Origin: a virus
Reading direction: 5' to 3' (one strand)
IMG/VR virus record: IMGVR_UViG_3300006327_000001
Location: 1-46,964 of that record
DNA length: 46,964 nt
The notes below the pieces were generated by a model that was not told where the DNA came from, ran no database searches, and saw nothing but the letters and a program-made list of their open reading frames with translations. Both the position numbers and the translations under genes were made by a program. Of this stretch, positions 1 to 46,964 are shown piece by piece; position 1 is the stretch's first letter, and every line of letters starts with the position of its first letter.

Positions 1-314
1 CAACACAAAAACGGTGTCCACGCACTCTCTTACAGGTCAGACATACATATATAGAGGGGGGTGCAGGTACATATGGGGGTTAGTCAAGAGAGCAGGACAG
101 CGCACGGTCAGCAAGTTTCGTCTACTTTTTGGCTGAATTGCGGGGAGTCGGCAGTCCGAGTCGTTCAGTAGTACGTACGCTTTGTCTGATGTGTTTGTCC
201 GTACTCCAGAACGTCTCAGACTGGGGCTGTGCAATCGGAGATTGCTACGCCGAAGTCCTTTCCCGCATCCCCCGCCCGATCCCCTTAGCACGGCGTTTAG
301 GACAGTCAACTACG

Positions 315-337
315 GCAATCGGAAGTGCGTAGATTGC
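315..337. repeat. Hairpin with conserved 11-nt loop, copy 1
   Basis: GCAATC (315-320) and GATTGC (332-337) form a perfect 6-bp stem around the loop GGAAGTGCGTA (321-331). The loop matches those of the hairpins at 2343-2386 and 2432-2476 under the consensus G-R-A-A-G-W-R-C-G-Y-A, while the outer stem pairs differ but stay complementary. A shorter relative with the same stem and a 3-nt loop is at 231-245. Confidence 0.7.
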
Positions 338-445
338 TCGCAGTTACGTAAGCCCTAATCACCGCGCTATCCAGTGGTCTTGTGACCACGGCACACGACG
401 GAACGATCCGTCGACGATCGAACGCAATGAATTGCTTGGCGCGAA

Positions 446-522
446 GAAATCTTCGGATCCTTTGAACTAAGTCTTAGACACCTCACACCGTGAGGAAGCC
501 TTAGTTCTTTTCCGAAGATTTC
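446..522. ncRNA. Nested long stem-loop, possible structured RNA
   Basis: Three nested perfect stems: GAAATCTTCGG (446-456) with CCGAAGATTTC (512-522), GAACTAAG (464-471) with CTTAGTTC (500-507), and CCTCAC (481-486) with GTGAGG (490-495) closing a 3-nt loop. The 25 pairs in 77 nt, separated by short internal loops, suggest a folded transcript more than a simple DNA palindrome. Strand and function are unknown; there is no U-tract to make it a terminator. Confidence 0.5.
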
Positions 523-630
523 AGCCGAGTTCGCGCGTTTAAGTGCCATTTGTTTTTTTGTTAGTTTCACTGCCTCTTTAAAAGGACACACACAGTCTCG
601 CCAGTTTAGCACATGACCCATCGAACATAG

Positions 631-709
631 CGTGCGATTGAGTGACAGGAACCTTTGGGGCAAAGATGAGCCACACTGTGGCTCTGCCCCTTTTCCTGTC
701 AAATCGCGT
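631..709. ncRNA. Second nested long stem-loop, possible structured RNA
   Basis: Four nested stems: GCGATT (634-639) with AATCGC (702-707), GACAGGAA (644-651) with TTCCTGTC (693-700), GGGGCA with TGCCCC, and GAGCCAC with GTGGCTC around a 3-nt tip. Layout and size resemble the element at 446-522, so the two may be one type of RNA or DNA element. A role in origin function, a decoy RNA or early-transcript processing are all possible; nothing here decides. Confidence 0.5.
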
Positions 710-852
710 AGCTACGTTACCGATGCGATCGCTGGGAAATCAACGACTCTCCAAATCAAAGAGAAGATTTGGGGGATTCGTATAGATTTCGTGAGCGATG
801 TGCTGGGCGCGGGACGACTGCGTGCATCCTGCCGTCAGTCGGAAAGGGCGAA

Positions 853-1050
853 ATGCTTACTTTTAAACCGTTTCAAGGACTCTCTACCATGTTAGAAGTA
901 CACGAAACCGCAATGTGTACCCAATACGAGCTAGAGGCCGAACACGCTAGAGATGCTCCACATGTTGGAGTTGACCCAGAATTTTACACATACAAAATTG
1001 AAATTACTGGTAGCGATAGGAAATGGTCTTTACGAAAGATTAGGAGGTAG
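853..1050 (+). CDS. Hypothetical small early protein (65 aa)
   Basis: I do not recognise this protein. The start is taken at ATG 853, because a strong ribosome site (GGAAAGGG, 841-848) lies directly upstream and the frame further upstream crosses inverted repeats. The N-terminal half is acidic (Glu/Asp/His rich) and the C-terminus is basic (KWSLRKIRR). It is the first gene of the plus-strand early block and is followed within a few bases by the next gene, whose ribosome site overlaps its end. Likely an early host-takeover or regulatory protein by position only. Confidence 0.55.
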   Translation: MLTFKPFQGLSTMLEVHETAMCTQYELEAEHARDAPHVGVDPEFYTYKIEITGSDRKWSLRKIRR

Positions 1051-1056
1051 TTGATC

Positions 1057-1308
1057 TTGAAATCCATATCGATATTCGAGTTTGGTAGTAGCCATATGGT
1101 TGATGGCGTACTTGTTGATGAACAGGTGCGCTATCGGCTATCGGGTTCTACTGTTAGTTTTGAAGATTTTGAGCTAGTAGCGCGTGTAGCTCAAATCAAA
1201 CTTGGCGCACCCCGCGATCAAGTTGTATACATTAAATCAACGCGTTTAAACCCAGTTCCAAAAACCATTTGGACAATACACATACATAAGGATACACACA
1301 ATGAGTAA
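1057..1308 (+). CDS. Hypothetical early protein (83 aa)
   Basis: Unrecognised protein. AGGAGG at 1042-1047 is the best ribosome site in the early block. It fits TTG 1057 (9-nt spacing) better than TTG 1051 (3 nt); ATG 1096 is a weaker alternative. The sequence alternates hydrophobic and charged residues (ISIFEF, VRYRL, VYIKST), as in a small beta-rich fold, and ends in a histidine-rich tail (HIHKDTHNE). Its end overlaps the following gene by 8 nt, so the two are probably translationally coupled. Confidence 0.55.
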   Translation: MKSISIFEFGSSHMVDGVLVDEQVRYRLSGSTVSFEDFELVARVAQIKLGAPRDQVVYIKSTRLNPVPKTIWTIHIHKDTHNE

Positions 1309-2263
1309 AACAGATGTGGACATGGCAACCACTGAAAATGCCATCGAAAACCCAATTACAGGTACAGAGCTTTCAAATCAACGTCAAGTTGAGAAGCTCA
1401 TGCGTGGAATTCAAAACGTTTTGGATTTCTCAGTCGCCGAAAGGCTAACTGACAGACCAGAACATCCGGACAACCCTTGGGCTTTAATGAAAGCTTGGCG
1501 AATAGGTGATGACCGATTCGCAGGTTGGCTCGGTTGGAAAGAGAAGGACGGAGACTTTGCTTTCCGTTCACATGCTTGGGGTATCTTGCCCTTACATGAA
1601 GACACTCCACTAACTTGGGTGGACACTAAAGGGATGAGTTCTGCTTGTCCTTCTAAGGGGCAAGTTACCCCAATTAACACTAACCCATACTACGACATGA
1701 TGAGGTGTGAGCCGTTAGTGACACAACTACTATACGTTGTGAAGCCTGCCGAGCAGTACGGTATCGGAGCTGATGCACTACTGGTCAGGTCAATATATCC
1801 ACCTGAATTTGATGACTACAATCCAGAAACTGAAACTGGATTGGCAATTCAGTCGGAAAGAGTTGAACTGACTAAGGGAGGAATTACCGAAGATCGGTAC
1901 TCTCTTATCGAACACTCATACAGCGTAGATGCAGAAACAGGTGAGAAGCGACCAGCTACTCGCACTATTCCCTTCTACGTTGACGCAGATAACACTGAAG
2001 TGCTGTACTCAACTGGCAACGCTGGTCGTACTATCGTCACTAGAGCGCACTCTAGAATGACTGGTGATAGATACCGATACGTTGCGAGCTGTGAATTTGA
2101 CGGCGACCTCATCAACTGGATGGACGAACTCCGATCCGCCATGTGGGGAGAAGAATTCGCCAAGCAACAAATAAGAGATGCTGAAATCAAAATCGAAGCA
2201 TCTCTGAACTACGGCAGGGCGAGCATTGACTTGCTTGCAGGAAGCCATGTCAAGAGTGCTTAA
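1301..2263 (+). CDS. Hypothetical early protein (320 aa)
   Basis: Unrecognised 320-residue soluble protein, the largest product of the first early cluster. ATG 1301 has an AAGGA-like site about 8 nt upstream. It has no signal peptide or membrane segment. Visible features are an acidic, Asn/Asp-rich N-terminus, a Trp-rich stretch at residues 55-75 (NPWALMKAWRIGDDRFAGWL), and a charged C-terminal helix. Codon use looks more GC-rich and ordered than in the small genes that follow, so it may be highly expressed. Position and size would suit an early replication or takeover factor, but there is no motif to support a specific role. Confidence 0.6.
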   Translation: MSKTDVDMATTENAIENPITGTELSNQRQVEKLMRGIQNVLDFSVAERLTDRPEHPDNPWALMKAWRIGDDRFAGWLGWKEKDGDFAFRSHAWGILPLHEDTPLTWVDTKGMSSACPSKGQVTPINTNPYYDMMRCEPLVTQLLYVVKPAEQYGIGADALLVRSIYPPEFDDYNPETETGLAIQSERVELTKGGITEDRYSLIEHSYSVDAETGEKRPATRTIPFYVDADNTEVLYSTGNAGRTIVTRAHSRMTGDRYRYVASCEFDGDLINWMDELRSAMWGEEFAKQQIRDAEIKIEASLNYGRASIDLLAGSHVKSA

Positions 2264-2277
2264 CCTCCAGCACTCAC

Positions 2278-2312
2278 GGTCAGGAGGGGGGCGAAAGCCT
2301 CCCTCTTTGACC
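2278..2312 (+). terminator. Stem-loop after the 1301-2263 gene, possible attenuator
   Basis: GGTCA and TGACC bracket GGAGGG...CCTCCC with a GC-rich apex GGCGAAAGCC. It starts 15 nt after the stop of the upstream gene, as an intrinsic terminator would, but only three T residues follow the main arm. Efficiency is doubtful, and an mRNA-stabilising or processing hairpin is equally likely. Confidence 0.4.
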
Positions 2313-2342
2313 GATATAAAGTGCTTAAGACGCCCAATTTCA

Positions 2343-2386
2343 AGAGAAGTCAACGAAATCGAAAGAACGCAGATTTCGGACTTCTT
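2343..2386. repeat. Hairpin with conserved 11-nt loop, copy 2
   Basis: AGAAGTC pairs with GACTTCT and CGAAATC with GATTTCG, separated by an AA bulge, around the loop GAAAGAACGCA (2361-2371). The loop matches the hairpins at 315-337 and 2432-2476. Relative to them, the fifth to seventh stem pairs counted from the loop are changed on both sides, which is the signature of a conserved RNA or single-stranded DNA fold. Confidence 0.7.
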
Positions 2387-2431
2387 AGAAATCCCGCGAA
2401 CCCCGCCCTTAAGAGCAAGAGATAGTATCGG

Positions 2432-2476
2432 GGAACTTAATTCAAATCGAAAGAGCGTAGATTTGAATGAAGTTCC
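2432..2476. repeat. Hairpin with conserved 11-nt loop, copy 3
   Basis: GGAACTT pairs with AAGTTCC and TTCAAATC with GATTTGAA, separated by AA/TG, around the loop GAAAGAGCGTA (2449-2459). It has the same architecture (outer 7-bp stem, two-base interruption, inner stem, 11-nt loop) as the copy 46 bp upstream, with different but complementary stem sequences. Confidence 0.7.
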
Positions 2477-2649
2477 GCACATTTTCAGGACTCCCAGCAA
2501 TTCAGCCCAACTGCTAGAGCCGAACCTTGCTGACCGTGCGCTGAGAAAAGATCTTGTGAAGGGAACAGGGAGGGAATGTAATGGGTTTAGAAGACTAAAT
2601 AGTTGGGTTTCTTACGAAGGATTAATAGGTAGTTATTCAAGGAGTCCAT

Positions 2650-2931
2650 ATGGAAAAATGTCCACGTTGTAATAAGAATGAGTTGAATCCTACTCAAGTT
2701 TTTAATTGTTTAAGTCGTACTACTAGGTCAGCTGATACTGAACCTGTTTATGTTTGTAATCCTTGCGGGACTGATGAGGCGTTACAGCAGTGGGAGTTAG
2801 ATGGATGGTGTACTCCTCAAGATAAGTGGCCTATTAAAGAGCATATGTATAAGCAGGCGATTGAGATGTTTCAGAAGTCGCATGATATTCATATCACTGA
2901 GTTAATGGAGAGTGAGTTCAATGAGTCTTAG
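2650..2931 (+). CDS. Small zinc-ribbon protein (93 aa)
   Basis: Likely zinc-binding early protein of unknown role. CPRC near the N-terminus and CNPCG at about residues 35-40 form a CxxC...CxxC ribbon, joined by a loop containing SRTTRSADTEPVYV. The second cysteine pair is followed by TDEALQQW, a pattern (ribbon followed by 'CG-T-EA') often seen in short actinophage proteins. CAAGGAG lies 6 nt before ATG 2650. The end overlaps the next gene by 11 nt. It opens a run of about a dozen small overlapping genes that are probably one transcript. Confidence 0.65.
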   Translation: MEKCPRCNKNELNPTQVFNCLSRTTRSADTEPVYVCNPCGTDEALQQWELDGWCTPQDKWPIKEHMYKQAIEMFQKSHDIHITELMESEFNES

Positions 2932-3091
2932 CCCAAAGCAGTTATGCGAATTGTGTGATGCAGTTATTTCTGAAGTAGTTACACGTTCAACTATTCCGGG
3001 TGTAACTGAGATGGTTGATGATGCTGTGGTTTGTAGTAAATGTTTTGATGAAGCAAGAGCTTTTGAAGATACTGAATGGGAGTTGGAATGA
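2921..3091 (+). CDS. Very small zinc-ribbon protein (56 aa)
   Basis: A 56-codon gene from ATG 2921, overlapping its upstream neighbour by 11 nt and the downstream ATG by an ATGA overlap at 3088-3091. It carries CELC (residues 9-12) and CSKC (38-41), a classic two-knuckle zinc ribbon, with an acidic C-terminal tail. The coupling on both sides is the main reason to accept it. The role is unknown; candidates are a nucleic-acid-binding or RNA-polymerase-binding adaptor. Confidence 0.6.
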   Translation: MSLSPKQLCELCDAVISEVVTRSTIPGVTEMVDDAVVCSKCFDEARAFEDTEWELE

Positions 3092-3288
3092 CTGAATGTA
3101 GATATTGCAACAAGATTATTAGTCTCGACACAATTAATGATATATGGCGTAGTGAAGGGGACGGTGTGATTACATGTTCTGAAAATACTAAGAAGAGTGC
3201 GTATCGTTGGACGCATCAACCGTATCCATTAAAAGAAATGAATCATAACGGAGCTGTGTGGTTTGTTCCAGATAAGGAGGAAGTGTGA
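3088..3288 (+). CDS. Small Cys-containing early protein (66 aa)
   Basis: Unrecognised. The start is placed at ATG 3088 because it forms an ATGA overlap with the previous stop; ATG 3076 is an alternative adding four residues. CRYC near the N-terminus and one further Cys (ITC) may form an incomplete zinc site. The protein ends in PDKEEV and overlaps the next gene's GTG. Part of the early small-gene operon. Confidence 0.5.
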   Translation: MTECRYCNKIISLDTINDIWRSEGDGVITCSENTKKSAYRWTHQPYPLKEMNHNGAVWFVPDKEEV

Positions 3289-3425
3289 GTCAAGTAAGAT
3301 TTAGAGTTGAGAATCAACAATATGTATGGATTTCTAATTTCCATAAAGAAACTTTAGGTGAGTTTATTTTAAAAGTGGCTATTGAAGACACTTTAGAAGG
3401 GGAAAGACATTATGAATACAACTAA
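3285..3425 (+). CDS. Very small early protein (46 aa)
   Basis: Unrecognised 46-residue protein starting at GTG 3285, with GGAGG (3277-3281) directly upstream and the start overlapping the previous stop. It fills the gap between two genes and overlaps the next ATG (3412) by 14 nt, which supports translation. Composition is mixed, with aromatic and acidic residues (QYVWISNFHKE, EDTLEGE); no motif. Confidence 0.5.
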   Translation: MSQVRFRVENQQYVWISNFHKETLGEFILKVAIEDTLEGERHYEYN

Positions 3426-3618
3426 GAAGGTTGAAGTTACTGTGTTTTGGAGAATCGAAGACACACAAGAAATGGAAGTACCTTATAAGACTTCGCTTAG
3501 AGAAGTAAGAGACATGATTGTTTGGGATGATGACAAGTTTGATATTACGAATGGTTGTATGACTGAATTCGATGTTTCTTTAGTTGAAGATGAAGAAGGG
3601 AATGAGTGGCAGTTATGA
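3412..3618 (+). CDS. Small acidic early protein (68 aa)
   Basis: Unrecognised. It is strongly acidic in the second half (WDDDKFD, EDEEGNEW) with beta-like alternation at the N-terminus (KVEVTVFWRI). ATG 3412 is preceded by GGGGAAAG. The stop overlaps the next start (ATGA, 3615-3618). Small acidic phage proteins of this kind often mimic DNA or bind host enzymes; here that is only a possibility. Confidence 0.55.
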   Translation: MNTTKKVEVTVFWRIEDTQEMEVPYKTSLREVRDMIVWDDDKFDITNGCMTEFDVSLVEDEEGNEWQL

Positions 3619-3920
3619 CATATAGCTATGACTCATTCGGTAAGTACTACATGCAAGAAGCTAGTAGACATTACTTCTGTGATGAGTTGCCTGATGGTTG
3701 GGATACATGGGGGAAAGAAGAACTAGACGACTGGTGTGAGGATAATGCTTGGGAACCATTTGAATATTACCCAACTGGTTGGGTGTTTGAACAAACATGG
3801 AATCTAGCAGTGAATATTCATACATGTGTAGAGAAAGCTACTGAATCGTTGGAACATGCAGTAGCTGAGTGTGAAAAAGAGATAGACAACTTAAGAGGGC
3901 GGCTTAATGGAAATAACTGA
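3615..3920 (+). CDS. Hypothetical aromatic/acidic early protein (101 aa)
   Basis: Unrecognised. ATG 3615 forms an ATGA overlap with the preceding stop; GTG 3606 in frame is less likely. The first two thirds are rich in Trp, Tyr, Asp and Glu (DGWDTWGKEELDDWCED); the last third is a predicted amphipathic helix or coiled coil ending NLRGRLNGNN. It overlaps the following gene by 14 nt. Confidence 0.55.
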   Translation: MTYSYDSFGKYYMQEASRHYFCDELPDGWDTWGKEELDDWCEDNAWEPFEYYPTGWVFEQTWNLAVNIHTCVEKATESLEHAVAECEKEIDNLRGRLNGNN

Positions 3921-4230
3921 CGAAATTAGTGGGTATGGTGACCTTCATCCTATTTATTGGAGAGAATATCCGGGTGAATGGTTGAGATTTCATGCTGATA
4001 ACCCTGAGGTGTATGAACATTTGCATCGGATGGCAATAGATTTACTTGAGCTTGGGCGTAGGAAATGGGGAATTAAATCTCTTATTGAGGTAGTGCGTTG
4101 GCAGATAGCGATGAATACTACTGACCCTGTGTTCAAGATTAATAACAATCATGCTCCGTATTATGCAAGGTATTTGATGGACATGGAGCCTCGGTTAAGA
4201 GACTTCTTTAATATAAGAAAGGTGAAGTAA
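3907..4230 (+). CDS. Hypothetical helical early protein (107 aa)
   Basis: No named family is assigned. The central part has a run of residues (HADNPEVYEHLHRMAIDLL, then RRKWGIKSLIEVVRW) that resembles a small helical domain recurrent in phage early regions, in which a 'NP-x-hydrophobic' start is followed by 'G...S...I...IRW'. The tail has NNNHAPYYARY. It starts at ATG 3907 and ends in a TAATG overlap with the next gene. A DNA- or RNA-binding helical fold is plausible by composition only. Confidence 0.55.
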   Translation: MEITDEISGYGDLHPIYWREYPGEWLRFHADNPEVYEHLHRMAIDLLELGRRKWGIKSLIEVVRWQIAMNTTDPVFKINNNHAPYYARYLMDMEPRLRDFFNIRKVK

Positions 4231-4502
4231 TGAGGGACTTTATAATTGCAGTTGAAATAAATGAAAACAAAGCAGATAGTTATTTTACATATCAAATAGA
4301 TCATCTATTTTGGGATGAAGATAGATGGTCGCAACGGAGCATATTAAGTAGACAGTTCTCTCATTACGACGATGTTGTTGAGGCTATACATGACAGTATT
4401 ATGCGTTGGGAACGTGACAATAAACATGTGAAAAATTGGGATGAAAAAGATGCTGAAGAAAGATTTAATCGTACTGATTATTATGAAGGCTCTAATAAAT
4501 AA
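4230..4502 (+). CDS. Hypothetical acidic early protein (90 aa)
   Basis: Unrecognised. Translation restarts at ATG 4230 within TAATG, sharing one base with the preceding stop. The sequence is charged and aromatic (HLFWDEDRWSQRS, MRWERDNKHVKNWDEKDAEERF), with beta-like segments first and a helix at the end. Followed by a 29-nt gap and a separate ribosome site. Confidence 0.55.
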   Translation: MRDFIIAVEINENKADSYFTYQIDHLFWDEDRWSQRSILSRQFSHYDDVVEAIHDSIMRWERDNKHVKNWDEKDAEERFNRTDYYEGSNK

Positions 4503-4531
4503 AGTGAATAATCATTAGGGAGTTGATCTTA

Positions 4532-4678
4532 ATGTCCAAAAAAAAAGTTTGCTCCGCTAAAGGATGCAATGTGGTCTTAAGTATGTATAATAATATGAGG
4601 AAATGTGCATCTTGTGTATATACTGAAAGAAAACAATTATACGGTGAAGATATTGCCGAATTATTACGGAAGAAATGA
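4532..4678 (+). CDS. Very small Cys-rich basic protein (48 aa)
   Basis: A 48-residue basic protein with VCSAKGC (Cys 7 and 12) and CASC (25 and 28), a probable small zinc knuckle, then a basic helix ending AELLRKK. It starts at ATG 4532 after AGGGAG (4517-4522) and fills an otherwise empty gap. Its high Lys/Arg content contrasts with its acidic neighbours and suits nucleic-acid binding. Confidence 0.55.
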   Translation: MSKKKVCSAKGCNVVLSMYNNMRKCASCVYTERKQLYGEDIAELLRKK

Positions 4679-4684
4679 GGGGTT

Positions 4685-4990
4685 ATGATACCTGAATTGA
4701 AATACGATCATGTAATTACAGATACTACTGAGAATACAGTAGTTGAAAGACATACACTACGACAAACAGCAGAGAATATAGATATAACTATTGAAGCTGA
4801 TAATAATTGGGTAAACATATTTGATGGGTATGACAGAGGGGATACTCCATATGCTAATATGAGTTTATCAAATGTATGGCTTAGAATTCCGATAAAAACT
4901 TTAGAGGAAATTCTAAAGAAGGGTAGTGCATATATAGATGAACACAACCACCGTCAGCAGGAACAGGATCTTGTCTCCGAAACTGACTGA
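4685..4990 (+). CDS. Hypothetical early protein (101 aa)
   Basis: Unrecognised. It has a beta-rich pattern (NIDITIEADNNWVNIFDGYD) followed by a helix (PIKTLEEILKKGSAYIDEH). ATG 4685 is preceded by GAGGGG (4677-4682). The end overlaps the next gene by 53 nt, an unusually long overlap here, so either this C-terminus or the next start could be shorter in reality. Confidence 0.5.
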   Translation: MIPELKYDHVITDTTENTVVERHTLRQTAENIDITIEADNNWVNIFDGYDRGDTPYANMSLSNVWLRIPIKTLEEILKKGSAYIDEHNHRQQEQDLVSETD

Positions 4991-5240
4991 CGCTAAAGCA
5001 CCTGATGTCAGTGAAATTTTAAAATTTCCTGTAGAAAAAGTTAGGTTTAAAACAATTTCGTGGATTGTAGAAGACATCGTAGATGATGGTCTTGAAAAAC
5101 TACACCACGGTGTACATGCTGATATTGAGGGACTGAAGACAGCAAAGACAGATTGTTTGGAATCTTTAATGATTGCTTACAACTATATAGATCGCTGGGT
5201 CACCTCAAAAGTAGCTGAATTAGAGAACGAACCGTTCTAA
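4938..5240 (+). CDS. Hypothetical helical early protein (100 aa)
   Basis: Unrecognised. After a short basic, polar N-terminus (TTTVSRNRILSPK), the protein is mostly helical and acidic, with KTISWIVEDIVDDGLEKL and a second helix from about residue 63. ATG 4938 lies inside the preceding gene; a later start is possible, but I see no better ribosome site. Confidence 0.5.
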   Translation: MNTTTVSRNRILSPKLTDAKAPDVSEILKFPVEKVRFKTISWIVEDIVDDGLEKLHHGVHADIEGLKTAKTDCLESLMIAYNYIDRWVTSKVAELENEPF

Positions 5241-5262
5241 ATAACAGAAAGAAGTTACATTG

Positions 5263-5505
5263 ATGGACTTAGAGGACACATACTCAACGCGCGCTGAAGA
5301 GATCGCGGTGAGTGTGTGGGACATGACATTGGCTGAAGTCAGAGTTGAATTGAAAGATTCTTTAAATGCTCTTGGCTGGACAGTTGATGACATACATTCT
5401 CTTCTATATGAAAAACGTATAGAAAAGATAATAGATAACGCCATATCTGCAGAAGTGGATGGGCAAATTGACGAATATAAGGAGATAAAACATGGCGCAA
5501 GCTAA
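5263..5505 (+). CDS. Hypothetical early protein upstream of SSB (80 aa)
   Basis: Unrecognised acidic helical protein. The start is taken as ATG 5263 rather than TTG 5260, with AGAAAGAAG upstream. Its 3' end contains the ribosome site of the SSB gene (AAGGAG, 5479-5484) and overlaps it by 14 nt, so expression is coupled to SSB. It may act with SSB in replication or recombination, by context only. Confidence 0.55.
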   Translation: MDLEDTYSTRAEEIAVSVWDMTLAEVRVELKDSLNALGWTVDDIHSLLYEKRIEKIIDNAISAEVDGQIDEYKEIKHGAS

Positions 5506-5902
5506 TCAAATTGTAGTATGGGGTAACCTTACGAGAGATCCTGAGTTAAAATTCTTTGAGAATGGAAACTCTGTCTGTAACACCGGACTTGCGATCAACA
5601 AGAAATGGACATCGCCGGACGGTGCCGAAAAAGAAAGCACAGAATTCCTCGACCTCGCAATCTGGGGTCAAATGGGTGAGAATGTGGCTGAGTCTTTCGG
5701 TCGTGGCGATCGTGTCATGGTTGTGGGTAGTCTTAAAATCAATCGTATCGAAGGAGATGATGGTGCTAAGAAACAGTACCCTGAAATCTCGGTTGAAGAG
5801 ATTGGCGCTACGGTTAGGTGGGCGACCACTGTTGTAAAGAAAAATGAGAAAGGATCTTCAACAGGTGCTAAGAGTAATTCGGTACCTGAAGAGGTGTTCT
5901 AA
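5492..5902 (+). CDS. ssb: Single-stranded DNA-binding protein (136 aa)
   Basis: Binds single-stranded DNA during replication, repair and recombination. It has the standard bacterial SSB layout: an OB-fold over residues about 5-105, beginning NQIVVWGNLTRDPELKF and containing FLDLAIWGQMGENVAESFGRGDRVMVVG, the typical SSB core; then a low-complexity linker (KNEKGSSTGAKS) and an acidic C-terminal tip ending PEEVF. The tip is a variant of the DDIPF tail that recruits host repair and replication proteins. Length is slightly below cellular SSBs. It is the clearest replication gene in the window, and notable because no polymerase, helicase or primase accompanies it. AAGGAG lies 7 nt before ATG. Confidence 0.93.
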   Translation: MAQANQIVVWGNLTRDPELKFFENGNSVCNTGLAINKKWTSPDGAEKESTEFLDLAIWGQMGENVAESFGRGDRVMVVGSLKINRIEGDDGAKKQYPEISVEEIGATVRWATTVVKKNEKGSSTGAKSNSVPEEVF

Positions 5903-6003
5903 TTCGCACATGTTCTGCTAAAGCAGGAGTAATGGATGACTGTGGCGGTGTGCGCACGGTACTGGTCCCGAAGGGAGAATGTACTTGACCGAGTAGTAGA
6001 ACA

Positions 6004-6078
6004 TATATCCTATAGCCTCGTGGACGATTGGTCTTATGACCAGCCTTAGTGGTAAAGCCTCACGGACGAACGGATATA
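6004..6078. ncRNA. Candidate structured RNA
   Basis: TATATCC (6004-6010) pairs with GGATATA (6072-6078), CGTG (6019-6022) with CACG (6061-6064), and TGGTC (6029-6033) with GACCA (6038-6042) around a TTAT loop. The nested layout with an unpaired 18-nt segment on the 3' side resembles a compact regulatory RNA. It lacks the T-loop and CCA features of a tRNA. Confidence 0.4.
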
Positions 6079-6081
6079 GAT

Positions 6082-6160
6082 AGTAATGACAGGCGGCAGG
6101 TAGCTAATGGCTTATGAGGACTCCGTTATCGAGGACTCTAACCCTGTCACTGTCATTACT
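6082..6160. repeat. 11-bp perfect inverted repeat
   Basis: AGTAATGACAG (6082-6092) and CTGTCATTACT (6150-6160) are exact reverse complements bracketing 57 nt. CAGG/CCTG may extend the pairing inside. TGTCA recurs three times on the 3' side. It lies 30 nt before the WhiB start and could be an operator or part of the leader. Confidence 0.5.
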
Positions 6161-6190
6161 GTCACACCTATTAGATAACATTGGAGTCTT

Positions 6191-6520
6191 ATGAAAATAC
6201 CTACATACTCTGAACTGGATAGTTGGTGGCATAAAGCTTTATGCAAAGGAATGAAAGTTGAGAATGTTAAACGCGAAATTTGTTTTAACTGTCCAGTACA
6301 AGCTCAATGTTTATGGGATGCGATTAAAGTTGATGACCGATTAAGCGACCACCCTATGTTTGTACGTGGAGGTGTGCTTGCTAATAAACGTGAAGAGTTG
6401 TGGTTCTGGCATAAGAAAAATATACGTGACACATTCCTGTCATGTGTAGTAGAAGCTGAAAGGTACAGGTTTGCATATGAACGTAAACAAACGCCTCTCA
6501 GAAATAAACAAAGAACTTAA
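6191..6520 (+). CDS. WhiB-like iron-sulfur transcription factor (109 aa)
   Basis: A Wbl-family protein: these bind a 4Fe-4S cluster and usually act with the main sigma factor of the host RNA polymerase. Four cysteines are present in the family spacing: Cys18, then Cys31-x2-Cys34-x5-Cys40 in ICFNCPVQAQCLWDA, preceded by a Trp pair (12-13). The G-rich turn that follows is altered (RGGVLANKREEL in place of GVWGG...ERR), and the C-terminal region is basic, as in DNA-binding Wbl proteins. Wbl proteins are confined to actinobacteria and their phages, so this is the strongest host marker in the window. It heads the second early cluster after a long leader and may switch transcription from early to late. 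Confidence 0.85.
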   Translation: MKIPTYSELDSWWHKALCKGMKVENVKREICFNCPVQAQCLWDAIKVDDRLSDHPMFVRGGVLANKREELWFWHKKNIRDTFLSCVVEAERYRFAYERKQTPLRNKQRT

Positions 6521-6752
6521 TATATTTGTTAAATCTATGAGGGGTAAACCTTTTGATACCAAGAAGGATCATGCAAGAGCGTTGGCTTTGGTCCGCTCAA
6601 TAAGAAGTGTGTTACAAGGGGGAGTTAGTCAAGAACCCCATAGGAAGTTCTATGAAGGAGAACCTGTGGAGATAACAGATGAAATGATAGAACGTAACCT
6701 CAAAGGTATTGAGGAAGCAAGAAAAAATCTTAAACAAAGGAGAGATAAGTAA
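6477..6752 (+). CDS. Hypothetical charged early protein (91 aa)
   Basis: Unrecognised Lys/Glu-rich helical protein, start taken at ATG 6477 (TTG 6471 possible). It overlaps the WhiB gene by 44 nt and ends in a TAATG overlap with the next gene. Residues 1-45 look like a helical hairpin; EITDEMIERNLKGIEEARKNL at the end is probably coiled coil. Its 3' end carries the AAGGAG site for the DUF932 gene. Confidence 0.55.
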   Translation: MNVNKRLSEINKELNIFVKSMRGKPFDTKKDHARALALVRSIRSVLQGGVSQEPHRKFYEGEPVEITDEMIERNLKGIEEARKNLKQRRDK

Positions 6753-7864
6753 TGATAATGAATGAGGGGTTTCAAGATAGGATGCTGAAGGCTGGTGAAA
6801 AGAAATCAGCTAATGAACATTTAGTAGATGCTGATGGTGTGTTCTTAGTTAAGTATAGACCAGCTGGATTTTTACCTAGTTACACAGACCATGAAAATTT
6901 TGGAATGAATGGTCTTCCTGATATGAGTTATGTAGAAACACCAACAGTTAGAAACAGGGACGGTAACTATGTGCCAGCGTATAAGTTTGCTGTTAGAGAA
7001 GACTTAGGTTCTGGTGGTCAAGATCCTGTTGTGTTGGGATTGCATGGTCATGGTTACGCTGAAGAAAATAGTTATGTTTTCTTAGCTGACATGGCTGATG
7101 AGTTGTTCCCGGACAGCACGGTGGGTTGCACTATTTTTGATAGAGGTCAGCGTTGCATGATTGTTCAAGAGATAGGTGATCCTGTTGATTTAGGTGGCGG
7201 AGATATAATTCGCCCTAACATAGCGTGGACTGCATCTTTTAATGGCACTTGGTCTACAGGTGTGTTTGATTTTTCAAGTCGTGTGTTCTGTTCCAATATG
7301 TTGAACATGGGTAAAGCTTTATTTAAAGTAAGACGAACATTGAATCATACATCCATGTTGGAAGAGCGATGTGAGATTGTTAAAGCAACAATGGAAAGAT
7401 TCGAGAAGCTAACTGCTATGGCTCGTGTATTAAAAGATCAAGAGTATACTGATAGTCAATTCTATGGGTTGATGGATCAGATTATACCTGAACCTGAAAG
7501 TATAACTGTTGAGGATCAAACAACTGGTATACATAAGATAGTTCCTCCTCATCATCAGGCTCAGAGGCATCATGAAGAAAGATCATTGGCGATGTTAACT
7601 GCTTGGGGTAAAGAGAAAGAAGCATGGGGACATGACCATACTTTTGAACAAGAAGATGATAATGGTACTCATCGTTGGCCAGTAACAATAAAGCGTGGGA
7701 ATAAATGGCTTGCTTACAATGCTGTGCAGGGTGCTGAACAACATTATATAAATGCAGGTTATAAGCCTAGAAGAATTAAGAATCAACATAAGGCTTTGAC
7801 TAAAGCTGTTGAAGGTAAGACTCCTCTTGCTGGTAAAGCATTGGCTATTTTAAGTAAAGGATAA
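6752..7864 (+). CDS. DUF932 family phage/plasmid-like protein (370 aa)
   Basis: Matches what I know of the DUF932 (phage/plasmid-like, TIGR03299-type) family: a predicted mixed alpha/beta core with the family hallmark segment FSSRVFCSNMLNMGKALFKV followed by RRTLNHTSMLEER (about residues 175-205), and an earlier VVLGLHGHGYAEENSYVFLADM. Family members are widespread in phages and plasmids, often near replication or recombination genes; their function is not established. The long histidine-rich stretch (PPHHQAQRHHEERS) and basic C-terminus suggest nucleic-acid contact. It begins with TAATG coupling and AAGGAG, and its stop overlaps the next start. Confidence 0.75.
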   Translation: MIMNEGFQDRMLKAGEKKSANEHLVDADGVFLVKYRPAGFLPSYTDHENFGMNGLPDMSYVETPTVRNRDGNYVPAYKFAVREDLGSGGQDPVVLGLHGHGYAEENSYVFLADMADELFPDSTVGCTIFDRGQRCMIVQEIGDPVDLGGGDIIRPNIAWTASFNGTWSTGVFDFSSRVFCSNMLNMGKALFKVRRTLNHTSMLEERCEIVKATMERFEKLTAMARVLKDQEYTDSQFYGLMDQIIPEPESITVEDQTTGIHKIVPPHHQAQRHHEERSLAMLTAWGKEKEAWGHDHTFEQEDDNGTHRWPVTIKRGNKWLAYNAVQGAEQHYINAGYKPRRIKNQHKALTKAVEGKTPLAGKALAILSKG

Positions 7865-8139
7865 TGATGGCTAAACAATTAACTAATGAAGAAGCATATG
7901 AAATAATGCTGTCTAATTCTGTTCAAAGAAAATACCCATGGGATAAATGGTTGGATGGAAATTGGTGGCATGTCCAAGAGGACATTGATTTTATTATTAA
8001 AAAGAAGTCATTTAGAAATATGGTTTATCGGAAGCAAGATGAATTTGGTAAGATAGATACCGTAGAACTACCAGATGGTTTTCTTATTAGAAGATTAAAA
8101 TATGAAGATTATCTTCAAGAACATTTAAGAGGGGAATAA
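7864..8139 (+). CDS. Hypothetical early protein (91 aa)
   Basis: Unrecognised. It sits between the DUF932 protein and the Cas4-like nuclease with almost no spacing, so it may belong to the same recombination module. It has a Trp/Lys-rich centre (YPWDKWLDGNWWHVQEDI), then a basic strand-rich part. ATG 7864 overlaps the preceding stop; ATG 7867 is equivalent. Confidence 0.55.
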   Translation: MMAKQLTNEEAYEIMLSNSVQRKYPWDKWLDGNWWHVQEDIDFIIKKKSFRNMVYRKQDEFGKIDTVELPDGFLIRRLKYEDYLQEHLRGE

Positions 8140-8142
8140 TTA

Positions 8143-8994
8143 ATGTTAGCAAATCCTGATACAAGACTATTCGTTCATAGAATAGCTGAACACTGGGCAG
8201 AATCTAATGAAGCACCATCGCAACCTGAAGGTACACGTTGGCGTGGGTCTTGGGCGGCAAGATGCGCTCGTTGGGTTGCTTATAACTGTGCAGATGAGGA
8301 ACCAAGCAACCCACCTACTGTCTCTGCTATATGGAGAATGGGGTTGGGTTCTGTTGTGCATGAATTGTTAGAGCCTGCTGTTCAAGCATGGTTAAAGAAT
8401 GATGACAGTGTGCAGATACAAGAAGAGATGACAGTTGAGTTAGGTAAATATGGGCATGGTCATATTGACCTTGTATTAGAAACAGATGATGGAAAGAAAA
8501 TAGTATTAGAACTTAAAACTATTAATGGGTTCGGATACAAGATGGCTATTGAGCAAGGGCAAGGACCGAGACACAATGCGTTAGTGCAGGGTTCTATGTA
8601 TGCTCATGCTATTGACGCTGACTTGTTGGTACTTGGTTATCTTTCTTTAGAAAACATTTCAGCTGGTCGTGCTTCAAAGTTTGGTATTGATGACATCGGT
8701 ACGTTTGCTAGTGAATGGCATTACACCAAAGAAGAGTTTACTCCTATTGCTGAAGCTGAGATAGAAAGATTAGAAGGTATTACCTCTGCTATATATGATG
8801 AAGGGCTTACTCCTTTAGATATACCAAGAAGGTTCTCTCACTTTGATCCTGATATTCCTTTCCCAGCTGAGATTACTGCACCGAGTAACGGTACTTGGAG
8901 AGATGGCACAGAGTTTGGAAAGGTTTGGCAATGTAACTATTGTGATTTCCAAAATCGTTGTGTCGAAGATCATGCTAAAGAAAAAGCAGTTTAA
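8143..8994 (+). CDS. PD-(D/E)XK exonuclease, Cas4/RecB-like (283 aa)
   Basis: Probable DNA exonuclease of the Cas4/AddB-like branch of the PD-(D/E)XK superfamily. The core is visible: GHGHIDLVLE supplies the catalytic Asp and VLELKTING the E-x-K pair (about residues 102-128), followed by an RHNALVQGSMYAHA helix with the family Q-x-x-x-Y motif. Cysteines near the N-terminus (RCARWVAYNC) and the C-terminal CNYCDFQNRC (Cx2C, x5, C) match the 4Fe-4S site of Cas4-type nucleases. With SSB and the HNH protein it probably forms the phage recombination and end-processing set. GAGGGG lies upstream of ATG 8143. Confidence 0.85.
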   Translation: MLANPDTRLFVHRIAEHWAESNEAPSQPEGTRWRGSWAARCARWVAYNCADEEPSNPPTVSAIWRMGLGSVVHELLEPAVQAWLKNDDSVQIQEEMTVELGKYGHGHIDLVLETDDGKKIVLELKTINGFGYKMAIEQGQGPRHNALVQGSMYAHAIDADLLVLGYLSLENISAGRASKFGIDDIGTFASEWHYTKEEFTPIAEAEIERLEGITSAIYDEGLTPLDIPRRFSHFDPDIPFPAEITAPSNGTWRDGTEFGKVWQCNYCDFQNRCVEDHAKEKAV

Positions 8995-9098
8995 TGGCTA
9001 CTAAAATAACGATCGTTATTCCTGATGGGCGTTACACAATACAAGCAGAAGATATTGTTATAGAAGAAATAGAAGAGGAAGAAGATGAAAGAGATTAA
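8994..9098 (+). CDS. Very small acidic protein (34 aa)
   Basis: A 34-codon frame starting in TAATG with the nuclease stop and overlapping the next ATG by 14 nt. The N-terminal half is beta-like (TKITIVIPDGRYTIQ); the C-terminal half is a string of Glu/Asp. It is accepted because it fills the gap exactly with coupling at both ends. The 3' part also serves as ribosome site (AGAGGAAGAAG) for the next gene. Confidence 0.45.
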   Translation: MATKITIVIPDGRYTIQAEDIVIEEIEEEEDERD

Positions 9099-9930
9099 AC
9101 CATTAACTCAATTAGGAAGAACCCCTGAGCAGGGGCGTATTCGGTTGGGTGTTAAAGACAAGGGAAAAGGATTTCCTAAATCACTAGAAACATTTCGGTT
9201 TACTTCTCCTGATAAGAAAGCTATCGAAGAAATTGCTGAGATATACGGAGGTTCGGTAAACAGTTGGAAGCCACCTAAAAGTAAACAAGATCAATGGGAA
9301 GTAATCACACAAGCATCTGAGATAAGGGTATTCTTGCCTCCTCACAGCATTGATGTCTGGTATGAGGCATGGTCAGCGGGTGGTTGTCAACGTAGATGTG
9401 ATGGGGAGAATGTTGAAATCCCGATGGTAACTCCTGATGGAATGGATCTAGATTCTGTTCCTTGTTTGTGTTCAAATGAAGATTCAATGTTGTGTTCTCC
9501 TGTTACTCGGCTTCGAGTTGTCTTACCCGAAATTAAATTTGGTGGTGTATGGAGACTAGAATCTAATGGATGGAACGCGGCAAATGAAATACCGGGAATG
9601 GCTGGAATGTTAGGTGAATTACAGGCTATAGGGTTGGCTGAATGTACTCTTAGTTTAGAGAAGAGAAGCAAGGTAAGTGCAGGTCAGACTAGGCATTTTG
9701 TTGTTCCTAGATTATCTATGAATAGTTCAGCTGATAAGATTTTAGAAGGTCAGGGAATGGCATCGGCGTTGGAAGACCCCTCACCTCCAGCGCCGGTGCT
9801 TGAATTAACTGAACCTGATTCTGTAGTGGATGCTGAAGTTGTTGAAGAGGGATGGGATACCCCACCAGCAGGTGTAGCTGTTAAAAGAAATCCTAATCCT
9901 CCACCTAAGTATGTGCCTGCTGATGGCTGA
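9085..9930 (+). CDS. gp3-like recombination directionality factor family protein (281 aa)
   Basis: Resembles the phiC31 gp3-type family found in many actinophages. The N-terminus has the family pattern RIRLGVKDKGKGFPKSLETF, then RFTSPDKKAIEEIAEIYGGSV...W (residues about 18-65). A Cys cluster follows (GGCQRRCDGE, VPCLCSNEDSMLC, about 106-140), probably a zinc site, then beta-rich FGGVWRLESNGWNAANEIPGM. The last 70 residues are Pro-rich and acidic, likely disordered. In phiC31 the factor turns a serine integrase towards excision, but no integrase is present here, so the role may differ (replication or recombination accessory). Neighbours are a nuclease and an HNH protein. Confidence 0.65.
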   Translation: MKEIKPLTQLGRTPEQGRIRLGVKDKGKGFPKSLETFRFTSPDKKAIEEIAEIYGGSVNSWKPPKSKQDQWEVITQASEIRVFLPPHSIDVWYEAWSAGGCQRRCDGENVEIPMVTPDGMDLDSVPCLCSNEDSMLCSPVTRLRVVLPEIKFGGVWRLESNGWNAANEIPGMAGMLGELQAIGLAECTLSLEKRSKVSAGQTRHFVVPRLSMNSSADKILEGQGMASALEDPSPPAPVLELTEPDSVVDAEVVEEGWDTPPAGVAVKRNPNPPPKYVPADG

Positions 9931-10282
9931 CATATACGGTAAAGGTGCGAAGGGTAGAGCTACACGATTACACGCACTAATCACAAGAGACTTCGGAAAA
10001 TGTATGAAATGCAATAGCACACATGCCTTACAATGCGCTCACATAATCTCACGCAAATACTCACAAACTAGAACAGATTTAAATAATGCTTTTTGTTTAT
10101 GTGCATCATGTCACATGTACTTTACTGACAATCCAGTTGAGTTTGGACAGTTCACAATAGACCAAATAGGAGAAGAGAACTACTATGCGCTCTATCGTAA
10201 AAGAGAGTGTACAGATAAGATGGATTGGGAAGAAGAGGCTAAACGATTGAAAGACATAGCAAAGGAGATGGGTCTTGTTTGA
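9923..10282 (+). CDS. HNH / NinG-like zinc nuclease domain protein (119 aa)
   Basis: Zinc-supported HNH-type domain. CMKC (about residues 24-27) and CLCASC (about 58-63) form the Zn ribbon; LQCAHIISRKYSQTRTDLNNAFCLC carries the conserved H-I-x-SR and N residues, resembling NinG/Rap-type recombination proteins and HNH nucleases. Rap-type proteins act on Holliday or branched DNA, which would fit next to SSB and the Cas4-like nuclease. I start it at ATG 9923, which overlaps the previous stop; ATG 9911 is also in frame. Confidence 0.72.
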   Translation: MADIYGKGAKGRATRLHALITRDFGKCMKCNSTHALQCAHIISRKYSQTRTDLNNAFCLCASCHMYFTDNPVEFGQFTIDQIGEENYYALYRKRECTDKMDWEEEAKRLKDIAKEMGLV

Positions 10283-10529
10283 AGAAGAAGAAGACACAGA
10301 TGCACCTCCGTTTGAAATACAGTTGGAAATGGATCCTGAAAATAGAATGTGGCGTATCATGGCCACTGGTTCAGCGTCAACACTATTATTCTTTTTACTA
10401 GATGCTAGTGATACTGGTATCGTACAAAAATTATGGGAAGAAGCGAAGTTCGATAGATTAGTTAAGTACGATCTCGGAGAAATAGACGACAGGAATTATG
10501 ACGCAGGAACATCAAACTGGCAGAGCTAA
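10275..10529 (+). CDS. Hypothetical acidic protein (84 aa)
   Basis: Unrecognised. It starts at TTG 10275 with GGAGATGGG upstream and an 8-nt overlap with the HNH gene. The sequence is acidic (FEEEEDTDAPPFEIQLEMD), with a central hydrophobic run (ASTLLFFLLDAS) too short for a confident membrane helix. Its stop lies inside the next small gene. Confidence 0.5.
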   Translation: MFEEEEDTDAPPFEIQLEMDPENRMWRIMATGSASTLLFFLLDASDTGIVQKLWEEAKFDRLVKYDLGEIDDRNYDAGTSNWQS

Positions 10530-10647
10530 AGATTATACAAAGTGTTGGAACTGTGATGGGTACGTTGGTAAGAACATTACTAAAAGAGATGATTTTGAAA
10601 ACGAATGCCCTTTATGTTTCGCTAGTCCATTAGTCATCGACGAGTAA
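10498..10647 (+). CDS. Very small zinc-ribbon protein, last early gene (49 aa)
   Basis: A 49-codon frame with CWNC (16-19) and CPLC (37-40), a simple zinc ribbon. It overlaps the preceding gene by 32 nt and runs 18 nt into the 3' end of the convergent metallophosphoesterase gene. Cysteine spacing is the main support. It marks the end of the plus-strand block; no intrinsic terminator is visible at the junction. Confidence 0.5.
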   Translation: MTQEHQTGRAKDYTKCWNCDGYVGKNITKRDDFENECPLCFASPLVIDE

Positions 10648-11685
10648 AGCTGTTTGCCATAACACGCCCTTGTCGGGGACATTAATCCATAGTGCTTGTT
10701 GTGGTGCCTCGAAAGCAAAGTTGCCTATCGAAGCATACTCATCGTAACCCTTAAGGCTACCATTCAATAAGAATCCTGATGACGGTGCCATAATCAGCTG
10801 ATGGAAGTGACCTAATACCATGTAATCAAAGTCTGTATTCTGTCGTTTCCGTGCCACCATCCTCATAAGTGGAGGCCAAATGCCACCGATACCACCGCCA
10901 CCTTTAGCTTGATCTCCATGAGTTAATAAATATTTTGTATCTTGAACATCAACTATTAAATCAGCACCAGTCGCTACATCAAATGTTACTTTAGTATTCT
11001 CAGCAAACCGTTGCTCTAAAGTTTTAGATAAAAACCAATCGAAGTTGTCCTTAACTCTCAGCTTATGTCTAGGTTTACGACTGCGCCTACCATGATTACC
11101 TACAACACAAGGTATATGTACATGATTAAAATGCTCAGACAATAAATTAATACCCGCTGATAATTGCTCAGTCCAAAAGATAATAGATGCGAGCATTGTG
11201 TCTTCATTAGTTTCAGATAGTTCTTCATGTATATCACCTGAAAAAATGTCACCTCCTAAAAATAAAACTATTCCTTCGTAATCAATACCAGTTATGTATT
11301 CGTTAGTAAGTAATATTATTTTTTGGAAATAAGCTTCAAGTCTTTTAACTGCTATCTCTCTGTTGTATTCATTACGAAACTGTATCTCTTCAGGTTTAAC
11401 TACTTCATCAAAATGTGTGTCTGAAAGTATCGTGCATACTACACCTGTTGACTTCTTTCTTTTCTTTGTCAACCATGTTGGTGGTTTGTAATCAGCTTCA
11501 GATAAATGAGTGAGTACATGACTTCGTAATTCTGATTCATCTAATGCTTCTTCAAGCTCTTTAACTTGACCTTTGAATATATCCCGCTCAGTTTTAACTT
11601 TACTTATCTGTCTAGATAGTTGCGTTATCTGTTGAATATCTGCGCCTGCTAAGGCGTAATCTTCTAAAGATTTATCGTCGCTCAC
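10630..11685 (-). CDS. Calcineurin-like metallophosphoesterase (351 aa)
   Basis: Two-metal phosphoesterase. After an N-terminal coiled coil (about residues 15-60), the catalytic domain shows the full motif series: D-x-H in ILSDTHFD, GGDIFSGD, GNHGR, LTHGD and LGHFHQ. The insertion KGGGGIGGIWPPLMRM between the last two motifs is typical of phage members. Substrate is unknown; phage relatives are suggested nucleases or cyclic-nucleotide or nucleotide phosphatases. It is the last gene of the late strand, starts at GTG 11685 overlapping its upstream neighbour by 14 nt, and converges with the early block. Confidence 0.88.
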   Translation of the reverse strand: MSDDKSLEDYALAGADIQQITQLSRQISKVKTERDIFKGQVKELEEALDESELRSHVLTHLSEADYKPPTWLTKKRKKSTGVVCTILSDTHFDEVVKPEEIQFRNEYNREIAVKRLEAYFQKIILLTNEYITGIDYEGIVLFLGGDIFSGDIHEELSETNEDTMLASIIFWTEQLSAGINLLSEHFNHVHIPCVVGNHGRRSRKPRHKLRVKDNFDWFLSKTLEQRFAENTKVTFDVATGADLIVDVQDTKYLLTHGDQAKGGGGIGGIWPPLMRMVARKRQNTDFDYMVLGHFHQLIMAPSSGFLLNGSLKGYDEYASIGNFAFEAPQQALWINVPDKGVLWQTALLVDD

Positions 11686-11896
11686 GAGTTAATATCGCAC
11701 CGACTTTGCCTTGAGTAGCATCAGTGTATCCTATTGAGTGTAGCCAATGAGTTATAGTTACCTTGCCGATGCCACCTGCTTTAGACAGAGCATCCCACGC
11801 TTGGTTAAATACGTCGTCGGGGAGGATGTCAACCCATGCCCCTACTTTAGCCTCACGCGAAGAAGCGAATTCTTCTAGTGATTGTTCAGAGGCCAA
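11672..11896 (-). CDS. Hypothetical protein downstream of endolysin (74 aa)
   Basis: Unrecognised. An upstream GTG (11950) would make 92 residues but overlaps the endolysin gene deeply. TTG 11896 has GGAG at 7-nt spacing and overlaps the endolysin stop by 11 nt, so I prefer it. The C-terminal half (IGKVTITHWLHSIGYTDATQGKVGAIL) looks like a small helical domain. It may be a lysis accessory or a late regulator, by position only. Confidence 0.5.
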   Translation of the reverse strand: MASEQSLEEFASSREAKVGAWVDILPDDVFNQAWDALSKAGGIGKVTITHWLHSIGYTDATQGKVGAILTRERR

Positions 11897-12647
11897 TAGG
11901 TATCTCCGGTTTCCACATCGCTGTCCATGTTTTGTAATCCATAGCCCCACTCTCTTTTAATAGTAGCGATCGTTGTAACATTAAGACTGCTCTTAGAGTC
12001 TTACGTCCGTATACTCCGTCTGCTATTCCGCAATTAAAGTCTAACGAGTTGAGTTTTGATTGTGCAACCTTAACGATGTCTCCTTTAGATCCACGCCTGA
12101 TAGGTGACACAGCTATCTGTCTGCCCATGTCGTCTATGATTGCTTGGATGCCAGCCCAGTTGACCTCTGGTTCTGGTGGTTTCTCACTTAGTTCTTCTAG
12201 TTTAGTTTTAAACGCTGAAGTAGAACTCTTTTCAGGGAACCAGCTGTAAGCATTACGTGGTTGAAAGTGCCACCATTCACCCTTAACAGTTGGCCTTATA
12301 CCGTATCTGTCAGCTATGTGTGTGACCTCATCGGTAGTTATCCCTCGTTTAACTATACGAAAATCAACTGCATAAGAAAATCCATCCGGTTGTTCTTGAT
12401 GAAATGACCCACGAAAGAAACCATCCGGTCTAAGCCAATCAGGGTTCGCCGCTAGGTTGCCTTTACCTCGCTTGTAACGGTCGTAGAGGGCCTTCTGAGC
12501 GGCGTATGACCTAGCACCTGAGCAAATCGCCACCTTGTTGCCTATGCGTCCGTCAGAGAAGAAATCCTCTAATCGGTCTATGAATCTAGGATGCAGTATG
12601 CTTAGATCAATCGAACTCGAAGTCTTGGGTAACAATGGGTTGCTCAT
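11886..12647 (-). CDS. Endolysin: M15/VanY-like peptidase plus peptidoglycan-binding domain (253 aa)
   Basis: Cell-wall lytic enzyme releasing progeny. Residues about 15-135 are a D,D-/L,D-carboxypeptidase (peptidase M15/VanY) domain: SGARSYAAQKALYDRY, the zinc ligands in SFHQEQPDGFSYAVDF (His and Asp) and EWWHFQ (catalytic Glu and last His). Residues about 180-245 are a peptidoglycan-binding type-1 domain (RGSKGDIVKVAQSKLN, then GIADGVYGRKTLRAVLMLQ). There is no signal peptide, so it relies on the holin at 19662-19850, which is unusually distant. GAGGATATAA before ATG supports the start despite a 41-nt overlap with the upstream gene. Confidence 0.88.
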   Translation of the reverse strand: MSNPLLPKTSSSIDLSILHPRFIDRLEDFFSDGRIGNKVAICSGARSYAAQKALYDRYKRGKGNLAANPDWLRPDGFFRGSFHQEQPDGFSYAVDFRIVKRGITTDEVTHIADRYGIRPTVKGEWWHFQPRNAYSWFPEKSSTSAFKTKLEELSEKPPEPEVNWAGIQAIIDDMGRQIAVSPIRRGSKGDIVKVAQSKLNSLDFNCGIADGVYGRKTLRAVLMLQRSLLLKESGAMDYKTWTAMWKPEIPIGL

Positions 12648-13695
12648 TTATATCCTCTGGAGTGGCCGTCGGAGTATATTCTAATACCATTCTACCATCA
12701 TTGTCAGTAGTATTTGTGTCAATCATATGCTGATCTTTGCGTTCACCTATCACCATCCACTGACAAACCGTTCCTTCATCCCCAGTAATAGTCAACTCAC
12801 ACTCATTCAATGACCATTCAACCAGCTTCCCTGATGCTGAAACCATAGACCAAGGATTAGTGTTCAATGCTTTCCATGTGCCTTCAGCCATACCAAACTG
12901 TTCATCCATGCAAATAGTTACTGGTTCTGCTCCTAATGTCACAGTGCCTCGGTATATTAGATCAGCATACGGTCCCTCTATGAATGAGTGACGTAACCTT
13001 TTGTCTTCTAATACTGGGTGTTCTATATCAAATGAGCCTGATCCCTTACTCATATTCCCAGTGATAGACATGTTGCCATTAGACCAAATAGAAGCAACAG
13101 CAACTCTAGATGTTGAGGTGTGTGGGTTTGAATCGTTAGGCCACGAAGCTCCAGTTACACCGTACCAATGCCAAGCATCACCATAACAAGTAACCCACTC
13201 GTCATTATTGCCAGCATCATTAGCCCTATTTAAATATTGTCCCACTCTAACTGAATTGGTGCTATCAGTTCTAGTTGTATCATTATCAGCTATATAAAAT
13301 GCGGAATATATCTGACCCGGACTATTATTATCATATGTACCCTGAAAGATATAGGGTCTTACTTTCCAATAGCTTTCCGCAGTATTGTTCATAACTGGTG
13401 GGGCTATACCAATAGCGCCATAGTAAGTTGAATCTGTGGCGTTGTAATTAGCAGAAGCATATACATAACCAAGATATTTTTGATTGTTATATCCAGTGCT
13501 GAATTGGACAGACCCATACGCTGGGATGAAAGTCCCACCGCTGTTAATTTGTTGTTCGGTAACTCCTACTCTTACACCACCGCCACCACCGGGACCATAT
13601 GATTGCCAAGTGTGGTCGCCTTTAGGACCGAAGTCTGCTCGCTCTCTTGCAGGCAGTTCAATCGTACTATATGGAGGGAAGTAGCGTGGTTTCAC
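12607..13695 (-). CDS. Tail or receptor-binding virion protein (362 aa)
   Basis: Unrecognised structural protein. It begins MKPRYFPPYSTIELP with a Gly-rich segment (YGPGGGGGVRVG) and then long beta-type, Ser/Thr/Asn/Tyr-rich sequence typical of tail spikes or nozzle-tip proteins. The C-terminal part (MVLEYTPTATPEDINEQP) is linker-like. It starts at GTG 13695 in a GTGA overlap with the upstream tail protein. Being next to the nozzle-type protein and the endolysin supports a distal tail role. Confidence 0.6.
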   Translation of the reverse strand: MKPRYFPPYSTIELPARERADFGPKGDHTWQSYGPGGGGGVRVGVTEQQINSGGTFIPAYGSVQFSTGYNNQKYLGYVYASANYNATDSTYYGAIGIAPPVMNNTAESYWKVRPYIFQGTYDNNSPGQIYSAFYIADNDTTRTDSTNSVRVGQYLNRANDAGNNDEWVTCYGDAWHWYGVTGASWPNDSNPHTSTSRVAVASIWSNGNMSITGNMSKGSGSFDIEHPVLEDKRLRHSFIEGPYADLIYRGTVTLGAEPVTICMDEQFGMAEGTWKALNTNPWSMVSASGKLVEWSLNECELTITGDEGTVCQWMVIGERKDQHMIDTNTTDNDGRMVLEYTPTATPEDINEQPIVTQDFEFD

Positions 13696-15518
13696 GACCC
13701 TTGCACCGTAACAACAGAAACAGTAAGCACCCCTTCAAACCATCCGTCATCATCTGTCCACGTATTAATGTCACCTCGTTCATAAGAAACACCTGCGACA
13801 TAAACTGTTTTAGATTCGTCACCCATGGTGAAAGTCACAAGTGATCGGTTTTCTAAAAGTGAACGGATGTATGTGTAATCATCCCATGTGTCGTGGTATA
13901 TATTATTATTTTCATATAAGACTTGCGTTGAAAGTATGACAGGTAACTGTATTACTTCAGCTACAAAGGGCATGGGTATAGCTCGTGAAGTCCAACGGTA
14001 AAGAGTGGGTGTTTTCGTAGCGTCTGTTCCTCTTGTGATGGTGACTACAGGGTTGATGTACTCGCCAGATAAACCAGATACGGCTTGTATCCCTGAAGTT
14101 ACACTTGTTTCTGTATCAGAAGTATTAGTTACAGTTGTGCCATCGTCACTCGTTAATGCTAAAGCTATTGATTCACCAGCAAGTAAAGCACTGTGCCTCA
14201 CCTCTGTTGAAACAGGAGCTTTAAGTTCTGTTATACCCCACCGAAACCTGCCCTCATTTACTGTTCCGCTTGCTACATAATCGTTAGTTGTGTAACAAAT
14301 ACCTGCGCCTGACACTGTGAAGTATTGATAACCATTGACTGTTATGACACCTTGTACTTCTCCTTGCCCTGCGTACATAATGTCTGTTGCATAGGCTGGA
14401 GTTAATGGTCCTGTTAATTCTTCTAAGCTGAGTCGCCCTAAACCTGTGTAAGAACCGTCATAGTTAGTCCAGTCGAAATAAACAAACTCACCTTGCGGAT
14501 CGAAATGGTTGACACCAGTTGAACTTGTTGTGATAAGAGGACCATATTGTAAGTAGCCTTGTCCTTGTGTTTGTGCTAAACGTATACCTTTGTTTGTGCC
14601 TATAAGAATAAGCCCAGCATAAGCACATAGCTCTCTTACTTTTTCACCTACTGGGAGTTCAGCCGCGGGTACTGGTGAGCTTATCTTTTGTGTTGAATCG
14701 TTTAGAGTGTGGAAAAAAATACGGCCTTGATCGCCCTTGTTCCCTGCGGAGTATATCCCTCCAGAAAATGAGCATATAGAAGTCCAAGCGTCTACCTTAT
14801 CAAAAGATGCGTTCGTAACATTATTGCCTGTTGAATAAGCAGTAGTAGTAAGCCAGTTTATTTGCGGTCCGCATGTGCCTAGTGCATAACCGTGTGCAAC
14901 ATACACACCGTCCCAAGTGCCTGTGTTAGTCCACACATTACCGTCACCTGTGCCTGTAACCTGCGATCCTTGTATCCTGTAGATGTTTGTTCCACCATCA
15001 GCAACATATATGTTTGTTCCGTCAGTAGCTATATCATTATTGGTTTCCGCTGTGAGAGTTAAGTCAGCAGAACCAGTGTCATCCTGAATAGTTTCCCAAC
15101 CAGAACCTGATTTCCAACGATCTACTCTGGTACCGACAGTCATGTAAAGATAGTCACCTAATGCAGTTAAATGTAGATTTGTATTTACACCACCAATAGA
15201 AGCAAGACCAACATCTTTTAACAGAGTGATCTCATTCTTAATCCACGGATTCACACCAAAACTTTCAAAGAACTCACGATTACCTGATTCCATAGTGTCC
15301 GCTTCACGCTGACCTGCACCCAATTCCCAATCGTTCCTGCTTCTTTTCCAAACCCCAGCTTGATTTAAAGATTGTTCACCCGGATTTCCTTGAGTGTCAA
15401 AGCCTTCACGTATCGGATCTACAGTAGCTCTCGCTAAACGTGCAACATCAATATTATACTTACGATTACCTAAGCGAACTGGAAGCGAGTCCCGAATTGA
15501 GCCGTGAAGATTTACCAT
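13692..15518 (-). CDS. Tail tubular/nozzle-like structural protein (608 aa)
   Basis: Large beta-rich protein with repeating propeller-like units (repeated Gly-Thr, Tyr and 'GTNIYVADGGTNIYRI' type segments; GTNKGIRLAQTQGQGYLQYG). Placement directly after the adaptor protein, and size, match tail tubular protein B (nozzle) of short-tailed phages or the equivalent minor tail protein of actinophages. The N-terminus (DSLPVRLGNRKYNIDVARLA) and NPWIKNEITLLKDVG resemble the start of such proteins. Located in the virion; no catalytic motif. Confidence 0.6.
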   Translation of the reverse strand: MVNLHGSIRDSLPVRLGNRKYNIDVARLARATVDPIREGFDTQGNPGEQSLNQAGVWKRSRNDWELGAGQREADTMESGNREFFESFGVNPWIKNEITLLKDVGLASIGGVNTNLHLTALGDYLYMTVGTRVDRWKSGSGWETIQDDTGSADLTLTAETNNDIATDGTNIYVADGGTNIYRIQGSQVTGTGDGNVWTNTGTWDGVYVAHGYALGTCGPQINWLTTTAYSTGNNVTNASFDKVDAWTSICSFSGGIYSAGNKGDQGRIFFHTLNDSTQKISSPVPAAELPVGEKVRELCAYAGLILIGTNKGIRLAQTQGQGYLQYGPLITTSSTGVNHFDPQGEFVYFDWTNYDGSYTGLGRLSLEELTGPLTPAYATDIMYAGQGEVQGVITVNGYQYFTVSGAGICYTTNDYVASGTVNEGRFRWGITELKAPVSTEVRHSALLAGESIALALTSDDGTTVTNTSDTETSVTSGIQAVSGLSGEYINPVVTITRGTDATKTPTLYRWTSRAIPMPFVAEVIQLPVILSTQVLYENNNIYHDTWDDYTYIRSLLENRSLVTFTMGDESKTVYVAGVSYERGDINTWTDDDGWFEGVLTVSVVTVQGS

Positions 15519-15521
15519 CGT

Positions 15522-16439
15522 CTAACGTAGTGTCGTTGGAAACACGGAGGAAGCAGATGCTCCAGTCCTCACTCCATAAAGAGACATCAGACGACGAGCT
15601 TCCTCCCCTACCCGACGATCATATTGCGCCTGTAATATCAGTGAATACCGCGTTCGATCACCTGCACCAATCGCCGCATCCGTACGACTATCCCCTTGAC
15701 TATGAAGATCCAATCGGAGACTTTCTTCACCTAGAATCAGAGATGATCCTGCTCCTAATGCTGGAATATCTATCATTGAAGCCTGCATTCCGACAGTATC
15801 TACGAGAAGAGTATCCAGATTTAATGTACTAATATCAAAAGGATGGGCATAAACAAGGTTGCAAGTAACAGATTTTTCTAACCCTTCTTGCCTTGTTACT
15901 TTAAAACTATTATCTGATTGTCTTTGTACACTTATATTAAAATTAAGTAAGCGATCTTCTGAACTTCGTGCAGTCCGCGTGGCTGATAACACATGGAAAA
16001 AGCCTGTAGAAGTCATAGAAGAAACTGCTACAGATTGGGTTGTTGTAGAAAAATCAATGGTTGCCGTACTCACACCATATAAATTGTTGGGCATATGTCT
16101 TATTGCATCTCGTACAGCTTCTAATATTTGAAACCCTGTGAACCTAGGCTCTACTTCTATAGGTGTATCAGCAGTCCACGCATATCCTGAACTACCATCA
16201 ACACCACGTTGAACAGTTGCATATGCTCCGTTACGTGAATGAACATACATAGTTTCAGGAGGGTTGGTTCCATCTTCTAAAGAGATATAAGAACCTGCAC
16301 GTATACCATCAGTCTGATATTTAAGGTTTATTTGCGTAGCATCAGCTGTAATATCTGCATTAAGAGCATCTAATTCGGTACGAGTATTACTCTTTATGAG
16401 CCTTTTCGTGCGTGTTATGCAATCAGCAATCGTTGACAT
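15522..16439 (-). CDS. Head-tail adaptor / tail tubular A-like protein (305 aa)
   Basis: Probable connector joining portal to tail. It lies directly downstream of the capsid gene and upstream of the nozzle-like protein, the usual place of the adaptor. It starts with a helical MSTIADCITRTKRLIKSNTR, has a beta domain with TMYVHSRNGAYATVQRGVDG (a segment common in phage adaptor-type proteins), a helix FQILEAVRDAIRHMPNNLYG, and a helical C-terminus (YDRRVGEEARRLMSLYGV). Assigned by context and layout. Confidence 0.6.
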   Translation of the reverse strand: MSTIADCITRTKRLIKSNTRTELDALNADITADATQINLKYQTDGIRAGSYISLEDGTNPPETMYVHSRNGAYATVQRGVDGSSGYAWTADTPIEVEPRFTGFQILEAVRDAIRHMPNNLYGVSTATIDFSTTTQSVAVSSMTSTGFFHVLSATRTARSSEDRLLNFNISVQRQSDNSFKVTRQEGLEKSVTCNLVYAHPFDISTLNLDTLLVDTVGMQASMIDIPALGAGSSLILGEESLRLDLHSQGDSRTDAAIGAGDRTRYSLILQAQYDRRVGEEARRLMSLYGVRTGASASSVFPTTLR

Positions 16440-16456
16440 AATTTAAATCATAGTGC

Positions 16457-16489
16457 GTTGAAGGGGGTGAGGCTATGCCCACCCCCAAC
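16457..16489 (-). terminator. GC-rich stem-loop after the capsid gene
   Basis: In the 74-nt gap between the capsid stop and the adaptor start, GTTG...CAAC encloses GGGGGTG/CACCCCC with a 10-nt loop. There is no U-run after it on the minus strand, so it is better seen as a partial terminator or an mRNA-stabilising hairpin that raises capsid output over the downstream tail genes. Confidence 0.5.
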
Positions 16490-16513
16490 AACTAGCAATT
16501 AAATTGCTTGCAA

Positions 16514-17707
16514 TTAGTCTTCGTCAGCGGTATCTAAGGCAGACCATTTGCACATGTGCTGTTCGCCTTTAACCTGTAGACCCTCTTCGCAGACTATTTG
16601 TACCTTGTCGCTATCACCAGTCTTAGCAAGAGCTTCGACTACTAGAGGCTGTATCACTCTACGAGAGATATTCTCTTTAGATACGGCGAATGCTGTTTCG
16701 CCACGACACCAGCGGTTTCTAACTATTTGTGTTTCACCAAACTCATGGAACACAGAGCTAACTGGTACACGACCACGACGAGGATCGTCAACAATCGTGC
16801 GGACACGGTTTGAATCAGAGATTTGATTCAATCCATTAGTGGTACCCAAAGTAATTGGGTTGCAGATCAGAAGATCAGGTACGCCACCAGCATTGTAGCA
16901 AGCCTGCATCTGAGCCTGTAGTGCGGCAAGAGTAAGTTCCTGAGAACTTGTATCATCATTTGAAGTGATGAAGTAATTCAAGCCACCTGTTGAACGACGC
17001 TTGTTAGTAGTGTCATTCTTTTTAATGCCATACAAGTATGCTTGCTCACGAGTGATGACATTTTCAACCGAGCGGCCATAAACCTGCTTGGCGAATTCAT
17101 CAGACACACCGTAGCGTGATACTTGCTGTTCTGTACGTGACATATGAATCGGAGTAGGTCCGAATATTTGTGTCACATTTGAACGGATGGTGCGGTCTGC
17201 TGACCTTGCTACACCCGGATCGGAACCTTCTACGAGAGCGGTTCCTACACAGATAACCATGTCACCAACAGCGGTGGCAGGCCAATCTGATCCATTTTCC
17301 CATTCGGAAATTAGCATAACACCAGTGCCATGATCTGGGTCTGTAATTCTCATTACAGCCTTTTCATTAGCGCCACCAGATGCTTCCTGTCCCAAGACGA
17401 TGAGGTCATCTACTTGGAATTTGTAAGATTCTGTGGCACCCACGGTGATGCTAACAGGTGTTGCACCAGAGGTACTGTTAAGTACCGATACGGTTGAACG
17501 AGGGAGCAATAGCTCTTCGTCCATCCATTTGAACTCTTGTTGGTCAACGCTGGAGCTTGAAAGAAGTTGCCTTCCATCAGTTCCAATACCGTTGATAAAC
17601 GGAGAGTCTGTTGGTGAAATCATGTAAATGAGTTCATCCATGTTGATCTTAACGCCAACGGCAAGATCATATGAGGTTACTTTACCTCCATAGCCAACTA
17701 TAGCCAT
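16514..17707 (-). CDS. Major capsid protein, SU10/DUF5309-like (397 aa)
   Basis: HK97-fold capsid subunit of the SU10-like (DUF5309) type. Family traits visible: DELIYMISPTDSPFINGIG near the N-terminus, EFKWMDEELLLPRS, the ADRTIRSNVTQIFGPTPIHMSRTEQQVSRYGVSDEF region, and VPVSSVFHEFGETQIVRNRWC near the C-terminus. Length fits the family. A strong ribosome site (AGGAGTG) precedes ATG 17707, and it follows scaffold-like and zinc-ribbon genes. Located in the head shell. Many marine short-tailed phages with this capsid type are known. Confidence 0.82.
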   Translation of the reverse strand: MAIVGYGGKVTSYDLAVGVKINMDELIYMISPTDSPFINGIGTDGRQLLSSSSVDQQEFKWMDEELLLPRSTVSVLNSTSGATPVSITVGATESYKFQVDDLIVLGQEASGGANEKAVMRITDPDHGTGVMLISEWENGSDWPATAVGDMVICVGTALVEGSDPGVARSADRTIRSNVTQIFGPTPIHMSRTEQQVSRYGVSDEFAKQVYGRSVENVITREQAYLYGIKKNDTTNKRRSTGGLNYFITSNDDTSSQELTLAALQAQMQACYNAGGVPDLLICNPITLGTTNGLNQISDSNRVRTIVDDPRRGRVPVSSVFHEFGETQIVRNRWCRGETAFAVSKENISRRVIQPLVVEALAKTGDSDKVQIVCEEGLQVKGEQHMCKWSALDTADED

Positions 17708-17723
17708 GTTGATTCACACTCCT

Positions 17724-18092
17724 TTATTTAATAGTGGATTTACGTTTTTCTTTATCCCGCAACATCCCCTCATACTTGGAGCGATTATCAGTAAATTCTT
17801 TAATAGGTATGGTCGAACCGTCAGCCTTGCGGTATGGGACAAAAGACCCATCTGCCCTATGCTCACCGGCTCTTCCTTTCTCCCAATTAGGCTGTGCCTT
17901 TCTCGGAGGAATCTTATTACCAGTTCTGTTCGGAGTAGCATCAGCTGTTAAAGCTGGTGACTGAAGAATCCGCTTCGCGGAATCCTTGCCACAATGTGGG
18001 CAAACCTTTACAGGTTCGTCCTTCATGCTTTGTACTAACTCCCAAAGTACCGGAGGAGTACACACCTTGCATTCATAAACATAAGTAGGCAT
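17724..18092 (-). CDS. FmdB-type zinc ribbon protein (122 aa)
   Basis: The N-terminal 45 residues are a standard FmdB-like zinc ribbon: MPTYVYECKVC, then SMKDEPVKVCPHCG (two CxxC pairs). The rest is basic, Pro-rich and probably disordered, with a Lys/Arg-rich end (RDKEKRKS). Cellular relatives are regulators; in phages such proteins often sit beside capsid genes. Here it lies between scaffold and capsid, so it may be a minor head or assembly protein. Spacing to both neighbours is short. Confidence 0.8.
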   Translation of the reverse strand: MPTYVYECKVCTPPVLWELVQSMKDEPVKVCPHCGKDSAKRILQSPALTADATPNRTGNKIPPRKAQPNWEKGRAGEHRADGSFVPYRKADGSTIPIKEFTDNRSKYEGMLRDKEKRKSTIK

Positions 18093-18098
18093 TTAACG

Positions 18099-18569
18099 TC
18101 AGCCAAGTACTCGTTCATCACCTTGACCTGCCGCTTCAAGAACAGTGTGTACAAAAGCCGCCGCCGATTCATCTTTCGGACGACCTGCATTGTACGCTTC
18201 CTGAAACTTCTCAAAGCCTTGGTCATAAGGACTCTGTGTATTTGACTCTACTGAAACACTACTATCTGCTAGTGCCTGTCGTTCTTCTGCTACTTGTGTA
18301 TCAGTAGCATCTGTAGTTACAGGTTCCGTTTCCGGTTGTGTCTCCACTACTGGATTGGGGTTCAATTCTTGCCATTCAGCTTGTATGGATTCTGTATCCA
18401 GTTCTCCATCATAAGCCTTAAACAATAACTGACCAGCTTTTGTGTCAGTATCAACACCAGCTTTCATAAACGCCATTTCTCGTTTCATCTCCTCAAGTTC
18501 TTGAGAAGCTTGACGACCACGTTCTGCGGCATCTCGTAATTCCTTGATACCACTGGTTTCATCTGCCAT
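18099..18569 (-). CDS. Putative scaffold protein (156 aa)
   Basis: Likely capsid assembly scaffold, by position upstream of the capsid gene and composition: an N-terminal helix (GIKELRDAAERGRQASQELEEMKREM), a central Glu/Thr/Pro/Gln-rich linker (about 75-115), and a C-terminal helical part. There are almost no aromatic residues. I place the start at ATG 18569, which has AAAGGAG 8 nt upstream, rather than at the more upstream in-frame codon at 18665. It is the first gene after the promoter at 18752-18779. Confidence 0.65.
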   Translation of the reverse strand: MADETSGIKELRDAAERGRQASQELEEMKREMAFMKAGVDTDTKAGQLLFKAYDGELDTESIQAEWQELNPNPVVETQPETEPVTTDATDTQVAEERQALADSSVSVESNTQSPYDQGFEKFQEAYNAGRPKDESAAAFVHTVLEAAGQGDERVLG

Positions 18570-18751
18570 ATCTATCACTCCTTTACTGTCGCACATAGTC
18601 GGAGGAACTATGCGGGGTGTGACTAACTCGTATCCCCAGTCGTCACTATCTGGTTCAACCTCCACTACATACTCATTAAGGGCGTGGGTGATCCTAATGG
18701 TTGTGGCACACGCTGGGCCGACCTAACGGCTCGCCAACGGCCAATAAGATT

Positions 18752-18779
18752 ATTATAGCGGAATATCAGTCCACATCAA
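18752..18779 (-). promoter_or_regulatory. Candidate sigma70-type promoter for the capsid genes
   Basis: On the minus strand, TTGATG (complement of 18774-18779) is followed after 16 nt by TATAAT (complement of 18752-18757). The -35 lies inside the end of the ferredoxin gene. It would drive scaffold, zinc ribbon and capsid genes through a 170-180 nt leader (18570-18750) that has no gene and a GGCC...GGCC inverted repeat. It is the best promoter match I saw within the late block. Confidence 0.6.
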
Positions 18780-19011
18780 GGAATATGCACTCTCCGGGAC
18801 ATTCTTCTGCCGCTTCAATAACCACTTCTAACAGGTGGTCAGGTACTTTAACTGACTCTCCCATACGGTGAGTGGGTTCTTTAGGTACAGGAGTGCCTAC
18901 TTCTCTTACATAAAATAAGCCGTCATCATGCCCAAAGAATACATCGGGTGCTATCTCTTCGCATAACCCATCACCTGTACATAAGTCTTGGTCGATCCAA
19001 ACTTTTGGCAT
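18766..19011 (-). CDS. Single-cluster ferredoxin, actinobacterial CxxDxxC type (81 aa)
   Basis: Small electron carrier. Cluster ligands are seen at CTGDGLC (Cys11, Asp14, Cys17), followed by APDVFF, and Cys71-Pro in AAEECPGECIF; the second position is Asp, as in CxxDxxC ferredoxins that hold a 4Fe-4S or 3Fe-4S cluster. The WIDQDLCTGDGLC start and ECPGECI end are nearly those of common Streptomyces-type ferredoxins, so acquisition from an actinobacterial host is likely. It sits in the late lysis/head cluster, with TGATG coupling to the upstream membrane protein. Its partner enzyme is unknown; a host oxidoreductase or one of the phage oxygenases are possibilities. Confidence 0.88.
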   Translation of the reverse strand: MPKVWIDQDLCTGDGLCEEIAPDVFFGHDDGLFYVREVGTPVPKEPTHRMGESVKVPDHLLEVVIEAAEECPGECIFLDVD

Positions 19012-19193
19012 CAGCCGGGATGACTAGAAAGGAATGCTTCATATGCTTCCTCACTATCTAGAACTATTGTGGTGTAAGAATACTTAGAGCCATCATCACC
19101 CTTACCTAAAGTAACAGTGATCGTTCCGATTAAAGTACCTATAGCAACCAATAAGGCTGTTATCGCAGTAATGAGCTTAACAGTCTTATTCAT
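19011..19193 (-). CDS. Small membrane protein (60 aa)
   Basis: One N-terminal transmembrane helix (about residues 6-29, LITAITALLVAIGTLIGTIT) followed by an extracytoplasmic polar tail with SYTTIVLDSEEAYEAFLSS. It overlaps its upstream neighbour by 8 nt. Its location in the lysis cluster suggests a spanin-like or holin-accessory role; no lipobox is visible. Confidence 0.6.
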   Translation of the reverse strand: MNKTVKLITAITALLVAIGTLIGTITVTLGKGDDGSKYSYTTIVLDSEEAYEAFLSSHPG

Positions 19194-19662
19194 TTTCTTC
19201 GTAGAAGTCTCTACCCCAGTTCTTACTTTGGATAGCTTCTTCAGCTAGATATATACGATCCCAGATCGTACTAAATTCTGAAGGAACCCAAGCCATAGAA
19301 GCAATGATCTCTTTCATTTCATCGACATCATCTCTGATTATTTCTACATCAGCCGCCATAGCGCTTGTAATGTGAGCAGGAGTAAAACGGCTAAGGTCAT
19401 CGACCCTAGCGCTCCGCAGATCATCAAGACCGTCAGCATTTTCCATGACCCCTTGAGATATTTCATCAAGTTTTGCCAGAACTGTACTGTCTGTCCCAGT
19501 GTTTCCTTCAATTACCTGCACCTGTTTTTCCAAATCATCTATCCTGCCAGCAATACTAGCCGCATTCCATACGACGACTCCACTGGTGATAGCCACGGAC
19601 ATGATAAGTCCGAGGGTTATCCTAGATACTTTGACTTGTTTAAGGTCGGTAACGTCAGTCAT
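19186..19662 (-). CDS. Membrane-anchored coiled-coil protein, possible spanin-like (158 aa)
   Basis: An N-terminal transmembrane helix (about 15-37, ITLGLIMSVAITSGVVVWNA) is followed by a long coiled coil (SIAGRIDDLEKQVQVIEGN and DVEIIRDDVDEMKEIIASM). N-in, single span with a periplasmic-side coiled coil is the usual shape of inner-membrane spanins or second holins. It lies directly downstream of the holin, overlapping by 1 nt. Confidence 0.6.
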   Translation of the reverse strand: MTDVTDLKQVKVSRITLGLIMSVAITSGVVVWNAASIAGRIDDLEKQVQVIEGNTGTDSTVLAKLDEISQGVMENADGLDDLRSARVDDLSRFTPAHITSAMAADVEIIRDDVDEMKEIIASMAWVPSEFSTIWDRIYLAEEAIQSKNWGRDFYEENE

Positions 19663-19850
19663 TAGCTGGCGGCTGAAGCCGATCCATCACCAAACTGCTT
19701 GGCAACAACGCTCTTAACAAGGCTGAGAACAGCAGTAGCTCCTGCAAGTCCAGCCGCTTTCATGCTTCCCATGTCACCAATGGTGAACACAGCAAGGAAT
19801 GACTGCGCGAATGTGGCAATCACTCTCTCTAGTACGTCTCTGTTAAACAT
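19662..19850 (-). CDS. Holin, r1t-like (62 aa)
   Basis: Matches the r1t-type holin pattern: RVIATFAQSFLAVFTIGDMG (first helix), MKAAGLAGATAVLSLVKSVVAKQFG (second helix), and a short Gly/Ser/Ala tail. Two hydrophobic segments and a small size fit. It triggers lysis by permeabilising the membrane for the endolysin encoded at 11886-12647. It starts in TAATG overlap with the 27-residue basic peptide gene. Confidence 0.82.
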   Translation of the reverse strand: MFNRDVLERVIATFAQSFLAVFTIGDMGSMKAAGLAGATAVLSLVKSVVAKQFGDGSASAAS

Positions 19851-19933
19851 TATTTACGTTTACCTTTCTTTACCTTTTTATATGGTACTTTCTTAGCTTT
19901 CCCTTTGGAAGAGCTTGTTTGATATTTAGGCAT
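19850..19933 (-). CDS. 27-residue highly basic peptide
   Basis: A complete frame of 27 codons, MPKYQTSSSKGKAKKVP then YKKVKKGKRK, with 12 Lys/Arg and no acidic residue. It overlaps the upstream virion gene stop by 8 nt and shares one base (TAATG) with the holin start, so both junctions look translationally coupled. It could be a protamine-like DNA-condensing virion peptide, or a leader whose translation controls the holin. No family is recognised. Confidence 0.55.
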   Translation of the reverse strand: MPKYQTSSSKGKAKKVPYKKVKKGKRK

Positions 19934-21239
19934 TAGCGCTCCCAAATCCTGTTACTGTGCCACTCACCATAGCACCACCTCCACCAGCGAATTCTGCTCG
20001 CCTTTCCTCTTCCCTTCGTTGAACTGATTCACTATCATCCAATCCGAATACCTGTTCGATACCTTCTTGTTCAATACTAAGATCCTCTTCACCTATTTTT
20101 TCAGCGAAAAGAGCTGACTTAGTTTGAAGATTATCTAACTTCGCCCATATTTCTCTTTGAGTTAAACCTTGATCGGCTATTGCTCTAGCTGATTCTTCTC
20201 TCATATCCATAGAAGTGTCTAGATTTAAACGCATCCTAGCCCAGCCACCTACTTCAGCTGTAGCTACTTCGTCTTGTATCTCTTGCCAGCTTCCACCCCA
20301 TTCATCATTAGGGTCAAGGAAAGTTTTCATTAGGTTTGACATGCCAGCATCTTCACCGAACCATTCGTAATACATATCAGTTACTTCAGTTGGAACGTTG
20401 CCAAGAACCCTCATAGCACTATTTAAACGGTTCTCTACTTCAACTTCTCCAACTGTATTAACAAGCAAACTTGTGATTAGCCCATCAAAATTAAGAGATT
20501 GACCTTCAATATTATATTTAGTTAAAAGTTTCTTAACATTCGTTTCAAAATTTATATAATCTGACGGAGACACAGGAGTAACTTCAGCACTCCGCATCGC
20601 ATCAATAGCCGGGAACCTCTGTTTAAATGCATCAGTCTGCTGTACGTCTAACGTAATATTAGCTAAATCATATGTGGGATCTAAAACTTTTTCCTGCGCC
20701 CAACCCCATAGTTCATCTGCCATCTCTAAAGGTATGCCTATAGCGCTTAAAGCTGTAGTGAAATCTCCTTTACTTGTTCCTGTGCCTGCACCGCCAAAAC
20801 CTTCAGAACCAACTCTGCCAGCAGGAGTAAGACCAGCGCCTGCACCACCAGTACCTGTTTGCTGATACATGTTGCCACCGCTACCAAGCATATAACTATC
20901 CCAAGCCATGCTTTCTTCACCACGAAGATGAGCTTCCCATAAACCTTGTGATTCCATCCAATCTTTGAACCCCATACCTGTAGGAGAATGTCGCCGACTA
21001 TCGCCACCTTGCATTTCATACTCATTTGAAAGATCAACGCCGTAAACATTCGCGTCAGACATACGACTTATTTGACCTTCTCTTTGTTCCCCTACAGCTT
21101 GAGCTTGTTCCTCGGTCATCATGCCTGCTTCAACCGCAATGCTGTTATACCAAGGGCTTCGCCCTGCCGCTACGTTAGCGTCCTGTCTCCAACCCCAATC
21201 CGGGTGATCTTGTTGTGAATCATATAATAAATCGCTCAT
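19926..21239 (-). CDS. Internal virion protein (437 aa)
   Basis: Unrecognised helical protein with Gly-rich linkers (GSGGNMYQQTGTGGAGAGLTP, about residues 117-150) and a C-terminal Arg/Glu segment and Gly-rich tail. It belongs to a run of four genes joined by short overlaps downstream of the giant protein and shares their mixed style (long helices, Gly/Pro linkers), as in ejection proteins of short-tailed phages. No enzyme motif seen. Confidence 0.55.
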   Translation of the reverse strand: MSDLLYDSQQDHPDWGWRQDANVAAGRSPWYNSIAVEAGMMTEEQAQAVGEQREGQISRMSDANVYGVDLSNEYEMQGGDSRRHSPTGMGFKDWMESQGLWEAHLRGEESMAWDSYMLGSGGNMYQQTGTGGAGAGLTPAGRVGSEGFGGAGTGTSKGDFTTALSAIGIPLEMADELWGWAQEKVLDPTYDLANITLDVQQTDAFKQRFPAIDAMRSAEVTPVSPSDYINFETNVKKLLTKYNIEGQSLNFDGLITSLLVNTVGEVEVENRLNSAMRVLGNVPTEVTDMYYEWFGEDAGMSNLMKTFLDPNDEWGGSWQEIQDEVATAEVGGWARMRLNLDTSMDMREESARAIADQGLTQREIWAKLDNLQTKSALFAEKIGEEDLSIEQEGIEQVFGLDDSESVQRREEERRAEFAGGGGAMVSGTVTGFGSANA

Positions 21240-22195
21240 AAACTAACCGCCCCTAATAGCTCTAAAATAGTTCGATCAGATTGCCCCTGCTTCCTCTTAT
21301 ACTCTGCTGTTCTCGCATATTGAGGAGTAGGCGTTTTACCATCAGCTGAACGAGCAAGCCTGCCTGCCGCTATTGGATCCAACATTTTTGTTGTTCCATC
21401 TTCAGCTTGATAAGTCATGTTGGACTGGAACCAAGGGTCGCTAATGTGCAAATTGTCAGCATTAGGTAGCCCCCAAGCATCAGCAACAGCAGTTCTAGTG
21501 TTCAAAAATCTTGCATCTAATGTGGAACCGCTTGATTCTATACGATCCCATTCATCCTCAGATAGCCAAGGGTTAGCCACACGAGCATCAGCATAAATTC
21601 CTGCTCTTGCTTGAGTTGCGTCTTTAGTCCCCGACCATAAATCTGCCGCTAATCTTTCAGCATCAGTAGCAGACAAAGTTATACCATTACCTAACGCTAG
21701 TTGAACTAAATCATCCGCTTGCTCTGTGATACTTCCTGTACCTAATTCTTTTTGATCTTCAGGTATCCAACCATAAGTGAAGTTGTGCTTGACCTCAGCG
21801 TCACCCCAACCGTCTACAGCTGACCTTAAACTAGCTTCTCCAAGAAGTTCGAGAGTGTCCCTAGAAACGTTACGGTACCCAGCGCCTTCAAGTATCCCCT
21901 TTAATCTTTCAGCTTCTTCTTTAATAAGAGCGTTGTAACTTTGAGGATCGGTGTGTTGCAACATATCCATGTTGCGGTTCGGTTCGTGTTGCCCTTCACC
22001 AGTCCACCAAGCTGAATCACGAATACCAGCTAGAAAGATTTCTTTAAGAATCGACATATCCGCGATCGCATATGTCTCATCTTCTATTTTTTGAACAAAC
22101 GAATCTACATAAGATTTAAGTTCAGGGATCTGATAAGCCCAATGATGCTCCATCCAAGCATCTAAATTGGCAGGTAATACCACTTCGTCACTCAT
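21236..22195 (-). CDS. Internal virion protein (319 aa)
   Basis: Unrecognised, mostly helical and acidic, no membrane segment. I prefer ATG 22195 (GAGG about 11 nt upstream) over GTG 22207; the gene overlaps the transglycosylase stop by 8 nt. It is likely part of the same ejected or internal-core set as its neighbours, by context. Confidence 0.55.
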   Translation of the reverse strand: MSDEVVLPANLDAWMEHHWAYQIPELKSYVDSFVQKIEDETYAIADMSILKEIFLAGIRDSAWWTGEGQHEPNRNMDMLQHTDPQSYNALIKEEAERLKGILEGAGYRNVSRDTLELLGEASLRSAVDGWGDAEVKHNFTYGWIPEDQKELGTGSITEQADDLVQLALGNGITLSATDAERLAADLWSGTKDATQARAGIYADARVANPWLSEDEWDRIESSGSTLDARFLNTRTAVADAWGLPNADNLHISDPWFQSNMTYQAEDGTTKMLDPIAAGRLARSADGKTPTPQYARTAEYKRKQGQSDRTILELLGAVSL

Positions 22196-23243
22196 CGACA
22201 ACACCACCTCTTCTAGAAGGACCAGCCCTTTCAGGTAGTGATTCAGGTGTCATTTCTTTCAGTCTTTCTGATACACTATCTTCCATAAGCCAACTACCTA
22301 TCAATTTTCTTAAACCAACAGGATCAGACTTAAGCAACTTCATATCATATTCAAGACCATCACTTAACATACTGCCGATTTCTTTAACACCATCCCATAA
22401 TTTTATACCAAACCTATGAGCATGTTTTTCAGCCCACTCTGGTCCGTACGGATAATCAAACATAATAGAATTACCATCAGACAAATTAGCGCGACGTAAA
22501 GTATTAGCCAGCTTAGTTTCTCCCTTACCTTCAAGATTCCTTATCCATTCTTCAGCAAATTGAGGTTCTACCCTCCCCACAACAGGACGCACATGACCCT
22601 TACTACTATCTATAAAAGCCTCAGCACTCCTACCAATACGAGCATGTAAACCTAAATTATATTTATCTTTAATTTCCTCTACAGTCATATCACCCACATT
22701 AGACGGATCCAAAACATTATCTAAATCAACAGTCTCAGGATGCAAACGCCCTTCATCACCCGAAAGCCCATGTTTCTCTCTAAGCATCTCCGAATAACGC
22801 ATACCAGCATTTTTACCTTCTTGACTGGCGGATGGAAGTTCCTCTTCTGTCCGCCAGTTACCTACTGCATACATATTAAATGTATCCATTGTTTTATAAC
22901 CGTCGAAATGCTCCCAATTAGGAGTTGTTCTAGGTTTATTATAAGAATGGTGCATAGCTACAGCGAATGCCGCTTTAGAATTAAGAACTGGATCATACAA
23001 ATCTTCTACAGAATTAATTCCGGGAATATTGTCTATTGCCCATTGCTTATTAACTCCTGAAATCTGCCATAAACCATATGCCCCACCACTATCATTCTTA
23101 GTCCACTTAGTAGGCTCACCGTTTGATTCAGCTAAAGCAATACCAGTAGCAGTCTGAGCTTCTTCAAAAGAAAATCCTGCATCCATAGCAAGCTGTAAAA
23201 TTTCGTCAGAATGGAGGTTGCCTTCTTCTGGTGTGTAGCTCAT
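22188..23243 (-). CDS. Virion-associated lytic transglycosylase (351 aa)
   Basis: The N-terminal 140 residues form a lysozyme-like SLT domain that opens peptidoglycan during DNA entry: ALAESNG with catalytic Glu39, then GGAYGLWQISGVN, DLYDPVLNSKAAFAVAM and a late TFNMYAVGNW. The remaining 200 residues are charged and helical with no named domain. Placement among internal virion proteins, away from holin and endolysin, supports an entry function and not a lysis function. ATGA overlap with the upstream gene. Confidence 0.85.
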   Translation of the reverse strand: MSYTPEEGNLHSDEILQLAMDAGFSFEEAQTATGIALAESNGEPTKWTKNDSGGAYGLWQISGVNKQWAIDNIPGINSVEDLYDPVLNSKAAFAVAMHHSYNKPRTTPNWEHFDGYKTMDTFNMYAVGNWRTEEELPSASQEGKNAGMRYSEMLREKHGLSGDEGRLHPETVDLDNVLDPSNVGDMTVEEIKDKYNLGLHARIGRSAEAFIDSSKGHVRPVVGRVEPQFAEEWIRNLEGKGETKLANTLRRANLSDGNSIMFDYPYGPEWAEKHAHRFGIKLWDGVKEIGSMLSDGLEYDMKLLKSDPVGLRKLIGSWLMEDSVSERLKEMTPESLPERAGPSRRGGVVDE

Positions 23244-25756
23244 AATGCTTTGCCACCCTTATCACGCACAGGCATATTAACTCTAGGCATCGTAGTACCC
23301 CAAAGAACTGCGTTAGCTGAACTGATACCGCGAGAGCTGTAATCTTGCAGAAGATCCAATCTACCTTCTAAGGTCGTCATCAATTCGTCATAATCCTCTG
23401 TGCCAGCTGAACGTGCCGCTGACAAGCCTGTATCTGCTCTCTGGAAAATGTCATCAGCGGTGAACCCATTATTTCTTGAGTGTTCAAAACCTATAGTGTT
23501 TGCGTATCTAGCCAACCCTGATCGAATCTCATCCCTTGTAGAGTTTGTAATATCGCCATCAAGCATCATTAAGAAATTTGATATAGCCACATCTTTCCCG
23601 ATTGAACCAGAACGACCTTCCATAAGGTCAGCCGCGTGTTGCTGTCTTTCTTTATCTGTTAAAGCACCGACCTTATTGGCATAGTTCATAAAATCTGAAT
23701 TGTTATGCCCGAACCGTATATTACTACCCCAATCAGAATCATCGTTATAAAAAGATTTTAGAATCTCTCCAGCCATCGCAACCTCATCAGGATTACCGCC
23801 CATACCCCAAGCCATGTTTCTTTCCTCAGCGGTCATATCACTCAACACTTGATCTATATTCTTGTTTATTTCTTCTTCAGGCATGTTCATCATAGGAACG
23901 AGTCTCTTAGAAAATTTTGCTTTAGCATGATTAGCGAACCTGTTAGACGCATCTACTCTGAACTGTCCTTCAGGATCCATGTCAGATGTAGCCATCCTTT
24001 GGATAACCCCTTCGTTCTGCATCTCTTTCCAAAGGTTTTTAACATCAGGTTCTATACCCAAGCGTCGGGCTTCATCAACATTTTGAACAATATCCCATTG
24101 CACTGCTTTGAATGCTTCTATTGTCTGATCGTCAACATGACCCCATCTATCAGGAGCAGGTAACTGACCTATAGAGTCATCCATGTAACCCATCGCATAC
24201 ATCGTTTGCTGGAATGACGCTATTACAGAAGAACCACCTGAACCCTCGTTAGTCCGATGGAACAAATCTTTAAGATAAGAAGCCGCGTGTACTGGTCCGA
24301 CTTTAACTCCATACTCCCCTGAGAAAAGATCCTCAAGCGAGGTTACTTGCCCAAAACTGGAAGTGTCATACGCTTCATCAAAGCCAGTAATCATACCGCC
24401 TTCATTATTCGTAATCATATAGGGGTTCGCTCTTGTGTGTTCCGTAATATATCTTTCAATCACTTGATCTCTAGCACCTGAAAGAACCTTGTTTGTTATC
24501 TCCTTGCCGAATTCTTTCTCCATGTACCCAATAATGTTTTGTGATTGGGTTTGAGAATGTGGACCTGCTGGTTCCATACCCAAATAATCCATAGATTGTA
24601 CTGGGTAACCACTTAAAATATCGTCCCACATTGCTTCTTCATTATTACCCAACATTGGTATGTCAGCTAAAACCTCTATATCCATATCTGAACTATTGAT
24701 AAAATCGTCAAACCTTCGGTGTGCTTCATCAAGTAACTGTTCATGCAATCCGGGAATGTTATGCCACTCCTCTCGCATATAATCACCTAATCTAGTCCGA
24801 CCCTCACCAGCCGTCACGTTTATAACATTCAAAGTGTCCTGATCGTTAGCTAGATACTGTTCCAACGTGTTGAAATCTTGTGGCGTTGCACCCATTACAT
24901 GAGGCTGTTCTAATACCACACGCATAAACTTGTCGTTAGCAGAATTTACAGTGTGACCTTCCCAAGCTAGTTTTTTAACAATCTCTTGGCTTTCAGGAGT
25001 AGGACCAAAACCCCCTAAACCGTCTCCCATTTCATAAGTAGGTGAATCAGAGCCACCAGATTCATCGTCATCTCTCATCACATCACTTCCGGGTAATCCG
25101 GGAGTTCGTCTGTTCATGTACTCTAAATAACCAGCGCCACCCATTCCAGTTCCAGCCATAAGTTGCTTGACGTACTTACCAGAAGTGGTGTTAAACGCTT
25201 CCATCTTTGCACCTAAAGGCGCACCGTATTTAGACATGTAACTGTCCCTCATACCAGTACCAGCATTCCATTTCGGAACTGCATTTACTGGACCTGTCGG
25301 TCTAAGCCCTCCTGTTTGCTGTGGAAGACTTGCTGTTCGTCCAGCACCGGCAGTAGTTCGACCTCGTGGTATATGACCTGTTAAATGTGAAACATTCTTT
25401 GGGTCGCTAGATTTTAACCCACCCATTGAAGTGTTATATAAAACCTTTCTTGGTAAAATTTTGTCACCTTTAGCTACTTTAGGAGCGAGTTTACCAATAA
25501 GCCCTTTCGCCCCTTTAAATAACCACTTTGCTTTACCTATTGGTGCGAACATAAAAGCCATCTCAGCCATAAGGCGAGCATCTGACATTTCATCTATCTC
25601 AGGATCACCCAGCTGATTGTGTACTGCTTCAAGTAAAGCAGGATCGAGATTCTCTATATATTCAAGAGTCTCTTCTTCAGACATATCAGAGAAATCCATG
25701 ACATCGCCGGTAATAGCCTGAAGAATCATCTGTACTTCTTCAATCCACTCGTTCAT
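23240..25756 (-). CDS. Large internal virion protein (838 aa)
   Basis: An amphipathic segment near residues 60-100 (MAFMFAPIGKAKWLFKGAKGLIGKLAPK) could insert in or lie on membranes. Around residues 530-570, SFQQTMYAMGYMDDSIGQL and HVDDQTIEAFKAVQ resemble a peptidoglycan-binding type-1 repeat. The rest is helical and acidic with Asp/Asn/Gly-rich linkers. Positioned between the giant protein and the transglycosylase with ATGA overlaps, it is probably an ejection protein that helps form the DNA conduit. No catalytic motif seen. Confidence 0.6.
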   Translation of the reverse strand: MNEWIEEVQMILQAITGDVMDFSDMSEEETLEYIENLDPALLEAVHNQLGDPEIDEMSDARLMAEMAFMFAPIGKAKWLFKGAKGLIGKLAPKVAKGDKILPRKVLYNTSMGGLKSSDPKNVSHLTGHIPRGRTTAGAGRTASLPQQTGGLRPTGPVNAVPKWNAGTGMRDSYMSKYGAPLGAKMEAFNTTSGKYVKQLMAGTGMGGAGYLEYMNRRTPGLPGSDVMRDDDESGGSDSPTYEMGDGLGGFGPTPESQEIVKKLAWEGHTVNSANDKFMRVVLEQPHVMGATPQDFNTLEQYLANDQDTLNVINVTAGEGRTRLGDYMREEWHNIPGLHEQLLDEAHRRFDDFINSSDMDIEVLADIPMLGNNEEAMWDDILSGYPVQSMDYLGMEPAGPHSQTQSQNIIGYMEKEFGKEITNKVLSGARDQVIERYITEHTRANPYMITNNEGGMITGFDEAYDTSSFGQVTSLEDLFSGEYGVKVGPVHAASYLKDLFHRTNEGSGGSSVIASFQQTMYAMGYMDDSIGQLPAPDRWGHVDDQTIEAFKAVQWDIVQNVDEARRLGIEPDVKNLWKEMQNEGVIQRMATSDMDPEGQFRVDASNRFANHAKAKFSKRLVPMMNMPEEEINKNIDQVLSDMTAEERNMAWGMGGNPDEVAMAGEILKSFYNDDSDWGSNIRFGHNNSDFMNYANKVGALTDKERQQHAADLMEGRSGSIGKDVAISNFLMMLDGDITNSTRDEIRSGLARYANTIGFEHSRNNGFTADDIFQRADTGLSAARSAGTEDYDELMTTLEGRLDLLQDYSSRGISSANAVLWGTTMPRVNMPVRDKGGKAL

Positions 25757-28700
25757 ACTTTTATCAATCCATTCTCAAATTTTGCAACAAAATTCTCTCC
25801 CAACAATGGAAGCACTAAACTATAATATATTTCATTTAGCCACGGCTTACCACGAACAAAGTCACGGAGGGTCAAATAAACCATTACTTTAATATTGTTC
25901 CTTAATTCACTAGCTTCACCAGTTGTTTGCCCTTTTAGCTTAAATAAGTCCTTTTCCATTTGAGTAGCTAGTCCCATAACTGCAAGCAAATCTGCTTTAT
26001 ATGGCCCTTCAGGTACTTTGTCAGGGTTATTAACAAGCAATTCTATCTCTTTCATAGATGCTTCACGTTTATCCCTTGACCTACCACCTTGATATTCTTT
26101 AGCAAATACTGGGTTGCTGGTCATAAATTGTAAATTATCTGCATCCCATTGCCTATCAAGCCCCGAAGTGTCCTGTTTATTAGCTAATAATGCATACTTC
26201 TTTTCAAGATAATCTGTTTTCATTTTCTGATATTGAGGCATCGCAGACTTGTAATACACCTCATTCAAATACTCTACAGGTGTCTGCAATTCTAAAAGAC
26301 CATGCGCTACCAGTCTTGCTTTAGCGTCTGCTTCGTAATCGTCGTCGTCAGAATCAAAACCGCGATCCATGAAGAAAGCCGCAGTATTAGGGAAGTTGTT
26401 AATAAACGGATTATTGTCAACGATCCAATCGTTAGCTTGTTCTGTCGTTTCCAAAACAGCTACCGTTCCTTTTTTATGTGTACCTACCATGAATGGTGTG
26501 TGTTTAAACGGATCAAACTCGCCTTCTTCAGCGATGATCTTCTCCATCCACATTCCGTAGGCTTCCTCCCAAGGAACACCATTGCCGACTAGCTCCCATA
26601 AATCTTGGTTTCTTTCAAACGATTCATTGTTCATAAGATCATGTAACCGTGCCGTAGCGGGGCCAGCCCACCATGTCATTGTTTGTAGAAGCGAATACTG
26701 TCTACCCATTTGCGCTACTTTGGCCATGAATCTTTCCATGAAAACTTCAGGGTTAGGTTGAGACGCTATCTCTTCAGGCGTTGGAAGCTGACCATGTAAC
26801 CCTAGATACTTGATGACTTCCATTTGAGCTTTGATTTTGCCTTTAGATTCAAAACCAAATCCATCCATTATTGCAGAAACAGGTCGTGCAATAACTTGTG
26901 GAACTACTGCACTCCAAACTACTTCTCCACGATTCTCAGGGGTGAACCTACCACCTGAAAGGTTGTTCTCAAAAGTCTTTCTGATAGTCGAATCAATGTT
27001 AGCGACTAGATTTATAGGGATTGAAAGTAAAGGACCAAAGCCCATCTGACCCATTCTGTCTAAATCATAACCCGGAATTACATGAAGGCTTGAAGCTAGA
27101 TTTGGTTTAGCTACACTACCTAAGTTTCCTCCAAAGATCCTGTTCACAATAGGCGTTCTGTCTGCTAGTTCCATTACGAAACCTACTGTGGCACCTGACC
27201 CCGGAATTACAAGAATGTCATTTCCGTATTGGTCTTTTTGAACGATACCCATATCACGTAACGCTCCTGTGAAAAGGTTCAGATTTCGTAACATTAATGG
27301 GTTATGTGCTAACCCTCGTGCGAATCTTCTAAGGAACGTGTCTTCAGCGAACCAGAATGGTACAGCTGTATTAACCATTGTTTGGAAGTTTGATCTGATT
27401 CTATGGTCATCAATGAATGAACTTGTTAGAGTCATAGCTCTTTGAAGACCAGCATCTCTCCATAGTTCGAGTTGCTTCTCTAAACCTGTGTTGTAAGAAA
27501 AGAAATCATCTAATAGTTTTGCATCGACTTTAGTATTTGAACTCGCCATCACATACAATTCTTCAAAGAACTCTGTTATTTGCGGTGATAATGACAGAGG
27601 TGCAGTTTCTTCTGTGCCGTTTAATATCACATCTAAATGCTTTTCGACACCTTTTTTGTTTCTGTTTTCTATAGCGTAGAAAAGGCCAGTAACCGGATCG
27701 TCCGCATCTGGTACTCGGCTTAAAGCGTTTTGCTTTACAAAATCTTCCCAACCGTTAATAACCAACTGTTTATTATCATTAACGCTAGATGTTTTACCTA
27801 AGCGAGTGTTAAGCGTTTTGAATCTGTCAGGAGCATGGAAGTATGCTTGCCTGAAACCTTCTGTTTGTTTCATGCCTGTTGTTAGATACTCATGGAACAA
27901 TGGTTCCCTGACCATCGCACCTAACATTGGGTGGACTACCCCATCAAAGAATCCTCTAAAGAGTTTCAAATAGAATGCGCTTTGGTCTTCTGCTTCAGCA
28001 GGAGCGAAACCTACTAATTCTTGCGGGGCGCTATTCCACCATCCGTCACTATCAGCATTCGCTTGCATACGACCTGCATCAACAGGAGCGTCATTAATTA
28101 CTTCATCAACCCACGGATGAAAAGTTTTAAGTGGAGTAGTAGTGCCTCCCCTTCTACTTTGGTTTGTGTAAGTATGTAAAAGGTTATCTATAACAAGTTG
28201 TCCAGTTTCCGAAATTGCATTATGAATTGTTGGACCACTAAATATTTGTTCTTCAAGATCCCATTCATCAGGTTTATACCATGCAAGCTCTGTTGAATTA
28301 TCAGGATCTATAATCGCATTAGGTCGTAATCCGTCTTTGTGTCTAGCTATTATCTTTTTGCTTACTTGATATTCGCCATTAGTTGACATCGGCACAGGTG
28401 TAAGACCCTCAAATGGACTTAAACGATGTGCGCCTATACCAAATACTATTTCCCCTCTTAACCCGCTTTCTCCCATTTGTGCAGAAGTAACAGCACCACG
28501 CCCATCACTAGCAAAACCGTAAACATGGTTCATCGTGCCTATATCACCAAACGAAGCATTACTTTCTGTAGAAGTTAAACCACCACGTTCAAGATCCCAG
28601 TCAGGAGTTTGAGCATTCCTTTCTCTTTCTCTTCTGTAATATCCGGGTTGGTTAAAGAACTCATCACCATGAAGATCTTTCGTTCCTATCCTTGGGAGTC

Positions 28701-31700
28701 CTATCTGTTCAACAGGGACACCTTTCATTTCTGCGATTGTTTCTACAACACTTTCAGCTATAGCTTTAGCAACCATTGGATCTGTAGAAGCTGTAACTAA
28801 TGGGAAATGCCCTGCATCAGCCCATTGTTCAGCTAATTTCATATAAGTAATACCGCTATTACGAGCGCCTTTTATACTCACAGCTGGATTTAATAATTGT
28901 GTAGTAGCAACCACTCCTGTGCTTTGTCTCTTAGGACCAGTACCACCTATTTCATCTAACTTGCGTGTAAGTGTCTCTTGAAATATTTGATGGAATTTAT
29001 TAGTAGCCCCTACTAATTCAGGGTCAGCTATCATTAAAGATGTCAAATCTTCTGCCACAGAGGTCGGCAACATAGGTACAAAACCTCTTACTACTGAATC
29101 TGGTACCGCATGAGATATGTAAGGAGCCGCTGGATCAGTAGAAATATTTGAGCGAACTGCACTTGTATGCGCTTGCTGACCTTCCGGTGTAGTGTGCGCC
29201 CCAACGTATGCCTTGTGCATCGAATCTCTCAAAGCCTCTTCTGAATAATGCAATTTGCTTATGTTTTTGTATCTTCCCGGATTTCCAAACAACCAATGTG
29301 CTATTTGGGTGCTTTGATTTCCGCGTGGAATACCATCAGTAATATTAGGTATAGGGATACCAAGCTCAGAGAAGGTAAGCATGTTAGCTTGGTTGGCTCG
29401 TGCTACCGCTTCAACATTATCAGCTGGTCCTATATTATAACCGTACCTTAAGCGCGACATCTGTGTTTCCCAAACATAAGCCATTAAAGCAAATTGGTCA
29501 GTTAATGGTGTATCTAAACCAATTACAGCATCTATACCACGAGTGTCTGCATAGAGGTTTACTAACTCAACAAACCTTTCAGCATCACTAAGCTGAGAAG
29601 GAACTATGTTTCTTGTCGCAAGCATTGTCACAAACTCATCGGCATTAAACCAACCGAATTGCTTCAAAGAATCAAAAGCTGTTCCTGTAAAACTACGGTT
29701 CTCATATGCTTCTTCTATAGCCCTAAGATCAATACTGAACGAGCCGTCAGAATGTGAAAGAGACGCTAAATTGCCTTGCGGATTAGAAAAAGCTTCTACT
29801 GTTACACCCCTGATAGGAGATGGGAAAGAAATCAACGGATGATCCGTAGAACCTTGGACACTGCTCTTAAGTTCTTCAAGCAACTCAGGGAATTTACCTG
29901 CCCAAAATGTGTCTTTAACAGGATGAGTAATCTGCCCTGATGCTAATAGTTCTTCTCTGAATGTAGGAGACTGATCGAATTTAGATTGAAGAATCTCTCT
30001 CATTAATTCTGTATTCGTATCAGTATCAGGCGCTAATTTGCGTCCTTTAGATTTAGCCGCCGCACCTGTTAGGTTTTCAAATCCGGGTACATACTCTCCT
30101 GTTTTCCAAGCTTGATACGCGCCTTCTGCTGTTGAAAATGCTACACCTCTGAAAACAAATTCTTCTTGGTGGAAGTTGCTTAAGACAGTGTTTAAACCTT
30201 TTTTGTAATGAACTTCTGTTACAACTGATGCTTGTTTTCTCGCATCAGGACCAGCAAGTTCTTTTAATTTAGACATTATATACTCGTATGTTTTCGGCGC
30301 TCTTGAAGGTAACTGAGCGAGTCCTGTTCCTATACCGTCTGTGGAATAAACTACATTTGCGCCTTCAGGTATTCTTGCGAACGCTTCATCAATCTTTGCT
30401 TTAGTAAACTTTTCAAAATCCCTATCTGAAAAAAACGAAGTTTCCTTATTGTTAGGCTCATGTTTAGTAGGGATCCCATAAGCATTAGGTTCATCTCGTA
30501 TAACAGCTTGGCCAGCTTTACCTTTGCCAGCAATATTATCTCCAAAAAGATACACAGTGTCAGGATTAGCTCTTAATAATTCAGGAGTCATACGATCGGT
30601 TTGTGACATGGTTCTACCTGTAACCATTTTCTCTGCATCGTCTACCCTCGCTAAACGTGCCTGCGAAATCAGCGCAGGATTACTACGCCTGAAAGTAATA
30701 TTGATACGCGGTCCAAGCCTTTCATGCGACAAACCGCGAGTAACTCGATGCTCCCAATTTTGTTGAGTGCCTTCACGCATCAAGAAAATGTCACCGTCCT
30801 CTAACGGCATATCTATATGATGTTCACTTCTATCAGTTCTATAACCGTATTCTTTACCATCTTCTCGCCATCTTGGTCTGAATTGGAAGTTTCTTGTTTC
30901 ACCAAAATTAACCGACGCAATAATCTCTTCAGGAGTCTGATCGGGAAGTTTGTCGAAATGCCAACCAAGGTCAACTGAACCCGAATCGTACCTTTGGATA
31001 ATAGCTATATCGAATTTGTAACCTGTTTCTTCTTCAACCCTTTTAAGTATTCTTGCGATCGCAGGAGGCCAACCAGCTTGAGTATCAGATTCTATCCAAT
31101 TACCCCCCATTGGTCTTTCGTCGCTTAACTTAGCTCCGGGTTTTGATTTACCATCATCAATAAGATTGAATCTTTTACCTGTGTAACCATATGATTCTCC
31201 GACTTCACCAACAACAATTATTTTTGGACCTGTTGCCTTGTTCTGTTTATAATGAGCGTCCCACCAAAAATCTGATAACTCGCCTAGAAGTTCGTCTATA
31301 GTAAACTCGCCTCTTAAAGCCGCTGGGTAAGAATCAATGTTTGCTCCACCTGCTTCTAACTGACGGTGGTTAGCTGACTTCTGTGGTTGAGCTTTAATAG
31401 CTATCCCAGTTTCAGGGTTAACCATTTCAAAAAGTATTTGTGTGTGTCCTTCACCATAAGGTCCACCTCTGTACCCATATACTTTCGCTGGAGTATCCGC
31501 TGGAATAGCAAACCCAGCACTAGCAAGTGATTCTGCCGCTTCTATCTGTGGATCTCCACCAGTTGTTTTCCAATTTTCGGCGGCGGCTTTAGGGCTGTAA
31601 CCTTCAGGCAACGCCCATTCTTCAGGAGTTAAAGTATCCGTTTTACGAACTTCCGTGACACGAACATAAATAGGTTCTGATGGCACTCCGTGTTTTGTTT

Positions 31701-34700
31701 TAGTGAACTTTAAATAGTCACCAACTTTCACACCTTCCACTTGAGCGTCTTTACGTGTAGTCGCTGTGCGTTGCCCATCTAAAATCGCTGTAAAAGTATC
31801 ATCCGATGTTATATGAGCGGCTTTAGGTAAAGCACCTCTTTGACCGTAATCAAAATTCATTGGTACCGGATGTGCCTCTCCGGGTTGAAAAATATATTGA
31901 CGAAAACCACCACTGTAATCTTGTACAGTTCTACTTAAAGTTCTTTTTGTACGTGCAGGAAGCGCCGCTCCTAGATCACTCTCTTTAACACCCAACGCTT
32001 CTACTGTTTCTTTTCTAAACACTTCAAGATAGCGGGGCGATCTGATGACACCATCCACAGGTGGCATTAAAAGATCGTGCCATAAATGACGAATCTTATA
32101 AGGAATGTATGAAAGAACACTATTTACTATTTCTTCCCAAGAAGCATTACCTTTAATAGCATCATCAAGATTGTTTTCTAATACACGCCTCACTCTTGGA
32201 GGTAACGCCTCCACAAACCAAAGTAATGACTGCATCGGAGTTTTAGGTTCAATTCCTGCAACAGCAGGTATGTCCTCTGCTTTCGTGGCTGTTTTAGTAT
32301 CGTAAACAGTTAAACGAGTCACACCATTTTCTGTAACCTCATCGTAATCTCTAGATGCTTTTCTTGAAGCGTCACCTTTAGCTTTGTTGTAAGCAGATAC
32401 TTCTGCAAGTTCTTCAGCACCAGCGATTTCCGGTTTACCAAAGTTAGCTTGCGTGTCTATTTTCACCCCTGCTGACAATGACTGATTCATAGCATCAGCA
32501 GTTCCACCCTCCCATTTTAATCCAGCTTGTACTTCAGCTGGGTTAGTTTGTGGACCGATGTACTCGAATCGTAACTCTACTGCCCTTGGTCCGCCATCTG
32601 GGAAATTAGGATCCCAATTTTTAATGTTGTCATCTAGTACAGAACCTTTCTTAACCCAGTTCTTCGGTTTTTTCATTTCCTGCATGAATTTAGGGCTTAT
32701 AAGCATGTTGTCATTTTTAAGCAGTTGAGCGATTTCTTCACCCTGACGTATCGCACCACCTGTTATACGAACTAAAACAGTTTGATCGCCTGATTTAATT
32801 GCGATTACTTGATTCAATAAGAATTCTGGATTCGACATTCCTCCGCTCATTTTTCTGAAAGCGGCAAACGGAAGATACGCAACTTTTAAAGGACTTTCCG
32901 CATCTCTACCAAGACCCTTAATTTTACCTAATATAAAACTACGTTTACCAATATCTAAAGTTTTGTCAGCCTCTTGAGTTTCAAATCCTTTACCACTATG
33001 GAACGCCCAAGTCTTATCAGCTAGTCCTCTCTCCCCTCCCTCAATCGGACGGCCTTCAAGCATTCTCTTATTTCTAATAGGACCAGCTTTAGCACCAGCA
33101 CCAGTCTTCTTGTCCCAAGATTCAGGATGTTTGCTTCCTTTTTGAATAGAAGAACCTTGAGTTTCTGGAATATAATATTGCTCTACGTTCAAACCTAACC
33201 TATTAGCTACCTGTTCTGCGTACTCATCCACGCCTCTAGCGCCACCTACACGAACAGTAGATCCCGGAGGCAACTGGGCTAAAGAATCGTCTATCGCTTT
33301 TTTGATTCGTGCTTCGTCCTGTTCAGACATAGCGCGAACCATTTTGCCTGTTGCTTTATCCTTTTTCCAAAACCTTTGCCCAGTAATCATCACAGTTATA
33401 GGCTCGGCTTCTTTAGCCGCCTGCAACGCCTGTTCTGTTATTTCAGCTCCCTCTGCTGGAATAATCCCACCCTTAGAAGCAGGCACATGCCGTGCGGGTA
33501 TCTCCGCTCTGCCTATATGAAATTCTCTTTGTCCTTGAGTAGGTAATTGTGAGATCATCTCATTGATGATTGGAGCTAATCGGGCTTCGTCTTCAAGATT
33601 CACAAAATGATTTAATTCGTGCAATGCCGCTACAGCACCAGCATCTTCCGCATGTATCTCCGCGGACTGCGCTAAAGCCAAAGTGTAATCAGGAGACTGT
33701 CCGGGATTATTCTGAACTACTCTCAACTGGGTTGTTGAATAATCAATAGGAAGTTTCACTAACTGTGAAAGTGTCTGCCCGAAACCTGCATCACGCATAG
33801 CAGTATCTAAAGAATTCTTACTGAAATTAAGATACGTGTCATGTGTGTTTAATATGTCTTTAGCTACAGCATCCATCATCGTTGGATTGCTTAAGGCGTG
33901 TTGTATATTACCTATTCGTGCCTCAGCATCAGGATCTCTTCTTCTTAACCATCTCTCAGCTAAATCTTGTTTAGTTGGTATACCAAGATTCCTTGAAGTA
34001 TCACCTATCCATCTACTGACATTGTTGCTAAAGCCATGCGCTCTTTGTTGTATAAACCGAGCCATCTTTGTTTTAGTGTTCATCTCACGTATTAATTTTG
34101 CTCGTTCAAATTCAAACGCCGCTAATCTAGTAGCGTCATCTTTAAAGCCCCAAGCGATACCACCCTCTGGCCCTTTAAGAACATTAGACAATGCTTTACG
34201 CGTAATAGCGTAGTCGCCTACACCAGCAATCTCATTCACAGAACGTATAAGCCTACCGAATGGTTTACCTATCAGAAGACGGTGATCCATGTCAGATAAT
34301 TCGTCAATGTTCTTGACCATCTTGCGACCATACTCGTCCCAAACAATGACCTTGCCTGCCGCTGTTCTAGCCAATTTATTATTAACGTAACTTCCCGGAC
34401 CTTCACGAAGCATCCATGAGAAGAGCTCTTCTCCACCGTTACGCGCAACGTAACCTAACCGTAATAGAACTGCTGGTCGCCAAATTCTTCCCATCCATTT
34501 ATCTATCCAAGGAATAGGTGTCATCCAACCAAATCTCTTGTACATGTTTATGTATTTAGCTACAGCCGCTAACTCTCTATAGTTAGGGATTACGTTCATT
34601 CGTGACATTTGCGCTAAGTTCATGTCGCTGACAAAAATGCCTCTAGGTGCGCTCATGCCGAATATGCTTACACCGTCTTGTTTTAGAACATCGTAATGAT

Positions 34701-37305
34701 GGCTTCCGTGACGTATGAACCTATCAACGAATTGTGTTACGTCGTCACCTGCGTGTAGCAGGATACCTGATCGTCCAACAAAATCTAAAAGAAATTCGCT
34801 TGATACAATCCAACGTTCAGCTTCGTTACCTGTAATGAATTTACGTATATAACTGTTGATTTGCGCTCTTGGCATGTGGGCTAAAGAACCCATTTTTACA
34901 AGAGCTTTAAATTCTGAGATAGAAGTAAGCGCATCAACACGATCCAAGTGACCGGCTTTAGGTACATATGTGATTAAAGATCTTGCAAACTTCGCAGGAT
35001 AATAGGCCATTGATGTGGCTGTCGCTAAACTAAATACTTTTAACTTTTCAGCTAATCCTACTTCCGCATTGAAACTTCCTGTAGGCGGTATGTTGTCTGT
35101 GTAATAATTTCTTGCGGCTCTCCACCAGCCTTTAGGAAGAACGTCACCTTTTTGAAGGTATCTAACCTTTCCTGTCTCATCAATTATGCGACCATCACCT
35201 TTGTAATAATTCAACAGGTCGCTAACTTCACCCTCATCCATAAGTCTTTTAAAGATTTCGCCTTCATCTAACATCTTTTGATGACGGCTAGTAATTAGAG
35301 TTACGTCCGCTTTTGATAAACCCATCATCATATTAGCCATTGAAGCTCGTTGATCTACGTCACGAATTTTAAGTAATGCACCCATATCAGCGTGACTAAT
35401 TTCTTTTGATAACGTGAGAACCCCATTATCAATATCTTCCATTAATAATGCGACTGCGGTGTAATCTTGTTTTTCTAAATACTCGCCAGATAATCTGGCT
35501 ATACCAGCAGTTATATCATTATGACTGTTCTTACCGAAATCAACAGTCTGATCCATTAAAGTTTTAACTCGTTGCCAAGATGCGCCTCTGAAAGTTAAAC
35601 GAGGAATAAATATTGCGTCAGGATCAACGCCACCCATCTTTGATGATAATGCTCTAGCACCTAAATCGTCTTTAAGAAAATTCCAAAACCCATCATATGT
35701 TGACAAGTCTTGTGGTTTTACTCTTTGTCCAGTAGCGGTTACCCAACCATCATCCAATCGGGCTTTCAAGTTGTATTCAATCATGTGTTGAAGCCCTTGT
35801 TCCATTCCCGGAATTAATCTAGTGAACTCTTCAAGCAAAGCATCTGCATCAACACTTGCTAGATCAGGGTGCCTCTTAAGTAGTTCTTCTTCTACTTTCG
35901 CGTAGGTCGCATCTACACCCATCTCATCGCGAATAGCTATCCGAGCATCTTCTGTTCTATTAAGTTTGTCGAAAGTTTCATTGACTTTTTCAATAAACCT
36001 GTTCCTAGCATTAGCGTTCATCCTCACTAAAGGATTCAATAACCCAACTGCACGTAACCCTCTATGGCTTCTTGACCATTCACTCATCAATTCATCGTGC
36101 GTGTTGCTAAGTCTCGCCATTTCTGATCGAGGTAGTTTGCCTCCATGCTCACGAACTATTCTCGAATATTGTTCAGCTAAATCTATTGTCTTCCAAGCGT
36201 CAGCATTACGTATACCCATCTTGGTTAGTTTCGCCGCAGAAAACGCTGGTCCAAGTAGCCATGTTGTCGGATCAAATACAATCCCTGTAGCTATTGTCCC
36301 AGTCGTACCTACCATTTTGCCGTACAGACTGTCAGGTGCCGCGTCAGGTAAGAAAGGCAGATACTTGTTGAACATTCTTATAGAACCATTGAACGTATCT
36401 AATTTGTTTGATTGTAAAATAGCTAATGCTTCTTGACTGTCTTCTCTTGCTAAAGATTCATACCAATCCGAATGCAAATTGATTGCGTCTTCTATTGGTC
36501 TGCCACGCGCTTCCATTTCATCTTTAAAATATTCAGCGACCGCATCATTCCCTTGAGCTACATACATTCTTAATAGCTTTGTTCTATCAGGTCCCACTAA
36601 TTCTAAAGCGTCAGCAATAGTATCTTTACTGTAGGAATCATTTTCTAAACGTGTGTTGTTCCATGCTTCTCTCCATTTAGGAGGTTTAAACATAGAGTTA
36701 GCACCAAGTTCTTCTAAATACATTAAACTTCTAGTGAAGCGTTGCCCAGCTCTCCAACTTTTTTCAACACCCTCCCAAAGAGATGAACCTACAAAACCTA
36801 AACCAGCGCCAACAGCTTTGACTGGAGCTAACGCCGCTTTTGGTAAAGCAAGAGGAGTACCCCAACTTCTATCATCCAACCAGTTATCAAAAGGATTAAA
36901 AGGAATGTCCCAAGTTAAAGCTCGTTGCCACCAAGGGCGTTCATCTTGTTTTTTATCAGGCAACTCGTAACCAGCACTTAACATCATTTGTTGAGTTGTT
37001 GGTGGGAGATTAGCAAATTCAGAAGGCTGGAATGTTTTAGGAACTTTTTTAAAATTCTCTATCTGTTGCCTTAAATAGATTTGATCGTTAGCTGTATAAA
37101 GAGTCTCAAGCTGTTTGTCTATAGATATGTTGCTACTAGCTAAATCAACTAGCCGAGTAGAAAGTTCCGGTCCTTGAATAAATCTACCGGCACCACTTCG
37201 CATAAGCGTAGCGTAATTCTCTCCATACATAATGGAGTTGAGATTGTCTTCTCGCCCCCAGTTTCGGTTACTTGATGTAACTGGGTTAAATCTAGAATTG
37301 ACCAT
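25753..37305 (-). CDS. Giant polyvalent internal virion protein (3850 aa) with SLOG, ASCH, AlkB, FGDN and NADAR domains
   Basis: One open frame takes up a quarter of the window. Residues 1-1220 and about 3080-3850 are helical, Trp/Arg-rich virion-type sequence (for example WRPAVLLRLGYVARNGGEEL and QTMVNTAVPFWFAEDTFLRR) like the large core or ejection proteins coded next to portals. Between them lies a domain series: HELNH (1229-1233); DUF2493-type SLOG (1301-1417; MITGQR, GGARGVD, AGPIRNKRM); ASCH (about 1825-1963); AlkB dioxygenase (2000-2207; H2116, D2118, H2186, R2200, R2206); a phage FGDN domain (2235-2353); NADAR (2360-2484; LSNF, E2394). Residues 2485-3080 are unassigned. It is likely packaged and injected to counter host defences, as proposed for polyvalent proteins. 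It overlaps its neighbours at both ends (14 and 4 nt). Confidence 0.85.
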   Translation of the reverse strand: MVNSRFNPVTSSNRNWGREDNLNSIMYGENYATLMRSGAGRFIQGPELSTRLVDLASSNISIDKQLETLYTANDQIYLRQQIENFKKVPKTFQPSEFANLPPTTQQMMLSAGYELPDKKQDERPWWQRALTWDIPFNPFDNWLDDRSWGTPLALPKAALAPVKAVGAGLGFVGSSLWEGVEKSWRAGQRFTRSLMYLEELGANSMFKPPKWREAWNNTRLENDSYSKDTIADALELVGPDRTKLLRMYVAQGNDAVAEYFKDEMEARGRPIEDAINLHSDWYESLAREDSQEALAILQSNKLDTFNGSIRMFNKYLPFLPDAAPDSLYGKMVGTTGTIATGIVFDPTTWLLGPAFSAAKLTKMGIRNADAWKTIDLAEQYSRIVREHGGKLPRSEMARLSNTHDELMSEWSRSHRGLRAVGLLNPLVRMNANARNRFIEKVNETFDKLNRTEDARIAIRDEMGVDATYAKVEEELLKRHPDLASVDADALLEEFTRLIPGMEQGLQHMIEYNLKARLDDGWVTATGQRVKPQDLSTYDGFWNFLKDDLGARALSSKMGGVDPDAIFIPRLTFRGASWQRVKTLMDQTVDFGKNSHNDITAGIARLSGEYLEKQDYTAVALLMEDIDNGVLTLSKEISHADMGALLKIRDVDQRASMANMMMGLSKADVTLITSRHQKMLDEGEIFKRLMDEGEVSDLLNYYKGDGRIIDETGKVRYLQKGDVLPKGWWRAARNYYTDNIPPTGSFNAEVGLAEKLKVFSLATATSMAYYPAKFARSLITYVPKAGHLDRVDALTSISEFKALVKMGSLAHMPRAQINSYIRKFITGNEAERWIVSSEFLLDFVGRSGILLHAGDDVTQFVDRFIRHGSHHYDVLKQDGVSIFGMSAPRGIFVSDMNLAQMSRMNVIPNYRELAAVAKYINMYKRFGWMTPIPWIDKWMGRIWRPAVLLRLGYVARNGGEELFSWMLREGPGSYVNNKLARTAAGKVIVWDEYGRKMVKNIDELSDMDHRLLIGKPFGRLIRSVNEIAGVGDYAITRKALSNVLKGPEGGIAWGFKDDATRLAAFEFERAKLIREMNTKTKMARFIQQRAHGFSNNVSRWIGDTSRNLGIPTKQDLAERWLRRRDPDAEARIGNIQHALSNPTMMDAVAKDILNTHDTYLNFSKNSLDTAMRDAGFGQTLSQLVKLPIDYSTTQLRVVQNNPGQSPDYTLALAQSAEIHAEDAGAVAALHELNHFVNLEDEARLAPIINEMISQLPTQGQREFHIGRAEIPARHVPASKGGIIPAEGAEITEQALQAAKEAEPITVMITGQRFWKKDKATGKMVRAMSEQDEARIKKAIDDSLAQLPPGSTVRVGGARGVDEYAEQVANRLGLNVEQYYIPETQGSSIQKGSKHPESWDKKTGAGAKAGPIRNKRMLEGRPIEGGERGLADKTWAFHSGKGFETQEADKTLDIGKRSFILGKIKGLGRDAESPLKVAYLPFAAFRKMSGGMSNPEFLLNQVIAIKSGDQTVLVRITGGAIRQGEEIAQLLKNDNMLISPKFMQEMKKPKNWVKKGSVLDDNIKNWDPNFPDGGPRAVELRFEYIGPQTNPAEVQAGLKWEGGTADAMNQSLSAGVKIDTQANFGKPEIAGAEELAEVSAYNKAKGDASRKASRDYDEVTENGVTRLTVYDTKTATKAEDIPAVAGIEPKTPMQSLLWFVEALPPRVRRVLENNLDDAIKGNASWEEIVNSVLSYIPYKIRHLWHDLLMPPVDGVIRSPRYLEVFRKETVEALGVKESDLGAALPARTKRTLSRTVQDYSGGFRQYIFQPGEAHPVPMNFDYGQRGALPKAAHITSDDTFTAILDGQRTATTRKDAQVEGVKVGDYLKFTKTKHGVPSEPIYVRVTEVRKTDTLTPEEWALPEGYSPKAAAENWKTTGGDPQIEAAESLASAGFAIPADTPAKVYGYRGGPYGEGHTQILFEMVNPETGIAIKAQPQKSANHRQLEAGGANIDSYPAALRGEFTIDELLGELSDFWWDAHYKQNKATGPKIIVVGEVGESYGYTGKRFNLIDDGKSKPGAKLSDERPMGGNWIESDTQAGWPPAIARILKRVEEETGYKFDIAIIQRYDSGSVDLGWHFDKLPDQTPEEIIASVNFGETRNFQFRPRWREDGKEYGYRTDRSEHHIDMPLEDGDIFLMREGTQQNWEHRVTRGLSHERLGPRINITFRRSNPALISQARLARVDDAEKMVTGRTMSQTDRMTPELLRANPDTVYLFGDNIAGKGKAGQAVIRDEPNAYGIPTKHEPNNKETSFFSDRDFEKFTKAKIDEAFARIPEGANVVYSTDGIGTGLAQLPSRAPKTYEYIMSKLKELAGPDARKQASVVTEVHYKKGLNTVLSNFHQEEFVFRGVAFSTAEGAYQAWKTGEYVPGFENLTGAAAKSKGRKLAPDTDTNTELMREILQSKFDQSPTFREELLASGQITHPVKDTFWAGKFPELLEELKSSVQGSTDHPLISFPSPIRGVTVEAFSNPQGNLASLSHSDGSFSIDLRAIEEAYENRSFTGTAFDSLKQFGWFNADEFVTMLATRNIVPSQLSDAERFVELVNLYADTRGIDAVIGLDTPLTDQFALMAYVWETQMSRLRYGYNIGPADNVEAVARANQANMLTFSELGIPIPNITDGIPRGNQSTQIAHWLFGNPGRYKNISKLHYSEEALRDSMHKAYVGAHTTPEGQQAHTSAVRSNISTDPAAPYISHAVPDSVVRGFVPMLPTSVAEDLTSLMIADPELVGATNKFHQIFQETLTRKLDEIGGTGPKRQSTGVVATTQLLNPAVSIKGARNSGITYMKLAEQWADAGHFPLVTASTDPMVAKAIAESVVETIAEMKGVPVEQIGLPRIGTKDLHGDEFFNQPGYYRRERERNAQTPDWDLERGGLTSTESNASFGDIGTMNHVYGFASDGRGAVTSAQMGESGLRGEIVFGIGAHRLSPFEGLTPVPMSTNGEYQVSKKIIARHKDGLRPNAIIDPDNSTELAWYKPDEWDLEEQIFSGPTIHNAISETGQLVIDNLLHTYTNQSRRGGTTTPLKTFHPWVDEVINDAPVDAGRMQANADSDGWWNSAPQELVGFAPAEAEDQSAFYLKLFRGFFDGVVHPMLGAMVREPLFHEYLTTGMKQTEGFRQAYFHAPDRFKTLNTRLGKTSSVNDNKQLVINGWEDFVKQNALSRVPDADDPVTGLFYAIENRNKKGVEKHLDVILNGTEETAPLSLSPQITEFFEELYVMASSNTKVDAKLLDDFFSYNTGLEKQLELWRDAGLQRAMTLTSSFIDDHRIRSNFQTMVNTAVPFWFAEDTFLRRFARGLAHNPLMLRNLNLFTGALRDMGIVQKDQYGNDILVIPGSGATVGFVMELADRTPIVNRIFGGNLGSVAKPNLASSLHVIPGYDLDRMGQMGFGPLLSIPINLVANIDSTIRKTFENNLSGGRFTPENRGEVVWSAVVPQVIARPVSAIMDGFGFESKGKIKAQMEVIKYLGLHGQLPTPEEIASQPNPEVFMERFMAKVAQMGRQYSLLQTMTWWAGPATARLHDLMNNESFERNQDLWELVGNGVPWEEAYGMWMEKIIAEEGEFDPFKHTPFMVGTHKKGTVAVLETTEQANDWIVDNNPFINNFPNTAAFFMDRGFDSDDDDYEADAKARLVAHGLLELQTPVEYLNEVYYKSAMPQYQKMKTDYLEKKYALLANKQDTSGLDRQWDADNLQFMTSNPVFAKEYQGGRSRDKREASMKEIELLVNNPDKVPEGPYKADLLAVMGLATQMEKDLFKLKGQTTGEASELRNNIKVMVYLTLRDFVRGKPWLNEIYYSLVLPLLGENFVAKFENGLIKV
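29853..30234 (-). other. NADAR (YbiA-like) domain within the giant protein
   Basis: Residues about 2358-2484. LSNFHQEEF (S2376 to F2378), FSTAEGAYQAWK with the conserved E2394, ILQSKFDQSPTFREELL and DTFWAGK (W2468) match the NADAR family. Members cleave N-glycosidic bonds in ADP-ribose-linked substrates, and some remove ADP-ribose from guanine in DNA. Confidence 0.82.
30245..30600 (-). other. Phage FGDN...GIGTGLA domain within the giant protein
   Basis: Residues about 2235-2353. NPDTVYLFGDNIAGKGKAGQA (F2254-N2257), then IRDEPNAYGIPTK, FFSDRDF and DGIGTGLAQL (G2324). I know this pattern as a stand-alone phage protein of uncertain function; the Gly-rich loops suggest nucleotide or ADP-ribose binding. 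I am not sure of its database name. Confidence 0.7.
30680..31305 (-). other. AlkB-type 2OG-Fe(II) dioxygenase domain within the giant protein
   Basis: Residues about 2000-2207. Metal ligands H2116 and D2118 (WHFDKLP) and H2186 (WEHRV), and the 2-oxoglutarate/catalytic arginines R2200 and R2206 in RINITFR (the AlkB R-x-N-x-T-x-R motif), are all present, with PPAIARILKRVEEETG and SVNFGETRNFQFR. Expected to remove alkyl lesions from DNA or RNA bases. Confidence 0.88.
31415..31830 (-). other. ASCH domain within the giant protein
   Basis: Residues about 1825-1963. FTAILDGQRTATTRK (D1843 to K1852) is the classical ASCH start, followed by VGDYLKFT, a V-x-V-x-E-V strand and EGYSPKAAAENWKTT. ASCH domains resemble PUA domains, bind RNA, and include N4-acetylcytidine amidohydrolases. 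Confidence 0.7.
33055..33405 (-). other. SLOG (DUF2493-type) domain within the giant protein
   Basis: Residues about 1301-1417. ITVMITGQRFW opens the fold; VRVGGARGVDEYAEQVANRLG (G1354, G1355, R1357, D1360) is the Rossmann-like loop; AGPIRNKRM (1407-1415) is the third signature. SLOG domains bind nucleotides or ADP-ribose-like ligands and appear in several anti-phage systems. Confidence 0.85.
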
Positions 37306-37675
37306 TACGTAAATGGTCTTTCAAATCATCTGCCGCCATTCTGACAGCAGGGTCAGGAACATGTTCCGCTAAATCACTTAAAAAAGCCGCGGCTCTCGTC
37401 TTGTTGCTAATAATAAATTGTTGAGGACGAGAACGCATGTTCGTACCTTGAGCTGTTAATGGCGTAATAGTATTAGGGAAACTCGATGCCGCTTCCACAG
37501 GATTCACAGGAAGGTTTTGTTCAGGAACCGCACCTGTAGCACCAACAGTCGGATCAGACATATCCGGCATACCTATGTCTTTAATCAGTCCTTCATTAGT
37601 TTGAACTTCACCATAATCAGCGCCAGCCGCCATTGGTGTAGTTTTAACAGGAAGATTCTTTTTAGCTCTGACCAT
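37292..37675 (-). CDS. Hypothetical protein between portal and giant protein (127 aa)
   Basis: Unrecognised. The N-terminal two thirds are Pro/Gly/Thr-rich and probably disordered; the C-terminal part (TRAAAFLSDLAEHVPDPAVRMAADDLKDHL) is a helical domain. It shares one base with the portal stop and overlaps the giant gene by 14 nt. It could be a head completion protein or a chaperone linking the giant protein to the portal. Confidence 0.55.
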   Translation of the reverse strand: MVRAKKNLPVKTTPMAAGADYGEVQTNEGLIKDIGMPDMSDPTVGATGAVPEQNLPVNPVEAASSFPNTITPLTAQGTNMRSRPQQFIISNKTRAAAFLSDLAEHVPDPAVRMAADDLKDHLRNGQF

Positions 37676-39492
37676 TAGCTAGTCCTTAATGCACTAGCTA
37701 ACTCTTGTACTGCGCCCGGAGAAAATCCTTCTGTGGGTTGTTCAGCAGGGGCTTGTCCTAATCCTTGTGCGCCAGCCGCCATCCCCATCGCTTCTTCAGG
37801 TGCCATCATTTGACCCTCTTCAGGTGGAGGGGCTACCGCCGCTTGCTCCTCACGAATTTCACGGTCAGCTTGTTCGATCGCTTCAAAAATATCAAGCCCT
37901 TTCTTACGGTGCTTCTCTATTTTAGAAACATAAACAACTGGTAGCTGTCCTGATAATGCTTGCTGTTGTATCGCCTGCATTACTGCTTCTTCCAAAAGTT
38001 CTTCATCTACTCTGCGACCTTCAGCTTCAGCATCTTCAATAAATGGATGCTTAGTACGGAAAGTTCTTAGACTGATACCTTTCATACCAAGCAACTGGCC
38101 TAATTGAATTGTCGTTCCTTGAACATCTGCGCCGGGGACTGAGTACGAAACCACATTGTCATATGTCTCAAAATGTTCGTTTGGAGTAAATTCTACTTGA
38201 CCCAAATCCCCAGCGTAACCAGTGAACATAGAGAATTTTTTACTACCGAAATAACCTTTATAAGAAGCGAATAGGCATTCGTTTAGATGAGGAAGATGAG
38301 CCTCCATAATCTCTTGCATTTCTTGGATACGCGGATCCAATGCCGCGCCCATAAGCGAGTCGATTCCTCTACCTGTACGTAACGCTCCGTAAGTTTCCCC
38401 ACCAATTTGTGGGACGGTTCCTGTCGATACACGAGCATTTCTTTCCAATCTGTCGATGGCAATATTTGTACTCGGATCAGGGCTTGATCTTAATTCGCCT
38501 ATTTCTTCTGCGTCGAGAAGTATGTTTACTTCTCCTTCACGACCGTCTTTCCATTCACCTCCGACGATCATAGGCACCTGACCCGATCGTCCTATTATAT
38601 ACCTATCAGGGAAGATAGCTTTTTCCTGTGCCATTATTTCCAACGCCATCATTTTTGACATAAGATCCACGATTCCTACAACATTTGATATTGAGGAAGC
38701 AATCTTATCTAAGCTGACTCGACCCGGAGTTATCACACAAGGCATACCAGCTTTGTTCGGTGCGCGTGACAATTCAATCTGTGTGCTGTGTCTAGAATAT
38801 GTATTGTTCTCAAAGAAGTGATGGTATCTTGGCCCCATGATGCCGATGACTATATGTTCGTCATCTACCCATTCGCAAACATCCCATAGTTCTTGTCGTG
38901 ATTTTTCATCAGAATTTACAGGTCCACCATTTTCTTCTCTGGAAGCAGGGTAATGCGCTCTTAACCAGTCGCCTGATTTGCCGTAAATAAACCCACAATT
39001 TCGTGGTGGATCTACGTCTTCGTATGCTTTCGGTTCTGGATATACACCCAAAGGATCACGTATATCAATACGTGGAAGCCCCTTATTAAAATCTGGTGTT
39101 ACCACTAAACAAGATGTGGCATACCCAGCTAAATGCCTATAAGCGCGGCGCATTTTAATCTTATATTTAGATGAATACCATGTCGCAGACAACGCTCTTC
39201 TACGAATATCAGCATACTCTCTTGACCTGATACCACGTTCTTTAGACTGATCTACAGCTGGGCATCCGATAAAAGGCATCACTGATGCGGCTCTTTGAGC
39301 TACAGCATCAATGTTCTCTGATATTAAAGCAGGGGTAAGAGGAGGCAGAACAGGTTCTTCATCCATTGATGGCAACGGTATGACATATTCACCGTTGTAA
39401 CGCTCCTTTATTTCGAGCATTCGATCCAATAAAGGGCTTTGTGCGTCTTGTCGTTGTCGTATTATTGATACAATTTCATCAAATGTATACAT
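37675..39492 (-). CDS. Portal protein (605 aa)
   Basis: Forms the dodecameric vertex through which DNA enters and leaves. It is recognised by place (directly downstream of the terminase, TAATG-coupled), length, and the portal-like N-terminus LLDRMLEIKERYNGEYVIPLP followed by LTPALISENIDAVAQRAASVMP, a conserved GYATSCLVV strand region, IDIRDPLGVYPEP, and the wing/stem helix around VGIVDLMSKMMALEIMAQEKA. The acidic Pro/Gln-rich C-terminus (AAVAPPPEEGQMMAPEE) is a flexible tail. Confidence 0.8.
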   Translation of the reverse strand: MYTFDEIVSIIRQRQDAQSPLLDRMLEIKERYNGEYVIPLPSMDEEPVLPPLTPALISENIDAVAQRAASVMPFIGCPAVDQSKERGIRSREYADIRRRALSATWYSSKYKIKMRRAYRHLAGYATSCLVVTPDFNKGLPRIDIRDPLGVYPEPKAYEDVDPPRNCGFIYGKSGDWLRAHYPASREENGGPVNSDEKSRQELWDVCEWVDDEHIVIGIMGPRYHHFFENNTYSRHSTQIELSRAPNKAGMPCVITPGRVSLDKIASSISNVVGIVDLMSKMMALEIMAQEKAIFPDRYIIGRSGQVPMIVGGEWKDGREGEVNILLDAEEIGELRSSPDPSTNIAIDRLERNARVSTGTVPQIGGETYGALRTGRGIDSLMGAALDPRIQEMQEIMEAHLPHLNECLFASYKGYFGSKKFSMFTGYAGDLGQVEFTPNEHFETYDNVVSYSVPGADVQGTTIQLGQLLGMKGISLRTFRTKHPFIEDAEAEGRRVDEELLEEAVMQAIQQQALSGQLPVVYVSKIEKHRKKGLDIFEAIEQADREIREEQAAVAPPPEEGQMMAPEEAMGMAAGAQGLGQAPAEQPTEGFSPGAVQELASALRTS

Positions 39493-41210
39493 TAATAAAC
39501 CTTACTTGTAGACACACTTGACTTCCAAGGTAGTCCTTTATACCTGAATTGTGAAGAGTCAACACTATATGATTGCTTTCTTTGTCGCCATAATATCCAT
39601 ATGAACCAGAGCGCCATTACCTGATCCTGTCTTAGTCTAGTACCGCGTTGTAATGGTCGCCATGCTTTAAGCTGTCTAATCAATTCATCAGCCTGATGGC
39701 GTGTGGAAGGATCATCAGCATATGGGATCTCAATTTCTTGTCGCATAAACGATAAAGCCATAGAAGGAACACCAATATTTTCATCATATTTGTTTACACC
39801 TGTTAAATGTTCCCTTACACGGAACCCATATCGTTCCGTCATTTCAACTAGTCTTTCATCACGAGATAACCCTTTTTGGAATACCATCGCTTCTATAACA
39901 ACATCTGTTACAGATGAACCATTTTGTCCACATCTCAATACAGCTTCTTCAACTACTTGTAGTATCTGTTCATTACGTGTCAGCCCCACATCTTCACGAA
40001 CGAAAAGAATCTTCAATTTGTCTTCATGTGGAGTAGCCGCAATCACACAGTTGTTAGAACCAAGAGCAGGGTCTAAACCGATATAAACACTACAATTCTT
40101 TGGTGGGTGATGATTCACGGAACGTAATGGATTTAAACATTTCTTTATAGATTCCTCATCAAAAGTAGCTTCAGCTGAAGAAGATGGTTGTTGCATATAG
40201 TTACGTGACCATGCCTCTTCCCCAACTTTACGACGAATCCTGTCAAGAGCTTCCATAGAGAACATCTCAGGCCACAAAGGTTCAGGTTCATCATTCTCAT
40301 TTTGTATAATGGCAGGGAATCTAATAACACTTAGAATGTCAGGATCTATCTCCCTCATTACCCTTTCATAGAAATCATCTTCACCTACACGAGTACCATT
40401 AATACTCGTTCGACCATTCTCACCCGGACGAGTAAGCCAGTCCTGACGGAAAATCTCGAACATCTGTTCTGTAAGATTCAACGAAACACGAGATTGAATA
40501 TCATCAATGTGTAGATGATCGGTACGTGTACCAGCAATCTTCGATCGCCAACCTAAAGAAACCATAGAATAATCACGCTCATCGTGACGAGACTTCTTAA
40601 ACACGTTAAAATAATCAGCACCCCACGCTTGAGCAGTTTTACGACCGCTCTGATTTTGAGGTACGAAAGGTCCATATTTAGCTACATATTTAGGGAAAGG
40701 TCCATGAGGTTCCATCCGGCTACGTATACGCCCAAGAATTTTGCGCGCCATGTCTTGGCCCTCAGATCCGACGGTGATCCTGAATTCGGGATTTGTCGCC
40801 AATTTGTAGCAGAAGTAGTCCTCGGCAAGCGTAGTTTTGCCGTGTTCTGGAGGCCAGAGAATCAGGGTAATGTTTCCGGGTGGTGTGTTTTCATACGCTT
40901 CGATGGCTTTGATATGGAACCAAGGGGACATGTGCCCGAAATAGTGACTTCTGAAACTTTGAAAAGTGCCGTCCCACTTCTCCATACCGCCGTCAGCGAC
41001 CGCTTTAGCTCTGATGGAGTCCGCTTTCTCAGCGAAATCAGGTATGCGTTGTCTCCACTTATCGTAAGCGGATCGGGTGACCCCAGCGATAGCACACGCC
41101 TTAGAGATAGTTCCATGCTCCGCGAGTCCTTCAAGGAACAATTCACGAGTCTTCTGTCCCCTGACTTTGCTGACGTTGCCGCCATGTTGTTCATGCGTAG
41201 TATTAGTCAT
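39492..41210 (-). CDS. terL: Terminase large subunit with N-terminal HTH (572 aa)
   Basis: DNA-packaging motor. Residues about 20-75 are a TerS-like helix-turn-helix (GTISKACAIAGVTRSAYDKW) fused in front. The ATPase has Walker A in WPPEHGKTT (121-127) and Walker B in HLHIDDIQ (D236, D237); the RNase H-like nuclease starts at YIGLDPALGSNN (about 366), with further acidic residues at VIEAMVFQKG and near the C-terminus. No separate small terminase was found, so the HTH may replace it. AGAGGGG precedes ATG 41210. Confidence 0.9.
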   Translation of the reverse strand: MTNTTHEQHGGNVSKVRGQKTRELFLEGLAEHGTISKACAIAGVTRSAYDKWRQRIPDFAEKADSIRAKAVADGGMEKWDGTFQSFRSHYFGHMSPWFHIKAIEAYENTPPGNITLILWPPEHGKTTLAEDYFCYKLATNPEFRITVGSEGQDMARKILGRIRSRMEPHGPFPKYVAKYGPFVPQNQSGRKTAQAWGADYFNVFKKSRHDERDYSMVSLGWRSKIAGTRTDHLHIDDIQSRVSLNLTEQMFEIFRQDWLTRPGENGRTSINGTRVGEDDFYERVMREIDPDILSVIRFPAIIQNENDEPEPLWPEMFSMEALDRIRRKVGEEAWSRNYMQQPSSSAEATFDEESIKKCLNPLRSVNHHPPKNCSVYIGLDPALGSNNCVIAATPHEDKLKILFVREDVGLTRNEQILQVVEEAVLRCGQNGSSVTDVVIEAMVFQKGLSRDERLVEMTERYGFRVREHLTGVNKYDENIGVPSMALSFMRQEIEIPYADDPSTRHQADELIRQLKAWRPLQRGTRLRQDQVMALWFIWILWRQRKQSYSVDSSQFRYKGLPWKSSVSTSKVY

Positions 41211-41223
41211 GGCCCCTCTTGGG

Positions 41224-41550
41224 TTAAGAATGATCGAAAACTGACTTCTCTACCTCTATCGCAACAGTTTCGGTACCAACAACCCCGCTAGTTCCTTCAA
41301 ACTTCACGGTATGTGTACCTACTTGATCTAAGGTCACATCAACATAGTACTTGCCTGTGCTTAATCTATTGATACTGGTTTCGAGATTCGTGGTGGTACC
41401 GTCAGGTTTCTTCTGATAGACATTGACTGATTCATAAATACCATCTGCCCAACTTCCATCTGAGTCTGTTGGATCAGTTAATACCGATGGGTCACTAGAC
41501 CAGAAAGAACCTGTGACTCTGACCACATCTCCTTTGTCATATTTTGCCAT
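41224..41550 (-). CDS. Ig-like small virion protein (108 aa)
   Basis: Unrecognised, all-beta: alternating Val/Thr pattern (GDVVRVTGSFW, KYYVDVTLDQVGTHTVKFEG, VGTETVAIEVEK) like an immunoglobulin-type domain used as capsid or tail decoration. It shares one base with the upstream gene (TAATG) and lies just before terminase. Confidence 0.55.
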   Translation of the reverse strand: MAKYDKGDVVRVTGSFWSSDPSVLTDPTDSDGSWADGIYESVNVYQKKPDGTTTNLETSINRLSTGKYYVDVTLDQVGTHTVKFEGTSGVVGTETVAIEVEKSVFDHS

Positions 41551-42017
41551 TAAACACCTACTTCTATTGTTACGTTCTGAAGCTGTTTAACTTCTATAGT
41601 AATTTTTGGATTCGGATTAATAATATAGTACACATCGTCATGCGGTAGTGTCGATGATGCAGTTATGTGATACGTAATAATATGCGTTATATCTGAAACA
41701 ACAGTCTTACCAGTGAACAGATGCAAACCACCTGATGTGTTACGCCCACGGTAATCGAACTCGTTTAATGGGTGAACTTCAGTAGAAAACGTAGGTTGAT
41801 ACGTCCACTCTCCAGCAGGAAGTTCAGAAGAACCAAAGTTGTATTCTCTACGATCTTGCCCAAGCCCAGTAAACGCATACGTATAAGTATCGTTTACATA
41901 GGTTATGCCAGATAAACCAGACGCTCCGGTAGTTAACCCTCTAAATGTTAAAGAAGTGTTAGTACCATTATAGTTTTGATCTATCGTATAATCGGCGGTT
42001 CTGCTATACGCAGTCAT
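41550..42017 (-). CDS. Hypothetical beta-rich virion protein (155 aa)
   Basis: Unrecognised. Thr/Tyr/Asn/Gly-rich, beta-type sequence from end to end, no cysteine, closing with KITIEVKQLQNVTIEV. Composition and position beside the other small beta proteins suggest a tail, fibre or decoration component. Confidence 0.5.
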   Translation of the reverse strand: MTAYSRTADYTIDQNYNGTNTSLTFRGLTTGASGLSGITYVNDTYTYAFTGLGQDRREYNFGSSELPAGEWTYQPTFSTEVHPLNEFDYRGRNTSGGLHLFTGKTVVSDITHIITYHITASSTLPHDDVYYIINPNPKITIEVKQLQNVTIEVGV

Positions 42018-42019
42018 TG

Positions 42020-42586
42020 TTATTCTTCTTCAACCCAAGAAGTTGATGCCTCATCCCAAGCGTAAGTGGTGCCAACAAGTAATCTCATTTTGCCATCATT
42101 ATCACCATCTACATATTCCCAAGTTCCGGGGTATGCGACAGGTGGCGACCAGCAACCTTGAGGGCGTTTAACCCCATCCTGCCAATGTGTCTGCCATGTG
42201 AATGAAGGAAAATCTTCCGGTTGTGGTGGTTGTTGCCACTCCCCAGCCTCTTCATTCCATACATATCCGGGTGTTTCAGCTACAGGAGCTTCCCAATAAC
42301 CAGTAGTTTCATTCATAACCCATGAAGGAAACGGTTTAATATCATCTGGCATTTTGAAAATGTTTAATGAACTGTCATAAACATCGCCTTCTTGTGCGAA
42401 ACGACCTCTAATATTATTATTGTACGAGCAACGAACCCATGTGCCGCCTTCAACAATATTTAGAGATTCAAGAAAAGCAATAGATTTAGGTTCATCATCC
42501 ACACCATCCACTACAGCAATATCGTTGCTAAGAGGTGTTACAAACGTAACAATATTTTCACTATTCACATGTGCGTAATGAGCCAC
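42020..42586 (-). CDS. Marine-phage 'MAHYA' type virion-associated protein (188 aa)
   Basis: Begins MAHYAHVNSENIVTFVTPLS and contains GTWVRCSYNNNIRGRFAQEGDVYD and KPFPSWVMNETTGYWEAP, a layout I recognise from proteins near structural genes of marine phages; no function is established. It has Trp/Pro-rich repeats (GYWEAPVAE, GEWQQPPQ, TWEYVDGD) over residues about 100-170. Likely a fibre-associated or virion accessory protein. Close neighbours are the oxygenases upstream. Confidence 0.6.
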   Translation of the reverse strand: MAHYAHVNSENIVTFVTPLSNDIAVVDGVDDEPKSIAFLESLNIVEGGTWVRCSYNNNIRGRFAQEGDVYDSSLNIFKMPDDIKPFPSWVMNETTGYWEAPVAETPGYVWNEEAGEWQQPPQPEDFPSFTWQTHWQDGVKRPQGCWSPPVAYPGTWEYVDGDNDGKMRLLVGTTYAWDEASTSWVEEE

Positions 42587-42588
42587 TT

Positions 42589-43242
42589 CTATCCTTCGAT
42601 AAATTCTTCTACCGTCATATTAGACGACTCGGCGCTACTTTGGGAAGGTGCGTTTGCGAAAAATGAATAAAAGATAGAAACACAATACTTTGTGTCTACA
42701 GCTTTAAGAGTCTTGTGCATATGCGACCAACACGATGGGAAGGTCAAACACTTACCTGCTCTGGGTTTAATTGTTGCTTCTTGAATAGGGAAAATAGTTT
42801 CCCCTCCTTCTTCCACATCGTTTAAATAAACGATTTGTGAAATGTGCCTACCTCTAGCCATATGGTTAGTCCACGGAGCGGCATCAGCATGTAAAGCGTG
42901 ATACCCTTGTCCTTCTTCATATTTTAACAGTGAATAGTTCTCAGCATAAAAATCAGGAGTTCCATGAACAGCTTCAGGACGATGTTTAATGTACTCGTCT
43001 AAACATAATTGAGCGTATGTTAATAAAGGTTCATGTGTGGGTGGAGGGAAATTAGGATCGAACCAAAGAACTTTTGATTCTCTACTGTTCTTATCTTCAG
43101 TACCAGTAAGAACTTTAGCGGTATCCCACCTGCTTGATCTTTCAGCGTCTTCTATTAACGCTTCCAAAGTATGTAAACCTTCTGATTGCATATATGTTTG
43201 CATCAACAAAGGATCTATCCATACAATATCGCCTTCAATCAT
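42589..43242 (-). CDS. 2OG-Fe(II) oxygenase, prolyl-4-hydroxylase type (217 aa)
   Basis: Fe(II)- and 2-oxoglutarate-dependent dioxygenase. With the start at ATG 43242 (ATGA overlap with the preceding stop), the metal site is H118-x-D120 in YHALHADAAPW and a His of CWSHMHKT (174/176), with the co-substrate-binding Lys near 185 (TKYCVSIFY). QIVYLNDVEEGGETIFP and KPRAGKCLTFPS are typical of the P4H-like branch. Substrate unknown; hydroxylation of phage fibre or host surface proteins is possible. Confidence 0.85.
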   Translation of the reverse strand: MIEGDIVWIDPLLMQTYMQSEGLHTLEALIEDAERSSRWDTAKVLTGTEDKNSRESKVLWFDPNFPPPTHEPLLTYAQLCLDEYIKHRPEAVHGTPDFYAENYSLLKYEEGQGYHALHADAAPWTNHMARGRHISQIVYLNDVEEGGETIFPIQEATIKPRAGKCLTFPSCWSHMHKTLKAVDTKYCVSIFYSFFANAPSQSSAESSNMTVEEFIEG

Positions 43243-43889
43243 ACAGGTTGCTCCCATCCTCGATGATACTTTGCATCAAATCTAAAGTTAAAAGAAATAC
43301 TATACCTCACAAAATCATCTTTACCTTCAGCACGAGGAGTGCCGTGACTCAACCAAGGAGGGAAAAGTAAAATTTTTCCCATTGTGGCTCGGTGCATCCA
43401 TGAAACATTATAATGCTCGAGCAACCAATCTTGATTCATCACACTATTAGCTTGTTGAAATGATATTTCACATTCGTCTGCTCTAGCTTTAAGATAATAA
43501 ACGCCTGACAAATCACAATTACCGTGTGTGTGAAAGTGAACATAGTCACCTTCTTCTACTTTAGTAACCCAAGACTCCACCTCATATCCCCAAGGTTCCG
43601 AGTCTTCCTCTCTTTTACCTATCTCAACTAAATATTGTTGAACATTCATATCAACTTCATTCGCTAAAAGAGGCATATCATCTAAAAGATTGGTCGAAAA
43701 AGCATTATCGTTTAATTTGTGTGTTTTACCCCATTTTTCTAGGTAATCAAAATTAAGCGAAGGAAGAAGCCCCTCAAATTCTTTAAGAACAGCTCTTTGG
43801 TCATTAATTTTATTCCAATACAAAGGAGTCGGGAAAAGCCACTCTATTGACGGTGCCATTTTTAATTTATTTTTTGGTGATTGTTCCAA
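43239..43889 (-). CDS. 2OG-Fe(II) oxygenase, TIGR02466-like (216 aa)
   Basis: Second dioxygenase in the row. It opens with EWLFPTPLYW, a family hallmark, then YVHFHTHGNCDLSGVYYLKA (metal His cluster 118-122), KILLFPPWLSHGTPRA (His182) and RYSISFNF (Arg195 for 2-oxoglutarate). Common in marine phages and cyanophages. The start is uncertain: TTG 43889 has GAGGG upstream but overlaps the next gene; ATG 43859 would give 206 residues, still including the full domain. Confidence 0.82.
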   Translation of the reverse strand: MEQSPKNKLKMAPSIEWLFPTPLYWNKINDQRAVLKEFEGLLPSLNFDYLEKWGKTHKLNDNAFSTNLLDDMPLLANEVDMNVQQYLVEIGKREEDSEPWGYEVESWVTKVEEGDYVHFHTHGNCDLSGVYYLKARADECEISFQQANSVMNQDWLLEHYNVSWMHRATMGKILLFPPWLSHGTPRAEGKDDFVRYSISFNFRFDAKYHRGWEQPV

Positions 43890-44559
43890 TTTCCCTCGGC
43901 ATGTATGTAGCTACTAACACAATTCTTTCATCTCCGAAACCTGCTGGCGGTTCATGCCAATGCATAGTTTCAAACCCTTCAAACGTAACGATCATATCTT
44001 CTTGAGGAGCAGGACAAGGCTCATTATCAACATAGGTTATTCCCCCATACCATGTATTTAAATAAATAAGCAGATTCCAATGAGGGAATTCGTGATCCCT
44101 GTGGACAATAGATCGTGACGCTTTAGAACATTGAGTCAAATTTATATTGATTCTAAAAATTTCAGCATCGAAACCATTCTCGTTAGCGATCTGTTGTAGA
44201 ACAGTGTGAGCTAAATCTTTTTTCGGAGATTCATACTGTGCAAGAGCAGAATCAGGATCGAAATGCTGTTCTAAAGCCGGTCTGTTCTGCAAAGTGTGAC
44301 TATAAAGAGTTAAATCATTATAAGGCATCCATTCTTCGTCATACTTCGCTGTGAAAGTTTGCCTCGAAAAGAGACAATCGTTTGAAAGAGCAAAGGCTTT
44401 CAATTCATGGTATTCCTCAGTAAGAGGATTAAAGAGTAGCTCATGCTTAGGATCTGAAAAAACAGTTTCAGGATCTCTTTTTTGTTTCAAACCAGACTCG
44501 TCGTGACCTATCAAAAGTTTGTCAGTATCAGCGCGGTTATCATCCCTCACTTCAAACAT
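43867..44559 (-). CDS. 2OG-Fe(II) oxygenase family protein (230 aa)
   Basis: Third dioxygenase-like gene. VHRDHEFPHWNLLIYLN carries H153-x-D155; ITYVDNEPCPAPQEDMIVTF and MHWHEPPAG supply the distal His (200 or 202), and DERIVLVATY includes R212. The N-terminal 90 residues have no recognised domain. The three oxygenases overlap or abut and should be co-translated. Confidence 0.75.
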   Translation of the reverse strand: MFEVRDDNRADTDKLLIGHDESGLKQKRDPETVFSDPKHELLFNPLTEEYHELKAFALSNDCLFSRQTFTAKYDEEWMPYNDLTLYSHTLQNRPALEQHFDPDSALAQYESPKKDLAHTVLQQIANENGFDAEIFRININLTQCSKASRSIVHRDHEFPHWNLLIYLNTWYGGITYVDNEPCPAPQEDMIVTFEGFETMHWHEPPAGFGDERIVLVATYMPREIGTITKK

Positions 44560-44577
44560 GTTTTTACTATACCAGCT

Positions 44578-45489
44578 TTAGTAGGTGATATCCCATCTTA
44601 TAATAAGACAACCGCCACCACCAAAATAACTTGCAGGACCACCACCGCTACCTGCACCTGTGCCTCCATTACCTGATCCTGAATAAGCTCCACCATTCGG
44701 TGATTGTGTTGGAGATACCCAACCCGGACCAAAATAGCCACCGCCGCCACCGGAGAAATATTCGTAACCATCACCACTGGGGCCATTACTGTCACGGAAA
44801 GAAGTGTAACCTATACCTTGACCACCCCAACCTTGAGTGGCTCCTGCCATGTACGTACCATAATAGAGACAAGGATAGCCAGTACTGCCAGCGCCACCGC
44901 CGCCCCCACCGCCATAATAACCATACTGGTTGTAAGAACCATTACCACCAGTATTACCCTGAGAAGGAGAAGTGGTAGGCGTATTTCCCCCTGCGCCACT
45001 TGGCCAAGGACCATCACCGCCACCGCCGGAACCACCTTGAGTAGATGAAGAGTACGGATACGCAGAACCATACCCACCACCTGCCGCATAAATAGCACCT
45101 GAAGATGGTGACCAGTAAGAAGACTTATTCCAACTGGAAGGAACAGAAGAACTGTTACCTCCACTATAAGTACCGCCAGCACCGATAGTTATACTATGGT
45201 TTCCGTCTACAAGATTTAAACCTGTTAGATACCTGCACCCACCTGCACCAGAACCCCCATGACCCTGAGAGCCCATCGGTTGATAAGAACCGCCACCGCC
45301 ACCTACAAGAATCATATCGAGAGTAGCTCCTACTGGAGCGTTTTCAAATTCTATACTTCCGCTACTTGTCCAACGGTAAAACTGGTAATTAGAAGATGTC
45401 CAAGTGTTAGACCAACCTACAGCAGTATGAGAGAAGGGACCACCACCGCCTGCGAGAAGACCAGCGTTTCTAGCGAATCCTAAAGGCAT
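44578..45489 (-). CDS. Glycine-rich tail fibre adhesin (303 aa)
   Basis: More than a third glycine, with runs such as GGGGGGGAGS, GGGGGYFGPG and GGSGGGGDGP separated by Tyr/Ser/Pro-rich loops. This is the build of T2/T6 gp38-like adhesins, where Gly-rich motifs form a polyglycine-II sandwich holding variable receptor-binding loops. I choose ATG 45489 (TAATG with the upstream stop); the longer frame to 45531 would overlap. Ends RWDITY. Likely the host-range determinant. Confidence 0.65.
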   Translation of the reverse strand: MPLGFARNAGLLAGGGGPFSHTAVGWSNTWTSSNYQFYRWTSSGSIEFENAPVGATLDMILVGGGGGSYQPMGSQGHGGSGAGGCRYLTGLNLVDGNHSITIGAGGTYSGGNSSSVPSSWNKSSYWSPSSGAIYAAGGGYGSAYPYSSSTQGGSGGGGDGPWPSGAGGNTPTTSPSQGNTGGNGSYNQYGYYGGGGGGGAGSTGYPCLYYGTYMAGATQGWGGQGIGYTSFRDSNGPSGDGYEYFSGGGGGYFGPGWVSPTQSPNGGAYSGSGNGGTGAGSGGGPASYFGGGGCLIIRWDITY

Positions 45490-46262
45490 TACGTTAAGTC
45501 GAAATCTTGTCCGGCTGTGAAACCAATCCAATTAGTGCCACCATTGTAAGTAACAAAAGTGAAAATATCTGTCCTGTTAGCAGTAGCCGTAAGAGTCGGA
45601 GCAGTAGCCGCCGACCAATCAACAGACGCAGGCCATGTAATACCTCTAGAACCTGTAGCGTCCTGAGTGGTTATCAAAGTAAACGAACAACCCTTACCAG
45701 TAACAGCAGGATTATCGAAAGTAAAAGTAGTTGTACCTACAGCCAAAGTGCAAGTATGCACATTACCCAAAGTAATATCAATCGACTGCGAAGCCGCAGT
45801 GTCACCTATCGCATTAACTGTCTCTGCGTAATCAGTGAACTCTGGTGTAGTGATCGCGTTGTCGGCCATCGCAATAGCGCCGCCCATTGTCAGACCAGTC
45901 AATGTACCAGTCGAAGTGATATTGGCTTGCGCGGCACCAGTAACAGTCGCCGCTGTGCCACTCACGTTCCCTGTCACATCCCCAGTCAAATCCCCAACGA
46001 ACCCTGTAGTCGCTGTCATAGTTCCGCTTACAGTCGGTGATGCTGACCATTCCGAAGTTCCTGTTCCATTACCAGCCATAACTGTATTAGCAACAGAAGT
46101 CGAAGCGCCAGTACCTACCTTGCCTTCCAACGCCCTAACAGCTTGGTTGACATTAACATGCAAAGTGTCATGCTCGTAACCAGCTTCATTAAGGTCGGTG
46201 GTAGCAGTAGGTTCCGCTAACTCCGTGGTCGTATCTAGTGATGTGGGGTAATTAGTAGCCAT
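45489..46262 (-). CDS. Tail fibre protein (257 aa)
   Basis: N-terminal domain ATNYPTSLDTT...AGYEHDTLHVNVNQAVRALEG, a known attachment-type start of phage fibre proteins, then a repetitive shaft (GDLTGDVTGNVSGTAATVTG, residues about 93-112) and a beta-rich C-terminal domain. Ala/Thr-rich throughout. Placed between the Gly-rich adhesin and a small virion protein, it probably carries the adhesin. Confidence 0.7.
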   Translation of the reverse strand: MATNYPTSLDTTTELAEPTATTDLNEAGYEHDTLHVNVNQAVRALEGKVGTGASTSVANTVMAGNGTGTSEWSASPTVSGTMTATTGFVGDLTGDVTGNVSGTAATVTGAAQANITSTGTLTGLTMGGAIAMADNAITTPEFTDYAETVNAIGDTAASQSIDITLGNVHTCTLAVGTTTFTFDNPAVTGKGCSFTLITTQDATGSRGITWPASVDWSAATAPTLTATANRTDIFTFVTYNGGTNWIGFTAGQDFDLT

Positions 46263-46269
46263 TTGCTCC

Positions 46270-46701
46270 CTATCCTAATCTAATTTCTAAAGCATCCGCA
46301 AGGAATGTAAAAGTATCTCCCAAAGCTGACGTAGTAGCCGTGGTCATTTCAGTGTAATACAAAAGATTCCCTCCTGTAAGAGCATCATAAATACCTATAT
46401 GCGTAATAACCGCGATAGGCAAACCAGTGAAAGTATCATCATTAGTATTTTTACAAATAGAAGGATCCGTTTCCAAACCCCCATCAGTAGGAGTCCCAAA
46501 CGTCACACCCTGCCGAGCGTAACCAGCACCATAACCCACACCGTCCGCAAGTTCAGCACCACCAGTAGGATGATTATTTCCCTCACCCGGATTCCCAGTA
46601 TGCAAAGACATATACAAAGGCGAAGGCATAGTATACGCCTCAACACCCAAAGAATGCTTAAGCAACTTCTGCTCCAAATAAGTAGACATAGAACCAGCCA
46701 A
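46270..46701 (-). CDS. Small virion/tail-associated protein (143 aa)
   Basis: It has the layout PSPLYMSLHTGNPGE, then GYARQGVTF and ITHIGIYDALTGGNLLYYTEM, seen in small structural proteins coded near phage tail fibres. The start is TTG 46701 (AGGAG at 7 nt); ATG 46689 has a poor site. First gene of the late strand, so its upstream region (46702-46964 and possibly 1-852) should hold the main late promoter. Confidence 0.65.
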   Translation of the reverse strand: MAGSMSTYLEQKLLKHSLGVEAYTMPSPLYMSLHTGNPGEGNNHPTGGAELADGVGYGAGYARQGVTFGTPTDGGLETDPSICKNTNDDTFTGLPIAVITHIGIYDALTGGNLLYYTEMTTATTSALGDTFTFLADALEIRLG

Positions 46702-46964
46702 AAAAAACTCCTAACAATGTTTCAAAACAGTCTCCCATTATGATACAAATATATAACAACTCCGTCCAGCCTACAGAGTCCACATATGAACGAAGGCTGA
46801 GAACCCTTATCAGGTTCATATCGTCCGTCAGAGGGACATTCGCTCCCTACCAGCAAGTCGGCAGGGACAGAGCAAAGCGTGATCGCTCGAACTCAGAGTG
46901 GAACCGTACTCAAAACGGACGGATGGCACCCAAGGGGAAACTAAACTCAACACATCCGGTGTCC
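46702..46964. other. Right non-coding end with multi-branched inverted repeats
   Basis: No gene seen. TCCGTCC (46761-46767) and GGACGGA (46917-46923) are exact complements enclosing ATATGAAC/GTTCATAT (46784-46791 with 46814-46821) and two competing hairpins: AGGGA/TCCCT (46832-46836 with 46844-46848) or TCCCT/AGGGA (46844-46848 with 46863-46867). The last 17 nt (CAACACATCCGGTGTCC) resemble the first 19 nt of the window (CAACACA...CGGTGTCC), so the window ends may join. Confidence 0.6.

Follow-up and report, generated by a model that had tools for sequence, protein, structure and literature searches.

A giant phage protein encoded beside the portal gene combines a conserved carrier with exchangeable cargo domains

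The window analyzed here, a 46,964-base IMG/VR virus record taken at its full length, encodes a giant protein whose two conserved ends form a carrier and whose middle holds disparate domains. Analysis of the gene and of its relatives revealed the domains themselves, the split between carrier and cargo, the insertion slots, the exchange of cargo, and purifying selection, while packaging, ejection, all enzymatic activities, and a role in counter-defense are what we infer. We consider it probable that the giant is a polyvalent, ejected virion protein with exchangeable cargo for counter-defense and nucleic acid repair.

The giant ORF is a single frame from ATG to stop on the minus strand (Table 1), which confirms the uninterrupted 3850-residue frame of the original prediction, where the strand was left unstated. 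Since the frame is open over its full length in close relatives (86-96% identity) and dN/dS is 0.14 to 0.46 in every module, it is not a chance ORF. Genes are transcribed in the order TerL, portal, 127-aa gene, giant, 838-aa gene, SLT and, further along, the SU10-type capsid gene, and the TerL, portal, SLT, and capsid neighbors place the giant within the head/ejection section of the virion gene cluster. With these neighbors and with disparate domains in one frame, the proposed polyvalent-protein reading fits. Elsewhere in the window, a separate 2OG-Fe(II) oxygenase gene (42589-43257, minus strand; PF13640, E 1e-9) is present besides the AlkB domain of the giant. The left arm (5492-10282, plus strand) encodes SSB, DUF932, a PD-(D/E)XK nuclease, a Gp3-like recombination directionality factor-like gene, and an HNH endonuclease, and an exonuclease gene lies at 10630-11685 (minus strand). 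Just upstream of the capsid gene is a gene for a zinc-ribbon protein (PF09723; 17724-18092, minus strand) with a weak match to phrog_6422, "Lar-like restriction alleviation."

Table 1. Features of the giant protein and of the surrounding virion genes, with positions in the window.
Feature	Residues	Position	Strand	Basis or remark
Whole giant ORF	1-3850	25753..37305	-	3,850 aa; predicted mass 430 kDa
N-terminal carrier core	1-1255	33541..37305	-	Matches cargo-less relatives at 26-36%; core profile
Slot A, probable SLOG/YAcAr-like domain	1290-1425	33031..33438	-	Sub-cut-off Pfam, PHROG, motifs
Slot A, domain X	1430-1640	32386..33018	-	Beside SLOG in L089 and L091, partly in L125
Bridge, short helical stretch of the core that separates slot A from slot B	~1670-1760	32026..32298	-	Core profile 1290-1369
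Slot B, probable ASCH-like domain	1820-1960	31426..31848	-	Sub-cut-off Pfam, relatives, model
Slot B, AlkB 2OG-Fe(II) oxygenase, ALKBH2/3-like	1970-2210	30676..31398	-	Pfam, PDB, motifs
Slot B, DUF7831 "FGDN" domain	2230-2350	30256..30618	-	Pfam; absent from L002 and L003
Slot B, probable NADAR/gp30.3-like domain	2360-2487	29845..30228	-	Sub-cut-off Pfam, relatives, model
Slot B, domain Z, degenerate zincin-like	2490-2690	29236..29838	-	Alignment with relatives
C-terminal carrier core	2695-3850	25756..29223	-	Core alignment; dN/dS 0.14
Terminase large subunit (TerL) gene		39492..41210	-	phrog_38, E 1.3e-50
Portal protein gene		37675..39492	-	phrog_104, E 1.8e-8
127-aa gene between portal and giant		37292..37675	-	No PHROG match
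838-aa gene directly downstream of giant		23240..25756	-	Family-conserved; candidate second internal protein
SLT transglycosylase/lysozyme gene		22188..23243	-	Pfam SLT_3, E 3.7e-12; candidate third internal protein
Major capsid protein gene, SU10 type		16514..17707	-	Pfam, E 2.9e-54

With TerL as the query, 171 related IMG/VR stretches were found and 80 were kept, representing a phage family with TerL proteins 80-100% identical and with the giant gene just after the portal gene. The 42 giant genes fell into 32 distinct clusters at a threshold of at least 90% identity. Most of the relatives' giants align only to residues ~1-1250 and ~2698-3850 of the window protein, at 26-39% identity, and most have just about 100-150 residues between the two conserved ends. 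No recognizable trace of cargo was seen in 19 of the 32 non-redundant giants, and their size is about 2,530-2,800 residues. On a core profile made from 13 cargo-less forms (2,579 positions), comparison of loaded and cargo-less forms located three insertion points: ~1285/1290 (slot A), ~1369/1370 (slot B), and one lying between ~1488-1509 and ~1711-1792 (slot C), the last being used in some relatives, not in the window protein. Judged from these alignments, the ~1,430-residue middle of the window protein consists of cargo, which was inserted before and after a short conserved bridge. This bridge is retained in the window protein and had been overlooked, as had domains X and Z. The virion-type ends that had been proposed belong to a conserved family whose gene comes just behind that for the portal, and some relatives have both ends minus the cargo. 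One relative, L119 (on the same contig as L067 and L135), has its giant in two overlapping frames (6065-10597 and 10476-14123) near core position 1441, which reflects either a gene that is genuinely split or a frameshift in the assembly.

The phages of the carrier family are mostly known from metagenomes, and no homologue of either end, nor of the cargo-less core, was found among isolate phages. Profiles made from near-identical sequences only returned the same clade and reached no distant relatives; a second search round with a diverse C-core profile added further relatives. A C-core profile had no significant match to a solved structure (PDB), and Pfam searches of the whole giant and of slices found no RNA polymerase domain. 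The gene at the same position in a Streptomyces phage matched the core weakly (hmmsearch E 0.0027, hhalign P 0.019). The N-core motif WRPAVLLRLGYVARNGGEE (residues 942-960) has a look-alike, WKPAILLRAAWTSRVVGEE, in other giants with DUF7831 and a counterpart, WKFAQLFRLGYAPR, in the equivalently positioned gene of the Streptomyces podovirus; the resemblance, with its weak statistics, hints at a wider superfamily. Homology of the core to the large protein of ct2KA10 was also considered and found no support. A search for a host among genome contigs gave a single match, a 16.8-kb contig (L120, PBPE01000058.1) that encodes a cargo-less giant and was binned in a Dehalococcoidia MAG from the Red Sea. 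This may hint at the host, but since the contig may be mis-binned phage DNA, no host is claimed.

AlkB-family enzymes strip alkyl groups from bases and are recognized by the HxD...H iron ligands and the 2OG motif RxNxTFR. The slot B oxygenase matches PF13532 (2OG-FeII_Oxy_2; residues 2073-2206, E 2.7e-24, 86.9 bits versus a cut-off of 31.2) and contains HxD (H2116, D2118), the second histidine (H2186), and RxNxTFR (2200-2206); the catalytic residues are also found in the relatives L114, L116, and L117. Its best solved relatives are human ALKBH3 (the closest PDB match, E 1.8e-17) and ALKBH2, not E. coli AlkB. On these profile and motif matches, the identity of the domain as AlkB is beyond doubt. 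The sole PADLOC match, CARF_2OG, was to the oxygenase part.

The ASCH domain is probable, being the weakest of the named domains at the sequence level: PF04266 scored E 0.094 and 13.9 bits in the window protein and E 1.5e-4 and 17.9 bits in the relative G005, both below the cut-off of 21.2. The top PDB match of its model (Foldseek E 0.024, prob 0.96) was 2z0t, an ASCH-family structure (PMC6972931). Since the mean pLDDT of the SLOG-X-ASCH model is 48, it serves as supporting evidence only. The catalytic Thr-Lys-Glu triad of YqfB-type amidohydrolases is not preserved; by spacing, the position of Lys21 is taken by Arg1846, and that of Thr24 by Thr1849.

SLOG domains have as hallmarks GxR, GGAxGxD, and AGPxRN. 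In slot A, the motifs GxR, GGAxGVD, and AGPIRN are invariant in five lineages (the window protein, L070, L089, L091, and L125), and matches were obtained to PF10686 (YAcAr; E 8.3e-5 on a slice, 22.8 bits, below the cut-off of 28.2) and to phrog_289 (E 8.5e-8), which points to a probable SLOG domain. Among the Foldseek matches of the SLOG-X-ASCH model, DprA, which we take to be a member of the SLOG superfamily, ranks eighth (E 0.35). Domain X matched no Pfam family. Domain Z is metallopeptidase-like; its counterparts in L091, L112, L113, and L137 keep the zincin motif HExxH, which the window clade has lost (WETQMSR in the window protein). Zincin-type peptidases are a recurring theme of polyvalent proteins (PMC5512222), and the carrier may therefore once have cleaved itself. 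A zinc peptidase at HELNH (residue 1229) was ruled out, as the motif is not conserved.

The DUF7831 domain was identified by a strong match to PF25176 (residues 2237-2345, E 3.2e-32, 111.3 bits versus a cut-off of 27). Its fold was modeled confidently (local pLDDT ~96), and Foldseek found no convincing PDB relative; scattered tyrosine-phosphatase matches at E ~1 were taken as noise. The viral matches were other DUF7831 proteins, including those of giant viruses and a crAss-like phage, and our literature search found no paper on the family. The adjacent NADAR domain is probable from its sequence and model: the slice scored below the cut-offs for both NADAR (E 3.3e-6, 27.9 bits; cut-off 35.1) and Phage_30_3 (E 7.2e-7, 29.5 bits; cut-off 36), and the NADAR domain of L114, with which it aligns at 42-45%, clears the cut-off at 41.7. 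The top PDB match of its model was the NADAR protein YbiA (2b3w; Foldseek prob 0.98, E 0.083, TM 0.42 to the target). H2461 is invariant in seven relatives and may be the equivalent of the catalytic histidine of gp30.3 (last strand, phage type).

All five domains named in the original prediction (SLOG, ASCH, AlkB, FGDN, and NADAR) were thus recovered, AlkB and DUF7831 strongly and the others below Pfam cut-offs with backing from motifs, relatives, or fold matches. That each has its key residues holds for the AlkB HxD/H/RxNxTFR and the SLOG motifs and goes too far for ASCH, with Arg1846 in place of the YqfB lysine. The structure predictions of slices that had been suggested ranked YbiA first for NADAR and 2z0t first for ASCH, both at E > 0.01 and with the pLDDT of 48 for SLOG-X-ASCH.

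When domain order was compared among the homologues found in IMG/VR, a search that had been proposed from the outset, no fixed order was seen. The window protein carries SLOG-X in slot A and ASCH-AlkB-DUF7831-NADAR-Z in slot B; L125 carries SLOG and, in a separate slot, ASCH-cpYpsA-NADAR, and L142 has cpYpsA and a helix-hairpin-helix (HhH) domain, likewise in separate slots. L114 (4,154 residues) has NADAR-AlkB-cpYpsA in slot B, while slot C holds AlkB-cpYpsA-ASCH-DUF7831-NADAR in L116 (4,465 residues) and AlkB-cpYpsA-NADAR in L117 (4,367 residues). Domains are also nested: L091 has SLOG-X plus a NADAR domain with DUF7831 inside it, and L256 (4,285 residues) has ASCH in slot A and DUF7831 and NADAR in slot C, with cpYpsA inside NADAR. 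L002 and L003 match the window protein elsewhere at up to 99% identity and are missing precisely DUF7831, an in-frame difference of 128 residues. Moreover, the relatedness of AlkB conflicts with that of the core: the core of the window protein is 48% identical to that of L114 and 29% to that of L116, whereas its AlkB is 44% identical to that of L116 and 32% to that of L114. The series SLOG-ASCH-AlkB-FGDN-NADAR is thus not a fixed system, given this variation in order, content, and slot and the lack of FGDN in L002 and L003. The L137 carrier has only a 290-residue insert of no assigned family; two genes downstream, a second large ORF (L137:14766-22880) of at least 2,704 residues, which runs off the locus, combines NADAR and cpYpsA with a Z-like HExxH domain; cargo can thus reside in another gene of the same cluster.

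Within the window clade, pooled Nei-Gojobori estimates from five sequences, which come without confidence limits, gave dN/dS of 0.20 and 0.21 for the N-core halves and 0.14 for the C-core, and of 0.20 for DUF7831, 0.22 for NADAR, 0.30 for SLOG, 0.35 for X, 0.40 for AlkB, and 0.46 for ASCH. As all values are below 1, the cargo is maintained by purifying selection, more loosely than the core.

DUF7831 was also found in other large viral proteins. Among 80 DUF7831 loci in viruses, 54 lie within ORFs of at least 600 residues, a fraction that may be biased because the loci were found via patterns from embedded copies. In an N4-like virion RNA polymerase of 3,879 residues (L241:1911-13550), DUF7831 occupies residues 1096-1209, ahead of the polymerase domains. 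Many other giant phage ORFs (L163-L239) contain DUF7831, some with NADAR, cpYpsA, DNA polymerase B, helicase, NUDIX, or glutaredoxin domains, and these are probably several further polyvalent families.

By architecture, the giant falls among the polyvalent proteins that phages and conjugative elements encode (Iyer et al. 2017; PMC5512222) and that are predicted to be injected: these too are large multidomain products of phage virion genes in portal-terminase neighborhoods, with unrelated enzymatic domains and a metallopeptidase-type domain, here seen in the relatives of the window protein. The class is known; what is new is one defined carrier family with natural cargo-less forms, its fixed insertion points, and the AlkB/ASCH/SLOG/NADAR cargo, and the main text of PMC5512222 has no AlkB, 2OG, dioxygenase, SLOG, YpsA, ASCH, or NADAR. 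The virion RNA polymerase of N4/Schitoviridae, about 3,500 residues and expelled into the cell (PMC12633501, PMC10925440), is likewise a giant single-chain virion protein, and DUF7831 lies inside the N4-like L241, but no RNA polymerase domain was found in the giant, and no sequence relation of the core was detected. For phage SLOG and NADAR proteins, packaging and a role against ADP-ribose-based defense or NAD-derived signals have been proposed (Iyer et al. 2022; PMC9503650). Except in the polyproteins of RNA viruses, the two domains are described as typically standalone, whereas here NADAR and SLOG are fused with AlkB and ASCH in one chain and nested in relatives. T4 gp30.3, to which the giant is linked by its Phage_30_3/NADAR Pfam match, is a standalone protein of 208 residues with no virion fusion; in vitro, phage-type NADARs, this protein among them, take ADP-ribose off guanine in DNA, and gp30.3 did not rescue cells from DarT1 (PMC11125620). 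Finally, Beephvirinae Streptomyces phages have a large gene at the same position after the portal gene (for example Percastrophe gp9, 1,648 residues), with a short similarity around W+xAxLxRLGYxxR and weakly supported homology; its product is shorter and annotated as hypothetical.

We propose that the two conserved ends, which together make up ~2,400 residues in the window phage, would act as packaging and ejection machinery, with effector cassettes inserted at tolerant points of the carrier: A before the bridge, B after it, and C further on in some relatives. The giant would be packed beside the portal and exit ahead of or along with the DNA, so that the cargo would reach the cytoplasm ahead of all phage gene expression and act at once. 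NADAR, perhaps with DUF7831, would take ADP-ribose off guanines of the incoming DNA or off signals derived from ADP-ribose, and AlkB would remove alkyl groups from DNA or RNA. NAD-derived signals would be bound or destroyed by SLOG, while the ligands of ASCH would be nucleic acid or modified nucleosides. The common theme may be the removal of nucleotide-derived marks or signals, which would be useful in the minutes before phage gene expression. Cassettes are gained, lost, nested, and swapped at a faster pace than the carrier evolves, which would be expected of cargo that follows shifting host defenses.

Ejection is suggested by gene position, size, carrier/cargo anatomy, and the company of the protein, namely DUF7831 in an N4-like virion RNA polymerase. 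The ejected-carrier reading draws further on the cargo-less forms, the three slots, the reordered cargo, the exact absence of DUF7831 from two close relatives, the discordance between AlkB and core, the kept AlkB catalytic residues, the cargo dN/dS of 0.20-0.46, the DUF7831 domains in large ORFs, and the in vitro activity of gp30.3. Counted against it are the arginine in place of the YqfB lysine, the degeneration of a peptidase-like domain that might free the cargo, the lack of an isolate with the core and of a PDB match for the C-core, the weak Streptomyces link, the Foldseek E values above 0.01 for NADAR and ASCH, and the failure of gp30.3 to rescue cells from DarT1. The core has no recognizable homologue of known function, which would suit a tail or other structural protein that is not ejected, or cargo that acts late, in assembly, on new phage DNA. 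Set against the place of the gene directly after the portal, the nearby SLT gene, the size of the giant, and the presence of DUF7831 within a protein of an ejected class (PMC12633501), this appears quite improbable.

Ejected cargo could instead start the host takeover rather than protect phage DNA, with SLOG and NADAR making or erasing NAD-derived signals, AlkB erasing host methyl marks, and ASCH acting on host RNA. In line with such manipulation, a resetting of methyl marks on the DNA of phage or host has been proposed for AlkB-like enzymes of jumbo phages, and a role as signaling toggles for SLOG/NADAR fusions (PMC7824862). However, a set for de-ADP-ribosylation and dealkylation suits repair or removal of modifications better than attack, and Pfam found no ART, kinase, or nuclease domain in the giant; we regard host manipulation as unlikely. 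Very improbable is that the cargo is padding or decoration, needed for folding or for filling the capsid and with its enzymatic activity irrelevant: many relatives are cargo-less, and Z and the ASCH lysine are degenerate, but the AlkB iron/2OG ligands and the invariant residues of DUF7831 and NADAR persist across lineages with ~30% core identity, the cargo is under purifying selection, and the same domain types were recruited repeatedly into different slots.

Polyvalent phage proteins are a known concept, usually met as single architectures; here the same carrier exists both empty and loaded, its insertion points are mapped, and its cassettes are gained or lost one domain at a time, so that the idea of delivery can be tested directly. 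The domain repertoire could be read as a list of the host defenses that phages of the carrier family have met, and DUF7831, a family still without a name that turned up here mostly within giant viral ORFs, gains a function-bearing context. The finding suggests natural insertion sites in a predicted ejected protein. Tentatively, the carrier may be a natural modular delivery platform, an ejection protein of ~2,530 residues that tolerates insertions at three or more points and would bring folded, exchangeable enzymes into the cell before the phage genes are expressed, including AlkB as a nucleic acid dealkylase and NADAR as a DNA de-ADP-ribosylase with DUF7831 as its functional partner. If true, this would imply host defenses that alkylate or ADP-ribosylate incoming DNA.
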